DNA of 64,000 nt from NCBI GenBank assembly GCA_029213065.1, contig JARGPH010000021.1, positions 1 through 64,000 on the forward strand, in the 5' to 3' direction. The translations under genes were made by a program, and so were the position numbers. Every line of letters starts with the position of its first letter. Within the stretch, counting starts at the first letter, position 1. Below are positions 1-64,000 of the stretch, one piece after another. Origin of the DNA: Verrucomicrobiales bacterium. GTDB taxonomy: Bacteria > Verrucomicrobiota > Verrucomicrobiia > Verrucomicrobiales > DEV007. The notes beneath the pieces are model-generated. The model did not search any database and was not told the DNA's origin. It saw only the letters and a list, made by a program, of their open reading frames with translations.

Positions 1-1234
1 CGTTGGACTCGACGCCCATGATCGTCCCGGCGTGAGCGGCGAGGAGGAAGTGCGGCACTTGAGCGAGCATCGGGTTGGTGAGATCCTGAACCATCAGGGT
101 CATCCCGTGGGCTTTCGCCCAGCAGAGACTGAGAAGTGCGCCGGTCTGTGTTTTACAGGTCTTGAGGGCGACACCTGTCCAACCGAGCTCGCGTCCCATT
201 TTTACAAAACGCCAGTCATGAGCGCTTTCGTCCATGAAGAGTGGTTTGCGGGCGCTGACGCTGTGGACGTCGATGCGGTTGGCTTCGAGATCGTGGGGAA
301 AGGGTTGCTCGACGTAGAGAATTTTCTGGTAGGTGACAGGATCTTCGTCTTTGAGTCGATCGAGGATTTCGTTCACGTAGGAGGGATCCGTAACGGTGCA
401 GTTGAAATAGGTCGTGAGCCAGGTGACCCCTTCCTCCTGAGAGATTTGACCAATCTTCCGGAGGCGGTCGTAATCCCATTGCGCGTCATTTCCGCGGAGT
501 TTGATTTTGAGACAATCGAGGCCGTCTTCACGAATCCACTGGCGGAGGAGAACAGGGTAGCCGTCGTCCGGTTCGTCGCCGGTGAGTTCCTTTTCACTGA
601 TCGGGTCGAGGCCGCCAACGAGGTGCCAGACGGGGAGTTTCAGTTCCGGTTTCGAACTGAGAAAGGCATCCGGATAGAGCCCGTCGAAATTCACATCGTC
701 GGAGTCGGGTGTGATGAAATCACTGAGGTCACGCGACATGAAGTCGGCGTTGTAAGTGTCGTAGACGGGACACTCGTGCAGGTTTCCGTAGGCGTCGTGA
801 ACCGCGATGTCGAAGAGTGAAAAACAAACGAGGGCAGCAAGATGGGGAAGCGCTGCCTCTTTGTCGCGGCTTTCATTGAAGCTGTCCTGAAGCGGGTGGA
901 GCCGTTTTTCGATAAAATCGTAGCCGATTTCGATGGGGTGTCCGCTTTCGGGTCCATTTTGAAAGGCGTCGGCGATCGCGATCGTGAAATCCTTCATCGC
1001 GGTATGACGATTTTCGTAGTCGATATCGGATGGCCAGACCCAACCGACCGAAAGTGGCGTTTCGCCCCAGCCGACCGCCGTTTTGCCATTGGCATCTTCG
1101 ACGGTGATTTTCGCGCGGGCGCAGGTGACAGACTCGAGGACCTGGTTGCCGAATTTCAGCGGGACCCGCATCACCACGGGGATGAAATACAAACTGACTT
1201 CTCGAACGCGAACGGATTTGGGGTGAGTGGACAT
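1..1234 (-). CDS. Enolase-superfamily (mandelate racemase/muconate lactonizing type) protein, 3' end outside window
   Basis: I translated the reverse strand from an ATG at 1234 and the frame stays open to the window edge (411 codons), so the C-terminus is missing. The protein has the layout of the mandelate racemase/muconate lactonizing group: an N-terminal capping domain (about 1-150) and a TIM barrel with a KIK motif (K243, K245), the acidic pair E309 (VEQPF) and D335 (MDES), and a possible barrel lysine K358. The usual first metal ligand appears as Y276-F-N278 instead of D-x-N, which is odd. No signal peptide is visible, so it should be cytosolic. It lies 136 bp beyond the His-rich peptide at the distal end of the urea cluster, but nothing ties it to urea. 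Superfamily is clear; the substrate is unknown. Confidence 0.85.
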   Translation of the reverse strand, partial: MSTHPKSVRVREVSLYFIPVVMRVPLKFGNQVLESVTCARAKITVEDANGKTAVGWGETPLSVGWVWPSDIDYENRHTAMKDFTIAIADAFQNGPESGHPIEIGYDFIEKRLHPLQDSFNESRDKEAALPHLAALVCFSLFDIAVHDAYGNLHECPVYDTYNADFMSRDLSDFITPDSDDVNFDGLYPDAFLSSKPELKLPVWHLVGGLDPISEKELTGDEPDDGYPVLLRQWIREDGLDCLKIKLRGNDAQWDYDRLRKIGQISQEEGVTWLTTYFNCTVTDPSYVNEILDRLKDEDPVTYQKILYVEQPFPHDLEANRIDVHSVSARKPLFMDESAHDWRFVKMGRELGWTGVALKTCKTQTGALLSLCWAKAHGMTLMVQDLTNPMLAQVPHFLLAAHAGTIMGVESN

Positions 1235-1370
1235 AAAATGTCCCGAATTAAAGACGACGACGTCTCTTTCTTCAAGAGGCGTAATTGTCATCCCCGGGGC
1301 TGGCCTTTCGCCAACTGCGATGAGGAGGCTCCTCTTCCGGAACCGGGGAACGACCTCAGTCGGGTAATCG

Positions 1371-1550
1371 TTATTCGTGTCCGAGTTTTCGAACGAGCGT
1401 GACGAGACCGAATGCCACGATGGGGATGCAGATCAAAGCGGCCATTTTGAGATCGTCAAAGGGCCAGTGCTCGTGTCCGGGGTGTCCGGGATGGGCGGAG
1501 GCGGTAACGGTGGTTAGCAGGATCGTGGCGAGTGCAGTTGTCTTTTTCAT
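1371..1550 (-). CDS. Small His-rich exported/membrane peptide (59 aa) at end of urease operon
   Basis: A 59-residue reading frame starts at an ATG at 1550 and ends with TAA at 1371. The first 19 residues form a clear signal peptide (MKKTTALATILL..., ending A-S-A). The mature part starts with a His-rich stretch, HPGHPGHEHWPFDD, followed by a single hydrophobic segment (LKMAALICIPIVAFGLVTLV) and a short charged tail. It sits 34 bp downstream of ureD in the same direction. HupE/UreJ nickel transporters also carry HPGH/HTGH-like His motifs right after the signal peptide, so a periplasmic nickel-handling role is possible. This protein is far too short to be a permease. The function is inference; the gene call rests on signal peptide, operon position and composition. 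Confidence 0.65.
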   Translation of the reverse strand: MKKTTALATILLTTVTASAHPGHPGHEHWPFDDLKMAALICIPIVAFGLVTLVRKLGHE

Positions 1551-1584
1551 AGCTGAATGAGGTAAAGTTGGAGATGTTTTGAAA

Positions 1585-2439
1585 TCAAATTTTTCGAAAG
1601 TCGGTCTTCAGGAGTGGCAGGTCAGTGCTGATTTGCTTTCGAAGCTGAGTGGTGAGTCGACGCAGGATCAGGCTTGAGTTGGCGACGAGTCGAACCACGG
1701 CGAGTCGGGGGTGGAGCAGTGAAGCGCCTCCGTGGTAGTCTTCGCCTTCCGCCTCGGCGATTTTGGCAGCGTTGGCGACGGCTTTCGCGGTGTCGGTTTC
1801 ACTTCCCGAAATCCAGATTGCGGCATAGTAGCAAACCTCCCACCCGGGGACCGAGAGCTGCCAGTTGCCGTGAGGTGAGCCGGGCTCGAGAACGCAGCGC
1901 TCGCGAACGAGTTGTTCCCCGTCACGGTGAATTTCGAGGATGGTTTCGAGTCTGCGAAATTGCTGGTTTTCGCCATGGGCGATGCGACCCGGTGCGAGGG
2001 TGTCGAGAAAAACCATCGATGAATCAGCTTCGAGCCGGATTACGGTGTTCTGCCGGACGTCGCTGTCGCGGTGGGGAATCGTTATTTCGGGCCAGTAGTC
2101 GAGCCATGAGCCATTGCCTAGGGTGAAGCGCTGGTTCAGTTCTGCGCGTCCCCGGGGCATGGTGTGATACCGGCTCGCGCTGGGCGAGGTCAGGGCAACT
2201 TTCGCGTGGTCACCGACGTCGACCGAGAGGGTAAGCTCATCGTTGGCGAAGAGGCCCGCGGTGGGATTGACAAGCTGGAGGCTGAGAACCGGATCGTTCC
2301 AATAAGGTTTGCCGATATGACAGAGCCCCCCTGCTTTACGTCGAGTCAGGATGGTGCGCTCACGATCATCATCGTGGCGGAACTCGATGCCGACATCGCT
2401 CTGCAAACTGCCGGACGCTGCGGGAGGGGAAAGGCTCAT
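1585..2439 (-). CDS. ureD: Urease accessory protein UreD (UreH)
   Basis: This 284-residue protein is the urease chaperone that binds apo-urease and, with UreF and UreG, delivers nickel. The family pattern is visible: the NPTAGLFANDE segment (like the NPTGG...D motif of UreD), an SPSASRYHTM segment, and GRIAHGE in the middle. Length is typical for UreD. The start codon overlaps the ureG stop as ATGA at 2436-2439, which indicates translational coupling. It is the last of the urease genes, whereas in many bacteria ureD comes first. It is followed after 34 bp by a small His-rich membrane peptide. Confidence 0.93.
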   Translation of the reverse strand: MSLSPPAASGSLQSDVGIEFRHDDDRERTILTRRKAGGLCHIGKPYWNDPVLSLQLVNPTAGLFANDELTLSVDVGDHAKVALTSPSASRYHTMPRGRAELNQRFTLGNGSWLDYWPEITIPHRDSDVRQNTVIRLEADSSMVFLDTLAPGRIAHGENQQFRRLETILEIHRDGEQLVRERCVLEPGSPHGNWQLSVPGWEVCYYAAIWISGSETDTAKAVANAAKIAEAEGEDYHGGASLLHPRLAVVRLVANSSLILRRLTTQLRKQISTDLPLLKTDFRKI

Positions 2440-3092
2440 ATCGGAGCGGTGGTTTCGACATCTGTGAAAAGCACTTCGCGGTCGAACCAGGCGAACAGTT
2501 TCTCGAGAGCGATCCCGCTTTTCAGATCGGTCATGAGAAAAGTGCGGTCGCCCCGTTTGGCGCGGCAGTCTTCTTTCATCTGTTCGACGTCGGCGCCGAC
2601 ATACTGAGCGAGCTCGACCTTGTTGACGATGAGTAGGTCGGAGGTGGCAATGGCAGGGCCTCCTTTGCGGGGAATATCGTCTCCCTCGGTTACGTCGATC
2701 ACATAGATGAAAACGTCAGCAAGTTCAGGTGAGAACACGGCGGTGAGGTTGTCACCACCACTTTCGATGAGGATCAGTTCGAGCCCGTCGAAGCGCGATT
2801 GCATGACCTCAACGGCGTCGAGATTCATTGAGATGTCATCGCGAATTGCGGTGTGTGGACAGCCGCCGGTTTCGACCCCGAGGATGCGTGACTCCGGCAG
2901 CGCCGAGTGGCGAATCAGCATTTTGGCATCTTCCTGGGTATAGATGTCATTGGTGATCACGGCCATGTTGCGCGTCGTTCCGTAGCGTTCGCAAAGCTTC
3001 AAACAGAGAGTGGATTTTCCTGAGCCGACGGGGCCTCCGATACCGACGCGGATCGCTTTTCGAGAAGTGGGTGAATTCGGGGATGAGTCCAT
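2436..3092 (-). CDS. ureG: Urease accessory GTPase UreG
   Basis: UreG is the SIMIBI-class GTPase that drives nickel insertion into urease. The P-loop GPVGSGKST is at residues 20-28, the CPH nickel-binding motif is C78-P79-H80 in GGCPHTAIRDD, and an ESGGDN motif follows. I chose the ATG at 3092 (218 aa): the open frame extends to 3191, but that extension overlaps the end of ureF and looks unlike any UreG N-terminus, while 218 aa fits the family. Little His-rich extension is present at the N-terminus, so nickel storage by this protein is unlikely. It overlaps ureD by 4 bp and starts 13 bp after ureF. Confidence 0.95.
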   Translation of the reverse strand: MDSSPNSPTSRKAIRVGIGGPVGSGKSTLCLKLCERYGTTRNMAVITNDIYTQEDAKMLIRHSALPESRILGVETGGCPHTAIRDDISMNLDAVEVMQSRFDGLELILIESGGDNLTAVFSPELADVFIYVIDVTEGDDIPRKGGPAIATSDLLIVNKVELAQYVGADVEQMKEDCRAKRGDRTFLMTDLKSGIALEKLFAWFDREVLFTDVETTAPI

Positions 3093-3105
3093 AAATGGGG
3101 GAATG

Positions 3106-3822
3106 TTAGGAAAGAAACATGCGTGCGGGAGCGCGTTCGTGGCGGGAGGCGGCAATGTCCCACACAGGATTAAAGCTGCCGAGTTCGTCATCGCTTCGAT
3201 TGAGACAATCGTTCAGGTGCGGGAGGATTCCGGCGAGCGCTTCGTGGAGAAGTTTCTGGGTCGCCTGCGGGCCGACGGGGAGGAGCTTGAGTGAGGCCTG
3301 GACGAGACCGCTGTAGGTTTGGTAGGCGAGAGAAAGCAAGGCGCCGCGTACCGGGATATCCGAATACGCTGCAATCATCCCGATAACAACGGGAGCCTGA
3401 AAATGCGGAAGCGTCAGGAGTTTTTCCTCCGACCAGGTCTCGCCGTAGACCCTCAATTGCTGGCGGCCGATCGTTGAGGTGGCTTCGCGGATCTGGCGGC
3501 TCGGGCGCAGGGCCCATGAAAGCCGGTCGAGTCGGGCGAGTTCGTCTTCCCGTGCATCGAGTGCCGCGGCGTGCGCTTTGGCGACGAGAGGGAGATCAAT
3601 CTGGCGGAGACTGTGGGCGACATCGCGCATGAGGAATCGGCCGAGACTCTCTGCATCACGAACCATTCCCATTTGGACGACGCCTTCGAGACCGGCGGAA
3701 TGGGCGTAGGCGCCGACCGGGAGGGCGCTGTCAGAAAGATGGAGGAGTGGTGCGATCCAGGCGAAATCGTTGAGGGGATCCTCGATTCCATCGCTCTCCG
3801 GTTGCGGGTGGGTGGTCGCCAT
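3106..3822 (-). CDS. ureF: Urease accessory protein UreF
   Basis: UreF (238 aa) bridges UreD-urease and UreG and acts as a checkpoint for nickel loading. The family's N-terminal pattern is visible: LLHLSDSALPVGAYAHSAGLE (about residues 25-45), then the all-helical body. It starts 2 bp after the ureE stop and ends 13 bp before the ureG start, within an uninterrupted minus-strand operon. Length is usual for the family. Confidence 0.93.
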   Translation of the reverse strand: MATTHPQPESDGIEDPLNDFAWIAPLLHLSDSALPVGAYAHSAGLEGVVQMGMVRDAESLGRFLMRDVAHSLRQIDLPLVAKAHAAALDAREDELARLDRLSWALRPSRQIREATSTIGRQQLRVYGETWSEEKLLTLPHFQAPVVIGMIAAYSDIPVRGALLSLAYQTYSGLVQASLKLLPVGPQATQKLLHEALAGILPHLNDCLNRSDDELGSFNPVWDIAASRHERAPARMFLS

Positions 3823-3824
3823 GG

Positions 3825-4247
3825 TCAGTGCTGATGGCTGTGCATCTTGCAGCGGAAGATGTCGTTGCGGAAGGCGTAGGGAATGCCGATGCGCTCGAGT
3901 GAGGCGGCGAGGGTGTCGAGGCGTTCGAGGATAATCTCGTCGTCACGGACTTCAACGGGGAGGTGCTGATTACCCAGATACCAGCCGATTTTAGCTGCCA
4001 TTTCAGTGGTATCCGGCATGGGAATGACGAGGACATCCTCCGGTGTCTGTTCGATCAGAAAGACCTTCCCCGCGTTGCCGCCGTCGAGAAGCGCGCCGTG
4101 AGTGACGGTTACTTCGAGATCGACGGCGAGTTCGGTGCCATCCTCGGCGCGAGCCCGCCATCGGCGTTTGTAAAGGGTGTGACGATCCACCTGTACGGTG
4201 ATCGGTTCCGTCGCCTCCGTTGAAGTATTGCGTATCAACAGCGCCAT
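3825..4247 (-). CDS. ureE: Urease accessory protein UreE (nickel metallochaperone)
   Basis: UreE (140 aa) is the nickel-carrying metallochaperone of the urease system. The N-terminal half holds a substrate-peptide-like beta domain (RRWRARAEDGTELAVDLE). The C-terminal ferredoxin-like domain contains YLGNQHLPVEV, where the conserved nickel-site His of the family is expected. The tail ends in KMHSHQH, a short His cluster rather than the long poly-His tail of Klebsiella UreE. It starts 3 bp after the ureC stop and ends 2 bp before ureF. Confidence 0.93.
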   Translation of the reverse strand: MALLIRNTSTEATEPITVQVDRHTLYKRRWRARAEDGTELAVDLEVTVTHGALLDGGNAGKVFLIEQTPEDVLVIPMPDTTEMAAKIGWYLGNQHLPVEVRDDEIILERLDTLAASLERIGIPYAFRNDIFRCKMHSHQH

Positions 4248-4250
4248 TTT

Positions 4251-6020
4251 CTAAAACAGAAAGTAACGTTGCGCCAGTGGCACCTCGGAGAGTGGTTCAC
4301 AGGTGAGGACTTCGCCGTCGGCTTTGACAGTGTAGGTTTCCGGGTCAATTTCGATATCCGGTGTGCTGTCGTTAAACATCATTTCGGCCTTTCCAATGTT
4401 ACGGGTCGCGCTGATTGGGACGAGACGTTTTGCGACGTTGATCTCCTCGGCGAGGCCGTTGTCGAGAGCTGCCTGACTGACAAAGGTGATACTGGTGCGG
4501 GACCGGGCTTTGCCATGAGCGGCGAACTGCTTGCGGTAAAAAGTTGGCTGCGGGGTTGGGATCGAGGCGTTGGGATCCCCCATGTTGGCAAGGGCGATCA
4601 TGCCCCCTTTGAGGACCTGTTCCGGTTTGACGCCGAAAAACATCGGTTTCCAGAGAACGATATCGGCGAGTTTGCCAACCATGAGCGAGCCGATTTCACT
4701 CGCCATGCCGTGGGCGATCGCGGGGTTGATGGTGTATTTTGAAATGTAACGCAGGGCGCGAAAATTGTCGGCTGCGGCGTGTTCCCCATCGGTGGCGAGT
4801 GTTCCGAATTGCAGCTTCATTTTGTGCGCGGTCTGCCAGGTGCGACTGATCACTTCACCGACGCGGCCCATTGCCTGACTGTCGGAGGCGATCATGGAAA
4901 TGGCACCACGATCGTGAAGAATGTCCTCGGCGGCGATTGTTTGCGGCCGGATCCGTGATTCGGCAAAGGCGACGTCCTCGGGAATTTTGGAATCGAGGTG
5001 GTGGCAGACCATGAGCATATCGAGATGCTCGTCGATCGTGTTGATCGTGAATGGTCGCGTTGGATTGGTCGACGAAGGGAGCACGTTGGGGTGCGAACAG
5101 ACCTTGAGAATATCGGGGGCGTGCCCTCCGCCGGCTCCTTCGGAGTGGTAGGTGTGAATGGTGCGCCCGGCGATGGCGGCGAGAGTGTCCTCGACGTAGC
5201 CGGATTCGTTAAGAGTGTCTGTGTGAATCGCCACCTGGATATCCATTTCGTCGGCGACGGAAAGGCAGGCATCGATCGCCGCCGGGGTTGTCCCCCAATC
5301 CTCGTGTAACTTCAGTCCGATCGCACCGGCAAGGATTTGTTCGCGAAGCGGTTCAGGGGTCGCGCAGTTCCCTTTCCCGAGGAACCCGAGATTGACCGGG
5401 TATTCGTCGGCGGCCTCGAGCATGCGGTGAATGTTCCATTTACCGGGAGTGCACGTCGTGGCGTTCGTGCCCGTCGCGGGACCGGTTCCGCCACCGAGCA
5501 TCGTCGTCGTCCCGCTCGCGATCGCCTCGTCGATTTGTTGAGGACAAATAAAGTGAATGTGAGAGTCGATTCCACCGGCAGTGACGATCATGCCTTCACC
5601 GGCGATGGCTTCGGTGCCGGCTCCGATGATCATGGAATCAAAGGTGCCGGTTTCGGGATCGGCGATTTTGGAGCCGATCCCATCCTGAATACCGGGGTTG
5701 CCGGCATGGCCGATTCCGACGATGCGTCCCGCCCGGATTCCGATGTCGGCGCGAACGATCCCGATCTCGGCGTCGAGGATCAGGGCATTGGTGATGACGA
5801 CGTCGAGCGACTCGGCGTCGAGTGCGGTCGATGACTGGCCCATGCCGTCGCGTATGACTTTACCGCCGCCGAATTTGACTTCGTTGCCGTAGCCACCGGA
5901 TTCGGCGATGAAGTCGCGTTCGACTTCGATGAGGAGATTGGTGTCACCCAACCGGACCTGGTCTCCGACGGTTGGACCATAGGTTTCGGCGTATTGTTGA
6001 CGTGGGATCTTTAGTGACAT
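4251..6020 (-). CDS. ureC: Urease subunit alpha (UreC), catalytic
   Basis: UreC carries the dinuclear nickel site that hydrolyses urea to ammonia and carbamate. All active-site residues of the well-studied Klebsiella enzyme are present with a constant offset of about +20: H154 and H156 (SHIHF), K237 (the carbamylated lysine in GLKLHEDWG), H239, H266 (AIHTD), H292 ([10 protein letters not shown]), H340 (MVCHHLD) and D380 (IASDSQAMG). Length is 589 residues, slightly longer than the usual 567-570. The extra residues lie before the HxH motif, around residues 105-140. ureA, ureB and ureC are separate genes, as in most bacteria. It begins 16 bp after ureB. Confidence 0.98.
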
Positions 6021-6036
6021 GATGAAATCGATCGGT

Positions 6037-6351
6037 TCAGTCGAGAGTGCCGTTAATTTTGCCGTTCAGGCCCCAAACGGTGCGGCTTCCCGCGAGCGCG
6101 ACCAGTTCGACTTCGCGCTCTTCTCCGGGTTCGAAACGGATCGCTGTTCCCGCCGGTATATTGAGACGGAATCCGCGGGCGGCGGCGCGATCAAAAGTGA
6201 GCGAGGAGTTAACTTCAAAAAAATGAAAGTGGCTCCCGACCTGGATGGGACGGTCACCGGTGTTGGCAACAATGAGGTCGCGACATTCGAGTCCGTCATT
6301 CGCGGAGATCGGATCGGCGCCGGGCTGGGTGATGATTTCTCCGGGAATCAT
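6037..6351 (-). CDS. ureB: Urease subunit beta (UreB)
   Basis: UreB (104 aa) is a structural subunit of the urease heterotrimer. The family signature is obvious: start MIPGEI, then [11 protein letters not shown] and the [12 protein letters not shown] segment. Its start codon overlaps the ureA stop (6348-6351), as expected for coupled stoichiometric translation. Confidence 0.97.
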
Positions 6352-6650
6352 TGGATCGGTTGATGAACGGTAACCAGCTTGGTGCCGTCGGGGAAAGTTG
6401 CCTCGGCCTGGACCTCGTGGATCATTTCCGCGATACCATCCATGACGTCGTCGCGGGTGAGGATGCGGGTGCCTTCATCCATGAGTTGGGCGACTGATTT
6501 CCCGTCGCGGGCGCCTTCGAGAATTTCGTAGGTGATGATGGCGATGGCTTCGGGGTAGTTGAGCTTAAGCCCCCTTGCCTGACGCCGTCTTGCCAGATCG
6601 GCGGCGACAACAACCATCAGTTTCTCCTGTTCGCGTGGTGAGAGATGCAT
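6348..6650 (-). CDS. ureA: Urease subunit gamma (UreA)
   Basis: UreA (100 aa) is the smallest urease subunit. It begins [11 protein letters not shown] and contains [23 protein letters not shown] and the C-terminal [15 protein letters not shown] segment typical of gamma subunits. It follows urtE by 28 bp on the same strand, which puts structural urease genes directly behind the urea transporter. Confidence 0.97.
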
Positions 6651-6678
6651 GAAAGAAAATCAATTCGAAAGGAGGATG

Positions 6679-7398
6679 CTAAACCGAGAGGTATTTGGCA
6701 ATGATTTCGTCGGTGAGTTCGTCAATACTGCCGTTTTCGACGACGCTGCCGCGCTCCATAATGTAAAAACGGTCTGAGACGGCCTTGGCGAAATCGAGAT
6801 ACTGTTCGACGAGGAGGATACTCATCTTGTGTTTCTCCTTGAGGTAAATAATGGCGTCTTCGATCTGGTCGATGATGGAAGGCTGGATTCCTTCGGTCGG
6901 TTCGTCGAGAAGCAGTAGAGAGGGATTCGTGAGGAGGGCGCGACCGATCGCGAGCTGCTGCTGCTGACCGCCGGAGAGAACGCCGCCCTTGCGGTTGCGC
7001 ATATCCTTGAGAACAGGAAACAGTTCAAAGACTTCGTCGAGGTGGGCGAGGCCGGCTTTTTTGTGAATTGTCAGGCTGACCTTGAGGTTCTCCCAGACGC
7101 TGAGGTTCGAGAAAATGTCGCGTCCCTGGGGAACGTAGGCGATGCCTCCGCGGGCCCGTTTTTCGGTGCTGACACTGTTGAGCGGTTCGGCATCGAAACT
7201 GATCACACCACTCGTCGCCTTGACGATTCCCATGATCGTTCTCAGCGCTGTGGTCTTTCCGACTCCGTTGCGTCCCAGTAGTGAGACGACCTGACTTTGA
7301 GGCACCTCGATATCGACGCCGCGCAGGATAAGGGACTCGTCATATCCGGCGTCGATGGATTTAAGTTGAAGTTTGGCCGTGGAGGCAGTGTCGTTCAT
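6679..7398 (-). CDS. urtE: Urea ABC transporter ATP-binding protein UrtE
   Basis: This 239-residue ATPase is the LivF-like subunit of the Urt urea importer. It has Walker A GRNGVGKTT (about 42-50), the signature LSGGQQQQLAIGRAL, Walker B LLLLDEPTEGI and the H-loop residue usually His seen here as E in LLVEQYLD, as in LivF-type proteins. The assignment to UrtE rests on its place directly after urtD and before ureA. Confidence 0.95.
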   Translation of the reverse strand: MNDTASTAKLQLKSIDAGYDESLILRGVDIEVPQSQVVSLLGRNGVGKTTALRTIMGIVKATSGVISFDAEPLNSVSTEKRARGGIAYVPQGRDIFSNLSVWENLKVSLTIHKKAGLAHLDEVFELFPVLKDMRNRKGGVLSGGQQQQLAIGRALLTNPSLLLLDEPTEGIQPSIIDQIEDAIIYLKEKHKMSILLVEQYLDFAKAVSDRFYIMERGSVVENGSIDELTDEIIAKYLSV

Positions 7399-7416
7399 GA
7401 CTTGGCGGGTGACAGG

Positions 7417-8217
7417 TTAGGCCGCGTCCTCGTGCTTAGAGCGACCGAGGTAGACTTCTTTAACGACCGGGTCATTGGCGACATCCGAGAAGGTGCCCTC
7501 TTTGAGGACGTGCCCCTGATGCAGCACGGTGACTTTTTTAGCGATCTGACGGATGAACACCATATCGTGTTCGATGACCATGATGCTGTGTTTGCCACGC
7601 AGGCCGATGAGCAGTTCAGCGGTGCGTTCTGTTTCTTCGTCACTCATCCCCGCAGCAGGTTCATCAACGAGGAGGATGCGTGGCCTCTGGGCGAGCAGCA
7701 TGCCGATTTCGAGCCATTGTTTCTGGCCGTGTGAGAGGCTGCCGGCAAGTTCATGGCGACGGTCTGCGAGTCGGGTCAGCTCGAGGACCTCTTCGATCTC
7801 TTCGCGGTCCGCCGCGGTCTCCTTGTAGAAAAGGGTCTTGAGGACGCCGCGGTTGCGATTCAGTGAGAGCACGAAATTTTCATAGACGGTGTGCTGGGTG
7901 TAGACACTGGGAGTCTGAAATTTCCGGGCAATGCCGAGGCGATTGACTTCGTACTCACGCATCTTCGTGAGATCGAGATCGTGTCCGTCATCCTGGTGGT
8001 AGGTGAGAGTGCCTTCGTCGGGGCGGGTGCGCCCCGTGATCAGGTCCATGAAGGTGCTTTTGCCGGCACCGTTGGGCCCGATGATGGTGCGCAGTTCCCC
8101 TTCCCCGAGATAGAAATTGAGGTCGTTGATCGCGCGAAAGCCATCGAAGGATTTGGTGACGGACTCGACGGAGAGAACCAGGTCGGTGTCACGATAAAGC
8201 GGGGCGTGGGAATCCAT
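7417..8217 (-). CDS. urtD: Urea ABC transporter ATP-binding protein UrtD
   Basis: UrtD (266 aa) is the LivG-like ATPase of the urea importer. Walker A is GPNGAGKST, the signature is LSHGQKQWLEIGMLL (LSHGQ is typical of UrtD), Walker B is ILLVDEPAAGM, and the H-loop is VIEHD. It starts 3 bp after urtC ends. With UrtE it forms the nucleotide-binding pair for the UrtB-UrtC membrane channel. Confidence 0.95.
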   Translation of the reverse strand: MDSHAPLYRDTDLVLSVESVTKSFDGFRAINDLNFYLGEGELRTIIGPNGAGKSTFMDLITGRTRPDEGTLTYHQDDGHDLDLTKMREYEVNRLGIARKFQTPSVYTQHTVYENFVLSLNRNRGVLKTLFYKETAADREEIEEVLELTRLADRRHELAGSLSHGQKQWLEIGMLLAQRPRILLVDEPAAGMSDEETERTAELLIGLRGKHSIMVIEHDMVFIRQIAKKVTVLHQGHVLKEGTFSDVANDPVVKEVYLGRSKHEDAA

Positions 8218-8220
8218 AAT

Positions 8221-9390
8221 TCAGGAGGTGGCTTTTTCGATTTCGCCCGGAGCTTCTGTATCGTCTGTGCTTCCGGTATCTGCGGGAGAGGTTTTTGATT
8301 TCCGCCTCGCGAGGAAGGCTTTTCCCTGCGCCCAGAGGCCGACGATTCCGTTGGGCATGAAGAGAACAACAAAGACAAAGAGGAAGCCGAGGATGATCAG
8401 CCAGGTATCGGGGTAGGCTTTGGTGCTCCAGCTTTTCAGCATGTTGACGAGGACCGCGCCGATGATGGGGCCGATCTTGGTGCCGCGTCCTCCCACAGCG
8501 ACCCAGACGACGATATCGAGGCCTTTCGTCGGCCACATTTCACCGGGGTTGATGATACCTGCCTGCGGCACAAACAGAGCACCCGCCATCCCCGCGATCA
8601 TCGCGGAGAGGACGAAGATGAAAACTTTGAAGTGAGTTGTCGAATAGCCTGAAAAGCGGACGCGGTTTTCGGAGTCGCGGATCGCTTTCTGAATTTTTCC
8701 AAACTTGGTCTGGAGGAGCCAGGCGACGAGCCAGTAAACTCCAATGAGGAGGGCTCCCGAAGCGATAAAGAGTCCGCGGGCAGTTCCGTCGGATCGGATG
8801 TCCGCCCCGAAGATAAATTTAAAATCGGTGAAGCCGTTGTTGCCGCCGAAGGTGAAGTCATTGCGGAAAAAGAGGAGTGCGGCTGCGTAGGTGAGTGCCT
8901 GTGTCAGGATCGAGAAATAGACGCCTTTGATGCGCGAGCGGAAGGCGAGGACGCCGAAGATGAAAGCAACAAGCCCGGGGACGAGAAGCGCTGCCGCGAC
9001 TGCGAAGAAGGGATTGTAGAACGGTTTCCAGTGCGCCGGGAGTTCGGTGTATCCTAGGAAAACCATGAAGTCGGGGAGTGTGCTTTTATAGGCACCCAGC
9101 TCGCCGATCATGAGCATGAGATACATACCAAAGGCATAGCCGCCGAGAGCGAAGAAGAGACACTGACCGAGACAGAGGAGTCCGGTGTAACCCCAGAGGA
9201 CATTGAGGCTCATCGCAAGGACGGCGTAACAGAGATATTTTCCCCAGACGCTCAGCTGGAAGGAGGAGACGTGCAGGGCGTTACCTTCGGGAACGAAGGC
9301 GTTGAGTATTGGCAGTGCGGCAATGAGGATGAGAAGGCCGATGAACACCGCACCTTCGGCCTTGTTGTCTACTGGGAGAAGGCGATTCAT
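8221..9390 (-). CDS. urtC: Urea ABC transporter permease UrtC
   Basis: UrtC (389 aa) is the LivM-like permease. It is strongly hydrophobic, with about ten membrane segments and the branched-chain-type permease motif near residues 290-310 ([15 protein letters not shown]). The C-terminus ends in a charged tail of about 30 residues ([10 protein letters not shown]...). It lies 51 bp downstream of urtB. Confidence 0.94.
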
Positions 9391-9441
9391 TTTATCAAAG
9401 TTAGCGATGGAATAAACAGGTTCAGGCCGGAGTTGAGGATC

Positions 9442-11097
9442 TCAGTCATCGAGGCTGCGCGAGCGGGACGGGAACAAACCACCGGGTTTGAACTGGAGGA
9501 AAAGAATGATTGTAATGAGGACACTGATTTTGCCCATGACAGGACCGAGAATGGGCTGGAGCCACTGGTCGACCATACCGATCCCAAGCGAGGAAAGCGC
9601 AGCTCCGAAAAGGTTGCCGACTCCTCCGACAACGACGACCATGAAGCTGTCGACGATGTAGGTTTGTCCCATTGAGGGCCCGACGTTACCGATTTGGGAA
9701 ATGAAGGCCCCGGCGAGTCCGGCGAGTCCGGATCCGTAGGCGAAGGTCAGCATGTTGACCCTGCCGGAGGGCACCCCGAGACTGGAAGCCATTTGCCGGT
9801 TCTGCATTGTGGCCCGCACGTGGAGACCCCAGCTCGTGCGGTTCATCAGAAGCCAGGTAACGATGATGACGAGGAAGGCGAAAGCGACGAGGAAAATACG
9901 ACTGTAGGACATCGAAACCCCTCCGAAGCTGTAGCTCCCGGAGAGCCATTGGGGGGCGGAAACCGAGACGTTCGCGGCACCGAACTGGAGGCGGAACAAT
10001 TGCTGGAGAATCATCGATACACCCCAGGTTGCGAGGAGTGATTCGAGAGGTCGTGAATAAAGGAAACGGATCATCCCTTTCTCAAGGAGGGCTCCGGCGA
10101 GGGCGGCGGCGAGAAAGGCGCAGGGAAGTGAGAGCACGAAGTACCACTCGTAGGCGCTCGAGCCCACTCCGAAGGTGTTTACGAAGTAGTTTTGAATGAG
10201 GTAGACAGTGTAGCCGCCGATAGCGATGAATTCGCCGTGTGCCATATTGATGACGCCCATCTGGCCAAAGGTGATCGCGAGACCGTAGGCAACGAGGAGG
10301 AGAACGGACCCGAGGCTGAGTCCGCGGAACAGCGTGCCGATATGTCCAACGATCTTCTGATAGTCATCGATTTCTCGAATTGCCTTGCGGGTGGATTCGC
10401 GCAAAGCCCGTGCGCCCGGTTCGGTCGAGGTCTCGTATTCCTTCGCGACCGTTTCGAGAAAGCCTTTCGCCGGCAGCGATTTCATTTCCCCGAGGGCCTT
10501 CACTGCGGCGAGTTTTTCTGTATCGCTGCCGCTTTTCAGTTCACAAATGTAGATCGCTTCGCGGAAGGCTCTCGCTACTTTTTCATCAGTTTGTTTATCG
10601 AGTCGGGCTTTGAGTTCCGGAAGGTATTCGGGATTCTGACTTTTGCCGAGCAAGTCAGCTGCCGCGATGCGTTTCTCTAAATCCGGAGAGCTGAGGTCAA
10701 GAAGGTCGACGAGGCGTTTGAGATCTTTTCTGAGCCCCCGACCGGCGCGACTGGGCTTCAGCTCGTCGCTGGGCGTGACGGATTCGCCCGTAAGAAGATT
10801 GGTGTAGTCTTTGTTGTCCTTCATCAGCACGAGTGGGCTGTCGCTGGACGCTACTTTTTTGATGAAGATATTACCGGAACGGTAGGCTTCGTAAAAGGTG
10901 CCGATAATAGGATCACCCTCTTCGGCAAGTCCTTCCATGGCTAGTTGTTGCCGGGCGTCGTCACCATCGGCATGAACAATTTCGACGAGGAGTGCACGGG
11001 TGCCGGCTTCGTCGGCATGAGCCGTCTCTGAGATAGATGCCCCGATTGCGAAGAGCAACGCCAGGGTGAAAAGCTGACGAACGGCGGATAGGTTCAT
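9442..11097 (-). CDS. urtB: Urea ABC transporter permease UrtB with N-terminal periplasmic domain
   Basis: UrtB (551 aa) is the LivH-like permease. It begins with a signal peptide (cleavage near AHA-DEAG), then a soluble, mostly helical, HEAT-repeat-like region to about residue 240. The permease core follows, with the family segment GQMGVINMAHGEF near residues 275-290 and GGVGNLFGAALSSLG near the end. Long UrtB proteins with such an N-terminal extension are known in other phyla, so the fusion is normal for the family. A terminator and a possible sigma-54 promoter lie between it and urtA, so it may be transcribed partly on its own. Confidence 0.94.
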   Translation of the reverse strand: MNLSAVRQLFTLALLFAIGASISETAHADEAGTRALLVEIVHADGDDARQQLAMEGLAEEGDPIIGTFYEAYRSGNIFIKKVASSDSPLVLMKDNKDYTNLLTGESVTPSDELKPSRAGRGLRKDLKRLVDLLDLSSPDLEKRIAAADLLGKSQNPEYLPELKARLDKQTDEKVARAFREAIYICELKSGSDTEKLAAVKALGEMKSLPAKGFLETVAKEYETSTEPGARALRESTRKAIREIDDYQKIVGHIGTLFRGLSLGSVLLLVAYGLAITFGQMGVINMAHGEFIAIGGYTVYLIQNYFVNTFGVGSSAYEWYFVLSLPCAFLAAALAGALLEKGMIRFLYSRPLESLLATWGVSMILQQLFRLQFGAANVSVSAPQWLSGSYSFGGVSMSYSRIFLVAFAFLVIIVTWLLMNRTSWGLHVRATMQNRQMASSLGVPSGRVNMLTFAYGSGLAGLAGAFISQIGNVGPSMGQTYIVDSFMVVVVGGVGNLFGAALSSLGIGMVDQWLQPILGPVMGKISVLITIILFLQFKPGGLFPSRSRSLDD

Positions 11098-11191
11098 AGT
11101 AGTTGAAACGGAGTCGTTAGTGAGTTTTCAGACCGTTCTCGAAACTTCCGACCCTGTTGGTCATTGGCTTCTTTTTCACGGCAAAACAAAC

Positions 11192-11207
11192 GCGGGATCT
11201 ATGCCAA
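11192..11207 (-). promoter_or_regulatory. Candidate sigma-54 promoter ahead of urtB
   Basis: The minus strand reads TTGGCATAGATCCCGC, with the GG and GC doublets ten bases apart as sigma-54 requires. The -24 half is strong; the -12 half (CCGC) is weaker than the TTGC consensus. Transcription would begin near 11181, about 84 bp before the urtB start, and downstream of the urtA terminator. Confidence 0.45.
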
Positions 11208-11245
11208 GTCGGGAAGAAATGCAGTCAACCGTGACGAGATTTTAT

Positions 11246-11285
11246 AAAAAGCCCTCCTCCGCTTGCGGTGCATGCGGAGGAGGGC
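11246..11285 (-). terminator. Rho-independent terminator after urtA
   Basis: A perfect 12-bp GC-rich stem (arms 11251-11262 and 11274-11285, 11-base loop) is followed on the minus strand by TTTTTATAAAA. It lies 41 bp after the urtA stop and before urtB. It should cut most transcripts after the binding-protein gene, giving excess UrtA. Confidence 0.9.
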
Positions 11286-11326
11286 AGCCAATTATACAAA
11301 CCAAGGTTTCAGGCAAATGAAATGGC

Positions 11327-12601
11327 TTATTTGAAGGTGCCTTTGAGGAAAGGTTCTCCTTCGACGTTCTCGAATGATTCGAGAATACTGAACTGACCTG
11401 TTTCAAGGGTCTCTCCAATATAGACGTTTTTGGTCAGGTGGTGGTTTTCCTGACTGGTAACAGTGCCGGCAGGGCCATCAAAACTGACGCCTTCTTTGAG
11501 GGCCGCCATGACAGCTTCAGGATCGAATGTTCCCGCTTTTTCGACAGCAGCTTTCCAAAGGTAAACACCATTGTATGAGAGCACCATCGGTGAGCAGGTA
11601 ACGCGGTCTTCTTTGACCACTCCTGTGACATCGGTAGCCGCCAGCCATGCCTGAAAATCAGCAATGAACTTCTTGTTCTCCGGTGAGTCGATTGACATGA
11701 AGTATGTCCAGCAACCGAGGTGACCGATGAGATCTTCAGCGGGAAGTGAGCGGAATTCATCTTCAGAGATTGAGAACGAGACTACAGGGCAGTCGTCGGA
11801 AGTCATGCCGGAAGCGGCGAACTCTTTGAAGAATGGCACGTTTGCATCCCCGTTGATCGTGTTGATAACGCAGGCATCACCGGAAGCGGCGAAGGTTTTG
11901 ATTTCGGCAACGATTTGCTGGAAATCGCTGTGACCAAAAGGCGTGTAGTTGCCTGCTGAAATCACGTTGCCGTCGTCGTCCTTACGAAGGCCGCCGCCAA
12001 TGCTCTCGACCGGAATCCCTTTCGATTGAAGATACTCGAAGAGAACCAGGTTTGTGGTCTGCGGGTAAACGTAGTCCGTCCCGATGAGGTAGAATTTCTT
12101 GTAACCTTCTTCGAGAAGATAGTCGACTGCCGGGATCGCCTGCTGGTTCACTGCTTCAGCGGTGTAGAAAATGTTAGGAGACATTTCCTCACCTTCATAC
12201 TGAACAGGGTAGAATAGCAGGTTCTTGTATTTCTCGTAGACCGGAAGAACCGACTTACGGGAGACAGATGTCCAGCACCCGAAGGTTACCACTGTCTTGT
12301 CCTGTGCGACAAGCTGCTCGGCTTTTTCAGCGAAGAGAGGCCAATCGGAGGCACCGTCGACGACAACCGGTTCGATCATCTTTCCCATGACGCCGCCGGC
12401 AGCGTTGATCTCGTCAAAAGTGAAGAGAAGAACGTCGCGGAGCGAGGTCTCGGATATAGCCATGGTGCCACTCAAAGAGTGAAGCACGCCGACTTTGACG
12501 GTCTCTTCCGCTTGAACGGTGGAGACTGCCAGGCTGGCCAGAGCGAGGAGTCCCGTGAGGGAGCCCTTGAGCTTAGCTTTTATGTCTGAATGGTAATTCA
12601 T
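11327..12601 (-). CDS. urtA: Urea ABC transporter substrate-binding protein UrtA
   Basis: UrtA (424 aa) is the periplasmic urea-binding protein. A signal peptide (cleavage after STVQA) precedes the type I binding fold, beginning [17 protein letters not shown], which is characteristic of the UrtA/amide-binding group. Other family stretches visible are [16 protein letters not shown] and [15 protein letters not shown]. It sits between an outer-membrane barrel gene (45 bp upstream) and a strong terminator, consistent with high expression. Confidence 0.95.
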
Positions 12602-12646
12602 AGTCGTCTATCTGACTTACTGTTGAAAAAGTGATCTCCGGCAGGA

Positions 12647-13471
12647 TTAGAATGATACTCCGACACCGAAATTGGTGACGATGAAATCAGATTCCGGGTT
12701 GTTCACTGTCACCGAGTTGTCGGTGTGGTAGTAGGTGACGCCGGCATTGAACGCCCACTCGCCGCCAAGGGCTGAGTCCATGAATGCCATAGGGACACTT
12801 GCGTTGATTCCGCCGGATGCGTAACCGAATCCGGTGTCTCCACCAACTCCGTGGAAGCCTTCAGTGGCGAAGAAAGCAACTCCTACCGGGAGGGTGATGG
12901 AAACAGGTCCAAGATCGAAGCCGTGTTCAGCTCCAACGACGACCACAGTACCGGTATCGCCACCGGAAGCTCCGGCATCAAGGCGATTGTGAACGGTGAC
13001 GCTTGGGCTGAGTGGAAGGTCGAAAGCAAAACCGAAATCAAGAATCTGCTCGGTTTGGCTGCCATAGATCCACTGCTGGTAGGTTGTTGAAACCTCGACA
13101 AAACCCATGTCGTAAGCAAGGCCTGTCCAGACGTCGACTTCCTGAAGCTGTCCGCCGATAGGGCTGACACCCTTGTCGTTGACGTCCCACCAGGTACCCA
13201 GTGTCAATGACAGATCATCGGTGATGGGGAATGAGAATTCGAGTGATGGATTGAAGCCGTAGTTGCCGGCGTTTGAACCGTCACCCCAGACATCTGCACC
13301 GTATGAGATGAAATGTGAGTAGGCGTCGAAGGAGAGTGATACGCCGATCTCTTTCTCTTCGAAAGGGGGAGGCGATTTATCAACAATAGGTCCTTTCGGA
13401 TCGTAGTCACCCGCCGTAGCCAGGGACGCACCAATGAGGAATGGCAAAAGAGGGAGAATTGTACTTTTCAT
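12647..13471 (-). CDS. Outer-membrane beta-barrel protein heading the urea cluster
   Basis: A 274-residue protein with a signal peptide (cleavage near LATA-GDYD). The rest alternates polar and hydrophobic residues in beta-strand style, is rich in Gly, Tyr and Trp, and ends in Phe (GVGVSF), the usual last residue of outer-membrane barrels. It is the first gene after the sigma-54 promoter and is 45 bp from urtA. I infer a porin for urea or related small amides, but no family motif proves this. It resembles the three barrel paralogues at 59-62 kb only in general style. Confidence 0.75.
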   Translation of the reverse strand: MKSTILPLLPFLIGASLATAGDYDPKGPIVDKSPPPFEEKEIGVSLSFDAYSHFISYGADVWGDGSNAGNYGFNPSLEFSFPITDDLSLTLGTWWDVNDKGVSPIGGQLQEVDVWTGLAYDMGFVEVSTTYQQWIYGSQTEQILDFGFAFDLPLSPSVTVHNRLDAGASGGDTGTVVVVGAEHGFDLGPVSITLPVGVAFFATEGFHGVGGDTGFGYASGGINASVPMAFMDSALGGEWAFNAGVTYYHTDNSVTVNNPESDFIVTNFGVGVSF

Positions 13472-13959
13472 TTTAACTGTGTTTTGTTTGCTATAGGGCC
13501 TTCTTCATTAGACTTTTTTCGAAGTCGGCTGGCAGTGAGGTAAAGCAGCGCACGTGCCAATTTCGGGGGAAACGTCGCTTTCACCCCCCTGTATGTGGGG
13601 GTAGCCCGTTCTGAGTGTTTTCACTGAACAGGTTAGGGCTGAAACTTTTTTTCCGATGCGGTGACTTCGACGTGACAATTCTGAAAGAATTGAGACTGAA
13701 ATCTCGACAATGGCTCCCCTGAACCCCGCATGAGACTCGTCCGGAGACGGGTCTGGAACAGCAGATGGCTGCCTCTTTGACGGGACTTCGAGAGGGGGAA
13801 GTTCCCTGTGCCGAAGAGCATCGGCAGGATCAAATTCTCTCGTCTACAAAGTCACCCCGGAGGAGTGGGTAGGCGAGGAATCAGGCAAATTCTGAAGCAG
13901 CGCGGACCGGGTATAGGAAAACCAGCGGGAAAGGGGTCAGCCCACGGCCGGCTCTATCC
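13472..13959. other. Gene-free control region between urea cluster and pepP
   Basis: No convincing gene is present in these 488 bp. Besides the sigma-54 site at 13543-13560 it holds three inverted repeats: ACCCCC-N8-GGGGGT at 13583-13602, a nine-base arm pair (8 of 9 paired, CGGA loop) at 13733-13754, and GGGACTTC/GAAGTTCCC (one bulge) at 13782-13806. These lie roughly 60, 210 and 260 bp upstream of the predicted start. They could be activator sites; none matches the classical enteric NtrC box. Confidence 0.6.
13543..13560 (-). promoter_or_regulatory. Sigma-54 (-24/-12) promoter of the urea cluster
   Basis: The minus strand reads TTGGCACGTGCGCTGCTT. It matches the sigma-54 consensus TGGCACG-N4-TTGCT with one mismatch in the -12 element, and has exactly ten bases between GG and GC. 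Transcription would start near 13533, about 62 bp ahead of the barrel gene start. A sigma-54 activator gene lies about 1.8 kb away. Confidence 0.8.
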
Positions 13960-15276
13960 CTATCCAGCCATGAGGGATTCGATCTCATCTGCTTCGATCG
14001 GAATCGAAGCCATCAGGTCGATGTTGCCGCCGGCTTTCACGATTATGTCATTTTCCAGCCGCACTCCAAATCCCTCTTCGGGGATGTAGATGCCCGGCTC
14101 GACGGTGACGCACATATTTTCCACAAACTGATTCGCGACCGGGGTGACGTCGTGAACATCGATCCCGAGACTGTGCGAGACGCCGTGCATGAAATACTTT
14201 CGGTAAACGCGCTTCTCTTCCGGCAAATCCTCGGTGGCACGTTCCTCTGCAACCTTATCAGCGTCGATTAATCCCAGCTGAATGAGTTCGTCCTCCATCA
14301 AGCGAGCGACCTCAGGATGATACTCCTTTTTCATGTCTTTTCCGGGGACGACGAGCTCGTCGATGCAGACTCGCAGGATGCGCAGAACGGCGTTGTAAAC
14401 GTCGCGTTGACGGTCCGTGAATTTCCCGCATACAGGAATCGTTCTCGTGAGATCGGCGTTGTAGTTGGCGTATTCGGCAGCGACATCCATGAGTATCAAC
14501 TGCCCCTCCTCGGTGACTTGATCATTGCTCAGGTAGTGGAGCACGTTGGCATTGTTGCCCGAAGCGATGATGGGTTCGTAGGCAAATCCACGCGATCCCT
14601 GTCCGAGAAATTCGTGCATGAACTCGGCTTCGATCTCGCATTCGTTGACGCCCGGTTTGATGAAACGGAGGACGCGTTCGAAACCGTCTTTGGTAATATC
14701 GCAGGCGGTTTGGAGCAGGTTCACTTCCTCCTCCAGCTTTTCCGCGCGGAGGCGGTGCATGATCGGCGCGAGGCGGCAGTAGTTGTGGTTCGGATAGAGC
14801 GCCTGGCAGCGTCGACGGAAACGGTCGTCGAGCGAAAAGTTAATCGGCGACCCGGAGCGCCCGTGTTCGTTGTGATTGATAAAAAAGGTGTCGGAGATTC
14901 GACTGACGCGACGCAAAAAAGGTTCGAACTCCGTGGTCCACATCACTGTTTTGATGCCGGAAATCTCAGTCGCCTCCTCTTTGGAAACTTTGTGTCCTTC
15001 CCAGATTTGAATGAGGTCCGAGGTTTCACGAACGAACAGGACTTCACGCAGCTCCGGATCGGGATGAGAGGGTGTCAGGACGAGAATTGTCTCTTCCTGA
15101 TCAATGCCGCATTGATGGAAAAGATCGGAATTCTGGATGAACCGCATTGAGCCATCCGCGCAGCGCCAGGGAATGTCGGCCGAGTTGAAAATTGCGATGC
15201 AGTCTTCGGGAAGCTTTTCGCGAAGACGATTCCGGTTGGAAATAAAGAGTTCCGAAGGAATTTTACGGTATTTCAT
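13960..15276 (-). CDS. pepP: Xaa-Pro aminopeptidase (aminopeptidase P, M24B)
   Basis: A 438-residue M24 metallopeptidase that removes an N-terminal residue preceding proline. The N-terminal AMP_N domain covers about 1-170. The catalytic pita-bread domain shows all five metal ligands: D264 and D275 (MDVAAEYANYNADLTRT), H364 (FMHGVSHSLG), E393 (VEPGIY) and E408 (RLEND). No signal peptide is seen, so it is cytosolic. It is divergent from the sigma-54 activator gene, with 102 bp between the two starts. Confidence 0.94.
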   Translation of the reverse strand: MKYRKIPSELFISNRNRLREKLPEDCIAIFNSADIPWRCADGSMRFIQNSDLFHQCGIDQEETILVLTPSHPDPELREVLFVRETSDLIQIWEGHKVSKEEATEISGIKTVMWTTEFEPFLRRVSRISDTFFINHNEHGRSGSPINFSLDDRFRRRCQALYPNHNYCRLAPIMHRLRAEKLEEEVNLLQTACDITKDGFERVLRFIKPGVNECEIEAEFMHEFLGQGSRGFAYEPIIASGNNANVLHYLSNDQVTEEGQLILMDVAAEYANYNADLTRTIPVCGKFTDRQRDVYNAVLRILRVCIDELVVPGKDMKKEYHPEVARLMEDELIQLGLIDADKVAEERATEDLPEEKRVYRKYFMHGVSHSLGIDVHDVTPVANQFVENMCVTVEPGIYIPEEGFGVRLENDIIVKAGGNIDLMASIPIEADEIESLMAG

Positions 15277-15308
15277 CGCCTAAAATCGCAGCTAAAGGGA
15301 AAGGGGTG

Positions 15309-15317
15309 TGGTATACT
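15309..15317 (+). promoter_or_regulatory. Extended -10 promoter of the sigma-54 activator gene
   Basis: TGGTATACT is an extended -10 element (TGn-TATACT). No good -35 hexamer is seen. The start of transcription would be near 15324, leaving a leader of about 55 bases. Confidence 0.4.
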
Positions 15318-15378
15318 CCCGCGATCACGTTCGGAGGATTGCAGGAACAGTTTCCGATCAGATCAGTTTCAACCTTTT

Positions 15379-16773
15379 ATGGAAGATATCCAGAAACAAA
15401 CCGTCATCATCGTGGATAATGATCCCGATTTTTTAGAGTGGGCGTCGAAGCACCTTGAAGCTGAGACGGTTAAGGTGATTTGTACTTCCAGTTCAGACGA
15501 TGCTTTCACTCTTTTTGGCAAGCACAAGGCTGATTTGCTGATCGCCGAATTCAACAATATGCCGCTCGATGGAGTTGGTTTGCTGAAGAAAGTTCGCCTC
15601 GCTGAGCCCAACGCCATGGTGATTCTGAATGGTCATGTCACCTCGACGAATGTGGTCATCGAGTCGATGCGTCTCGGGGCTTTTGATGTTTTAAGACGGG
15701 AATCGGTGAACTTTGAGCTGAGGCAGGTAGCGGAGCGCGCCCTCCAGTCGGCTGATCAAATGCGGATTGCCGAGGCCGGGAGTGAAGCTGAGGGCAATGT
15801 TCAGCCTCAGCCCTCAGATGATCTCATTATCGGCCGGTCGCCGGCGATGCAGGATGTTTACAAGCTTATCGGCCGGGTCGCTCGGGCCGATGCTCCAGTT
15901 CTGATCACCGGCGAGAGCGGTGTCGGTAAGGAAGTGGTTTCCAATGCGATCCATAAGTTCTCAAGGCGGGCCAAGGAAGAGTATGTCGCGATCAACTGCG
16001 CGGCGATTCCCGGGAATTTGCTTGAGAGTGAGCTTTTCGGTCATGAAAAGGGAGCCTTTACCGGTGCAGTGAGTCGACGCATGGGCCGTTTCGAACAGTG
16101 CGACGGCGGAACTCTTTTCCTTGATGAGATTGGTGACATGCCGCTCGAAGTTCAGAGCAAGCTTTTGCGGGTTCTTCAGAGTGGTGAGTTTTCACGAGTC
16201 GGAGGAAATGAGAATTTGCTCAGCGATGTGCGAATTCTCGCGGCGACGAACAAGCGCCTCGAAGAGGAAGTGGAACACGGAACTTTTCGTGAAGATTTAT
16301 TTTACCGTCTCAATGTCGTCCGGATTCATATTCCGCCGCTTCGCCAGCGGGTCGAAGATATCAGATTGCTCGCCGAGCACTTTCTCAGTCGTCAGTCGCA
16401 GAAGGGGAAAGTTCGTTCGATGCAGTTTTCGAAAACGGCAGTCGCGGCTCTCGAAGAGTATCACTGGCCCGGCAATGTTCGTGAACTGGAGAACCTGATT
16501 CAACGTGCCTGCGTCCTTGCGACAGGCAATGTGTTGCTGCCCGAAGATCTGCCGATGGATCACGCAGCGAAAAAAGACGAATCCGAAGAGAAGGTTTCCA
16601 AGATCGCCCGAGCCATTTTCGATATTGCCAACGAGATCGGAAGTTCGCCGGTGGATTTGATTATGGCGGAACTGGTTTTTGCTGCTCTTGAAGAAAGCGG
16701 AGGTGACGAAGCGAAAGCAGCTAAATCGCTGGGTATTACAGCGGCCAGGTTAAAGCCGTATTTACCGGCTTGA
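15379..16773 (+). CDS. Sigma-54-dependent transcriptional activator with atypical receiver domain (NtrC family)
   Basis: A 464-residue NtrC-type protein. The receiver domain (about 8-120) has lost key residues: the expected phospho-acceptor Asp aligns with E57 (LIAEFNN), the conserved Thr with N84 (ILNGH), and the Lys with R106/R107 (VLRRES). The AAA+ domain (about 148-385) is intact: Walker A GESGVGKE (178-185), the sigma-54 contact loop GAFTGA (225-230) and Walker B LFLDE (246-250). A Fis-type helix-turn-helix ends the protein (GGDEAKAAKSLGITAARLK). No histidine kinase is nearby. The divergent position near the sigma-54 promoter of the urea cluster makes that cluster a likely target, but this is inference. 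Confidence 0.92.
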   Translation: MEDIQKQTVIIVDNDPDFLEWASKHLEAETVKVICTSSSDDAFTLFGKHKADLLIAEFNNMPLDGVGLLKKVRLAEPNAMVILNGHVTSTNVVIESMRLGAFDVLRRESVNFELRQVAERALQSADQMRIAEAGSEAEGNVQPQPSDDLIIGRSPAMQDVYKLIGRVARADAPVLITGESGVGKEVVSNAIHKFSRRAKEEYVAINCAAIPGNLLESELFGHEKGAFTGAVSRRMGRFEQCDGGTLFLDEIGDMPLEVQSKLLRVLQSGEFSRVGGNENLLSDVRILAATNKRLEEEVEHGTFREDLFYRLNVVRIHIPPLRQRVEDIRLLAEHFLSRQSQKGKVRSMQFSKTAVAALEEYHWPGNVRELENLIQRACVLATGNVLLPEDLPMDHAAKKDESEEKVSKIARAIFDIANEIGSSPVDLIMAELVFAALEESGGDEAKAAKSLGITAARLKPYLPA

Positions 16774-16819
16774 GGTCCTATGCCGGAATTTTCTGCGAGT
16801 TCCGCCAGGGGCGTTTGAA

Positions 16820-16842
16820 GCGGAAGATGCGAAATCTTCCGC
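16820..16842. terminator. Hairpin between convergent genes
   Basis: GCGGAAGAT (16820-16828) pairs perfectly with ATCTTCCGC (16834-16842) over a 5-base loop. It lies between the ends of the activator gene and the sialidase-like gene. There is no clear T-run on either side, so terminator activity is uncertain. Confidence 0.4.
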
Positions 16843-16855
16843 CCGTCGTGATCGC

Positions 16856-18082
16856 TCACTGGTCCCATTTCAACTTCGCCACCCAGACGCGGTTGTTGGC
16901 GCCGCGTGCAATGAGCGGTTCGGGATCCGAGTAGTTCGGGCCCGGTGCCTGCATCCATTCGGTCGCGGTGACCCAGGTTTCGTCAGGTGTGACTTCGGTG
17001 ACGCCGAAGTTCCCGAGGCGTGCGCCGTGTTCAGGGACGAGAACCTGTTCGGTCGACCGAATGATGTGCAGTTTCTCCGTATCGACTCTCGCAATGAAGA
17101 GCGGGGCCCGGTGACGGAAGACGTGATCGTTTTCCGCGCCACGCCGGGTGTAGACGAGGAAGAGTCCGTGCTTCGGATGCATTACCCAATGTTGCTGGGT
17201 GTTGTAGTTTCCGAGATCGGATCCATCGTCGAAGGTCCATTTTTTCGGCTCGGAAAATTGCAGTGACTCCCCTGCTTCCGCGACTGAGACGTAGCCATGC
17301 TCATCGTTTCGCATCGTCAAAAAGATACGGTCACCGAGTTTGGTGAGAGACGGTTCGTAGAGACCCCGTTTCACCGGGACGATCAGCTCGTTGCTGTGAT
17401 TCAGGTAGCGCATCTCTTTTCCGTCAAACGAGCAGCGAAGCACCGTGGTCGAGTAGCGTCCTGCACCGATCTCGGAGAAATAAATCGGAAGCAGAATATC
17501 CCCGTTTGGTAGATCGAACCGTTGCACACAGCCCGCCCCGGCGTTCCCGAACTTGGCCTCGTCGGGCAGTTTGATCGTTTTCCAGGGCGACCAGGTGTGC
17601 GTGTCAGGGTCGTAGATTGAGTAGGGGGTGCTGCGCGGGCGCTTGTGCATCACCTTGTTGTTTTCGTAAACGACGGTGTGTCCGGTCCCGAGGAGTTTGC
17701 CTGTTTTCTCATGCCAGCGTGGCCAGAAATCACACACCGTGATCTCGAGATCCTTCTTCTCTTCGAAGCTGAAAGGAACCCGCGCGAAGGACTCGTGTTC
17801 GAACGGCTCGGTCCAGGAATCTCCCCCGTCTCCGCTGCGCATTTCGTTGAGTGCGTAAAAGATGTCCGAACCGGAAAGCTGCAATTTCTGGAGCGTCATG
17901 ACGACAAGCGACTCCCCGTCTTCGCCGCCTCCGGGGATGGCACCGGCGCGTGCATGGACCCAGCACTTTTTCTTGTCAAAACCTTCCGTCGCCGTGGTGA
18001 GGTCGATCTCGAAGGGCACTTCCTCAGCGGAAGAGAAAGATGATAGGAATAGGGTTAGTATGGGCAATGCGATCCTGAGCAT
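16856..18082 (-). CDS. Secreted sialidase-like (BNR/Asp-box) protein
   Basis: A 408-residue protein with a signal peptide (cleavage near FSSA-EEV). It has a clear Asp-box at residues 83-90 (SGDGGDSW) and repeated beta-propeller-like stretches, as in exo-alpha-sialidases and related six-bladed propellers. Such proteins in this phylum act on host or algal glycans, but many lack the catalytic Arg triad and are not proven sialidases. It ends about 80 bp from the convergent activator gene and starts 76 bp after the cyclase gene. Confidence 0.8.
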   Translation of the reverse strand: MLRIALPILTLFLSSFSSAEEVPFEIDLTTATEGFDKKKCWVHARAGAIPGGGEDGESLVVMTLQKLQLSGSDIFYALNEMRSGDGGDSWTEPFEHESFARVPFSFEEKKDLEITVCDFWPRWHEKTGKLLGTGHTVVYENNKVMHKRPRSTPYSIYDPDTHTWSPWKTIKLPDEAKFGNAGAGCVQRFDLPNGDILLPIYFSEIGAGRYSTTVLRCSFDGKEMRYLNHSNELIVPVKRGLYEPSLTKLGDRIFLTMRNDEHGYVSVAEAGESLQFSEPKKWTFDDGSDLGNYNTQQHWVMHPKHGLFLVYTRRGAENDHVFRHRAPLFIARVDTEKLHIIRSTEQVLVPEHGARLGNFGVTEVTPDETWVTATEWMQAPGPNYSDPEPLIARGANNRVWVAKLKWDQ

Positions 18083-18158
18083 CCCGTATTCTCAACTGAC
18101 TACTGCGAACGTGTCGAGTTCGCTGTCGGCGCAATTGCGACGACGCGGTCGGGAGAAG

Positions 18159-20270
18159 TTACTTCGAAGTCAGTTCGAAGACGCCATCCCAGGCTTCCGG
18201 TGCATCACTTGCGAGTTCTTCACAGCGATTCTGCAATAACTCTGCAGAGGTGGAAATGGTGTCGTGTGAGTGCGCTGAGAGGGCTGCGAATTGAATTCCA
18301 GCTGTCGCAAAATCACCCCCTTCATAGAGTGCGAAGGCTTTTTCGTAGTCGCGGGCCGCCTCCACCGGCGCTTCGTCTCCTTCCAGAAAAATCGCGAACA
18401 AGGCTGTCGCTTTCGCTTTCCCTTTTACCTGAACCACGTCGACTTTCAGAGAGGGAGGCTGCGTTGAGAGGGATTCGATAAACTGTCCTGTCGCGAGAAC
18501 CGGAGCCGCATAATTCTTCGTCTGGCCCTCGACCCGCGCGGTCGTGTTGACGCTGTCGCCGACGATGTTGTAATCGCGATAGGAGCGCGAGCCGACGTGG
18601 CCGACGAGCCCTTCTCCGACGTGCAGTCCCACACCGATGCGGAGCCATGAATCGAGCTCGCCTTCGGCAGCGGCTTGTTGTCTTCTCATGAGCGTGCGCT
18701 GGATTTCAATAGCGGCTCTGAGAGCGCGGTCGGAGGCGTCGTCGTAGGGTTCGGGCGCTCCCCAGTAGGCGAGGAACTGATCTCCGGCGAAGCGGGCGAG
18801 GCTTCCGTTTTCTTTCAAAGCCGCATCGGTTTCGACGGCGAAGAGTTGATTCATCAATTCAAAAACGCGCTCTACCTTTTGCGTTTCGCAGAGGTTGGTG
18901 AAGCCTCGCAGATCACTGAGGAGAACCGCGACCCGGCTCCCCTTCGGTTTGATCATCCCGAGATCTTTGGTGACCTGTTTGAGAACCGATGGGGAAAAGT
19001 AGAACCCTAACATGGCATCACGGTGAAGCCGTTCCCGTTTCTCGAAACTCCAGCGACGTCCTGTCTCGAGGACGGCGAGGAGCCCCCAGATCATCGCGGC
19101 GTTAACCGAGGCGATGAGGAGGTGGCCCTCCCAGATCGCGAGCCATCCTGTGAGCAAAATGAGGAGCGCTCCCCCGATCGCGACGATGATGAGCCAGCGT
19201 TTCCGTTTCATGCGAATGAATACGAAGACGGCAATCAGGGCGGTGACGAGGTAGAGGAGAAGATCGAATACGAGCCCTGCGGGACGGATCGAAGTGTGCT
19301 CAAAGAGATCATTTAACGCGGTTCCGTGGAGGAGCATTCCCGGTTCGAGATTGCCGTGGGCGGTTGGCTTTCCATCGACTTCGGCGCCGTAGCCGAAGAA
19401 GACGATGGTATCTTTCAGCGGGCTGTTGCCTTCGGAGCGCTGCGCGAGTTTTTCGAGCTGCTCGATGCTCCAGACGCGTTGAAGGTGCTTCGCCCCTTCG
19501 ATGGGTGTTTCGAACTGATTGTCGTAATAGGAATGCTGGAGATTGAGAAAGAGCCGTGACGTGTCAGCCCGGCTCGTCATGACCGCGCCATCGGTGAGCG
19601 TCTTCCACTGCATCGCACCCGGTTCGGTTGCTTTGGGCGCGAGCGACTTCGGGAGCGTCGCACCGAGGGCTGCGAGAGCGAGCGAGGGTATCGTTTCGTC
19701 GTTGAAGCGATGCACCATTTGATACTCGCGCCAGTGGTTGTCGGGGGTGACGTTCACTGAGCCGCGTGAAAATTCATTTCCTCCTGCCTGCGGGAGTGAT
19801 TGAAGAAGGCTCTGACCATTCGGGCCGCTCTCGATCGAGACCGGCAGGACCACGGTGGTGGATCCGGCGGCGTTGATTTCCCGTATCGTATCCGCGAGGA
19901 GTTGCTGGTCTTCCTTTCTCCCCCAGGTGTAAATGATATCGAGAGCGATGACTCTCGCTCCGAGGGAGGCGATCGTTTTGAGGATCTCCGCAGCAGTCGC
20001 GTATTCCCCGTTCTCGGCGAAACGCTTCGCGATCGATTCGTTCATCGTCAGTTCCGCAAACCGGATCGAAGGGTCGAGCGGTTTCGCGAAGCCCAGTGAA
20101 GCCCGGGTTTGCAGGGATTCGTCGAGGGAGAGCAGTTCCGGCTCTGCCGCAAAATGAGGCAAGCCGATGCGAAGGGCCGCAAAGAGAGCGAGGACAGGAA
20201 GAATCAACCACCAGGCACCGGCTCTGGCGCCGCGCGGATCGGTTTCAGATGTCTCGGATGAAGCTTCCAA
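18159..20270 (-). CDS. CHASE2-domain class III adenylate/guanylate cyclase
   Basis: A 703-residue membrane receptor. It has an N-terminal membrane segment (about 20-37), an extracytoplasmic CHASE2 sensor domain (about 45-330), three membrane segments (about 332-352, 358-378 and 383-402) and a C-terminal class III cyclase domain (about 445-625). Both metal-binding Asp are present (D453 in LLSDLRGFT, D497 in RFAGDQF), as is the IVGDSVNTTARVEG segment. In the substrate-selecting position before the second Asp motif there is Arg rather than the usual Lys, so ATP versus GTP cannot be decided. It starts 6 bp after the stop of a periplasmic protein gene, so the two are probably one operon. Confidence 0.92.
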   Translation of the reverse strand: MEASSETSETDPRGARAGAWWLILPVLALFAALRIGLPHFAAEPELLSLDESLQTRASLGFAKPLDPSIRFAELTMNESIAKRFAENGEYATAAEILKTIASLGARVIALDIIYTWGRKEDQQLLADTIREINAAGSTTVVLPVSIESGPNGQSLLQSLPQAGGNEFSRGSVNVTPDNHWREYQMVHRFNDETIPSLALAALGATLPKSLAPKATEPGAMQWKTLTDGAVMTSRADTSRLFLNLQHSYYDNQFETPIEGAKHLQRVWSIEQLEKLAQRSEGNSPLKDTIVFFGYGAEVDGKPTAHGNLEPGMLLHGTALNDLFEHTSIRPAGLVFDLLLYLVTALIAVFVFIRMKRKRWLIIVAIGGALLILLTGWLAIWEGHLLIASVNAAMIWGLLAVLETGRRWSFEKRERLHRDAMLGFYFSPSVLKQVTKDLGMIKPKGSRVAVLLSDLRGFTNLCETQKVERVFELMNQLFAVETDAALKENGSLARFAGDQFLAYWGAPEPYDDASDRALRAAIEIQRTLMRRQQAAAEGELDSWLRIGVGLHVGEGLVGHVGSRSYRDYNIVGDSVNTTARVEGQTKNYAAPVLATGQFIESLSTQPPSLKVDVVQVKGKAKATALFAIFLEGDEAPVEAARDYEKAFALYEGGDFATAGIQFAALSAHSHDTISTSAELLQNRCEELASDAPEAWDGVFELTSK

Positions 20271-20276
20271 CCGTTC

Positions 20277-21032
20277 TTACGAGGTGGGTGTGATAGTGCG
20301 GACGATTCCACCGGGAGCAAGGAGGCCGACGGGGAGAGAAATGCTGTCGTCGCGCCATGATTTTTCGAGCTCTTCCAGTGTCTTTCCGGCTGGTTTCTCA
20401 GCAGTGGCTGCTGCAGTCGGATCTTCAAGGCCGGTTCCGGTTCGAGTTACCGCAGCCTTGGCGGTGGGTTCCTCTTTGAGTAGATCGGCGAGTGAGTCGC
20501 TGAATCCTTCACGGTATTCTTTGGCTCCGTTTTCACGAATCGCGTTGGCGAGATTCTTTTTCAACTCGAGAGAGAGCAGCATGACGAGCTCAGTCTCCTC
20601 TTTTTTCTGAGCGGCCTCGATCTGTTTCAATTCATCAAGAATCGATTTGAGAGCGGGGTTGGTATTGGGAAAGACAACCACATAGAGTTCGGCGCTTTTC
20701 CCGCCGGAGGTGAAAGTTCCCATCGCCGGAAACGCGACCGTTGCCGGTTCACTGGTTTGCTCAACCGCGAGAGGAAGGAGGTTTCCGTGGAGTCCCTCTT
20801 CTCCGAAGGCTCCAATGACGACGGTTGATCCTTTAGGGCCGGAGGCAAAGACCTGAATGGCCGCGTCCGGAGCGACCGGGGTGTCCGTCTCGAGAACGGT
20901 TGCGGTCCCTTTTTCCGAATCGACGATGAAAATGCCGGCCTTACCCTCCTCCGCAGACGTTGCTGCAACGCTGAACCCCAGTGTGAGGAGAGCAGTGAGA
21001 GCGAGTGTGTGAATGGTGGATGAAAGTGACAT
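20277..21032 (-). CDS. Exported protein of unknown function, probable partner of the CHASE2 cyclase
   Basis: I chose the ATG at 21032 (251 aa), which begins a clear signal peptide (cleavage near AATSA-EEG). The longer frame to 21206 would place 58 basic residues ahead of it and overlap the CDGSH gene. The mature protein has a beta-rich first half, a charged helical region (IEAAQKKEETELVMLL...), then a Pro/Thr/Ala-rich tail. No domain was recognised. CHASE2 cyclases are often paired with exported proteins that may feed a signal to the sensor; the tight spacing (6 bp) supports that role here as inference. Confidence 0.7.
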   Translation of the reverse strand: MSLSSTIHTLALTALLTLGFSVAATSAEEGKAGIFIVDSEKGTATVLETDTPVAPDAAIQVFASGPKGSTVVIGAFGEEGLHGNLLPLAVEQTSEPATVAFPAMGTFTSGGKSAELYVVVFPNTNPALKSILDELKQIEAAQKKEETELVMLLSLELKKNLANAIRENGAKEYREGFSDSLADLLKEEPTAKAAVTRTGTGLEDPTAAATAEKPAGKTLEELEKSWRDDSISLPVGLLAPGGIVRTITPTS

Positions 21033-21070
21033 CGTTTGGTTGGACGAATGGTCGAGGTGGTTCAGGCACT

Positions 21071-21310
21071 TTACAATTTCGAGTGAGACCCGTCGCAGTA
21101 AGGAGCGTTTCCCGTGTGTTTGCACTGACATAAGAAGGCATCGCCGCTTTTTTCTGCAACGAACATTTTCGGTGCAAATCCACTTCCTTTGTGCGCGCCG
21201 TCGCAAAAAGGCTGGCTCGCCGAGTTTCCGCAGGTGCAGAAGAAATACTTAACCCCTTCCTCGAGCGTGACTTTCAGAGGTGCCTTCGCTGCGATGTTTG
21301 GATCTGACAT
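21071..21310 (-). CDS. Double CDGSH iron-sulfur domain protein
   Basis: This 79-residue protein contains two CDGSH-type motifs: C-x-C-x9-C-D-G-A-H (CTCGNSASQPFCDGAH) and C-x-C-x9-C-D-G-S-H (CQCKHTGNAPYCDGSH). Each has three Cys and one His, the ligand set for a redox-active [2Fe-2S] cluster as in mitoNEET and Miner2. No membrane anchor is present, so it is soluble and probably cytosolic. It stands alone, 38 bp upstream of the exported cyclase partner on the same strand. Confidence 0.93.
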   Translation of the reverse strand: MSDPNIAAKAPLKVTLEEGVKYFFCTCGNSASQPFCDGAHKGSGFAPKMFVAEKSGDAFLCQCKHTGNAPYCDGSHSKL

Positions 21311-21410
21311 GGTTCTATCATAGCCAGATTAGTGAGCAGAAAGCAATCCTCGAAATCAGTCCGTGATCGACATTGGCGCGGGATCTGATTGGATGACGTG
21401 ACTTTCTGTC

Positions 21411-22466
21411 ATGAACCGCCGTCGCAGCCTTTACCTTCTCTCCGCTTCCTCTCCGGCACTGTTGCCGGGATCGATGGGCGCACAGGGCGGCGATCCGTTT
21501 GAGAGAATCGCGAAGCAGTTTATGGCGGATTATAAGGTTCCGGGGCTTTCGGTGGCGTTCGCGTCCGGTGGAAAACTGAAGCGGCGCGAGGCGTTCGGTT
21601 TCCTCAATGTCGGTGTGGGAGCGCCTTTGAGGCCGGAGCACCAGTTCCGTATCGCAAGTGTGAGCAAGTCGATCACAGCGGCTGCGATTTTCAAACTGAT
21701 CGAAGCCGGGAGGATTGGTCTGACCGAGCCGGTTTTCGGTTCGGGAGGTATCCTGCCGTATGAGGGGCCCGACGGGATCACGGTGTATCAGCTGCTCACT
21801 CATACGAGCGGCGGTTGGCCCGGTGGTGAGAATGACCCGATGTTTCAGAAGCTCGACTATGGTCATGCGAAACTCATCCAGTGGGCACTGAAGGAATATC
21901 CCCCCGTTGATCCTCCGGGGAAATCCTACGCCTATTCGAATTTCGGGTATTGCCTCCTTGGCAGGATCATCGAGGTGAAAACCAATCAGCTTTACGATAC
22001 CTACGTGAAGGGAGCGGTTCTCAAACCGTGCGGGATTAATCTGATGCATCTCGGAGCAAATTATCCGGGGAGAGACGAGTCCCAATACTACAATGAGAAA
22101 GGGAAGGTCGTGACCTATCCGATGGAGATACGGCGGATGGATGCGCACGGGGGATGGGTCGGCTCGCCAACGGAACTGGTAGAGTTTGGTCTTCGCGTCG
22201 ACGGCTTTCCCGAGCCACCGGATATTCTGCAAGAGGACACCGTTAAAGCGATGACTTATCGCGGCGGTCTAAACCCCGGTTATGCCTGCGGATGGAACGT
22301 CAACGAGCATGGTCACTACTGGCATATGGGATCGTTGCCCGGTCTCACCAGCATTCTCGTTCGAACCAGTGGCGGGGATGTCTGGGCGGCCTGCGCAAAC
22401 ACCCGGAGAGAAGGCATGAGTCTCGCACTGGACGAACTCATGTGGAAGCTGCGTGAGATTTTATAA
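21411..22466 (+). CDS. Serine hydrolase, beta-lactamase class C/penicillin-binding-like family
   Basis: A 351-residue protein with the three active-site motifs of the family: SVSK (S83-K86), Y175-S-N177 (AYSNFGY) and an H-M-G triad near residue 310 (WHMGSLPG). The N-terminus (MNRRRSLYLLSASSPALL) resembles an export signal with an Arg-rich start. It could be a peptidase, esterase or peptidoglycan-modifying enzyme; true beta-lactamase activity should not be assumed. Confidence 0.88.
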   Translation: MNRRRSLYLLSASSPALLPGSMGAQGGDPFERIAKQFMADYKVPGLSVAFASGGKLKRREAFGFLNVGVGAPLRPEHQFRIASVSKSITAAAIFKLIEAGRIGLTEPVFGSGGILPYEGPDGITVYQLLTHTSGGWPGGENDPMFQKLDYGHAKLIQWALKEYPPVDPPGKSYAYSNFGYCLLGRIIEVKTNQLYDTYVKGAVLKPCGINLMHLGANYPGRDESQYYNEKGKVVTYPMEIRRMDAHGGWVGSPTELVEFGLRVDGFPEPPDILQEDTVKAMTYRGGLNPGYACGWNVNEHGHYWHMGSLPGLTSILVRTSGGDVWAACANTRREGMSLALDELMWKLREIL

Positions 22467-22496
22467 GTAGGTCAAAACTCTCCTGGTCTAGATCGG

Positions 22497-23957
22497 CTAT
22501 TGCTGAGAGGCCCTCGATTCGAGCCAGCCGCCCGGTTGCCTGGTCTTCCCCTCCTGAGTCTCTGCATACCATTGTTTCAGCTTTTCGAGCATCGCGGCGG
22601 TTCTTGCAGGTTCCCGGGTCGCAAGATCGGTGCTTTCTCCGGGATCGTCTTCGAGATGATACAGTTCCACCTTTTCATTTTCGAAGGTTCCCGGTTTCGC
22701 TTTGGGGTGCTGCACGACGAGTTTCCAGGGACCTTTCCGCATCGCTTCGGCGCGTTGGCCGCCATTCCCCATCGAGGCCCAGAAAAGAGGGCGCCCCTCG
22801 ACCGGTTCCCCTTTGAGCAATAGAGAGGAAATATCTTTTCCATCGAGCTCATAAGCATCCGCTTTAACCCCGGCAAGTGAGAGCAGGGTTGGCATGACAT
22901 CGAGACTCAACAGGGTTGCGTTGGAGACCTGACCCTGTTGAATTTTTCCCGGCCACCACGCAAGAGCAGGGACGCGATGGCCCCCTTCGTAAACGGAGCC
23001 TTTTTTCCCGCGCCACTGATTGCTGCCACTGGGAAGGTCGGAGGCAGGGCCGTTATCCGAAAAGAAAAGGATCAGGGTGTTTTCCGCGATTCCCTGCTCT
23101 TCCAGAATTTGGCGGATCTCGCCGATGCCTTCGTCGACGGGGAGAGTCATGCCTTTATACATTTCGATCCACTCCGCTTCGGTGGCGTTTTTCCAGTCCC
23201 AGCGATTCCATTCGTCTTCGGTGCGACGAACTGGGTCTCCCGGCTTTTGAAGCGGATTGTGAATCGCCTCATGGGCCACGTAGAGGCAGAATGGTTTATC
23301 ATCGACGGCGTGACGCTTGATGAAATCGGAGGTGTAGTGGTTGATCAAGTGAGTCGAATAGCCTTCCTCGGGCGTTTCCTGCTTTCCATGCCACCAGTCA
23401 TGGGCGTAGTGATCACCGACATGACTGATGAAATCGATGTTCCCGCTGTGGTAGCCGAAGAATTCATCGAAGCCGTGGTTTTGCGGATGGAAATCATCGG
23501 AATTCTGCGGGTAACCCTGATGCCATTTCCCTATCAGCCCGGTCGTGTAGCCGGCTTCTTTCAGAACCTCGGCGAAGGTGGTCTCAGAAAGTTGAAGTCC
23601 TTTGCGATGCTCGGGATGATCGGACACCGGATGGATCACCGCTTCGATCCCGGCGCGTTGTTGGTAGCGGCCCGTGAGCAGTCCTGCGCGAGTCGGTGAA
23701 CAAACCGTTCCCGAGGAGTGGAAGTCGGTGAAACGGATTGCTTCAGCGGCGAGGCGATCCAGTTCCGGTGTTTTGAAGTAGGGGTTTCCAAAACAGCTCA
23801 GACCCGCGTAGCCCATGTCGTCCACCATGATGACGATGAGGTTGGGTTGATTCTCTCCCGTGGTCGGCAAGCCGGTTTCTTTCTCACCTGCCGCGAGTGG
23901 CGTAATGAGGATGCAAAGCAGGTTCAGGACGAGTGAAGCGGAAAAGAAGCGAGTCAT
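22497..23957 (-). CDS. Type I sulfatase (arylsulfatase family), exported
   Basis: A 486-residue alkaline-phosphatase-fold sulfatase. A signal peptide (cleavage near LAAG-EKE) is followed by the metal-binding VDDMGYAGLS segment. The maturation motif CSPTR has Cys at residue 86, which an FGE or anSME enzyme would convert to formylglycine. IGKWHQG follows with the catalytic Lys and His, and FFSDNG lies in the C-terminal half. Exported sulfatases of this type release sulfate from polysaccharides such as algal or host glycans. No polysaccharide-utilisation genes flank it, so the substrate is open. Confidence 0.95.
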   Translation of the reverse strand: MTRFFSASLVLNLLCILITPLAAGEKETGLPTTGENQPNLIVIMVDDMGYAGLSCFGNPYFKTPELDRLAAEAIRFTDFHSSGTVCSPTRAGLLTGRYQQRAGIEAVIHPVSDHPEHRKGLQLSETTFAEVLKEAGYTTGLIGKWHQGYPQNSDDFHPQNHGFDEFFGYHSGNIDFISHVGDHYAHDWWHGKQETPEEGYSTHLINHYTSDFIKRHAVDDKPFCLYVAHEAIHNPLQKPGDPVRRTEDEWNRWDWKNATEAEWIEMYKGMTLPVDEGIGEIRQILEEQGIAENTLILFFSDNGPASDLPSGSNQWRGKKGSVYEGGHRVPALAWWPGKIQQGQVSNATLLSLDVMPTLLSLAGVKADAYELDGKDISSLLLKGEPVEGRPLFWASMGNGGQRAEAMRKGPWKLVVQHPKAKPGTFENEKVELYHLEDDPGESTDLATREPARTAAMLEKLKQWYAETQEGKTRQPGGWLESRASQQ

Positions 23958-24106
23958 GGTTTGAGCTTTTTGTAACGTATTTCATCGCACGAATCCAGTT
24001 TGCTCCGACCCTGAAGAGGTTACAAACCGGCCTGAAATTTCTCATTGGGAGATTCCCTTCCGCAGAATAGTTTAGGGTGATAGAGCCGCTCTCACCTCAC
24101 CTGAAA

Positions 24107-24430
24107 ATGACTGCCTGCATCCTCCTCATCGGAATTGGAATCCTCACCATTGCTCTGTCCGTTCCGATGTATCTGGGCAAGGTGAAGCGTAACGGGTTCT
24201 ACGGGTTCCGCACCCCACTGACACTTTCGTCTGACGAAGTCTGGTATCCGTCCAACCGCTACGCCGCGATCACAGTGGTGATCTGGTCAGTGATCGCAAT
24301 CGGGTTGGGGGGCATTTCGCTCTTCTTTCGTCCCCTTTCCTCAGACTATGAAATATTCCTTCTCCTCTTTCCGGTAACGATTCTGGTTCCGGGACTGATC
24401 TCGGTGAGATGGACAAAGAAGCGGTTTTAA
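24107..24430 (+). CDS. SdpI/YhfL-family small membrane protein
   Basis: I chose the ATG at 24107 (107 aa) over the upstream GTG at 24077. The family motif is clear: GFYGFRTPLTLSSDEVWYPSN resembles the SdpI pattern N-x-W-x-G-x-R-T-x-x-T-L-x-S-x-x-x-W (segment abridged here). There are three membrane segments. SdpI gives immunity to the SdpC toxin in Bacillus, but most family members have no known role and no toxin gene is nearby. Confidence 0.82.
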   Translation: MTACILLIGIGILTIALSVPMYLGKVKRNGFYGFRTPLTLSSDEVWYPSNRYAAITVVIWSVIAIGLGGISLFFRPLSSDYEIFLLLFPVTILVPGLISVRWTKKRF

Positions 24431-24674
24431 ACAAATCGGACCTTGTAATTCCAACCGGCTGAAATTTTTGCAAGTTCAGCTACGCTAACGGTTCCTATAA
24501 ACCTCCGGGCCCAACCCCTCGCGAAACGAAAGAGAGCTTTCCCACCGTGATCCGTTAAGAAAGGTTTCTTTCGTAGTGGAGTCAGCGCGCATCATCGGCA
24601 CCCATGAAACCAATTCCTTACAGTGGTAGCCTGACAGAGTGCCTACTTCCCTTCCCTCAAGTGCAGGAAGAATC

Positions 24675-26150
24675 TTAAAAATCGATCGCGAAGCCACCCC
24701 GGCTTGTCACTGCTCTCGCGATGTCGACGTGGACCCAGCGAATCTCGTAACGCGGTCCCCAGGAATCGCTCACCGCGACTTCGTTGGTCGCTTCATTGTA
24801 GCCAATCACCATGCAGATGTGGAAGTTGTCTCTAACGCCCTCCAGGGTGGGAACGTATTTGGCGGCCTCTTCGTTGATCTCGGTGGCCCACTTGGCGAAA
24901 TCAGTGACGCTCTCGCGGGCCTCGGAACGCTCATTGGCGATATCGTTGTATTGCTTGAGGCTGCACATCTGCCAGAGAACAGGGACGCCTTCGTCGATGA
25001 ACTTTTTGAGGTTCTTGATCTCGAAATCTTCATGGAGCTCAAGTTCTTTGATGCGTCTCGCCTTGCTCCGCACAATGCGTTTGCAGTCTTCGGAAAGCTT
25101 CGTGGTATTCGTTCCCCCTTCCGCTGAGGTCGCTGCGGTGGCGAGTAGATACATATCGGCAGGAACATTCATGTAGCGCATCGCCCGCTCAAAGGTCGCG
25201 GGAGCACAGTAGCCTTTCGGTCCCTGATCGACCATGGGGATGTTGTCGACCCAGACATCACCGTTCTCTTCTTTGACGACATTTTTGATCTGCATTTTGC
25301 GAAAGTCCGAGTCGACGATGAAGTCGACTTTCCCTTCAAGATCTGCGTTCTCAGTCGAGACGATGAGAAGCGTGGTATACTCGTCCTCGGTGGTTGAGAG
25401 GAGGAAGGCGTGGTCATTGAAATCCCAGCGCTTCACTTTCCGCTTGTCCTCTTTCTCACCGTAATACTGTTCGACCGGTTCTCCGAGACCGGCGACGAGC
25501 TTTTCGGTAATCATCGCCGCGTCGAACTCGATTGCCTCGTTGAGATCCCCGGGAGGTTTTTTGTCGGGAAAGGCGATTTTAAAATGATCTTCGCCCATGC
25601 CGAGGCGACTTCCGAAATCCCCTTTGTTCGCGTAAACCAGCGATATGCGCTTGGCGAGGTTGCCCTCCCCTCCGTAGAGAGTCACGCAGTAGGGGTGGGC
25701 ACCGAGAAAGAGGTAATCCAGTTTTGTGTAGAGTCGGTAGCTGCTCGTGTTTTTCTTGCGGCTTTCCAGTTTCCAGTCGAGACGTTCGGCGATGGCACCG
25801 GCGTCCTCTCTCCAGAGGGAAGCGACTTCACCGAAGAGATTGTGCCCGATCACTTCGTTCATCCTGTTTACTTCCGCGAGATTGGATGAGGCAGGCTTGT
25901 TGGCTGCGGCAAGCTGCTTTTTGACTGCCTCGACACTCTCGGGGGTCAGTTGATTCACGGGAATGGAAAATTCCTTTCCGTTGCTCATTTCGAAAGTAAG
26001 CACCCCGCCCTCGACGTTTTTCACGGTGGCCTCCAGTGATTTCCCTGTTTTTGCCTGAGTGATGGTCACCGTCTCTGCGTGCAAAGGCAGTGCCAGGAGA
26101 TTGAGTGCCGCAGCAAACAGAGTGAGTTGAGGGAAAATCCGCTTTATCAT
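24675..26150 (-). CDS. Exported protein with SHD1-like N-terminus and papain-like (C39-like) C-terminal domain
   Basis: A 491-residue protein with a signal peptide (cleavage near LPLHA-ETV). Residues about 25-75 (AKTGKSLEATVKNVEGG...) resemble the SLA1-homology SHD1-like repeats common in this phylum. The C-terminal domain looks like a papain-fold peptidase: a nucleophile Cys at about 315 (GPKGYCAP), a His near 444 (FHICMV) and an Asp near 458 (VSDSWG). Such proteins may process or bind peptides in the periplasm. Function is uncertain. Confidence 0.7.
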   Translation of the reverse strand: MIKRIFPQLTLFAAALNLLALPLHAETVTITQAKTGKSLEATVKNVEGGVLTFEMSNGKEFSIPVNQLTPESVEAVKKQLAAANKPASSNLAEVNRMNEVIGHNLFGEVASLWREDAGAIAERLDWKLESRKKNTSSYRLYTKLDYLFLGAHPYCVTLYGGEGNLAKRISLVYANKGDFGSRLGMGEDHFKIAFPDKKPPGDLNEAIEFDAAMITEKLVAGLGEPVEQYYGEKEDKRKVKRWDFNDHAFLLSTTEDEYTTLLIVSTENADLEGKVDFIVDSDFRKMQIKNVVKEENGDVWVDNIPMVDQGPKGYCAPATFERAMRYMNVPADMYLLATAATSAEGGTNTTKLSEDCKRIVRSKARRIKELELHEDFEIKNLKKFIDEGVPVLWQMCSLKQYNDIANERSEARESVTDFAKWATEINEEAAKYVPTLEGVRDNFHICMVIGYNEATNEVAVSDSWGPRYEIRWVHVDIARAVTSRGGFAIDF

Positions 26151-26294
26151 CAGGGTTCCTTTTTATCATCCCGGGGAGGAAATGTCTCTCAGAATCAGAG
26201 CCTCATTCAGGGATTCGAAATCGCTGAGATGGGCGTATCAGGAATCCTCGCGATGCTGATTGCCTTTCGATTCGAGACCCGCTAGTCTTCCGCC

Positions 26295-27944
26295 ATGCAT
26301 CGGCGGGATTGGATCAAAGGAACATCGGCAGCGGGATTGGCGCTGATTACAAATCGTTGGTCGGCAACCGCTGCGGAGGCGGCGGGACTGTCGGATCGCT
26401 TTGCGGGGTTGGCGGAAATGGCCTTGAATAAGGCCCAATCGCTGGGGGCTTCGTTCGCTGATTTTCACCTCATGCAGACGGACAAAGAATCCCTTTTCGT
26501 CCGTGAGGAAATGGTTCAGGGAGTCAATGCGGGGTCGTCGCTCGGTTGCTCGGTTCGCGTCCTCGTGAATGGTGCCTGGGGGTTCGCGGCGAGTGAGGAA
26601 ATTTCAGAGGCAAAGATCACATCGCTCGTCGAGGCGGCGGTGGCGACCGCGAAAGGACAGGCCGGTTGGCGCAGCCAGCCGATCGAGATCGAAAAGCTGC
26701 CGGCCAATGTGGGTAAATGGGAGCTGCCGATCGAGGTCGATCCTTTCACGGTTTCGCTTGAGGAAAAAGTGGAACGCCTCCTCGGGATCAATCGCTCGGC
26801 GCTGGGAGCAGGAGCGAATTATTGTTACTCGCATGTCTCGATGGTTCGCGAGCGGAAGTGGCTCGCGAACACCTTCGGCTCCCGCACTGAGCAGTCCAGA
26901 GTCCGAATCCATCCGGGATTCAGCATCACGGTGGTCGATCAGAAGAAGGGCGAGTTTGCGAGCCGGGCCAGCATGCTTCCTCCGCGGGGAGCGGGTTACG
27001 AGCATTTGCGCGACTGGGATGCGGTCGCCGAGGCGGCGCTCGCGGTGGAGCAGGCCAGGGAGAAAATGGCAGCCCCGTCCGTGAAACCGGGGAAAATGGA
27101 TCTCGTGATTGCTCCGAGCAACCTGTGGCTGACGGTCCACGAAACTGTGGGGCATCCCACCGAGCTGGACCGATCCCTCGGCTACGAGGCGAACTACGCC
27201 GGTACGTCCTTCTGCACGCCGGACAAACTCGACACGCTCCGGTATGGAAGTGAGATCGTGAATATTTTCGCCGACCGCACCGCTGACAACGGCCTCGCCA
27301 CGATTGGCTGGGACGATGACGGTGTCGCCACAGCGGGGAAAGAGTTTCCTATCATTAAGGACGGGATTTTCAGTAACTTCCAAATGGCGATCGGTCAGGC
27401 GGAACTGATCGGACGCGAGGGTGGTTCGAACGGGTGTTCCTATGCGGATTCGTTCGATTCTTTCCCGATCCAGCGGATGCCGAATATTTCCCTGCAACCG
27501 GGGAAAGACGATGCGGTCACGACTCAGGACCTCATCGCCGGGGTCGAAGACGGCATCTATGTCGACGGCAACGGGAGCTGGAGCATTGACCAGCAACGCT
27601 ACAATTTTCAATTCACCGGTCAGGTCTTTCACCGTATCAAAAACGGTAAGCTCGACGGGATGTATCGAGACGTCGCCTACCAGGGCAATTCAGTGGATTT
27701 CTGGAATGCCTGCGACGGACTTGGTGGCAGGGACACCTACGAACTCGGTGGCGCGTTCAATTGCGGGAAAGGGCAGCCCGGTCAGGTCGCTCCGGTTTCC
27801 CACGGGGCCGTTCCGGGACGTTTCCGGCAAATTAACATTCTCAACACCGCCGAGGAATCCGGCAAAAAAGTGGCATCGCTCGATCCCGTTCAATCACCAT
27901 CAACCTGTGACTGCAGCGGAGGAGGAAAAACATCATGGGCCTAA
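26295..27944 (+). CDS. tldD: TldD-type metalloprotease subunit with Tat-like signal
   Basis: A 549-residue TldD/PmbA family protein. The zinc motif HETVGH is at residues 282-287, as in TldD (HExxxH). The N-terminus MHRRDWIKGTSAAGLAL has a twin-arginine motif (RRDWIK) followed by a hydrophobic run and alanines, so export through Tat is likely. The classic TldD is cytosolic. It overlaps the TldE gene by 10 bp. TldD/TldE cleave peptides in microcin and CcdA processing; here the substrate is unknown. Confidence 0.93.
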   Translation: MHRRDWIKGTSAAGLALITNRWSATAAEAAGLSDRFAGLAEMALNKAQSLGASFADFHLMQTDKESLFVREEMVQGVNAGSSLGCSVRVLVNGAWGFAASEEISEAKITSLVEAAVATAKGQAGWRSQPIEIEKLPANVGKWELPIEVDPFTVSLEEKVERLLGINRSALGAGANYCYSHVSMVRERKWLANTFGSRTEQSRVRIHPGFSITVVDQKKGEFASRASMLPPRGAGYEHLRDWDAVAEAALAVEQAREKMAAPSVKPGKMDLVIAPSNLWLTVHETVGHPTELDRSLGYEANYAGTSFCTPDKLDTLRYGSEIVNIFADRTADNGLATIGWDDDGVATAGKEFPIIKDGIFSNFQMAIGQAELIGREGGSNGCSYADSFDSFPIQRMPNISLQPGKDDAVTTQDLIAGVEDGIYVDGNGSWSIDQQRYNFQFTGQVFHRIKNGKLDGMYRDVAYQGNSVDFWNACDGLGGRDTYELGGAFNCGKGQPGQVAPVSHGAVPGRFRQINILNTAEESGKKVASLDPVQSPSTCDCSGGGKTSWA

Positions 27945-29269
27945 CTAAATCACAAAGTGAGTCGCTCAGTCAGCGCGTTCTCGATCTCGTCGAGGCGGAT
28001 GGCGCCAATGTCCGGATCACCGATTCGGAAGATCTGCAGCTTCGCTATGCGAACAACGACATCACCTCGAATGGTCTCGTCGACCGGATCAAAATCGATC
28101 TGTCAGTGAGCTACGGAAAGCGCTCAGCCTCGATTCAGGTGAATCAGACGGATGAGGAGACCTTAAAGGCAGCGGTGAAAAAGGTTCAGGCGATGGCGAA
28201 ACTCGCGCCCGAAGATCCGGAGCACATGCCTGAGCTGGAGCCGACTGAATATCTCGAACCGAAGACTTTCTCTGAAGCGACCGCAGCACTCACGCCGGAA
28301 GAGGGACTCGCGCGGATTCGTCCGGTCATCGAAGCGGCACGGACTGCCGGTGTCGACAGTGCCGGCTATCTGGAGCGTTCTGTGAGCAGTGCGACGCTTG
28401 CGAACAGCAAGGGGCTTTTCGTATATCAAACCTCGACTGGTGTCGATTACTCGCTCACAGCGCGAGCGGCGGAAGGGCGTGGCTCGGGTTGGGCGAGCAC
28501 TCAGGTGACCGATCTCGGCGATCTCGATCTCGAACCGGTTGGCGCCCGTGCGATTGAGAAGGCGCTCGCCTCGAAGAATGCCGTGGAGCGCGCTCCGGGG
28601 CGGACAACCGTCGTGCTTGAGCCCGCAGCGGTGCGGGATTTGGTATCACTTCTGTTCTGGGGGTTGGGACGGCGTGATTTCGACGAAGGGCGCAGTTTTC
28701 TCAATGGTCTCGTTGAAGAGGGGGAAGCCCCGGTCGGAAAGGCGCTTTTCGGAGAGAAGGCGACGCTCTATTCTGATCCGCAGGATCCGGCGGTTCCTTG
28801 TGGGGTTCATCACAATGGGCTTCCCCGGGAGAAGACGAGCTGGGTCGACAAGGGCGTTTTGAAAAATCTTGAGGTTGGGCGTTTCTGGGCGCAGGAGAAA
28901 GGAATCAGCCCCCGGCCTTTTCCCGGGAATATTATCATGGCCGGAGAAGGGAAATCGATCGACGAATTGATCGCTCAGGTCGAGGACGGCGTCCTCATTA
29001 CGAGGCTTTGGTATCTGCGCATGGTGCAGCCGCAATCCCTGCTCTACACCGGCCTGACGCGTGATGGAACCTTTGCGATTGAGAATGGGAAAGTGGGTGG
29101 TCCCGTCAAAAATTTCCGTTTCAATGATTCGCCGGTGAATATATTGAGAAACATCATCGCGAGCGGCAAACAGGCTCGTGTCATGGGCAGCGAAGGTTCC
29201 ATGCCGATGTATGTGCCTCCCTTGCTCGTCAGTGATTTCAATTTGTCTTCCGTTTCCGACGCCAGTTAG
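27935..29269 (+). CDS. pmbA: TldE/PmbA-type protein
   Basis: A 444-residue partner of TldD that lacks the zinc motif, as expected for TldE/PmbA. It begins MGLTKSQSESLSQRVLD with no signal peptide and shares the family architecture (substrate-binding half, then a barrel-like half with GKALFGEKATLYSDP). The start codon lies inside the tldD end, which means coupled translation and a stoichiometric complex. If TldD is exported by Tat, this subunit could travel folded with it. Confidence 0.93.
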   Translation: MGLTKSQSESLSQRVLDLVEADGANVRITDSEDLQLRYANNDITSNGLVDRIKIDLSVSYGKRSASIQVNQTDEETLKAAVKKVQAMAKLAPEDPEHMPELEPTEYLEPKTFSEATAALTPEEGLARIRPVIEAARTAGVDSAGYLERSVSSATLANSKGLFVYQTSTGVDYSLTARAAEGRGSGWASTQVTDLGDLDLEPVGARAIEKALASKNAVERAPGRTTVVLEPAAVRDLVSLLFWGLGRRDFDEGRSFLNGLVEEGEAPVGKALFGEKATLYSDPQDPAVPCGVHHNGLPREKTSWVDKGVLKNLEVGRFWAQEKGISPRPFPGNIIMAGEGKSIDELIAQVEDGVLITRLWYLRMVQPQSLLYTGLTRDGTFAIENGKVGGPVKNFRFNDSPVNILRNIIASGKQARVMGSEGSMPMYVPPLLVSDFNLSSVSDAS

Positions 29270-29275
29270 CTTTCC

Positions 29276-30742
29276 ATGAAAAAATCCCCCCTCCTCCTGC
29301 TGGGTTGCGTGCTCTTAGCCGCGACAGTCTCCCACGCCGCCGATCGGCCGAATATCGTTTACATCATTTGTGATGATCTCGGCTATGGCGACGTTCAGTG
29401 CCTCGCGCCTGAGACGAGTAAAATTCCAACGCCGCATGCGGATAAGCTCGCTTCGGAGGGGATGATTTTCACCGATGCGCATTCCGGTTCGTCAGTCTGT
29501 TCACCGACGCGTTACGGTGTCATGACAGGGCGTTACAGCTGGCGGACGCGTTTGCAAAAGGGTGTCGTGTCAGGCTTTGCGCCGAGTCTTATTGCCGAAG
29601 ACCGTTCGACCGTGGCGAGCTTCCTGAAGGAGCAGGGATATGACACAGCCATCATTGGAAAATGGCATCTGGATTTTCTCTATTTGAATCCGGAGACGGG
29701 CAAACCCTATTCGCAGAAGAAACACAAAACACCTCCGGTCGATGCCAAAATCCCCGATGGTCCGATCACTCGTGGTTTCGATTTCTATCACGGATTTCAT
29801 CACGCACGGAACATGGAAGCGGTGATCGAGAATGATAAAGTGATCGCTCATGATGATGTCGTAAACATGCTCCCGCGCCTTACGGAGCAGTCGGTGAAAT
29901 ACATCGATGGAAGAAAAGGAAATGAGAAGCCGTTCTTTCTCTATGTGCCACTGGGATCGCCTCATACACCGATTGTGCCTTCGGACGATTGGAAAGGGAA
30001 AAGCGGTCTCGGTGATTACGGGGATTTTGTGATGCAGACCGATCATGCCGTCGGTGAGATTACAGCGGCGCTGGAGCGACAGGGCCTCACGGATAACACG
30101 CTCGTGATTTTCACGAGTGACAACGGCTGTTCCAAGGCGGCCAACATCAAAAACCTTGAGAAGCAGGGCCATCTTGTGAGCGCTCACCTGCGAGGATCGA
30201 AGGCGGACATTTGGGACGGTGGACACCGCATTCCCTTCATCGTGCGCTGGCCTGGAAAAGTGGAGCCGGGATCGACGAGCAAGCAGCTCATTTGTTTGAC
30301 CGATTTGTATGCGACGACTTCGGACATTCTCGATGCGGAGGTTCCCTCCGGGAGCTGCGAGGACAGCGTCAGTTTTTTACCGGCGCTTTCGGGAAAGCCG
30401 ATTGTATCGAGCAGGAACGGCGTCATTCACCATTCAGTGAGCGGTCACTTTGCGTATCGCCAGGGGCCGTGGAAGTTGATTCTCGCGCGGGGTTCCGGCG
30501 GGTGGAGCTCGCCTGATGAGAAAGCGATGAAGGGGAAAGGAACCGAAGGGCAGCTTTATCACATGGGGAATGATCCCGGCGAAACGAACAATGCCTACGA
30601 GAAGAAGCCGGAGGTGGTGATTAAGTTGCTTACCCTCTTGAAGCAGGATGTGAATCGCGGACGCAGCACTGACGGTGCCGAGGTGAAAAACGATGTTCCT
30701 TTGGAGGAAATTATTCTCTGGAAGAGCGGTCGGGACGAGTGA
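29276..30742 (+). CDS. Type I sulfatase, exported
   Basis: A 488-residue sulfatase with a signal peptide (cleavage near SHAA-DRP), metal site CDDLGYGDV, the maturation motif CSPTR with Cys at residue 75, GKWHLD and TSDNGC. It follows tldE by 6 bp on the same strand, so all three may be cotranscribed. It is closer to the arylsulfatase A-like branch than the sulfatase at 22.5 kb and was probably acquired or duplicated independently. Polysaccharide desulfation is expected. Confidence 0.95.
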   Translation: MKKSPLLLLGCVLLAATVSHAADRPNIVYIICDDLGYGDVQCLAPETSKIPTPHADKLASEGMIFTDAHSGSSVCSPTRYGVMTGRYSWRTRLQKGVVSGFAPSLIAEDRSTVASFLKEQGYDTAIIGKWHLDFLYLNPETGKPYSQKKHKTPPVDAKIPDGPITRGFDFYHGFHHARNMEAVIENDKVIAHDDVVNMLPRLTEQSVKYIDGRKGNEKPFFLYVPLGSPHTPIVPSDDWKGKSGLGDYGDFVMQTDHAVGEITAALERQGLTDNTLVIFTSDNGCSKAANIKNLEKQGHLVSAHLRGSKADIWDGGHRIPFIVRWPGKVEPGSTSKQLICLTDLYATTSDILDAEVPSGSCEDSVSFLPALSGKPIVSSRNGVIHHSVSGHFAYRQGPWKLILARGSGGWSSPDEKAMKGKGTEGQLYHMGNDPGETNNAYEKKPEVVIKLLTLLKQDVNRGRSTDGAEVKNDVPLEEIILWKSGRDE

Positions 30743-30877
30743 CAGGGCGATCCAACAGGGTTGAATGAAGCACCTAACCCTCTCAGGTCGGTAGACAGGG
30801 CATAGAAATGCTCACGCAATTTCTCTACCTGGTGAAGAGTAGAGGAATCCGTGAGGATTTCTTTTTCTACGGGTCGG

Positions 30878-31996
30878 TTACGCCCTTGCCTCGTCAGCCA
30901 TCTTCTGAGCGAGCATGGAGAGCTCGGCTGATTTGAAGATGTGATCCTGAGTCATCGCTTTCTCGGTTCCGTTGAGGAGGTCGAGAATCATTTCACCAAA
31001 GAAAGGAAAGCCGGTTGTGCCGTCGCAGTCGATTTCCTGTTCCTCTTCGCCGTTGACGAGGAAGAGCTTGTTACCGGGTTCCTGACGCGCGAGTGCGATG
31101 TATTTCCGGATTTCGATGGTGCCTTCGGTTCCGACGACAAAAACGCGCCCGTCGCCCCAGACACGCAGACCGTCAGGGGTGAGCCAGTCGATCCGGCAGT
31201 AGCAGGAAGCGCCGGTGCTCATGGTGAGAGAAGTCTCGCCGAAGTCTTCGAGGCCGGGCTTGTCGGGAGCGGTGAAATTTTCGACACGGGCGAAGTTGAT
31301 TGTTCCGTCAGTTGCACCGGTGAAGGCGAGGAACTGCTCGAACTGGTGGGAGCCGATGTCGGTGAGGATGCCGCCGTAGCTCTTTTTGTCGAAAAACCAG
31401 TCAGGACGCGCGTCTTTCGACATGCGGTGCGGGGCGAGATTGATAACCTGGAGAACGTCGCCGATCGCTCCGCCCTGAATGAGTTCGGTCGCTTTCATCG
31501 AGGACTCGTTGTGGAGACGCTCGCTGTAGTAAACCATGTAGCGCTTTCCGCTCGCGGCGACGGCTGCTTTGGCGTCTTCGAGCTGCTCCAGTGTCGTGAA
31601 AGGCGATTTGTCGGTGAAGTAGTGCTTACCGGCATTGAGCACTTTGACGCCGAGAGGGCCGCGATCGCAGGGGATGCTCGCGGAGGCTACGCAGATTGTC
31701 TCTTCGTCTTCGAGAATCTGTTCGAGAGAATCGGCACGGGTCGCGTCGGGATAGCGCTCCATGAAATCGTCGAGTTTCACGGGATCGGCGTCGTAGACAT
31801 ACTTGAGCGTTCCGCCGGCATCGATGAGACCGTTGGTTTGGCCGAAAATGTGGCCATGATCCAATCCTGTTACTGAAAAGACAAACTCACCCGGCTGAAC
31901 CACTGGTGGTAAAGTCTTCGAGCTTGGCGCGTAATCGTATCCGGTTTTTCCCATGGGGAGAACTTTTGCGTGAAATGTGGGGTTCGCAACCGGCAC
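30878..31996 (-). CDS. Gfo/Idh/MocA family oxidoreductase
   Basis: A 372-residue NAD(P)-dependent oxidoreductase of the Gfo/Idh/MocA type. The N-terminal Rossmann part has FSVTGLDHGHIFGQ instead of a classical GxGxxG. The catalytic lysine motif is FTDKSP (DKSP in place of EKP), and the C-terminal domain has ILTDIGSHQFEQFL. The start could also be the Met at residue 15 (31954), since the first 14 residues look unlike the family. Sugar or inositol oxidation is typical. It lies divergent from a mini MotA/TolQ/ExbB gene. Confidence 0.88.
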   Translation of the reverse strand: MPVANPTFHAKVLPMGKTGYDYAPSSKTLPPVVQPGEFVFSVTGLDHGHIFGQTNGLIDAGGTLKYVYDADPVKLDDFMERYPDATRADSLEQILEDEETICVASASIPCDRGPLGVKVLNAGKHYFTDKSPFTTLEQLEDAKAAVAASGKRYMVYYSERLHNESSMKATELIQGGAIGDVLQVINLAPHRMSKDARPDWFFDKKSYGGILTDIGSHQFEQFLAFTGATDGTINFARVENFTAPDKPGLEDFGETSLTMSTGASCYCRIDWLTPDGLRVWGDGRVFVVGTEGTIEIRKYIALARQEPGNKLFLVNGEEEQEIDCDGTTGFPFFGEMILDLLNGTEKAMTQDHIFKSAELSMLAQKMADEARA

Positions 31997-32049
31997 GTTT
32001 GGAAAAGTCGTGCCCTTTCCGTCGCTAAACGCTATTGAGTTATATAGAC

Positions 32050-32364
32050 ATGAGCGAATCCCCTATCCCCTCCCCTGCCGAACCCGGGGCAAAATGCTGT
32101 CAAAACCCCTGGGTCGTCTCTCTCATTGTTTCCATCTTCGGGATCATCGTTCCTCCCCTCGTTGGGGTTTCCGGAACGGTTTTTGGGATGGTGAAGGCAT
32201 TTGATACGATAGGAACGGACGGCAAAGCCGATCCAGCCGCGTTTTCGGAGGATATTTCAGGCTCGATCGTCGCGACTGCGATCGGATTGGGTATTTCCTT
32301 CATTTTCCTGATAATATTTGTCATATCTTTGGTGAAAGTTCTGTCTAACAGGGAACGAAAGTAG
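32050..32364 (+). CDS. Very small MotA/TolQ/ExbB-like membrane protein
   Basis: I chose the ATG at 32050 (104 aa). The sequence VSGTVFGMVKAFDTIG, then ADPAAFSEDISGSIVATAIGLGISF matches the proton-channel core (TM2-loop-TM3) of MotA/TolQ/ExbB. The usual first membrane segment and the large cytoplasmic domain are missing. Two membrane segments (about 19-41 and 73-95) are predicted. It stops 2 bp before the aspartase gene, so the two are translationally coupled. No ExbD/TolR partner lies nearby. The family resemblance is strong; its role is unknown. Confidence 0.72.
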   Translation: MSESPIPSPAEPGAKCCQNPWVVSLIVSIFGIIVPPLVGVSGTVFGMVKAFDTIGTDGKADPAAFSEDISGSIVATAIGLGISFIFLIIFVISLVKVLSNRERK

Positions 32365-32366
32365 TT

Positions 32367-34238
32367 ATGGAATTGACCGAAGAATTGATTCGCCGCGTTG
32401 CCGGTGAGATGGATGTCCCGTTTAAGGAGCTTGCCGAATTTGCCTCACGGGGAGAGTTGAAGAGATTCAGCCAGGGCGATTACCTGTTTCATGAAGCCTC
32501 TCCTAGGAAGTGGTTCGGAATCGTCCTGAAAGGAAAGATCAATCTGCAGCGTGGTCTTGCCGGTCGCCATGTCACGATTGCCTGTCTCTCTGATGGCGCC
32601 GTTATCGGGGAGAGCCTTTTCATCGATGAGCTTGCTCACAGTGTCTCCGGTCTCGCCCTGGAGGATGTGCAGGTATGGGCGATTCCCAAGGCTCAGATCG
32701 ACGCGTTTAAGCTCGAGAATCCGGAATCCTTCTTCCGCATGGTGGGGCGTGCCGCGAGGCGAATCGCCTATCGGCTCAGAGAGACGACGGAGTTGCTTTT
32801 ACAAACGGATCGGGTTCGTCAGGACATCACCGACTACCGCCGCGAGCACGATTCTCTCGGTGATCGTGAGATCTCCAATGCCCATTATTTCGGGGTTCAG
32901 ACGACGAGGGCGGTCGAGAATTTTCCTTTCTCCGGGGTTCGGCTTTCGCATTTTCAGCATCTTGTGAATGCCTTCGCCTTTGTCAAAAAGGCAGCGGCCT
33001 CTGCCAATGCTGAATTGGGAGTGCTGAATGGTTCCATAGCCGCGGCGATCGGAGCGGCCTGTGATCGAATTATTGCGGGAGAGTTTCACGATCATTTTGT
33101 GGTCGATATGGTTCAGGGAGGTGCGGGAACTTCGTCTAACATGAACGCCAATGAGGTCATCGCGAACGTGGCGCTTGAGATCATGGGGCATGACAAGGGC
33201 GACTACCAGTTTTGTCATCCCAACGATCATGTGAACCGGTCGCAGTCGACGAACGACGTTTACCCAACCGCGGTGAAGCTATCGGTCGTTTCGGCACTTC
33301 ACGAAACGACCTCGGCTCTGAAGGTATTAAAATCGGCCTTCGAGGCGAAGGCTGAAGAATTTTCCGACGTGCTCAAAATGGGACGCACCGAGAATCAGGA
33401 TGCGGTTCCGATGACGCTGGGGCAGGAGTTCGCCGCCTACGCGACGATGTTAGGATCGGGACGGAAGAGGCTGGAAAAAGCATCTGAGGAACTGCTCGTC
33501 GTGAACATGGGCGCGACTGCGATTGGAACGGGGTTGAACAGTCCGCATGGCTACGCGGACCTTTGCACGAAACGTCTTGCCGAAATCAGCGGCCAACCGG
33601 TGACACTGGCAGTAAACCTCGTCGAAGCGACTCAGGATGCGGCAGGGTTCTCGATGATGAGCAATGCCCTCAAGACGACAGCGATTCAGATTTCTAAAAT
33701 CTGCAACGATCTGCGCTGGGCGTCGTCCGGTCCCCGCTGTGGTTTGAATGAAATCAATCTCCCTCCCCTCCAGCCCGGGTCTTCGATCATGCCGGGGAAA
33801 GTCAACCCGGTGATGCCGGAGGTGGTCAACCAGATTTGCTACCAGATCATCGGATCGGATCTCACGATTTCGATGGCGGCGGAAGCGAGCGAGTTCGAGC
33901 TCAATATGGCGGAGCCGATCATGGCCTACAATCTTCTCAGCAGCATGATGCTCCTGAAGAACGCGGCGCTTTCTCTCGCGAACAAGTGTGTCAGTGGGAT
34001 CACCGCGAACCGCGAACGCTGTGCCGACTACGTGAAAAATTCAATCGGGATTGTCACGGCGTTGAGTCCGCAGCTCGGGTACGAACGGTCCTCCGCGATT
34101 GCCCACGAAGCGCTCGATTCCGGGAAAGGTGTTTACGAACTCGTCCTCGAGCACGGATGGATGACGAAAGCTGAACTGGACGATCTCCTCAGTCCCGAGA
34201 AGATGGCCAATCCGCTAATGCACGAGGACGTGGGCTGA
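32367..34238 (+). CDS. aspA: Aspartate ammonia-lyase fused to an N-terminal cyclic-nucleotide-binding-like domain
   Basis: A 623-residue protein: an N-terminal CAP/CNMP-binding-like domain (about 1-150), then a complete aspartase. The aspartase part has the fumarase/aspartase signature GSSIMPGKVNP (about 469-479), the catalytic-site segments RSQSTNDVYPT and SSNMNANEV, and the family's C-terminal helices. Aspartase converts L-aspartate to fumarate and ammonia. In the binding-like domain the phosphate-binding cassette reads GAVIGESLFIDELAHSVS: the Arg that normally binds the cyclic phosphate is absent (His-Ser), so classical cAMP binding is doubtful. It begins 2 bp after the mini MotA/TolQ-like gene. 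Confidence 0.93.
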   Translation: MELTEELIRRVAGEMDVPFKELAEFASRGELKRFSQGDYLFHEASPRKWFGIVLKGKINLQRGLAGRHVTIACLSDGAVIGESLFIDELAHSVSGLALEDVQVWAIPKAQIDAFKLENPESFFRMVGRAARRIAYRLRETTELLLQTDRVRQDITDYRREHDSLGDREISNAHYFGVQTTRAVENFPFSGVRLSHFQHLVNAFAFVKKAAASANAELGVLNGSIAAAIGAACDRIIAGEFHDHFVVDMVQGGAGTSSNMNANEVIANVALEIMGHDKGDYQFCHPNDHVNRSQSTNDVYPTAVKLSVVSALHETTSALKVLKSAFEAKAEEFSDVLKMGRTENQDAVPMTLGQEFAAYATMLGSGRKRLEKASEELLVVNMGATAIGTGLNSPHGYADLCTKRLAEISGQPVTLAVNLVEATQDAAGFSMMSNALKTTAIQISKICNDLRWASSGPRCGLNEINLPPLQPGSSIMPGKVNPVMPEVVNQICYQIIGSDLTISMAAEASEFELNMAEPIMAYNLLSSMMLLKNAALSLANKCVSGITANRERCADYVKNSIGIVTALSPQLGYERSSAIAHEALDSGKGVYELVLEHGWMTKAELDDLLSPEKMANPLMHEDVG

Positions 34239-34294
34239 ATAGCACCGTAACAAGCCGCTCGTTTCTTCAGGTTTGTCGACGGAATTTTTTGCAA

Positions 34295-34311
34295 AGTTCG
34301 CTACGCGAACT
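34295..34311. repeat. Short intergenic palindrome, AGTTCGC-TAC-GCGAACT
   Basis: A perfect 7-bp inverted repeat with a 3-base loop, preceded by TTTTTTGCAA. A related but degraded element (GCAAGTTCAGCTACGCTAAC) occurs at 24470-24489. A second hairpin, 34360-34381, follows. Both lie in the gap between the convergent aspA and Gfo/Idh genes, so they may serve as transcription-ending or REP-like elements. Confidence 0.45.
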
Positions 34312-34414
34312 CCTTGTAGCAGAATAGGCGAAATGTTCTGGCGAGCGTCCGGAAAAGTAGCCGCGTTTCCAAAAACGTGGCTTAAGCCTGTCTGGCAGCT
34401 AATCCCGGGGCTTT

Positions 34415-35671
34415 TTATCCCGGAAACTCCCTCACTTCCCAACCCTCACGATAGCTGCGGGTGAGCTTCTCATTCGCTTCAGGCAGGTTGGTGAACTTCA
34501 GGGCAGCAGCATCCCATTCGAGGCGCTCCCCCGGAAAGTGAACTGCGACGTTGCCGAGTTGAACTGTCTCGGTGAGAGGGCCCGCATACGCGAAATTGTC
34601 GGAGATGTCAGGGTTGCCGGCGAGGCAGGCTTCGACCCAGACAAAGTAGTGGTTCTCTTTTTCCAGTTCCGGCCATTGGTAGTCGGCGAAATCCGCTTCC
34701 GGGTAGAGTTTGGGATGAGCCCAGTGATTGACTAACAAATACCCCTTTTCACCAATGATGATCGAAGCGGGCTGAGGTAAGGTTTCGCCTTTGGGAAGGC
34801 CGGGAAGTTTCAGATTCGGTCGTCGTCCGCCATCATACCAGGTCACATTCAAGGTGTCCCCTGTCGTGAATTCGTTTCCGGGGAAAACGTATTTCAATGT
34901 TTCCTGGGCGGGGTAGACCTCGTCATTCATCCCCGAGTGGTCCGCCATCACGGAGAGTGGAGCGGTGAGACCAATCGAGGTGAAAATCGGATCGAGGAGG
35001 TGACAACCGTTGTCTCCGATCGAGCCGGTTCCGAAGTCCTGCCAGTCTCGCCAGAAGCGCGGGTGGTAAACGTAGTCGCCGCCATACTCCCGCATCGGTG
35101 CCGGACCGATCCACTGGTCCCAGTCGATTTCGGGAGGAGCGCTTTCGGGCTTTTCGGGCGGCTCGAGCAAGCCGGATCTCCCGTGACCTGCCGCGCTGAT
35201 CCAGGAGTGAACTGCTTTGACTTTGCCAATCACCTTCTCTTCCTGAATGAGAATTTTGGCGACACGATACTGATACTCGGAATGAATCTGGTTTCCCATG
35301 CGTGTCACGAGTCCGCTGGCCTTTGCCTGGTTGGCAATCTGCCGGGCTTCCCAGACGGTGTGAGTAAGTGGCTTCTCGCAGTAGACGTGGAAGCCGTGAT
35401 CGAGCGCTGCCTGAGTGATGATGGCGTGTGAGTGATCGGGAACCGCGACGAGGACGGCATCGATTTCGTCTTTCATTTCAGCAAACATTTTCCGGTAGTC
35501 GGAGAACTGCGGTTTGTCGGGCCACTTCTTGTTTACATGCACAAAGTGTCGTTGATCGACGTCGCAGAAAGCGACCGGCTCGACCGCGGGGTGGGCGGTG
35601 ATTCGGGTAATGTCAGCCCATGCCTGGTGTTGGCAGCCAACGGCAGCGAAGCGGAGTTTTTGTTCAGCCAT
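34415..35671 (-). CDS. Gfo/Idh/MocA family oxidoreductase
   Basis: A 418-residue member of the Gfo/Idh/MocA family. The Rossmann start (LRFAAVGCQHQAWADI), the nucleotide Asp (AFCDVD) and the catalytic-lysine motif YCEKPLTHTV (EKP) are plain. A later GNQIHSEYQYRVAKIL stretch fits the substrate domain. No Tat or Sec signal is visible, so it is cytosolic, unlike many PVC relatives. The substrate is unknown, probably a sugar or aminosugar. Confidence 0.92.
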   Translation of the reverse strand: MAEQKLRFAAVGCQHQAWADITRITAHPAVEPVAFCDVDQRHFVHVNKKWPDKPQFSDYRKMFAEMKDEIDAVLVAVPDHSHAIITQAALDHGFHVYCEKPLTHTVWEARQIANQAKASGLVTRMGNQIHSEYQYRVAKILIQEEKVIGKVKAVHSWISAAGHGRSGLLEPPEKPESAPPEIDWDQWIGPAPMREYGGDYVYHPRFWRDWQDFGTGSIGDNGCHLLDPIFTSIGLTAPLSVMADHSGMNDEVYPAQETLKYVFPGNEFTTGDTLNVTWYDGGRRPNLKLPGLPKGETLPQPASIIIGEKGYLLVNHWAHPKLYPEADFADYQWPELEKENHYFVWVEACLAGNPDISDNFAYAGPLTETVQLGNVAVHFPGERLEWDAAALKFTNLPEANEKLTRSYREGWEVREFPG

Positions 35672-35786
35672 GCCGTTAGTTCAGCGGGTCACGGAGTAAA
35701 TGACGAGGAGGATTTACTCACGTAAAGGCGGTGATTGCGGCGGGAATCTGATTGTAAAGCAGCTCCTTTTTCGAAATGAATGGCGG

Positions 35787-36869
35787 ATGCGTGAATGTCT
35801 TTTCCTTTCCCTTTGTGCCGCTTTGATTTCGACCGCTGTTTCTTTCGCAGAAGAGCCGGCTAAGCCGTTTGCGCTGCGGGATCTGAGTTGGTATCCAGCG
35901 GCTACCGGGGAATCCCTGCCGGTGCGGAACGCCGACGACTGGGCGCTACGTCGCGAGGCGATTGTTGCCGGTTTTGAGGAAGCGGCGGGAAAACTTCCCT
36001 CCCGTGAATCGTTGCCCGACTTCGAATTGAAAGTTCATGAGGAAGTCGACGAGCCGAAGTTCGTGAAGCAGCGTATCTCCTTTGCGGCGGAAGAGGCCGA
36101 TCGAATCACGGCTCTATTGTATCTTCCGAAAGGGGATTCCTCTGCGGTACGGAGAGCGGCCATGGTAGCGCTTCATCCCACTCACAAAATCGGGAAAGAC
36201 GTCGTTGATGGACTGAGCCAGCGACCGAACCGGGGTTATGCGAGAGAGTTGGCTGATCTGGGTTTCGTGGTCGTGGCACCGGATTATCCATCCTTCGGTG
36301 AGCAGCTTGATTACGACTTCAGCGCAGATCGTTACGAGTCGGGAGCAATGAAAGCGATCTGGAATCACATGCGCTGTGTGGACCTGTTAGTCTCGCGTGT
36401 AGAGGTAGACCCGAACCGCATTGGCGCGATCGGTCACTCCCTCGGAGGACACAATGCGATCTTCCTCGGCGTCTTCGATGAGCGGGTCAAGGCGGTCGTG
36501 TCGAGTTGTGGCTGGACCCCGTTTCGCGACTACAAAGAGGGGAATATTTCGGGCTGGACGAGCGAGCGCTATTTCCCTTCCCTGCGTGACCGGTATCAAT
36601 TGAACCCCGACCTTGTTCCGTTCGACTTTTACGGGCTCGTCGCGGCTCTAGCGCCGCGGGCGTTCTTTTCGAACTCACCGCTCTATGACAGTAACTTTGA
36701 TTACCGCGGTGTTGAAAAGGCGGCTCCTCGAGTTCGTCGAATTTACGAACTGTATGATGCTAGCGATAAGCTTCGGATCGCTTATCCGAATGCGGAGCAT
36801 GATTTTCCCCGGGTGGTGAGGGAGGAATCTTTTGAATTCCTACGGAGCCATTTGGGAGAAAGCGACTGA
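35787..36869 (+). CDS. Exported alpha/beta hydrolase (dienelactone hydrolase-like)
   Basis: I chose the ATG at 35787 (360 aa), which begins a clear signal peptide (cleavage near SFAEE). The alpha/beta-hydrolase nucleophile elbow is GHSLGG in IGAIGHSLGGHNAIF, with a catalytic His in AEHDFPR near the end. An acyl-pocket oxyanion region (VALHPTHKIGKD) precedes them. Such PVC-type secreted hydrolases often act as acetyl- or feruloyl-like esterases. Substrate not known. Confidence 0.85.
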   Translation: MRECLFLSLCAALISTAVSFAEEPAKPFALRDLSWYPAATGESLPVRNADDWALRREAIVAGFEEAAGKLPSRESLPDFELKVHEEVDEPKFVKQRISFAAEEADRITALLYLPKGDSSAVRRAAMVALHPTHKIGKDVVDGLSQRPNRGYARELADLGFVVVAPDYPSFGEQLDYDFSADRYESGAMKAIWNHMRCVDLLVSRVEVDPNRIGAIGHSLGGHNAIFLGVFDERVKAVVSSCGWTPFRDYKEGNISGWTSERYFPSLRDRYQLNPDLVPFDFYGLVAALAPRAFFSNSPLYDSNFDYRGVEKAAPRVRRIYELYDASDKLRIAYPNAEHDFPRVVREESFEFLRSHLGESD

Positions 36870-36875
36870 AGGATT

Positions 36876-37139
36876 TTACATCTCCTCGTTTTGAATTCGG
36901 TTTCGCTCGATCTCGTAATCGTGGATGAGCGACTCGATTTTTTCCTCAAATGAAGCGGCGATTCCGAAGAGTTCACTGACGCGGTCGGCGTACTCTTTCT
37001 GTTTCATATCGTCTTCAATGACCATCGACAACTCGGCAAGTCTCTCAATGCGCAGCCTCGCGCGGTGGGACATCTCCTTAAACTGGGAGATGTTGGTGGT
37101 CATGTTTTTTACGAGTTCTTCTGTGGTTTGTTGTGCCAT
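36876..37139 (-). CDS. Small coiled-coil protein of unknown function
   Basis: An 87-residue, charged, all-helical protein (MAQQTTEELVKNMTTNIS...). Heptad-like spacing of hydrophobic residues suggests a coiled coil across most of its length. No domain was recognised. It ends 6 bp from the convergent hydrolase gene and starts upstream of a strong terminator that also serves typA. Confidence 0.6.
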   Translation of the reverse strand: MAQQTTEELVKNMTTNISQFKEMSHRARLRIERLAELSMVIEDDMKQKEYADRVSELFGIAASFEEKIESLIHDYEIERNRIQNEEM

Positions 37140-37203
37140 TGCACTAAAGGGTTACGTCTCTCGTGGCGAATCGGAGTCGGTAGGCACAGGCCAATCGGGG
37201 CAC

Positions 37204-37234
37204 AAAAAAACGCCGTGAAATTCACGGCGTTTTT
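37204..37234. terminator. Bidirectional terminator between a small gene and typA
   Basis: CGCCGTGAA (37211-37219) pairs with TTCACGGCG (37221-37229) and is flanked by seven A's on the left and five T's on the right, so it can end transcription in both directions. It lies 31 bp after the typA stop on the minus strand. Confidence 0.9.
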
Positions 37235-37265
37235 CAGTGTTAAACTTGATGGGAGAAACCCGATA

Positions 37266-39101
37266 TCAATTCTCGGAAATCTTCTTCCCTGCACGCTTCC
37301 GCGCATTGCTGTCGAGGATACGCTTGCGGAGACGAATGTTCTGCGGCGTTGCTTCGACGAGCTCATCAGGTGCGATGTATTCGATGGCACGCTCCAGTGA
37401 GAATTTCAACGGAGGTGTCAACGCGGTTGTCTTGTCGCTTCCTGAAGCACGGTGGTTGGTAACGTGCTTTGCTTTTGTCGGGTTCACCGGAAGATCGTCC
37501 GTTCTTGGATTCTCTCCGATAATCATTCCTTCGTAAACTTTGTCACCGGGGCCAACGAATAGTTTTCCTCTGGTTTCAATAGCGGTGAGGGAATAGGTCA
37601 TAGCCTCGCCCTTCTCCATGGAAACGAGCGTGCCTGTGTGACGTGTCCGGATGTCGCCGGTGTCAGGACGGTATTCCTTGAAGAGGTGCGACATGATTCC
37701 TTCACCACTGGTAAGGTTGAGAAGTTCGAATTCGAAACCGATGAGACCACGGGTCGGGATCGTCACCTCAAGAGTGGTGCGTCCGTTTTTCGCGCTCATT
37801 GCTTCGGTCTGACCCTTACGGTTTGCGAGTGACTGCATACATCCGCCGACCGCTTCTTCAGGAACCTCGAGGTAAAGCGTTTCGAATGGTTCGTGCCATT
37901 TCCCGTCGATTTCCTTCTTAATCACTGTAGGACGGGAGACGAGAACTTCGTATCCTTCACGGCGCATCTGCTCGACAACCACGGCGACCTGCATCGCACC
38001 ACGGGCGCTCACTTTGAACTCCCCTGCTGAATCGGTCTCTTCCACTTTGATGGAAACATTGGTGCGGCCTTCGCGGATGAGTCGGTCACGAATTTCACGT
38101 GAGGTTACGCGATCACCTTCAAGACCTGCGAAAGGTCCGTCGTTAACGGCGAAAGACATCATCACGGTTGGTGGATCGATGTCCACGAATGGAAGTGGTT
38201 CCGACTCGGCGGTTCCTGCAATAGTCTCGGAGATGTCGACATCTTCAAATCCTGCCAAGCCAACAATATTGCCGGCGATAGCTTCAGAAACTTCGCTTGT
38301 AGCAAGAGCGCTGTATTCGAAAATCTTGCTGATCTTGGCGCGTTGAGGTTTTTCGTCTTTCAGCAAACGCCAAACGGTGTCTCCGAGTTTGACTGATCCG
38401 GAAAGAATTTTACCGATCGCGATACGGCCGACGTAGTCAGACCAGTCGATGTTGGAGACGAGCATTTTGAACTCGCCGTCGGGATCGACATCAGGAGCGG
38501 GGATCTCATCCATGATCGTCTGGAAAAGCTGGATCATGTCCTCGCTCTTCTCGTCAGGATGTTTCATCGCATAACCGTTCTTGGCACTTCCGTAGAGGAA
38601 CGGTGCTTCAAACTGTTCTTCGGTCGCTTCGAGTTCGAGGAAAAGCTCGAGCACTTTGTCGTGCATTTCGAGTGGCTCGGCATTCGGGCGGTCGATCTTG
38701 TTGACGAAGACGATAGGGGTAAGCCCCTGCTCCAACGCCTTTTTCAAAACGAAACGAGTCTGAGCCTGCGGACCTTCGTAGGCATCGACGACGAGCATGA
38801 CACCATCGACCATTTTCATGACGCGCTCCACCTCACCACCGAAGTCGGCGTGGCCGGGAGTATCGACGATGTTGATGATGTTGTCGTTCCAGTGAACGGA
38901 GGTGTTCTTCGCTTTAATCGTGATTCCCCGTTCCCGCTCCTGGTCCATAGAGTCCATGGCGCGTTCTGCAACGACCTGATTGTCACGGAATGAACCCGCC
39001 TGTTTAAGCATCTCGTCCACAAGCGTGGTTTTGCCATGATCAACGTGAGCGATGATGGCAATATTACGGATGCGATCCGGAGTGATAGGATTTTCTAACA
39101 T
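37266..39101 (-). CDS. typA: Ribosome-associated GTPase TypA/BipA
   Basis: A 611-residue translational GTPase that binds ribosomes under stress and in subunit assembly. I chose the ATG at 39101: the preceding 20 codons of the open frame do not look like a start region, and the family begins near [15 protein letters not shown] (G1 motif). G2-G3 follow ([13 protein letters not shown]), and the G4 motif is VNKID. Domains III-V are present ([18 protein letters not shown]). It is divergent from the ABC-F gene, 89 bp apart. Confidence 0.95.
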
Positions 39102-39190
39102 TTGGCGTGAATGACCACCCGAAATGCGAGATTGCAAGCGGCAAAACCTCGCTGGAACCACCGGCGTAATGCGCTACAGTCGCCATTTCT

Positions 39191-41158
39191 ATGCTGGCAG
39201 TTGATAAAGTTTCCATCGAATACGGGGCACGTACTCTTTTCCGCGATCTCTCATTCACGATCCGCGCGAAGGAGCGCTGGTCCCTCGCCGGTCCGAACGG
39301 GGCCGGAAAATCCACCTTGATGAAGATCATCGCGGGGATTGAAACCGCTGATACCGGTGGGTTGATTAAGGCGAAGCAGACCACAATCGGTTACCTGCCT
39401 CAGGAGGGAGTTCATCACACCGGAACGACCGTTTACGGTGAGGTGGAGAAAGCCTTTGATGATGTAAAAGAGCTTCAGGCCCAATTGTTGGAAGTGGAGA
39501 AATCGTTCGAGACTGAAGACCCGTCGTCTGATGCTTATGGCGATCTTCTCGAAGTGTTTGGTGATCTTCAAATGCGGTTGGATCATCACGATGTCAGCAA
39601 AATGAAGCCCCGCATTGAGACGGTTCTCGCAGGGTTGGGTTTTTCCCCGAAAGATTTTGAGCGGCAAACTTCTGAATTCAGTGGTGGCTGGCAAATGCGG
39701 ATTGCGATGGCAAAGCTGCTTCTACGGGAGCCGTCCGTGTTGCTTCTCGATGAGCCAACAAACCACCTCGATATCGAGACGGTGCAGTGGCTTGAGCAAT
39801 GGTTGAGACAATACGGCGGGGCGATCGTTATGATTTCGCACGACCGCAGCATGCTGGATAATCTCTCCAACCGGACCCTCGCCTTTGAAAATGGCCGGGT
39901 GGAGCAGTATTCGGGTAACTACTCATTTTTCCTTCGCGAGCGAGGAGCGCGCCGTGAGCAGCTCGTGCGTGCTCATCAGAACCAGCAGAAGGAGATCGAG
40001 CGGGCCGAAAAGCTCATTAACCGATTCCGTGCCACCGCATCGAAGGCAAAAATGGTTCAATCGAGGATCAAGGCGCTCGACAAAATGGAGCGAATCGAAA
40101 TTGAGGAGGAAGGCACTTCGATTGATTTTCGTTTTCCGCAGCCACAGCGAAGCGGTCAGACCGTGATGAAACTCGAAGGCGTTTCCAAGCATTACGGAGA
40201 AAAGAAGGTCCTAGATAACATCGAGATCTCAATCGAGCGTGGCGACAAAATTGCAATCGTCGGAGTCAACGGGGCTGGAAAGTCGACCTTTTCCCGTCTC
40301 ATCGCGAAAGTCGAAAAGCCGACGATCGGGGAATGTGAAGAGGGGCACAAAGTGGACATCGCCTACTTTTCTCAAACTCACGCCGACGAACTCGATCCAA
40401 CGAGAACGGTTCTCCAAACGATGGAGGAAAGCGCGAGGAGTGGAGCGGGCGGCAATTTGCGATCGATTCTCGGAGCGTTTCTGTTCCGCGGGGATGATGT
40501 TTTCAAATCTGTGAGTGTGCTCTCTGGTGGTGAGCGGGGACGTCTAGCCCTCGCAAAAATGCTTTTGGAACCGGCGAACTTTTTGATTCTCGATGAGCCG
40601 ACAAACCACCTCGATCTGCAATCGCAGGAAGTGCTTCAAAAGGCGCTTCTCGATTACACCGGAGCGTATGTGATTGTTTCCCACGACCGATCATTCCTTG
40701 ATCCCATCGTGACGAAAGTGCTCGAATTTATTCCGAACCAGCAGCCGAAGACCTATTATGGAAACGTTTCGGAATATCTTGCGAAGAAAAAAGCGGATAT
40801 CGAAGCGGAAGCGATTCGTCAGGCTCGCGGCTCTGAAGCGAAGACCCAGGGGAAAAGCGCCGGGGCTGGCAGCGGATTAAATCGCAAAGAGCAACGTCGT
40901 CTTGAAGCGAAAGAACGTGAGGCAAAGGCTGCCAAGTTGAAGCCGCTCAAAACCGAATTTGAAAAGGTCGAAAAAGATATCAGTCAGTTCGAGCAGGAGA
41001 AAGAGGAGATCTCGAAAAAGCTGATTGATCCCGAGTTTTTCGCCACAGGCGACGGTGCGGAGAAGGCGACGATACGATTTTCAGAAGTCGAAAAATTGCT
41101 GGAAGACCTCTACTCCAAGTGGGGCGAACTCAGCGATAAGATTGAAGAGATGGGGTGA
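39191..41158 (+). CDS. ABC-F family ATPase (ribosome-associated, Uup/YheS-like)
   Basis: A 655-residue soluble protein with two ABC domains and no membrane segments, the ABC-F layout. Domain 1 has Walker A GPNGAGKST, signature FSGGWQMRIA and Walker B LLLDEPTNHLD. Domain 2 has GVNGAGKST, LSGGERGRLALA and LILDEPTNHLD. A linker helix pair with ERAEKLINRFRAT lies between the two. The last 110 residues form a highly charged coiled coil (EREAKAAKLKPLKTEFE...), as in YheS/Uup. These proteins act on the ribosome exit or peptidyl site. Which subfamily is uncertain. Confidence 0.93.
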   Translation: MLAVDKVSIEYGARTLFRDLSFTIRAKERWSLAGPNGAGKSTLMKIIAGIETADTGGLIKAKQTTIGYLPQEGVHHTGTTVYGEVEKAFDDVKELQAQLLEVEKSFETEDPSSDAYGDLLEVFGDLQMRLDHHDVSKMKPRIETVLAGLGFSPKDFERQTSEFSGGWQMRIAMAKLLLREPSVLLLDEPTNHLDIETVQWLEQWLRQYGGAIVMISHDRSMLDNLSNRTLAFENGRVEQYSGNYSFFLRERGARREQLVRAHQNQQKEIERAEKLINRFRATASKAKMVQSRIKALDKMERIEIEEEGTSIDFRFPQPQRSGQTVMKLEGVSKHYGEKKVLDNIEISIERGDKIAIVGVNGAGKSTFSRLIAKVEKPTIGECEEGHKVDIAYFSQTHADELDPTRTVLQTMEESARSGAGGNLRSILGAFLFRGDDVFKSVSVLSGGERGRLALAKMLLEPANFLILDEPTNHLDLQSQEVLQKALLDYTGAYVIVSHDRSFLDPIVTKVLEFIPNQQPKTYYGNVSEYLAKKKADIEAEAIRQARGSEAKTQGKSAGAGSGLNRKEQRRLEAKEREAKAAKLKPLKTEFEKVEKDISQFEQEKEEISKKLIDPEFFATGDGAEKATIRFSEVEKLLEDLYSKWGELSDKIEEMG

Positions 41159-41159
41159 T

Positions 41160-42557
41160 TCAGGGGTCTAGTTCCCAGACGTTGATTTCCTCGAAAAAGA
41201 CGGACATCCCCGAGAGGTGGATTAGGATCGAAGTTCCCTCTTGAGAGGGAACGATGGGAAGGTGGGAGTAGCACACCCCGTCGTAATAGGCCGCAGCTTC
41301 CCCGTCGAAGCAAATCAAGTCGAGGTGTTGAGGAGTTGTGGGTCTTTTTTTGAGGCGGTTAACCTTCTTCTCTTTTGTGAAATTAAAGAGCCCCATTTGA
41401 ATTCGTTTGTCGTGCATGCGCCTGAAGATTCCGTTGTGCCCTCCCCCACCCATTACGTAGGGGCCTCTTTGTTTTGTGTCTCCCAATCCTGTTAAAGCGA
41501 GAGTAGTTGAGAGTTGGGCCGATTCTTCAGGTCGAGTTAATGAGGAAACGGACACGCGGATCGCCGGACTCCAGTGGTCGCTGTATCCTCCGCATTCGGG
41601 AATGATTTTCATACTGAGGTGGAAATTTGAAACCTCGTTGGGGATTTTCCCCCGAAAATTGAGGTAGCGACCGGGTGGTGCATAATAAGGCCGCCGTTGC
41701 CGGAGTAAACTGACCGGACGCGCTGGGGCGTCTTTACCGGCCTCCATCTCGGTTATTTCGTCGAAGACATCGCGACCGCGCAACTTCTGAGCGATTTCCA
41801 ATAGATTTTGCGGTGGAGAATCCGAAGTTAGGTCGAGTTTCTCCCATAGATTTATCTGAGCTTCAGAGGTAATTGATGTAGCCGGATCGAGGTCGTAGAG
41901 TCTCCTTAGTGTCCCTGTTTGGTTGGAGGCAATTGCAAGATCTTCGAGAATGGAGAAGTAGATCATGGGAAGAACTTCAAATTCCTCAGTCACCTTATCG
42001 AGGACTTCACTGATCAAAATGGGTTCGTTGAGTTGAGAAGCTATTAAGGCGCGAACAACTGCATCCAGTTCATCGTCGGGGTAGCCTTTTTCCAGAGCTT
42101 GTTTCCAGCGCTCCCGCAATTGTTGAGGTGTTTCCTGTCTGAGCTGGATGAGCGTTTCTACGACGTCCTCATCCCACTTTTCGGATGGCGTTCCGATTTC
42201 TCCGCGAAGGTAGGCAACCCAGGGGCGAAACACTTCACTAAAATGATAGCCAATAGTGGTTCCACTTACGACTTTCTCTTTAAGTCTTCCTCCTTTGGGG
42301 ACGTAAAAAAGAATCCGTTCATTGCTCGTTCGTTTGTAGTTGTAGCCGCGAGCCTGTTGATCACCAATCTGAACAATGTAGTCTCCTATCTGAAGTCCAA
42401 TTTTTTCCGCCTGAGAATTAGGCAGGACATATTCGATTTGCTGCCCGAAAGCCGGCTCGTCTGTCTCGAGCGCCAGCTTCTTCCAATCGATTTCTCCGGC
42501 GGTGCAGGTCAGGGTGAGAAGGCACGGAATCAGAAAGGGAAGCGGCGACCATGTCAT
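41160..42557 (-). CDS. Exported PDZ-domain protein of unknown function
   Basis: I chose the ATG at 42557 (465 aa), which begins a signal peptide (MTWSPLPFLIPCLLTL...). A PDZ domain covers about residues 35-90 (YVLPNSQAEKIGLQIGDYIVQI). The middle is mostly helical, and the C-terminal third is beta-rich. No protease motif was found, so it is not a DegP-type enzyme. It ends 1 bp from the convergent ABC-F stop. Confidence 0.6.
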   Translation of the reverse strand: MTWSPLPFLIPCLLTLTCTAGEIDWKKLALETDEPAFGQQIEYVLPNSQAEKIGLQIGDYIVQIGDQQARGYNYKRTSNERILFYVPKGGRLKEKVVSGTTIGYHFSEVFRPWVAYLRGEIGTPSEKWDEDVVETLIQLRQETPQQLRERWKQALEKGYPDDELDAVVRALIASQLNEPILISEVLDKVTEEFEVLPMIYFSILEDLAIASNQTGTLRRLYDLDPATSITSEAQINLWEKLDLTSDSPPQNLLEIAQKLRGRDVFDEITEMEAGKDAPARPVSLLRQRRPYYAPPGRYLNFRGKIPNEVSNFHLSMKIIPECGGYSDHWSPAIRVSVSSLTRPEESAQLSTTLALTGLGDTKQRGPYVMGGGGHNGIFRRMHDKRIQMGLFNFTKEKKVNRLKKRPTTPQHLDLICFDGEAAAYYDGVCYSHLPIVPSQEGTSILIHLSGMSVFFEEINVWELDP

Positions 42558-42733
42558 GAATGCGAGTGTGTCAGGAATGGGTGGGATACCAAGAGAAAAC
42601 TCCACATAGATAGGTAATATCTGACTGCCTAAGCGACCAGTTTGTATGTATAGTTATGGGTTGCCGTGTAAAGTGGAGTAACGGAAGAACGCCGGCATCC
42701 TCTGAGAGGGGGGCGTCCTGTCCGGGATTACAC

Positions 42734-42753
42734 TTTGGCACTCAAGTGCCAAA
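42734..42753. terminator. Hairpin overlapping the upp stop codon
   Basis: TTTGGCACT and AGTGCCAAA pair perfectly around a 2-base centre, and the arm covers the upp stop (42742-42744). No T-run follows, so it may act as an mRNA stability element rather than a classic terminator. Confidence 0.45.
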
Positions 42754-43359
42754 ATACCTATCACCCGCATCTCCCAAGCCCGGGACGATATAGGCATCTT
42801 CGTTGAGGCGTTCGTCGAGTGAAGCGGTGAAAACAGGAATGTCAGGGTGACGTTCTTCGAAGACTTTGACGCCTTCCGGAGCAGCGATGAGGCAGGCGAA
42901 GTGGATCCGTGAGGCACCGAGTTCCTTCAGCTCGTCTGCGGCATCGGCGGCACTGCCTCCCGTCGCGAGCATGGGGTCGATCATGATGACATCGGCCTCC
43001 GCGAGGTTGGGCGGCATCTTGCAGTAGTAGCGGTGTGGCTGGTGGGTTTTCTCGTCGCGGTAGAGCCCGATATAGCCGACCGATGCTTCGCTGAGGATTT
43101 CAGAAAAACCCTGCATCATTCCAGCTCCGGCGCGGAGAATGGGAACGAGAACGATGGGACGAATCAGCTCATGGCCGTCTGTTTTCGTGAGGGGAGTCTC
43201 GACCTCGGTAACGGAAGTTTCGAGATTTGCGGTCACCGGAAAGCACATGAGACGCGCAATATCATGGAGCGCGTGACGGAACGCCGCCGTATCCGAATCC
43301 GTCGAACGGATCTGAGTGAGTCGTTCGCGAATGATCGGATGTTCAACCAGATGGAGCAT
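42742..43359 (-). CDS. upp: Uracil phosphoribosyltransferase
   Basis: A 205-residue enzyme that salvages uracil with PRPP to give UMP. The PRPP-binding loop is MIDPMLATGGSAA (about 123-135), and the substrate-specific ILRAGAGMMQG (about 77-87) and C-terminal GLGDAGDRYFGT match Upp closely. The start is the ATG at 43359. It stands alone, with no uracil permease next to it. Confidence 0.96.
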   Translation of the reverse strand: MLHLVEHPIIRERLTQIRSTDSDTAAFRHALHDIARLMCFPVTANLETSVTEVETPLTKTDGHELIRPIVLVPILRAGAGMMQGFSEILSEASVGYIGLYRDEKTHQPHRYYCKMPPNLAEADVIMIDPMLATGGSAADAADELKELGASRIHFACLIAAPEGVKVFEERHPDIPVFTASLDERLNEDAYIVPGLGDAGDRYFGT

Positions 43360-43514
43360 GCCTCATCCAATCCCAGTGGAGGGCAAAATGCAATCTTTTG
43401 GTGTGGAGGGAACGTTGCGATGAGGCTTTGAAAGGAATTTCCAAAACGTGAGCCGTCAAGGAGCGGCGCGCTTCCAGCCGCCGGCAGTAACTTCGAGCTG
43501 GAGTCTACGCTGGC

Positions 43515-43546
43515 AGCAAGCCTCTCCCTGAGAGTAGAGGCTTGCT
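43515..43546. terminator. Long hairpin upstream of the intergenic repeat
   Basis: AGCAAGCCTCT (43515-43525) pairs perfectly with AGAGGCTTGCT (43536-43546), with a 10-base loop. A T-rich stretch follows at 43554, so it could end transcription coming from the left. Confidence 0.5.
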
Positions 43547-43552
43547 AACCAC

Positions 43553-43640
43553 ACTTTTTCTTTTTCCGGTCCTTACTCTTAATCTTCGGTAGCGGCTTCG
43601 CGGGATAGATTATGATTAGGATTAAGAAAAAGAAAAAGAC
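43553..43640. repeat. Dispersed intergenic inverted-repeat element, copy 1
   Basis: An imperfect inverted repeat with outer arms CTTTTTCTTTTT (left) and AGAAAAAGAAAAAG (right), and inner AATC/GATTAGGAT stretches. A second copy, with the same left arm and right arm, is at 50293-50410. The two copies differ in their centres, so they may be degenerate REP/MITE-like elements. Confidence 0.45.
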
Positions 43641-43658
43641 GAGTGAATCAATTCACTC
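43624..43658 (-). terminator. Terminator of the solute symporter gene
   Basis: GAGTGAAT (43641-43648) pairs perfectly with ATTCACTC (43651-43658). On the minus strand it is followed by a T-rich tail (TTTTTCTTTTTCTT). One arm overlaps the stop codon of the symporter gene. Confidence 0.65.
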
Positions 43659-45471
43659 AGTGATCCATTACCGCCAGCTCCTCCCCTTCAGCCTCGGGCT
43701 GACGGATGCTTTCGATCATTGCGACGACGTCTTTCGGCGGCGCCGGGGTGAAGCGTGAAACGACCAGGGAAACGGCGAAGTTGATGATCATACCGAGGGT
43801 TCCGATGCCTTCGGGTGAAATACCGAACAACCAGTTTTCCTTCGTGTTCAACTCGGGACTGATGAATTTGAAGAAGATGATATAGCCGGCGGTGAAGACG
43901 ATTCCGACGACCATTCCGAGAATGGCCCCTTCGCGGTTCATGCGCTTACTGAAAATACCGAGAATGATCACGGGGAAGAAGGAGGCGGCCGCGAGTCCGA
44001 AGGCAAAGGCGACCACCGAAGCCACGAATCCGGGAGGATAGACACCGAAGAATCCGGCGATAACGACGGCAACACCGGCAGCGCAGCGGGCGATGAGCAA
44101 TTCCTTCTTATCGCTGATTCCAGGCGCGAAGGTCTTTTTAACGAGGTCGTGGGACACCGAGGTCGAAATCACGAGCAACAGGCCCGCCGCTGTTGATAAA
44201 GCGGCGGCAAGTCCGCCGGCGGCTACGAGTGCGACGACCCAGTTGGGCAGTTTGGCAATCTCAGGGTTGGCGAGCACCATGATGTCCTGATCGACGTAAA
44301 GTTCGTTCGCTTCGTCGGTGGGGGTGTTGGTGAGAAGTCGCTCTTCATTTTCACCTCTGTCATTGCCGCTGAAAGCCGGAGTGCCTTCGAAAACCTTACC
44401 CGGTGCGTATTGGATGATGCCGTCATTGTTCTTGTCCATCCAGGCGATAAGACCGGCGTTTTCCCAGGATTTGAGCCAGGCCGGTGCTTCAGAGTAGGCC
44501 TTGTTAGGGACCGACTGGAGCAGGTTGGTTCTCGCGAAGGCTGAGACGGCTGGTGCGGTGGTGTAAAGAATCGCGATGAAGAGGAGGGCCCAGAAGGCTG
44601 AGACACGGGCTGCACTCACCTTTTTCACGGTGTAGAAGCGGATGATGACGTGCGGCAGTCCTGCCGTTCCGACCATCAGCGCCATGGTGATGAAAAAGAT
44701 GTCCTGCATCGATTTTGACCCATCGGTGTAGGCAGCGAATCCGAGTTCCTGATTCAGTCCGTCGAGTTTGTCGAGAAGGTAGACGCCTTCGCCGGTTACT
44801 TCTGATCCCAGTCCGATTTGTGGAATCGGGTTTCCAGTCATCATCAATGAGATGAAGATCGCAGGAACCATGAAGGCGAAGATAAGGACGCAGTACTGAG
44901 CAACCTGCGTGTAGGTGATCCCTTTCATCCCACCGAGAACGGCGTAGAAAAAGACCACGGTCATGCCGATGAGAACACCCCAGGTGATCGGCTCAAAACC
45001 AAACCACATCGGGCCTTCCACTTCGGAAAAGAGAAAGCGTGAGAAGACGACTCCGACTCCGCGCATTTGTCCGCAGACGTAGGTGAAGGAGATAAAAATC
45101 GCGCAGAAGAGAGCGACGAGACGGGCGGTTCGGCAATAGTAGCGATCCCCCACAAAATCCGGCACCGTGAACTGTCCGAATTTTCGCAGGTAGGGAGCGA
45201 GAAGAAGCGCGAGGAGCACGTAGCCGCCGGTCCATCCCATGAGAAAGACCGATCCGTCGTAGCCTTGAAAGGAAATCAGTCCGGCCATTGAGATAAAGGA
45301 GGCTGCTGACATCCAGTCGGCTGCCGTTGCCATGCCGTTGGCGAGTGCGGGGACACCGCCGCCGGCGACATAGAATTCGCTGGTGGATCCGGCGCGTGAC
45401 CAGATTGCGATGCCGATGTAGAGGGCAAAAGTGATTCCGACGAGAAGGTAGGTCCAGGTTTGTACGTCCAT
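43657..45471 (-). CDS. Sodium:solute symporter (SSS family, ActP/VC_2705-like)
   Basis: A 604-residue SSS-family transporter with about 13 membrane segments. It has the family segments FYVAGGGVPALANGMATAADWMSAASF (abridged) near the N-terminus and GTAGLPHVIIRFYTV in the middle. An extracytoplasmic loop around residues 340-390 contains DKNNDGIIQ, an EF-hand-like calcium loop that is also found in related transporters as I recall them. The adjacent DUF4212 gene is the small subunit typical of this branch. Likely substrates are acetate or other small carboxylates, inferred only. Confidence 0.92.
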   Translation of the reverse strand: MDVQTWTYLLVGITFALYIGIAIWSRAGSTSEFYVAGGGVPALANGMATAADWMSAASFISMAGLISFQGYDGSVFLMGWTGGYVLLALLLAPYLRKFGQFTVPDFVGDRYYCRTARLVALFCAIFISFTYVCGQMRGVGVVFSRFLFSEVEGPMWFGFEPITWGVLIGMTVVFFYAVLGGMKGITYTQVAQYCVLIFAFMVPAIFISLMMTGNPIPQIGLGSEVTGEGVYLLDKLDGLNQELGFAAYTDGSKSMQDIFFITMALMVGTAGLPHVIIRFYTVKKVSAARVSAFWALLFIAILYTTAPAVSAFARTNLLQSVPNKAYSEAPAWLKSWENAGLIAWMDKNNDGIIQYAPGKVFEGTPAFSGNDRGENEERLLTNTPTDEANELYVDQDIMVLANPEIAKLPNWVVALVAAGGLAAALSTAAGLLLVISTSVSHDLVKKTFAPGISDKKELLIARCAAGVAVVIAGFFGVYPPGFVASVVAFAFGLAAASFFPVIILGIFSKRMNREGAILGMVVGIVFTAGYIIFFKFISPELNTKENWLFGISPEGIGTLGMIINFAVSLVVSRFTPAPPKDVVAMIESIRQPEAEGEELAVMDH

Positions 45472-45538
45472 GTGGATAAGAGTGGGAAAGTAGAAAGGTG
45501 AGAAAGTAAGAAGGTTGCAGGGCTTGTGAAATCAGTGA

Positions 45539-45817
45539 CTACTTCTTTTTCACGCTGTATTTGTGATCGAGCTTGTTCATGATGCGGACGTAGACCGCGA
45601 TGAGGATCACGAAGACGTAAATGCTTCCCTGCTGGGCGAACCAGAAGCCGAGCTGAAAGCCGCCGAGCTTGAACTGATTGAGCTGTTCCACAAAGAGGAT
45701 GCCGCAACCGTAGGAAACGATGAACCAGATGGTGAGGAGAATGCTCAGCCATTTGAGGTTGGCGCGCCAATAAGCGGCGCTGTTGCCGTCGTCTGAGTTT
45801 GTGTCGTTGTCTGCCAT
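45539..45817 (-). CDS. DUF4212 small subunit of sodium:solute symporter
   Basis: A 92-residue protein with two membrane segments. The family start AYWRANLKWLSILLTIWFIVSYGCG (abridged) is clear. DUF4212 proteins are encoded just upstream of VC_2705-type symporters and are thought to be needed for their function. It stops 67 bp before the symporter start, and both run on the minus strand. Confidence 0.93.
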   Translation of the reverse strand: MADNDTNSDDGNSAAYWRANLKWLSILLTIWFIVSYGCGILFVEQLNQFKLGGFQLGFWFAQQGSIYVFVILIAVYVRIMNKLDHKYSVKKK

Positions 45818-45859
45818 TGCTGATTTGGTGAGTTGTCCGCGCGGTGCGGTGAGGTGGTA

Positions 45860-45887
45860 TTTATAGAAAAACGCTGCTGTTTTTGAA
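45860..45887 (-). promoter_or_regulatory. Sigma-70-like promoter of the symporter operon
   Basis: On the minus strand a -35 TTCAAA (45882-45887) lies 16 bases upstream of a -10 TATAAA (45860-45865). The start would be near 45853, leaving a leader of about 35 bases to the DUF4212 start. Confidence 0.45.
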
Positions 45888-45943
45888 GGCGAAAATCGCT
45901 AAACTGGTCGAAATACTGCAAAAAGACACCACATTCTCCAATT

Positions 45944-48091
45944 ATGGCCCGTTACAACGAAAAGCTGGAACTTCACGGTGAGGCAAATATTCCGGATTCC
46001 GGAGTTTTGATCATCGCCAACCGGCTTTCATTTCAGGATTTACTGCATCTCGAGACAGGGATGACGGACCGCAAATTGGTCTATCTCATCGAGCGTGGCC
46101 TCGATTATGATCCGCTTTTACACGCTCATCTTGAGAAGGATGATACGGAGGCGCTCGAATTTTCCTCTGATGAGACAGGTAAAGCCGCTTTCAAAAAGGA
46201 GCTTCATCAATACATATCGGAGGGCAACGTCGTCATTTTCATTCCGGGGCTGTCCCATGTGAGATCCGGGCAGCTCGTCGCAATCCCGTCCGACATTCTC
46301 AAATTTCTCACCAGTTGCGGTGCACCGGTTCTTCCTCTTTTCGTGGACCACCCCGAGGAAACGCCTCTCGGAGTGGAGTCCCGTGAGGAAATTGAGCGGA
46401 TTGTGCTCTCATTCGGAGCGACCTTGCAGCGTGAGGCGTCGAATCTGGCGAACTTTACCGAAAATCTGCTGATTGCGTCGGAAGTGGCCTATGCGGCACG
46501 TCCGATTTTGCAGAGCCATCTTGCTTACGAGGTGCTGCGCGGCTTGAAAAAGCACAGTCGCTCTGCCGAGATTATTGATGGTTTCGATGGTGGCGTCCTG
46601 CGTTTCGACAAACTTCTCGCCGTTGCGATCGTGCTTTCGAAGGTGATACGGAAATCGACCAAAAAGAAGCGGGTGGGCATCATCCTTCCTCCGGGAAAAG
46701 GCGGGCTGCTCACGAATGTCGCGGTGTTGCTCGCGGGAAAGATTCCGGTGAACTTGAATTTCACGGCCGGGGAGAAAGCGATCGCTTCCTGCATTGCTCA
46801 GGCGGATCTTGATAAATTTATCAGCGCCGATCCATTCGTGCGGAAGATGAGTACCTTCAACTGGCCGCCGAATCGACAGATGATCCTGATCGACCGGATT
46901 CTTCCGGATCTTAAAAAATCGATCATTCTCTGGCTCGGGCTTTCCAAGATTTGTTCCGCCCGCATTCTCGCGTCGCTACTGGGCGTTCCTCGAAAAGGAG
47001 GTTCTGAGGAAGCGGTTCTTTTGTTTACAAGCGGCAGCTCGGGCGATCCTAAAGGGGTCGTTCTGTCCCACCGGAACCTCCTCGCCAACGTGAATCAGTT
47101 CGGCTCCCGTATCGATTTGAAGTCGAGTGACAAAGTCCTGGGATGTCTTCCCCTCTTTCACAGTTTTGGCTGCACTGTGACGATGTGGTATCCGATGATC
47201 GAGGGCGTCAGCCTCGTGACGTATCCGAGCCCGCTCGAAACCGTGAAGCTTGCCGAACTGATCGAAAAGTATCAGGTCAGTCTCGTCCTCGCGACTCCCA
47301 CTTTCCTCCGCGGCTACCTTCGCCGTGCCAAAAAGGAGCAGCTCGAGAGCGTGAAACTGGTGATCACAGGAGCCGAGAAGCTGCCTGCCAAGGTGGCTGA
47401 CAGTTTTAAAAAGCGTTTCGGCAAGCCCGTTCTCGAAGGTTACGGGCTTACGGAGACTTCGCCGGTGACGAATGTGAATATTCCCGATCCCGATGTGGTC
47501 GATGATCGCAATCCTATTCTACCGAACCACCGTGCCGGCTCCGTTGGAATGTTCATCCCCGGTGTTGCCGCGCGGATCACTGACCCGGAAACGCACGAAC
47601 CTCTCCCGCTGTATGAGTCGGGAATGATCTGGCTTCGCGGCTCAAATATTTTTGAGGGCTATCTCAACGAGCCGGAGAAGACCGCATCTGTGATGCAGAA
47701 TGGCTGGTTCATGACCGGTGATATCGGTCGTGTCGATGAAGACGGCTTTCTTTATATCGAGGGCCGTCTTTCCCGTTTTTCCAAGATCGGCGGGGAAATG
47801 GTCCCGCACGAAACGGTGGAGGATCTCATCAATAAAGTGCTTAAAAACAAGGATGATGAGCGGAAGATCGCGATTGTCGGTGTTCCCGATGAAGCCAAAG
47901 GCGAAGCCCTGATTTTGTTGTGCTCCGACCCTGACGTTGATCTAAAGGAGTTGAGAAAAGCTCTCTCCGGCGACGGCGTGGCAGCGCTCTGGATTCCCAA
48001 AAAGATTATCGATGTAGAAGAAATTCCTATCCTCGCATCCGGAAAACTCGATATCAAGGGATGCGAGAATCTCGCCAATGGTGACGCGTGA
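45944..48091 (+). CDS. Acyl-ACP/acyl-CoA synthetase fused to a degenerate phospholipid acyltransferase domain (Aas-like)
   Basis: A 715-residue protein with the Aas architecture. The N-terminal PlsC-like part (about 1-170) has NRLSFQD where the HX4D motif is expected: the catalytic His is Arg (R27), and the FPEGxR-type motif reads FIPGLSHVR. The C-terminal part is an intact AMP-forming synthetase: TSGSSGDPKGV (about 364-375), GYGLTETSPVTN and the GRLSRFSKIGGE hinge segment. E. coli Aas re-acylates lyso-phospholipids; here the acyltransferase half may be inactive or only structural. Confidence 0.88.
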   Translation: MARYNEKLELHGEANIPDSGVLIIANRLSFQDLLHLETGMTDRKLVYLIERGLDYDPLLHAHLEKDDTEALEFSSDETGKAAFKKELHQYISEGNVVIFIPGLSHVRSGQLVAIPSDILKFLTSCGAPVLPLFVDHPEETPLGVESREEIERIVLSFGATLQREASNLANFTENLLIASEVAYAARPILQSHLAYEVLRGLKKHSRSAEIIDGFDGGVLRFDKLLAVAIVLSKVIRKSTKKKRVGIILPPGKGGLLTNVAVLLAGKIPVNLNFTAGEKAIASCIAQADLDKFISADPFVRKMSTFNWPPNRQMILIDRILPDLKKSIILWLGLSKICSARILASLLGVPRKGGSEEAVLLFTSGSSGDPKGVVLSHRNLLANVNQFGSRIDLKSSDKVLGCLPLFHSFGCTVTMWYPMIEGVSLVTYPSPLETVKLAELIEKYQVSLVLATPTFLRGYLRRAKKEQLESVKLVITGAEKLPAKVADSFKKRFGKPVLEGYGLTETSPVTNVNIPDPDVVDDRNPILPNHRAGSVGMFIPGVAARITDPETHEPLPLYESGMIWLRGSNIFEGYLNEPEKTASVMQNGWFMTGDIGRVDEDGFLYIEGRLSRFSKIGGEMVPHETVEDLINKVLKNKDDERKIAIVGVPDEAKGEALILLCSDPDVDLKELRKALSGDGVAALWIPKKIIDVEEIPILASGKLDIKGCENLANGDA

Positions 48092-48206
48092 GATCACCTC
48101 TCTCACCGTAAGAATATTTCTATTAAAAGCTCAGGTTTCATCGTCTAATTGGTATCTGACGCATCCAGGCTCTGGATATTTCGGATTTCTTAATTTATCT
48201 TCTCCT

Positions 48207-48938
48207 ATGAAGCGTTTCACGTTTGCCCTCTTTTTCCTTCTCGCCGCCGGTGGATTTAGCTCCGCTTTCGAATTGCCTGCCGATTCCAAACAGTGCCTTG
48301 TCGGTATCGCAAACGATTGGAACGATTCGAGCGTGACGCTGACTTTGTATGAGAAGAAGGCGACAGGCTGGAAAAAAGCCGGTTCTTCCTGGAGTGGTCG
48401 TCTCGGAAAAAACGGCCTCGTCTGGGGCAAAGGCCTTCATCCCGTTCCAGCCGGTGCGGCAACGAAGAAAGAGGGGGATCGCCGTGCTCCCGCCGGTGTT
48501 TTTGATCTCGGTGGTGCCTGGGGGTACGCGCCGTCGATCAAGAAATCCCCGAACCTCAACTACGTTCAGGTAACAACACGCGATCTCTGGTACGAGGATA
48601 CGAGCTCACCATATTACAACCAGTATCGCCGCATCGATCACGAGCCCAGCAATTCATCAGAGCGCAAAGCGCAGATGAAGCAGGGAGATCACGCTCATTC
48701 GCTGAAGCTTTTCATCGCTCACAACGCCTATCCGAATATCACTCCCGGAGGCGGTTCTTCGATTTTCTTTCACATCTGGAGAAACGGAGGCGGTTCCGCC
48801 ACTTTCGGCTGCACGACGATGGCAGAGTCGAATCTGAAGAATCTCATCGCCACAGTGGAGCCGGCGAAGCGTCCCGTTTACGTGTTGCTTCCGAAAGCCG
48901 AATACGAGCAGTATCGAGGCCCCTGGAAGCTTCCCTGA
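48207..48938 (+). CDS. Exported L,D-transpeptidase-like (YkuD family) protein
   Basis: I chose the ATG at 48207 (243 aa), which begins a signal peptide (cleavage near FSSA-FEL). The C-terminal half has HIWRNGGGSATFGCTTM: a His followed by a Gly-rich stretch and the S-x-x-x-G-C active-site pattern of YkuD domains (Cys near residue 203). Such enzymes crosslink or edit peptidoglycan. The spacing differs a little from classic YkuD, so the assignment is probable, not certain. It starts 115 bp after the Aas-like gene. Confidence 0.75.
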   Translation: MKRFTFALFFLLAAGGFSSAFELPADSKQCLVGIANDWNDSSVTLTLYEKKATGWKKAGSSWSGRLGKNGLVWGKGLHPVPAGAATKKEGDRRAPAGVFDLGGAWGYAPSIKKSPNLNYVQVTTRDLWYEDTSSPYYNQYRRIDHEPSNSSERKAQMKQGDHAHSLKLFIAHNAYPNITPGGGSSIFFHIWRNGGGSATFGCTTMAESNLKNLIATVEPAKRPVYVLLPKAEYEQYRGPWKLP

Positions 48939-48976
48939 GCCGAGAGGTATTTCCGCCCGGCAACATTTCCTGCGAC

Positions 48977-49219
48977 TCAGCCTTCGCCACCGGTATTGCC
49001 TTCGCTGCCCTCGTAAAGAGGCCTCAGAATTTCGATGGCGCGCTCGAAATCAGAATCTTCGAGCACCCAGAGTTCCGGGTGAATGATGTCACCCGGAGAG
49101 GAGCCGTCGAGGCCCGAGGTGTTCTCGTTCCGGATCATGGTGGGAATGCCTTCATTCTCCAGAATCGATTGGTAGAGTCCGACGGTTTCGAATCGGGGGG
49201 TTGTGAAGACTTGTCTCAT
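48977..49219 (-). CDS. DUF2007-type small protein
   Basis: I chose the ATG at 49219 (80 aa), 7 bp after the stop of the upstream gene, because the family begins near VFTTPRFETVGLYQSILENEGI. The rest (RNENTSG..., ELWVLEDSDFERAIEIL) matches DUF2007, sometimes called putative signal-transducing protein. It is likely cotranscribed with the isomerase-like gene. Confidence 0.85.
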   Translation of the reverse strand: MRQVFTTPRFETVGLYQSILENEGIPTMIRNENTSGLDGSSPGDIIHPELWVLEDSDFERAIEILRPLYEGSEGNTGGEG

Positions 49220-49226
49220 GAGAGGA

Positions 49227-50153
49227 TTAAACCGTGCAAATCTCAACGCCCTGTTTCAGTGATGCGATTTTGTCTTCGCGCTTGGGAATAAACTCCTGAC
49301 CGATGTATCCGTTAAACCCGGTTGCTTCGATCGCTTTAACGATCGCGGGGTAGTTCAATTCCTGAGTGTCGTCGATCTCGTTGCGCCCCGGCACACCGCC
49401 GGTGTGGTAGTGGCTGAAATATTGGTGCCTGTCCCTGATCGTTGCGATGATGTCTCCCTCCATGATTTGCATGTGGTAGATGTCGTAGAGGAGCTTGAAA
49501 TGATCTGAACCGACTTCGTCGCAGAGGGCGGCACCCCAGCTTGAGAGATCGCACATGTAGTCGGCGTGGTTCACTTTGGAATTCAGCAACTCCATCGAAA
49601 TCGTGATGCCGTGCTTCTCGGCGGCGGGCATGATTTTCTTTAATCCCACTGCGCAGTTCTTGAGGCCTTCCTCGTCATCCATGCCATCGCGGTTTCCGGA
49701 GAAACAAATGACCTGTTTGAAGCCGGCTTCGGCGGCCGCTTTGAGTTGGGCTTCGTAAAGTTCAACGAGGGTGTCGTGGTGTTCGAGGCGGTTGAAGCCA
49801 TGAGGAATCGAGCCGATTTTCTTCTTCTTCCCGCCGATTTCAACTTCGGTCGATGGGTAGTTCACCATCGCGCAATCGTAGCCGTGTTTTTTGAGCATGG
49901 GGAAATCAGCCGGATCGAGAAGCTCGATAGACTGGAGACCGAACTCTTTTCCGGCAATGCAGAGTTCCTCAAGGGAAACACCTTTGTAGCACCATTTGCA
50001 GACCGAGTGGTTGATTTTTGTCGTCACACCGGCTGCCTTGGCCGCTTCATCGGCAAGAGAAAGTCGGTGATTCATCGAGGCTGCGACAGCCGCGATTGTT
50101 GCGGTGGAGCCTGTTACAAATGATCGTCTCGAAAAGGTAGAGGGGGTATCCAT
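49227..50153 (-). CDS. Tat-exported TIM-barrel isomerase (hydroxypyruvate isomerase-like)
   Basis: A 308-residue sugar-phosphate-isomerase/epimerase-type TIM barrel. The N-terminus FSRRSFVTGSTATIAAVAAS is a twin-arginine signal, so folding occurs before export. The barrel shows catalytic Glu positions in ISMELLNS and IGQEFIP, as in hydroxypyruvate isomerase (Hyi). In this phylum such exported versions are common and their substrates are unknown. Confidence 0.9.
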   Translation of the reverse strand: MDTPSTFSRRSFVTGSTATIAAVAASMNHRLSLADEAAKAAGVTTKINHSVCKWCYKGVSLEELCIAGKEFGLQSIELLDPADFPMLKKHGYDCAMVNYPSTEVEIGGKKKKIGSIPHGFNRLEHHDTLVELYEAQLKAAAEAGFKQVICFSGNRDGMDDEEGLKNCAVGLKKIMPAAEKHGITISMELLNSKVNHADYMCDLSSWGAALCDEVGSDHFKLLYDIYHMQIMEGDIIATIRDRHQYFSHYHTGGVPGRNEIDDTQELNYPAIVKAIEATGFNGYIGQEFIPKREDKIASLKQGVEICTV

Positions 50154-50292
50154 ATCATAAGGATAACGTGATCTCAGATCTGGAACAGAAAAGAATCAGG
50201 GAAGTTGGGTGACCAAAGAGGGTTTTCTTTGCGAAGGTTCCCGGGACAGGGAGGTTCCCGGCTTGATGGGGTTTGGTCTCTCCCGGACTCCC

Positions 50293-50410
50293 CTCTTTTT
50301 CTTTTTTATACTCTTTTTCTTAATCTCCAGCAGAGCCCACGGGCGAGGAATGGAAGTCGACGATTTCCGGGAGCTGGAGAAGGAGTAAGATTAGGAAAAA
50401 GAAAAAGAGC
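50293..50410. repeat. Dispersed intergenic inverted-repeat element, copy 2
   Basis: A long imperfect inverted repeat: left arm starting CTCTTTTTCTTTTTT and ending TCTCCAGC, right arm GCTGGAGA...AGAAAAAGAG, around a spacer of about 45 bases. The terminal motifs match the element at 43553-43640. It lies in a 280-bp gap with no gene. Confidence 0.5.
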
Positions 50411-50433
50411 TTCCGGGAGGAGGGTGTGGATCT

Positions 50434-50889
50434 TTAGTTCTCTTCCGTCTCCGGATCATGCTCGGGAGTTCCCTCGAGGAGGATGTCTTTTCGATCGATC
50501 CCCGCGGCAACGAGAGCGTCGATGTAGGCGACTCGCGGAAGGCTGTAGATACCGCCTTCAAATCGAAATTCATACCTCGCTGAATCGTGACCGGGAAGAA
50601 CTTTGAGAACCCCGGTTCCGGAACTGGTGAGCAATGAGATTGTCCCGATGGAGGGGCATTTATGATCGCCGCTGGATTTGGCACCGGAGAGGACGCCGAC
50701 GAGCGCTTCGATTTTACCCTGATCGGAAATCGTTTTCTCTACGATCAAGTCTTCCGAATACGGCTCATAGAGGGAGATTGTGATCGCTTCCGATCCGCGC
50801 GGAAGCGAAGGAGGCCTTCCGCGCAATTGAGCGGCTACGAGTAGAACGAGGCAGCCAAAGACAATTACGATGATGGCTTTGACTTTCAT
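50434..50889 (-). CDS. Small membrane-anchored protein of unknown function
   Basis: A 151-residue protein with one N-terminal hydrophobic segment (MKVKAIIVIVFGCLVLLVAA) that could be a signal anchor, then a beta-rich domain and an acidic tail (HDPETEEN). No domain was recognised. It sits 14 bp downstream of the OmpA-like gene on the same strand, so they are probably cotranscribed. Confidence 0.6.
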   Translation of the reverse strand: MKVKAIIVIVFGCLVLLVAAQLRGRPPSLPRGSEAITISLYEPYSEDLIVEKTISDQGKIEALVGVLSGAKSSGDHKCPSIGTISLLTSSGTGVLKVLPGHDSARYEFRFEGGIYSLPRVAYIDALVAAGIDRKDILLEGTPEHDPETEEN

Positions 50890-50903
50890 TGAGTTACCTC
50901 AGA

Positions 50904-52271
50904 TCAGAAGTCCAAAAATACTTCGGCGCGCCGGTTGTGGGAACGACCGCTCGGGTTGTCGCTGCCGTCGGCATTGAAGTTGGGGCGGCGGGGCTGGCTT
51001 TCGCCGTAGGCTTCGGTGACGATTTGGTTCGGCGCTACCCCCATGCCGATAAGCGCTTTCCGAATCGCATCGGCACGGCCATCGCTGAGTTTGCTGTTGT
51101 AGGCGTCGGATCCTTTGGCGTCGGCGTGACCATTGATTCGCATGACGCGTTCTTCTCCCTGGCTGAGGATATCCGCGACGATGGAAAGCTGCCGGGCGGC
51201 TCGAGGGGTGAGGTCGGCGTCGTCGAACTCGAAGTAGAGCACGAGGGAGTCACCTCCTGCGGGATCTTCGACGATTGGACTGTAGGCAACCTGACCACCT
51301 CCGGCCTGCTCAGAGAGCGCTGAGAGCACTTTCGAGAAGGTGAGTCCGTTCACTTTCCAATTTTCATCGATCTGTCCGAGCTCGAGAGCGAATTCGGAAG
51401 CGGATTGGTCTGACTGCACCCGGGTCAGAACCCAGGTAATGTCCTCACGGGAGAGGGTTACGACGAGAGGGCGTTCCTCTTTGAGCGCGAATTTACCTTC
51501 CTCGATCGCAATCATGAGCGCGGCAACCCGTTCATCGGTAACGGTCGCCGGATCGGAGAGAGCTCGAGCGGATTTAAAATCGCGTTTTACGACGGCTTTG
51601 GAAAAGGCGTGGGCAACGGCGAGGGAATCCGCTTTATCAGCAGGGGAACCTTCTGCGGGAGTTCCGTTAGTGTCTTCGGCGCCGGCTGCGGCTCCAAGGG
51701 GGAGAGAGATCTTGTCGATTTCAAGAGAGCCTTCCGTTTCCCCTTCGGCGATGTCGGTGTAGAGCTGTTTTTTTGCGTCGCCGGTCTTGGCAGTAAAGTT
51801 CAATGCCCAGCGCAGTGACTTGGGAGACTTGGAGACTTCGATGAAAGGTTTCTCAGCATCGAGGTTGTAGTCCGGTGACTCAACGAGTGCTTTAACCTGA
51901 GGTTTGATCGTTTCGGAGATCGCACCGGGTTTCAGGTTCGCGGCGAAGGCTTCAAAGTTTTTTGCAGCAATCGCATCACTCAGCGCCGAGAGGATTTTTG
52001 CAGGTGTGTCAGGAGTCGCTTTCGGCTTTGGCTCGGCTGGTTTTGCTTTTGGCTCGGCGGGTGCCGGCTCTTTGGCTTTTTCAGCCACTTTGGGAGTGGC
52101 TTTCGCAGGAGTGAGTTCGTCGTCGGGTTCTTCGTCGATGACCCGGTGTTTGGTTTCGGTCGTTGCGGGCGGCACTTCGACGCGATCAGCCTTTTTGGTG
52201 ATGTAGATGAATGATCCGATCCCCCCGACGATGACAATGGATAAAAAGGTAATGAGGTTCGTTTTATTCAT
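50904..52271 (-). CDS. OmpA-family peptidoglycan-binding protein
   Basis: A 455-residue protein. A single N-terminal membrane segment (about 5-25) is followed by a Pro/Lys/Ala/Glu-rich linker (EPKAKPAEPKPKATP) and a central helical region. The C-terminal OmpA domain (about 340-455) shows LYFEFDDADLTP, INGHADAKGSD and YNSKLSDGRADAI, the peptidoglycan-binding core. It may anchor the inner membrane to the cell wall, since the single membrane segment is not a barrel. Confidence 0.88.
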   Translation of the reverse strand: MNKTNLITFLSIVIVGGIGSFIYITKKADRVEVPPATTETKHRVIDEEPDDELTPAKATPKVAEKAKEPAPAEPKAKPAEPKPKATPDTPAKILSALSDAIAAKNFEAFAANLKPGAISETIKPQVKALVESPDYNLDAEKPFIEVSKSPKSLRWALNFTAKTGDAKKQLYTDIAEGETEGSLEIDKISLPLGAAAGAEDTNGTPAEGSPADKADSLAVAHAFSKAVVKRDFKSARALSDPATVTDERVAALMIAIEEGKFALKEERPLVVTLSREDITWVLTRVQSDQSASEFALELGQIDENWKVNGLTFSKVLSALSEQAGGGQVAYSPIVEDPAGGDSLVLYFEFDDADLTPRAARQLSIVADILSQGEERVMRINGHADAKGSDAYNSKLSDGRADAIRKALIGMGVAPNQIVTEAYGESQPRRPNFNADGSDNPSGRSHNRRAEVFLDF

Positions 52272-52382
52272 TTTGGGTCGGTCGCAGGTAAACAGGTAAA
52301 GGACTTCACCAGTTTAGCATTGAGCGACCGATTCGAAAACGAAAAGTGCCCCAACTGTCAGGGAAATAGGGGCCCGAACGGG

Positions 52383-53645
52383 CTAATTTCCGGAGATTTT
52401 GACCAATGTGTCAGTAAGCTCACTCACGTCGCAGGAAATCTCATCGCGAGCGGCGAGGTTTTTCACCGTGAGGGTTGGATACTCGGAACCGACGACAACG
52501 GCAAATTTGGCACCTGCCTGCTCGGCGGCCTGAAACTGCTTTCCGACTTTCGCATCGGCGAGTGGCGCGATGATACGGTGTCCGGCACTGCGCAAACTCT
52601 GAGCGATGCCGAGGGCAGCGCCACGCTGGTCGGCATCCGCGATGACGATGTATCCGTCGACGCTCTGAAGGTCGCTGACGGCATCGGTGAGGAGTTTTCC
52701 GGGCGCGTCCGATTCACGGATCAAATCGGTGATGACCATGTCTCCCATTGCGAATCCACAGGCAGCCATGGATACGCCTCCGATGAGCTCAAGCAACTGA
52801 TCGTATCGACCTCCGCCGGCCACGGCCCGCATCCCCTTGCCGATATCGAAGATTTCGAAAACAGGACCGGTGTAGTATGCCAGTCCCCGCACAATGCTGA
52901 GATCGACTTCGACAAAGCTGCTCAAGCCGCGGGCGTCGAGGTCTTCGAGAATCTCACGAATCGCGGGTGACGCTTCGGCTCCGGAGGCGATGAAGGTTTT
53001 TACCTGTGTCAGGGACAGGCCGAGTTCCTGCAGTGCGGCATCGGTCTTTTCCTCAGGGGCGCGTTCCATTTTGTCGACGACCTGGAGGAAGGTGGTGAGG
53101 TCATCTTCGGTCACTCCGTTGGTGGTCGCAAAGTCGACCCACGCGTTCCGGTCGCTGACCCGAATCCGGAAATCGTCGGAGGTGAATCCGAATTCGCGCA
53201 TCAGGTCAATGGCGAGAGCGACGAGCTCGGCATCGGCCATGACATTCGGTTCGCCGAGGATGTCGCAATTGAATTGATAGAATTCCCGGCCGCGGCCTTT
53301 TTGGTGTTTTTCGTAGCGGAAGAATTGTCCGATCGAAAACCAGCGAAGAGGTTTTTTGAAATCGCGCTGACGGGCGGCGGCCATGCGGGCGAGCGTGGGG
53401 GTGAGCTCGGGGCGCATCGCAACGTCGCGCTTCCCCTTGTCAGTGAAACAGAAAAGCTGGTTCACGATTTCCTCGCCGCTTTTGCGTTTGTAGAGATCGG
53501 TGGGCTCAAGGATGGGACCTTCGTATTCGACGAAGCCATAGCGGCGTGCGACCCGGCGCCACGTTTCAAAAACGTAGTTGCGAGCGGCGCACTCGTCGGG
53601 ATAAAAGTCCCGGAAGCCGGGAAGGGTTTGAAATTTCTGGGCCAT
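52383..53645 (-). CDS. hisS: Histidyl-tRNA synthetase
   Basis: A 420-residue class II synthetase. I chose the ATG at 53645 because the conserved start is QTLPGFRDFYPDE. Motif 2 is RPELTPTLAR, and the His-binding loop is IVRGLAYYTGPVFEIFD. The C-terminal anticodon-binding domain reads VDGYIVIADADQRGAALGIAQ (abridged). It charges tRNA-His. It starts 14 bp after purU ends on the same strand. Confidence 0.95.
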   Translation of the reverse strand: MAQKFQTLPGFRDFYPDECAARNYVFETWRRVARRYGFVEYEGPILEPTDLYKRKSGEEIVNQLFCFTDKGKRDVAMRPELTPTLARMAAARQRDFKKPLRWFSIGQFFRYEKHQKGRGREFYQFNCDILGEPNVMADAELVALAIDLMREFGFTSDDFRIRVSDRNAWVDFATTNGVTEDDLTTFLQVVDKMERAPEEKTDAALQELGLSLTQVKTFIASGAEASPAIREILEDLDARGLSSFVEVDLSIVRGLAYYTGPVFEIFDIGKGMRAVAGGGRYDQLLELIGGVSMAACGFAMGDMVITDLIRESDAPGKLLTDAVSDLQSVDGYIVIADADQRGAALGIAQSLRSAGHRIIAPLADAKVGKQFQAAEQAGAKFAVVVGSEYPTLTVKNLAARDEISCDVSELTDTLVKISGN

Positions 53646-53659
53646 AATTCGGAGTGAGT

Positions 53660-54532
53660 TTACCCGAAGACCGTCGTGCGATTGCCATGCACGAGGGTGC
53701 GGCGATTGAGGTGCAACCAAACGGCGCGACTGAGAACACTTTGCTCGAGAGCGCGGCCTTTGCGGATGAAGTCCTGCACGGAATCGCGATGGGAAACGGG
53801 TGTAACTCCCTGAGCGATGATGGGGCCTTCGTCAAGTTCCTCTGTCACGTAGTGGCTCGTGGCACCGACGAGTTTCACACCGCGTTTGTGAGCGGAGTGA
53901 TAGGGTCGTGCCCCGGGAAACGCAGGAAGGAACGAGTGGTGAATATTGATGATGCGACTGGGGAACGCCTCTGTCATGAGAGGGCTCAAAATCTGCATGT
54001 AACGGGCGAGGATGACGGTTCCAACGTTGTGCGCCTTCAGCAGTTCGATTTCTTTTTTCTCCTGAGCCGCTTTCGTCTCTTTCGTGATCGGAAAATGATG
54101 GAACGGGATACCGAAGCGTTCAGCGATGGAACGGAGATCCAGCCGGTTGCTGATAATCAAAGGAATCTCCATGTTCAGCTCGCCACTTTCGTGACGGGAA
54201 AGAAGATCGTAGACGCAGTGATTATCGCGTGTCACGAAAAGGGCAACGCGGGCCGGTTGGTCCGAGTAGTGAAGCTCGATTTTCATCGAGAAGCGGGAAA
54301 TGAGCGATTGGATCGCACTGCGGATTTCGTTCCGTGGAATTTTGAAGCCCTCGACTTCCCATTCCACCCGCATCGAGAAGGTGCCGGCCTCTTTGTCGAC
54401 GTGTTGATCGACGTCGATGATGTTGCCTTCATTCTCGTAAAGAAAGGCTGAAACGGCGGCCACGATTCCCGGCTGGTCCGCGCAGGAGATTAAGAGAATG
54501 GCCGTTGGGGAATCTTTTGAAGAGGCACTCAA
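53660..54532 (-). CDS. purU: Formyltetrahydrofolate deformylase
   Basis: A 290-residue PurU that hydrolyses 10-formyl-THF to formate and THF, balancing the one-carbon pool. The N-terminal ACT domain (about 10-90) is clear (LISCADQPGIVAAVSAFL). The transformylase part has the catalytic segment NIHHSFLPAFPGARPY (Asn and His of the active site) and LDEGPII near the Asp. It lies just upstream of hisS on the same strand. Confidence 0.95.
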   Translation of the reverse strand: MSASSKDSPTAILLISCADQPGIVAAVSAFLYENEGNIIDVDQHVDKEAGTFSMRVEWEVEGFKIPRNEIRSAIQSLISRFSMKIELHYSDQPARVALFVTRDNHCVYDLLSRHESGELNMEIPLIISNRLDLRSIAERFGIPFHHFPITKETKAAQEKKEIELLKAHNVGTVILARYMQILSPLMTEAFPSRIINIHHSFLPAFPGARPYHSAHKRGVKLVGATSHYVTEELDEGPIIAQGVTPVSHRDSVQDFIRKGRALEQSVLSRAVWLHLNRRTLVHGNRTTVFG

Positions 54533-54574
54533 TATGCGAAAGACTCAAAGGCCAAGGGGGCCTGTTTAAAAAAA

Positions 54575-54656
54575 TGCTCGAGGGGGGAATCGAACCCCCA
54601 CGGGTCGCCCCACAGGATCCTTAATCCTGCGCGTCTACCAATTCCGCCACCCGAGC
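54575..54656 (-). tRNA. tRNA-Leu, anticodon AAG
   Basis: The minus strand folds into an 82-base tRNA with a long variable arm, as in Leu tRNAs. The acceptor stem pairs GCTCGGG with CTCGAGC (one G-T). The anticodon stem CAGGA/TCCTG encloses the loop TTAAGGA, giving anticodon AAG with G37. No 3' CCA is encoded; a T-run follows at once and should end transcription. AAG is unusual in bacteria, where GAG is more frequent, and would need A34 to be edited to inosine. Confidence 0.9.
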
Positions 54657-54800
54657 GAATTCCTCACCAGACCGTGGAGACTGGCGAGAAGGGATGAATC
54701 CTTAAATTCAAAACTGCTTTGGTGCAAGCGATCTTTCGCAGGGAATTTGAGGAAAATGCCTTCTTTTTGCCGGTTTTTCCTCCAAATCTTCATGAAACGA

Positions 54801-54829
54801 GAAAAGCCTCACCGGAGTGAGGCTTTTTC
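54801..54829. terminator. Bidirectional terminator
   Basis: GAAAAGCCTCAC (54801-54812) pairs with GTGAGGCTTTTTC (54817-54829) over the stable CGGA tetraloop, with A- and T-runs at either end. It lies 30 bp after the stop of the Cys- and Arg-rich small protein. Confidence 0.88.
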
Positions 54830-54859
54830 GGTAGAGAAAATTGTGAAGAGTCGCTGCTC

Positions 54860-55240
54860 TTAGCGGCAATGAGATCTTCTGTGGCTGTGCCCGCGGCTGG
54901 TCCCGAAACTGAAGGAAATGCCGGGGCGCACGTATGAGCGACTGTAAGAACGGCTGTGTCCATAGCTCGGACGCACGTATGAGTGACTGTAAGAGCGGAG
55001 TTGGCGACTGCGCTGCGCGTAGGCGGCCTGCTGACACTTGGTGTGCTGCGAGGTAACCCATCCGTACTGCGTGCGACCATGGTAGGAGTTGATGGGACGG
55101 TAGTAAGCGTAGATTTTACCGCGGCAGTGCTGACAGGTGCCGACGGCTCTTGATCGGTAGCTGCTGCCCGCTTCGGCGGGAGTGGGAGTGAAGGTAAAGA
55201 GCGCAGCGGTGGCCGCGGCGATTGCGAGGAGTTTTTTCAT
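54860..55240 (-). CDS. Small exported protein with CxxC motif and SYxRSY repeats
   Basis: A 126-residue protein with a signal peptide (cleavage near PAEA-GSS). The mature part starts with a Cys pair in GTCQHCRG, and later QHTKCQQ supplies a third Cys with nearby His residues, which could bind a metal. The C-terminal half is low-complexity and rich in Ser, Tyr, Arg and His, with repeated SYVRP-like units. I recognise no family. A strong terminator follows it. Confidence 0.65.
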   Translation of the reverse strand: MKKLLAIAAATAALFTFTPTPAEAGSSYRSRAVGTCQHCRGKIYAYYRPINSYHGRTQYGWVTSQHTKCQQAAYAQRSRQLRSYSHSYVRPSYGHSRSYSRSYVRPGISFSFGTSRGHSHRRSHCR

Positions 55241-55447
55241 TGGTGTATAAGGAGTTGGTTTGGAGAGACCTTCCTTTTTTCCCTGTCCTAGCAGAGAAAA
55301 TTCAGGAAGGCTACAAAGTGTAGACGCTCCAGTGAGTCATTTATTCAAAATTAGTTATGCTAAACTGAGTTTTTAGCTCAGTTGATGACACTGGTTCCCG
55401 GGATGATTCAGGCCCCCGATTGAATTTTGTTTCAAATTTGGCGGGGG

Positions 55448-57001
55448 CTAGGCCCAGAGATTCCGGTCGAGGGTCCGGTATTGAATTGCCTCCATGACGT
55501 GAACCTCGCGGATATCCATGTCACCCTCGAGGTCGGCGAGGGTTCGCGCGACTTTAAGAATGCGGTCGTAGGCGCGTGCGCTGAAATTCAGGGAATCCAT
55601 GGCGAGTTCGAGGGTGCGCTCGCTCGCTTTATCGAGAACACAGAATTTGGAAACGAGTCGACTGCCCATGTCGGCGTTGGTGTTGACTCCGGGATGGGAG
55701 ACGAAACGGGTCAGTTGGACATTCCGTGCTTCCTCAACCCGTTCGCGAATCACAGCGGAGGACTCTCCCCCGCTCTCGGCCCGCAGCTCTTTGTAGTTCA
55801 CCGCCGGGACATCGATGTGTAGATCGATGCGATCGAGGAGCGGCCCACTGATACGCTGGCGGTATTTTTCGATCTGGTTGGGAGAGCAGCGGCAGTCACG
55901 CGCCGGATCACCGAGATAGCCGCAGGGACAGGGGTTCATCGCTGCGACGAGACTGAAGCGACTCGGGAAGGTGAATTTTCCGGCAGCCCTCGAAATGGTG
56001 ACCTGGCCGTCTTCAAGGGGTTGCCGCATCACTTCGAGGGTGGATCTGCGGAATTCCGGTAACTCGTCGAGAAAGAGAATTCCGTTGTGAGCGAGGCTCA
56101 CTTCACCCGGGGTGGGATGGCTGCTCCCGCCGAGGAGACCGACGTCGGAAATCGTGTGGTGGGGGGAGCGAAAGGGACGCGTCGCGAGGAAACTGTTCTT
56201 CGCGTCAACGAGTCCGGCGACGCTGTGGATTTTGGTTGTTTCAATCGCCTCCGCTTCGCTCATGGTGGGAAGGACGGTGGTGAGCCGTTTTGCGAGCATC
56301 GATTTACCGGTCCCGGGACTGCCCAGCATGAGAATGTTGTGTCCCCCGGCCATGGAAACTTCGAGGGAGCGCTTTGCGTGAGCTTGACCTTTGACCTCGT
56401 TGAAGTCGATCGGGTAGGTTTGTTTGGATTGGAAAAAAGCCTCCCTATCAAGTTTCTCGGGTGAGATGTTCCCCGTTCCGGCGAGAAGTTCGTAGGCTTC
56501 GCGGAGGGTTTCGATGCCGTAGACATAGATTCCCTCGACGATGCTTGCTTCCATCGCATTGCCTTTCGGAACGAGGATTGCTTTCTTCCCCTGCTTCTTT
56601 GCCTCAAGGGTGAGAGGCAGGATTCCTTTGATAGGTCGCACGCGTCCGTCGAGTGCCAGTTCTCCGACGATGAGGCATTTTTCGAGAGCGCCATCTTTGA
56701 GTGGTCCATTCTGCTCTTCGGAGAGCGAGACCATTCCCACTGCGATGGGCAGATCAAAGCTCGGCCCTTCTTTGCGCAGGTCAGCGGGGGCGAGATTGAT
56801 AGTAATGGGCTTGTTCGGCCATCGCAGCCCGCTGTTTTTCACGGCGGTGATGACCCGGTCGACGCTTTCACGGACTGCCGCATCGGGTAGTCCCACCAGC
56901 TTGATATCTATGTTGCCACTGTCGGCAGCGTTCACTTCCACCTCAACGGCGACGGCATCCACTCCGTGGACCGCACCGGAATACACACAGGACAACGACA
57001 T
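55448..57001 (-). CDS. YifB/ComM family Mg-chelatase-like AAA ATPase
   Basis: A 517-residue protein: an N-terminal Lon-protease-like (ChlI) domain with [14 protein letters not shown], then an AAA+ domain with Walker A GSPGTGKS and Walker [11 protein letters not shown], and a C-terminal Mg-chelatase-like lid. The [15 protein letters not shown] segment (Cys near 365) is typical. ComM promotes branch migration during natural transformation and homologous recombination. It lies next to priA, on the same strand. Confidence 0.93.
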
Positions 57002-57089
57002 GCCGACAGCATTTCAAGTGCGGAGCCGTTTGGCAATCTCTTTCAGTAGAAAAACTGTTCAAAAATGCAGTTTTAGTGAGCTGTCGGTG

Positions 57090-59336
57090 CTAGGCCATCG
57101 AATAGGGATCAATGTCCACGGTCACGATAACATCATTGGGAAAGGTGAGTTGGCTGAGGACGCCACGGATATGGCGGGCCAGCGATCTCGCGCCGTTCGA
57201 CTTGAGAACCACCTGAAAGCGCCACTGATCGTGTGATTTTACGAGTGGTGAAGGAAGCGGATCCGTCACTGAAATTCCCTCGGGAAGGTTCTTTGTCAGT
57301 CGCGCGTGGAGTGTTTTTAAAGAGAATTCGGCACGTTCCTGGTGGACGGAGCGACAGGTGATCAGCGCCATGTGGATGTAAGGCGGGTGTTTGAATTGAC
57401 GACGCATCGCGAGTTCCTGTTCGGCGAAGCCCTCGAAATCGTGGTGGCGCGCGAACTGGATTGAGGGGTGGTGCGGTGTGTAGGTTTGCACGACGACCTC
57501 ACCCTCGAGTTCTCCCCTGCCCGCGCGGCCGGCAACCTGAGTGAGGAGTTGAAAGGTCCGCTCCCCTGCCCTGATATCGGGAATGTGCAGCCCCACGTCA
57601 GCATTGAGGATTCCGACGAGGGTGACATTGGGAAAGTGGAGGCCCTTTGCGATCATCTGTGTTCCGAGCAGGATGTCGATCTTTCTCGCGCGGAAGGCAT
57701 TGAGTGTGTCGCGGAGAGCATTCTTTTTCCGCATCGAGTCGGTATCGACACGCGTGATGCGGGCATCGGTGAAGACTTGTCTGAGGATCTCCTCGACTCT
57801 TTCTGTTCCGTAGCCTGCGTTTACGACGGATTTGCTGGAGCATTCGGGGCATTTTCTCGGCGGCAACTGAGAGAATCCGCAAATGTGGCAGATGAGGCGG
57901 TCATCTCCCCGGTGAAGTGTCAGAGTGGTCGCGCAGTGACGACAATTGGAGACATAGCCGCACTCGGTGCAGAGGATGTTTCGCGCAAAACCCCGACGGT
58001 TCAGGAAGAGAATCGTTTGCTCGCCGTCGGCGAGACGTTCCTCCATCGATTTGCGAAGCTTGGTGGAAAGGATCGTGGGTCCGGAGGCGGCTTTCCGCCC
58101 TTCCTGTCGCATGTCGATGATGCGAATCAGGGGCATTTTCTGGTCATCAACCCGCTGCCGCATATAGGCGACGTCGTATTTCCCGGTCTCGGCGTTCTTC
58201 CAGGTTTCGAGGGACGGAGTAGCGCTTCCTAGTAGAACGGGGCATTTTTCGAGGTGGCCGCGAACGACGGCGATGTCGCGAGCCTGATATCGGGGGGCGG
58301 AATCCTGCTTGTAGGAATTCTCATGCTCCTCATCGACGACGATGAGTCCAAGGTTTTTGATCGGTGAGAAGATCGCGCTTCTCGCTCCGATGACGATCCG
58401 CGCCTTCTGGTCGAGGACTTTGCGCCACTCGTCATGTCGTTCGCCCTCTGATAGATTACTGTGCAGAATCGCGACCTGGTCTTTGATATGGGCGAAGCGT
58501 TGTTTGAAACGGTCCGCTGTCTGTGGAGTCAGTGCAATCTCAGGCACGAGGACGATGGCGCCCTTCCCTTCATCGATGGCCCGCTGGATGGCCTGGAGGT
58601 AAACCTCTGTCTTTCCGCTGCCGGTAACACCGTAAAGCAGAATCGGTTTGACCGGTTCCCCTCGGCCGATGGCGTCCCACGAGTCGAAAACCATTTTGAG
58701 GACGACTTCCTGCTCGGGGTTCATCACCAGTGCTTTTGACGGCACGTAGTCGACCTCCTTCATGGGATCGCGAGTAACAATCTTCTCAGTGACCTTAACG
58801 AGGTTTTTTGTTTCCAGCGCTTTGATCGAAGAGCGTGAGATTTCGTGTTTCCCTGTCAGTTCGGAGAGGAGGACGGATTTGAGCTCGCGAATCTTTTCGA
58901 GGGCAATTCTTTGTTTCTCCTGTCGGGCGGGCATGGCCGCGAGGTCGGCGTCGGTGACTTCATCCACGAGTTCGACAAATTTGGCGAATTTGCGTTTCTC
59001 CTCTCCCCCGCGTGAAGGCTTTGGAAGCATTGTGCGGATTACCGATTCGACGGGGGTAAGGTAGAAGTCGGAAATCCAGTGCGCCAGCTTCATGAGCCCG
59101 GCAGTGAGGAAGGCATCCTCAGAGACCACGGATTGGATCGGCTTGATCTGGTAGCCAACGGTGGCCGTGTCGATCTGCTCGAGAGCAGTGACTGTCCCGA
59201 TCGCGGAGCGATTGCGAAGGGGGATCCGGACGCGCTGCCCTTCGAGGACTGTGATCCCCTTCGGGACAAGATAGCTGAAGGAGAGATCGCTCGTCGCTCC
59301 ATCGATCAGCACCTTCGCCACTTGTTCCACAGCCAT
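57090..59336 (-). CDS. priA: Primosomal helicase PriA (primosomal protein N')
   Basis: A 748-residue superfamily 2 helicase that restarts collapsed replication forks. The N-terminal DNA-binding part is followed by helicase motifs: Walker A YGVTGSGKTE, DEEH in VVDEEHENSYK, GSATPSLE and QVAGRAGR. A zinc-binding insert carries eight Cys in four CxxC pairs: CTEC, CRHC, CHIC and CPEC. Length is typical. Between it and the barrel gene at 59443 lies a terminator. Confidence 0.96.
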   Translation of the reverse strand: MAVEQVAKVLIDGATSDLSFSYLVPKGITVLEGQRVRIPLRNRSAIGTVTALEQIDTATVGYQIKPIQSVVSEDAFLTAGLMKLAHWISDFYLTPVESVIRTMLPKPSRGGEEKRKFAKFVELVDEVTDADLAAMPARQEKQRIALEKIRELKSVLLSELTGKHEISRSSIKALETKNLVKVTEKIVTRDPMKEVDYVPSKALVMNPEQEVVLKMVFDSWDAIGRGEPVKPILLYGVTGSGKTEVYLQAIQRAIDEGKGAIVLVPEIALTPQTADRFKQRFAHIKDQVAILHSNLSEGERHDEWRKVLDQKARIVIGARSAIFSPIKNLGLIVVDEEHENSYKQDSAPRYQARDIAVVRGHLEKCPVLLGSATPSLETWKNAETGKYDVAYMRQRVDDQKMPLIRIIDMRQEGRKAASGPTILSTKLRKSMEERLADGEQTILFLNRRGFARNILCTECGYVSNCRHCATTLTLHRGDDRLICHICGFSQLPPRKCPECSSKSVVNAGYGTERVEEILRQVFTDARITRVDTDSMRKKNALRDTLNAFRARKIDILLGTQMIAKGLHFPNVTLVGILNADVGLHIPDIRAGERTFQLLTQVAGRAGRGELEGEVVVQTYTPHHPSIQFARHHDFEGFAEQELAMRRQFKHPPYIHMALITCRSVHQERAEFSLKTLHARLTKNLPEGISVTDPLPSPLVKSHDQWRFQVVLKSNGARSLARHIRGVLSQLTFPNDVIVTVDIDPYSMA

Positions 59337-59349
59337 TAGTATAATAAAG

Positions 59350-59381
59350 AAAAAGCCCTCCCGATTAGGGGAGGGCTTTTT
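59350..59381. terminator. Terminator of barrel copy 1
   Basis: GCCCTCCC (59355-59362) pairs perfectly with GGGAGGGC (59369-59376), with A-runs on the left and T-runs on the right. It sits 60 bp after the stop of barrel copy 1 and ends transcription on the minus strand. It is followed by a tail conserved in all three barrel copies. Confidence 0.9.
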
Positions 59382-59442
59382 ACACCAAGGTTCTCAGTAA
59401 GACTAGAAACTTTAAAAGTGTTTTCAGGTTGGAACTTTCAGA

Positions 59443-60213
59443 TTAGAAAGAAACAGCGAGGCTTACCCCTGCGTGAAGAACGTCTGCACGAGTGTTTGCT
59501 CCGTCAACGAGATCCTGTGCAGCCCAACCTGTCGGGTCACCGTTGTATCCAACATAGGGAGTGAGTGTCGCGCGGCAGTTCAACTCGATTGGGAGTGAAG
59601 CGGTGGCGTAGTAGTGGTTCCAGTTGGAAAGATTGTTTTGGCTGTAGCCGTCACTCCATCCGATTCCAACGCCGAGAACAAGGCTCATTGAGTCCGTGAG
59701 GCCGAAGGATTTTTCGATTCCAGCCTGGTGATACCACGCATCGAGTGAGTAGTTGTAGTTTGTCTCCAAGGCGAGGTCGACGAATCCGAGGCTGCGAGTG
59801 AGATCGAGTCCAATTTCCCCCTGGCTGCCTGCGCCTGTTTCAGGGAAGAAGTAGTGGGTGTATCCAAGAGCAACGTCAAAACCACCGAAGGTTCCGAGTG
59901 CAGCGCTGGCGTAGAGGTCAAGCTCATCACCTGGATCAGGAGTGGTGTTTGTGTTGTTGATGTACCATGCGCCGATGGTGATTGGAACGATGCTGTCGAA
60001 GGTGTAATTCACATCAGTCCAGACGGAGTCCCGTCCGAGTCGTGAACCGTAGAAGAGGTAGTCGGACATGTAACCCGCGGAAATCTCTCCGCCGATATCG
60101 TAGCATTCTTCGATAGGCGCCTTGGCGTGCGCTACTGGAGCTTTGCCCCAATCTCCTGCATGAACGCTGAACGTCATTGCACCGATAATCGCAACTAGGA
60201 TTGCTTTTTTCAT
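59443..60213 (-). CDS. Outer-membrane beta-barrel protein, tandem copy 1
   Basis: A 256-residue protein with a signal peptide (MKKAILVAIIGAMT..., cleavage near VHA-GDWG). The mature sequence alternates in beta-strand style, is rich in aromatic and Gly residues, and ends VSLAVSF, the usual outer-membrane insertion signal. A conserved start of the mature protein (KAPIEECYDIGGEIS) is shared with copies 2 and 3. It may be a porin. Relation to the TorF-like family is possible but weak. Confidence 0.8.
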   Translation of the reverse strand: MKKAILVAIIGAMTFSVHAGDWGKAPVAHAKAPIEECYDIGGEISAGYMSDYLFYGSRLGRDSVWTDVNYTFDSIVPITIGAWYINNTNTTPDPGDELDLYASAALGTFGGFDVALGYTHYFFPETGAGSQGEIGLDLTRSLGFVDLALETNYNYSLDAWYHQAGIEKSFGLTDSMSLVLGVGIGWSDGYSQNNLSNWNHYYATASLPIELNCRATLTPYVGYNGDPTGWAAQDLVDGANTRADVLHAGVSLAVSF

Positions 60214-60390
60214 AGTGATCTAATTTACCTGATTTGAGTGGTGGTCCTACTGACCGGGATTGAGGAGAGTCCTCAGCGCGTTTTAATCGCACAGTAGTTT
60301 AACACATCTTAAATTTATGTAAATTATAATTAATTGTTATTTTCACGAGGATCTCCTGTTTTTCAACTGGGGGAGCAAAATGGGCAAAAG

Positions 60391-60420
60391 AAAAGGCCCT
60401 CCCCGTTAAGGGAGGGCCTT
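60391..60420. terminator. Terminator of barrel copy 2
   Basis: AAGGCCCTCCC (60393-60403) pairs with GGGAGGGCCTT (60410-60420), loop CGTTAA, with A's before and T's after. The downstream tail (ACACCAAGGTTCTAAGTAAG...) is shared with the other copies. Confidence 0.9.
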
Positions 60421-60484
60421 CTACACCAAGGTTCTAAGTAAGACTAGAAACTTTAAAAGTGTTTTTTAATACGGATCTTTCAGA

Positions 60485-61225
60485 TTAGAAAGAAACGCTG
60501 AGGCTTACACCGCTGTGGAGAACGTCACCGTTGTTTCCAGTAGCAATGTCGCCACCGATCCAATCGCTAGGAACACCATTCCAACCGATGTAAGGAGTGA
60601 GTGTAGCGCGGCAGTTGAGCTCGATAGGAAGAGCAGCAGTTGCGTAGTAGTGAGTCCAGTTGTTAACTCCATAACCAACGCCAGCTCCGATAACAAGACT
60701 CATAGAATCGGTGATACCGAAAGTCTTCTCAACGCCAGCTTCGTGATACCATGTATCAAGTGTGTGGTCATAGTTAGTTCCGAGTGCGAGGTCAACGAAA
60801 CCGAGGCTGCGTGAAAGACCGAGGTTGATTTCACCTGTGTCACCACCTGCACCTGGGTAGATGTAGCGAGTGTATCCGAGATCAACATCGAATCCACCGT
60901 AGGTTCCGAGAGCAGCGCTCACGTAGAGGTCGAGTTCGTCGTCAAAATTGTTCGCAGGATCGAGCTCGCTGATGTACCAAGCACCGACAGTGATAGGCAC
61001 GATGCTGTCGATCGTGTAGTTTACATCTGTCCAGATGCTGTCACGACCGAGGCGTGAACCACGGAACATGTAGTCAGTTTCGTAACCGAAGGAGATTTCT
61101 CCGCCGATGTCGTAGCACTCTTCGATAGGTGCTTTGGCTGGTGCCACTGGAGCTTTGCCCCAATCTCCTGCGTTAACGCCAAGCGTCATCGCACCGATAA
61201 TTGCAACTAGGATTGCTTTTTTCAT
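60485..61225 (-). CDS. Outer-membrane beta-barrel protein, tandem copy 2
   Basis: A 246-residue paralogue of copies 1 and 3 with the same signal peptide (cleavage near VNA-GDWG), the same mature start, and the C-terminal VSLSVSF. It is shorter in an extracellular-loop region. Its first 110 bp and leader are nearly identical to copy 3. Unlike them it has a sigma-54-like promoter 77 bp upstream, so it may respond to nitrogen supply together with the urea genes. Confidence 0.8.
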   Translation of the reverse strand: MKKAILVAIIGAMTLGVNAGDWGKAPVAPAKAPIEECYDIGGEISFGYETDYMFRGSRLGRDSIWTDVNYTIDSIVPITVGAWYISELDPANNFDDELDLYVSAALGTYGGFDVDLGYTRYIYPGAGGDTGEINLGLSRSLGFVDLALGTNYDHTLDTWYHEAGVEKTFGITDSMSLVIGAGVGYGVNNWTHYYATAALPIELNCRATLTPYIGWNGVPSDWIGGDIATGNNGDVLHSGVSLSVSF

Positions 61226-61298
61226 AATAGTTTTTGTTCCCTTGGTTTGAGATGTGGTCGTAGTGACCTGTTTGAGAGTTTTCTCTCAGCAGTGGCTT

Positions 61299-61316
61299 AA
61301 GCAGGTTGGATGCCAA
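61299..61316 (-). promoter_or_regulatory. Sigma-54 (-24/-12)-like promoter of barrel copy 2
   Basis: The minus strand reads TTGGCATCCAACCTGCTT, with GG and GC ten bases apart. The -12 part (CTGCTT) is the same as in the urea-cluster promoter. Transcription would start near 61290, about 65 bp ahead of copy 2. Confidence 0.6.
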
Positions 61317-61626
61317 TTTTGACTTTCTTTTCTGCTACCGCCATTGCGTGACGGACATTTATCTTCATTCGATAGTGATGCAACTGAAAAAAGTTAAAGA
61401 AATTTCTAATAGGATCACTTTTGAATCGTCGTAATTGCTGTTTTTGGCAGGTGGATGATGCGCAAGCGAGTCATTATAAGGGATTTGTGACTTTCGGGAT
61501 GGGGAGCGGGACGCGGTAGTGGCAGGATTATCCCTGAGAAAGTTTTTTGTCTTTTCGAGATGGCGCGCTTTTTCGTGTGACTTTTTCGTCCTGTTTCTGC
61601 CTGAGACCCGGTGTCAGTGTACAAAG

Positions 61627-61656
61627 AAAAGGCCCTCCCCGTTAAGGGAGGGCCTT
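61627..61656. terminator. Terminator of barrel copy 3
   Basis: AAAGGCCCTCCC pairs with GGGAGGGCCTTT over the loop CGTTAA. It is nearly identical to the copy 2 terminator and is followed by the same conserved tail. Confidence 0.9.
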
Positions 61657-61723
61657 TCACACCAAGGTTCTAAGTAAGACTTAAGAAACTTTAAAAGTGT
61701 TTTTGAATTGGTTTTCTCTCAGA

Positions 61724-62527
61724 TTAGAAAGAAACGCTGAGGCTTACGCCGGCGTTGAGGACGTCTCCATTGCTGAGAGCGCCACCAAGAAGGTCGGAAA
61801 CCTGTGTTCCACCTGTACCGTAGATTGAGCCGTTGTAGCCAATGTATGGTGTGAGTGTTGCGCGGCAGTTAAGCTCGATTGGGAGAGCTGCTGTTGCGTA
61901 GTAGTTGGACCATCCGGAGAAGTTTGCGGTCGCACCTGCGAGGTATTGGTCGTTGTAACCAACTCCGGCACCGAGCACGAGGCTAACAGCATCTGTAAGA
62001 CCGATGGTCTTTTCGAAGCCGGCTGTGTGATACCATCCACCGCTGATTGCGTTGTTTCCTGCAACCATGTAGTTGGTTGAAAGGAGGAGGTCAGCGAATC
62101 CAAGGCTGCGACGAAGGTCGAGGCTGATGTCACCGAGGCTTCCAACGTTGTTTTCAGGGAAGAAGTAGTGTGTGTATCCAAGTGATGTGTCGAATCCAGC
62201 GAAAGTGCCAAGAGCGGCACTTGCGTAGAGGTCGAGTTTGTCAGCGACAACACCACCATTGTTGATGAAGTTGAAGTAGCTCGCACCGATCGTGATTGGA
62301 ACGACGCTGTCGATTGTGTAATTCACATCGGACCAAACGGTGTCACGTGCAAGACGAGTTCCGTTGAAGATGTAATCGCTCATGTAACCAGCGGAGATTT
62401 CTCCACCGATGTCGTAGCACTCTTCGATAGGTGCTTTGGCTGGTGCCACTGGAGCTTTGCCCCAATCTCCTGCGTTAACGCCGAGCGTCATCGCACCGAT
62501 AATTGCAACTAGGATTGCTTTTTTCAT
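61724..62527 (-). CDS. Outer-membrane beta-barrel protein, tandem copy 3
   Basis: A 267-residue paralogue with the same signal peptide, mature start and C-terminal VSLSVSF as copies 1 and 2. The middle differs, with insertions in loop regions (GNNAISGGWYH, YLAGATANFSGW). Its 5' end and leader are almost identical to copy 2, pointing to recent duplication or gene conversion. A sigma-70-like promoter lies upstream. Confidence 0.8.
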   Translation of the reverse strand: MKKAILVAIIGAMTLGVNAGDWGKAPVAPAKAPIEECYDIGGEISAGYMSDYIFNGTRLARDTVWSDVNYTIDSVVPITIGASYFNFINNGGVVADKLDLYASAALGTFAGFDTSLGYTHYFFPENNVGSLGDISLDLRRSLGFADLLLSTNYMVAGNNAISGGWYHTAGFEKTIGLTDAVSLVLGAGVGYNDQYLAGATANFSGWSNYYATAALPIELNCRATLTPYIGYNGSIYGTGGTQVSDLLGGALSNGDVLNAGVSLSVSF

Positions 62528-62911
62528 AATAGTTTTTTGTTCCCTTGGTTTGAGATATGGTCGTGAGACCGGATTTTCGGGTTTCCCCGGATTCTGCAGT
62601 TCACTTATGAAAGATACTTAAGCTATAAGTAGCAGATTATAAGCGGTCTGCGGAACGGAACAATTGTTTAAGTCCACTCACTCTGCAACAGAAAAAACTT
62701 CGATGGACTCTAAGGAATTTGCGATTCAGTCGTGAGAGGCGGACACCTAACCTTCGTCTGAAATGCCTGAATGCAGGCAGTATAAGGGTTTTGAGGCCAA
62801 GAAGGATGTCTAGCCCTGCCCGGTTTCTCAAGTCTTAGGATTGAGAAATAATTGAGGGTTAGGTGGTTAGCGTGATCGCGGGAGGCGATTTCACCGCGAT
62901 TTTTGAGCGTT
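62528..62911. other. Intergenic region upstream of barrel copy 3
   Basis: No convincing gene is present in these 384 bp. The part near the barrel gene holds its promoter; the rest has scattered AT-rich stretches. Open frames at 62637-62831 and 62710-62952 on the minus strand are not convincing as proteins. Confidence 0.55.
62636..62663 (-). promoter_or_regulatory. Sigma-70-like promoter of barrel copy 3
   Basis: On the minus strand TTGTTC (62658-62663) is 16 bases upstream of TATAAT (62636-62641). The start would be near 62629, leaving a leader of about 100 bases. Confidence 0.5.
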
Positions 62912-63754
62912 TCACCCCTCGTTTTGTCGCTTGATGGAGATCGGTTCCTCAACCCCGGCGCCTTTCGAGGAAATCTTCGCCAGAACCAGGGTGAGGTTGC
63001 TTCCTTTATCGGTGTGCACTGAGGCGCGGGTGGTGACTGCCTGCACTCCCGTTTCCCCGACTTGGCCGGTCACTGCTTCATCTTGCTGCACCGGTTCGGT
63101 TGAGGTGCTCAGAAGAAGGCTTCGTCTGGCGCGGCCAACGCTTTCGATTCGCGAGATGACTTCCTGTCCGAGGTAGCATCCTTTGTGAAAGTCGACCGCC
63201 CAGCGATCGAGGCCCAATTCTGCGGGGAACTCATTTGCGGTGATCTCAAAACCTGCTTTCGGAATCTTTGCAAGAAGCTGGGAGTGCTCAAAGGCTTCAC
63301 TGGTGATGCGTTTGTCTTCGCTGAAGGGTGGGGTTTCGCCTTCTTTGATCCAGAGATCTTTCCCTGTGGTTAAGGCGCGTCGAGAGGTGACCCCGGGACC
63401 GCTGGCTGAAAAATGATGAATCAGGCTCAGTTGACCGGTTATATCGTGGAGTTCGCAATCATCCGCGATAAGATAGCGATCGAGCCGGTTAAAGAGTTGC
63501 TCCCGTTGATTGAGCTCTCCGTCAATAATAAGGCTCTCGCCGTCGCTCGAGATCCACACGAGCGCTTCGACTTTCCCTTTTAGAGTGCAAACGCATGCCG
63601 CGATCGATTCTGCCTCGAGGTTTTTCGAAACATTGTTCGATACCTGGCCATTGAGATAGCGAACGCGGTCCGGCCCGGTGATCCGGAATACCGCTCTATC
63701 AGTCAGGGGAATCCAGTTTCCTTCTTTAACAGGGGGGGCGGGTAAATTTTCCAT
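62912..63754 (-). CDS. ygfZ: YgfZ/GcvT-type folate-binding protein
   Basis: A 280-residue protein with the YgfZ signature HKGCYLGQEV (about 187-196), which includes the conserved Cys, and the GcvT-like fold. YgfZ proteins use tetrahydrofolate to help assemble or repair iron-sulfur enzymes. The N-terminal part (LTDRAVFRITGPDRVRYLNG) is typical. It ends the housekeeping part of the window and follows a dehydrogenase-like gene by about 9 bp on the same strand. Confidence 0.92.
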   Translation of the reverse strand: MENLPAPPVKEGNWIPLTDRAVFRITGPDRVRYLNGQVSNNVSKNLEAESIAACVCTLKGKVEALVWISSDGESLIIDGELNQREQLFNRLDRYLIADDCELHDITGQLSLIHHFSASGPGVTSRRALTTGKDLWIKEGETPPFSEDKRITSEAFEHSQLLAKIPKAGFEITANEFPAELGLDRWAVDFHKGCYLGQEVISRIESVGRARRSLLLSTSTEPVQQDEAVTGQVGETGVQAVTTRASVHTDKGSNLTLVLAKISSKGAGVEEPISIKRQNEG

Positions 63755-63763
63755 TCTCAGGTT

Positions 63764-64000
63764 TTATTTTGATGGACGCGGATTCTGGAAGCGCTCTGCG
63801 AGGACGGAGAAGTCGAGATCCCCTTTTCCATTTTTAATGGTTTTAAAAACGACGTTGGCGGTGGTGGTCAGAGCCGGTTGATCAACTTTGAGGCTTTTGC
63901 CCATCTTGAGTGCGTACTGGATGTCTTTGAAGAGATTCTTCAGAGTGAAATGAGGTTCGTAGTCGCTTTTAATCAAGGAGGCGAGTTTCGTTTCGATGAG
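63764..64000 (-). CDS. C-terminal end of a 3-hydroxyisobutyrate-dehydrogenase-like protein (5' end outside window)
   Basis: Only the last 78 codons are inside the window. The visible part, PHFTLKNLFKDIQYALKMGKSLKV and GKGDLDFSVLAERF, matches the C-terminal helical domain of the 6-phosphogluconate/3-hydroxyisobutyrate dehydrogenase superfamily (for example GlyR/MmsB types), where the Lys in LFKDIQYA is catalytic. The Rossmann domain is missing because of the window edge. It is on the same strand as ygfZ, 9 bp upstream. Confidence 0.8.
   Translation of the reverse strand, partial: LIETKLASLIKSDYEPHFTLKNLFKDIQYALKMGKSLKVDQPALTTTANVVFKTIKNGKGDLDFSVLAERFQNPRPSK

Follow-up and report, generated by a model that had tools for sequence, protein, structure and literature searches.

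The window, by which we mean the whole 64,000-nt stretch of DNA analyzed here, contains a cluster of 13 genes on the minus strand, in the order barrel, urtA, urtB, urtC, urtD, urtE, ureA, ureB, ureC, ureE, ureF, ureG, and ureD. All thirteen genes were identified, in agreement with a preliminary description of the same DNA, and together they form a complete set of UrtABCDE, urease subunits, and accessory proteins. See Table 1 for the coordinates and supporting matches of all features. The genes are separated by gaps of 51 nt or less, except for 229 nt between urtA and urtB. Because the ureG frame overlaps ureF by 86 nt, its true start is probably further in than 3191. Ahead of its permease domain, UrtB has about 250 additional N-terminal residues. 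On the opposite strand, window positions 5525–5856 (+) match the Rfam family RF02514 (5' ureB antisense sRNA) at 100 bits, antisense to ureC; this match probably reflects conserved urease coding sequence and not an RNA gene.

Table 1. Genes and predicted regulatory features of the window discussed in the text
Feature	Position	Strand	Remarks
EBP1, sigma-54 activator	15379..16773	+	Atypical receiver, weak HTH; not urea-linked
Sigma-54 (RpoN) promoter, predicted	13543..13560	-	TTGGCACGTGCGCTGCTT; best matrix score of the window and conserved in relatives
Outer-membrane beta-barrel protein, first cluster gene	12647..13471	-	274 aa, signal peptide
urtA, urea-binding periplasmic protein	11327..12601	-	TIGR03407, 490.3 bits (cut-off 492.75)
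Intrinsic terminator, predicted, urtA-urtB gap	11242..11285	-	12-bp stem GCCCTCCTCCGC/GCGGAGGAGGGC, then TTTTTATAA; -31.5 kcal/mol
Weak sigma-54-like site	11190..11207	-	TTGGCATAGATCCCGCGT; 8.1 bits; 92 nt before urtB, after the terminator
urtB	9442..11097	-	TIGR03409, over cut-off
urtC	8221..9390	-	TIGR03408, over cut-off
urtD	7417..8217	-	TIGR03411, over cut-off
urtE	6679..7398	-	TIGR03410, over cut-off
ureA (urease gamma)	6348..6650	-	PF00547
ureB (urease beta)	6037..6351	-	PF00699
ureC (urease alpha)	4251..6020	-	TIGR01792, over cut-off
ureE	3825..4247	-	UreE models, under cut-off
ureF	3106..3822	-	PF01730
ureG	2436..3191	-	PF02492
ureD, last cluster gene	1585..2439	-	PF01774
Second strong sigma-54 site	61299..61316	-	19.9 bits; before TorF-like barrel gene 60485-61225

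The barrel protein matches no Pfam or NCBIfam family, and a plasmid search for it returned no match. A structural model built from five sequences predicts 12 strands at a pLDDT of 70. The Foldseek matches of this model are outer-membrane barrels, including KdgM, NanC, VhGalP, PcoB, and OmpG, at about 10% sequence identity, TM-scores of 0.4–0.5, and modest model confidence. The predicted strand number is also that of the 12-stranded KdgM/NanC-type porins, to which the model gives weak fold matches. In the class Verrucomicrobiia, urtA directly follows the barrel gene in 29 of 30 loci, and because of this fixed place we suggest that urea may pass through the barrel.

Upstream of the barrel gene, the minus strand carries TTGGCACGTGCGCTGCTT, which has GG-N10-GC spacing and a single mismatch to TGGCACN5TTGCW, just as had been described. 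The -24 GG falls at 13557–13558 and the -12 GC at 13545–13546, and transcription of the barrel gene would be expected to start near 13533. The site is separated from the ATG at 13471 by 71 nt of non-coding DNA and not by 62 bp, as given previously. Counting consensus matches is uninformative in this window, as 25 matches with two or fewer mismatches were found against 22.3 expected, which is chance level. Therefore, we scanned both strands of the whole window with a weight matrix from a different gene, trained only on P-II (glnB/glnK) promoters in 29 further genomes of the genus. The site scored 20.1 bits out of a maximum of 22.3 and ranked first (shuffle p = 0.002). The second rank went to the site before a TorF-like barrel gene listed in Table 1, and the third reached 11.8 bits. 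The only perfect consensus match of the window, at 26080–26095 (-), was rejected as a promoter; it lies where a C39-peptidase-like gene encodes its signal peptide, scores 10.4 bits, and is probably due to chance. No sigma-70-type match was found upstream of the barrel gene. We also looked there for an activator-binding site, and none of the palindromes (e.g., CAATTCTTTCAGAATTG) was found in common with relatives or with amtB.

Independent support for the site comes from relatives, the named ones being metagenome assemblies of Verrucomicrobia/Akkermansiaceae. At 14 loci with the same barrel gene, including that of the window, the best matrix match within 150 nt upstream is a GG-N10-GC site about 45–105 nt from the start codon, with shuffle p values of 0.022 or less at 13 loci and 0.052 at the remaining one (L028). 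A search of 384 genomes across the class, 47 of them with the barrel, added 22 distinct loci to these 14 order-level ones. As GG-N10-GC alone is frequent by chance, we rely on matrix scores: 30 of the 36 distinct loci reach at least 8 bits, versus 2 of 36 on the reverse (antisense) strand. The six exceptions comprise two loci without a site (L142 and L148) and four with weak ones (L028, L140, L141, and L144). In other families of the class, ATGA...TCAT-type palindromes occur about 65–80 nt above the sigma-54 site at barrel loci L029, L134, L139–L141, and L145; they may be an activator site and were not seen in the genome of the window. Judged by sequence, the site at 13543–13560 (-) is real, and it is almost certainly a promoter, as had been proposed.

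The genome encodes a single intact rpoN (PF04552, 205 bits; box ARRTVAKYR), which answers the question of whether RpoN is present that the preliminary description had raised. A strict pattern scan of the 5.9 Mb genome gave 24 matches versus 32 in a reversed control, so most strict matches are due to chance. The non-coding matches before a same-strand start, however few, precede amtB, glutamine synthetase II, P-II, the barrel of the window, a TorF-like barrel, and a PRC-barrel protein; a seventh match (L046) overlaps a possible start. In relatives, a sigma-54 site was found at 28 of 30 amtB loci, and P-II promoters carry one in 30 of 30 genomes. By its predicted sites, this gene set is what a sigma-54 nitrogen regulon ordinarily contains. 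Nitrogen-type control, suggested earlier from the urea genes, is therefore well supported by the same motif before amtB, glutamine synthetase II, and P-II, and the barrel-urtA promoter would be expected to respond to nitrogen. A CCCC-N8-GGGG element hinted at by a few amtB promoters was discarded, as its counts, 2 in 28 and 3 in 36 loci, barely exceed those from shuffled sequence.

Counted over this genome and its relatives, 14 of 40 TorF-like gene copies have a similar sigma-54 site in front. In the window, three TorF-like (Gcw_chp) barrel genes lie in tandem at 59443–62527 (-). Their N-termini are nearly identical, and of the three, the middle gene alone is preceded by a sigma-54 site. Relatives carry several copies of these barrels, often with one near P-II.

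We then considered which activator might act at the urea promoter, and six true sigma-54 activators were found in the genome. EBP1, about 1.8 kb away, had been taken as evidence of control, which the comparison across genomes does not bear out. EBP1 adjoins pepP in 29 of 30 fetched loci, mostly in genomes without urt. Every other urt genome in the comparison has EBP1 on a separate contig from urt or about 1.9–3.0 Mb away from it on the same contig. In most EBP1 orthologs, Glu replaces the Asp normally present in the receiver, and EBP1 itself gives a weak HTH match. We therefore ruled out EBP1 as the cognate activator on both synteny and domains. Within the window, pepP and EBP1 (13960–16773) form a divergent pair that is conserved across the genus.

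At 29 of 30 loci, EBP2 and P-II are divergently arranged, and the palindrome TGGTAAN5TTACCA occurs at P-II promoters in 30 of 30 loci with zero to two mismatches. This palindrome is the probable EBP2 binding site, as judged from sequence. It is absent at urt and amtB promoters, and EBP2 was accordingly rejected as the urea activator. On contig C30 of genome G000 (70855–72817; L067, 6855–8817), the P-II gene and a divergent sigma-54 activator are found with a palindrome upstream of the P-II promoter; the receiver Asp of the activator divergent from P-II is variable. The receiver and HTH of EBP3 are both intact; EBP3 lies downstream of a PAS-HisKA-HATPase kinase, with which it forms an NtrBC-like pair (L188, 2284–4905). 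The best NCBIfam scores of this pair are to AtoS/AtoC, and it falls below the NtrC cut-off. Presence or absence could not be used to choose between EBP1 and EBP3, as both are near universal in barrel-bearing genomes (25 of 28 and 26 of 28, respectively). Our best guess for the activator of the urt promoter is the kinase-EBP3 pair, which we put forward as a candidate only.

How far the promoter reaches depends on the gap behind urtA, which holds a GC-rich hairpin followed by a T tract. Such a hairpin-plus-T terminator was found behind urtA at 18 of 32 loci (16 of 29 distinct), versus 1.0 expected from shuffles. Because this predicted terminator is strong and conserved, the promoter would mainly serve barrel-urtA, the unit that it most surely serves. 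The genes from urtB to ureD would therefore need read-through, the weak sigma-54-like site, or another promoter. Counterparts of the weak site were seen before urtB in two relatives, L017 (14.0 bits) and L004 (6.3 bits), and none was found there in the other relatives read. The earlier proposal that the whole urea pathway is under this site thus stands in part: nitrogen control of barrel and urtA is supported, and the conserved terminator weakens its extension to all 13 genes.

We consider it very probable that 13543–13560 (-) is a functional, nitrogen-activated sigma-54 promoter for the barrel gene and urtA, with the terminator limiting expression from urtB onwards. RNA polymerase with RpoN would bind the site, and an ATP-driven activator responding to nitrogen shortage would contact it and allow the barrel gene and urtA to be transcribed. 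Many transcripts would end at the terminator behind urtA, and the outcome would be more outer-membrane channel and binding protein than membrane and enzyme parts. The urtBCDE and urease genes would be expressed through read-through, from the weaker sigma-54-like site before urtB, or from another promoter. The sequence evidence covers the site, its conservation, the terminator, the intact RpoN, and the sister sites at nitrogen genes; promoter activity, the response to nitrogen, product stoichiometry, and the passage of urea through the barrel are what we infer.

A narrower reading, in which the promoter serves barrel and urtA only and the genes from urtB onwards have a promoter of their own that is not nitrogen-controlled via this site, seems to us rather unlikely. 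The conserved terminator of -31.5 kcal/mol would fit it, as would the 229-nt gap with a GG-N10-GC site before urtB. However, that site scores a weak 8.1 bits and is missing from most relatives read, and terminators within transporter operons are often only partly effective. The opposite reading, in which all 13 genes form a single operon driven from this site under EBP1, draws on the tight gene spacing elsewhere in the cluster and on the intact AAA+ domain of EBP1, with its GAFTGA motif, in an activator found in nearly all barrel-bearing genomes. We regard it as improbable, given the attachment of EBP1 to pepP, its distance from urt in other genomes, its atypical receiver and weak HTH, and the conserved terminator after urtA. 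Finally, the site could be a chance resemblance, with the cluster transcribed from an unrecognized sigma-70-type promoter, and this would agree with the chance-level number of consensus matches across the window. The top matrix score, the class-wide conservation, the sister sites at nitrogen genes, and the lack of a sigma-70-type match upstream of the barrel make it extremely improbable.

The nitrogen-activated promoter of the preferred reading has a close parallel in Bradyrhizobium sp. DOA9, in which sigma-54 sites are predicted before urtA-B-C (TGGCATGGTTCTTGC, -77), glnII (-93), amtB, and glnB, and rpoN mutants show lower ure and urt expression (PMC13207237). The set of genes with sigma-54 sites is nearly identical in the verrucomicrobial genome. 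However, the verrucomicrobial cluster starts with an outer-membrane barrel, and a terminator splits barrel-urtA from the rest. In the verrucomicrobial cluster, use of the promoter is predicted. In the passages found of a broader survey (PMC12316311), sigma-54 promoters are predicted ahead of urease and P-II genes, the urease link is mainly with alpha- and betaproteobacteria, and the genes noted for Verrucomicrobiota are other than urease. An FmdC-type outer-membrane porin for short-chain amides/urea is cited for comammox Nitrospira in PMC11064514; the predicted barrel of the window is likewise a putative outer-membrane channel linked with urea uptake, and it matches no Pfam or NCBIfam family. 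Our literature search found no paper joining urea, sigma-54, RpoN, urease, and urtA. The Verrucomicrobiia case is a known kind of sigma-54 nitrogen control in a new bacterial group and not a new mechanism, and the barrel-urtA unit is the particular feature of its regulon.

These results correct a tempting assumption, namely that the activator encoded closest by must be the cognate one, and they indicate where the reach of the promoter probably ends. They also provide a sequence-level nitrogen regulon for a widespread, poorly studied class, consisting of a promoter motif, the genes belonging to the regulon, and a pore and binding protein kept together as a conserved unit. More tentatively, it is possible that dedicated outer-membrane channels, namely the urea-linked barrel and a TorF-like barrel near P-II, belong to one sigma-54 nitrogen regulon across Verrucomicrobiia, with barrel and UrtA as a terminator-gated two-gene unit. 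If so, the cell would make its outer membrane more permeable to urea and other nitrogen sources when the need arises.
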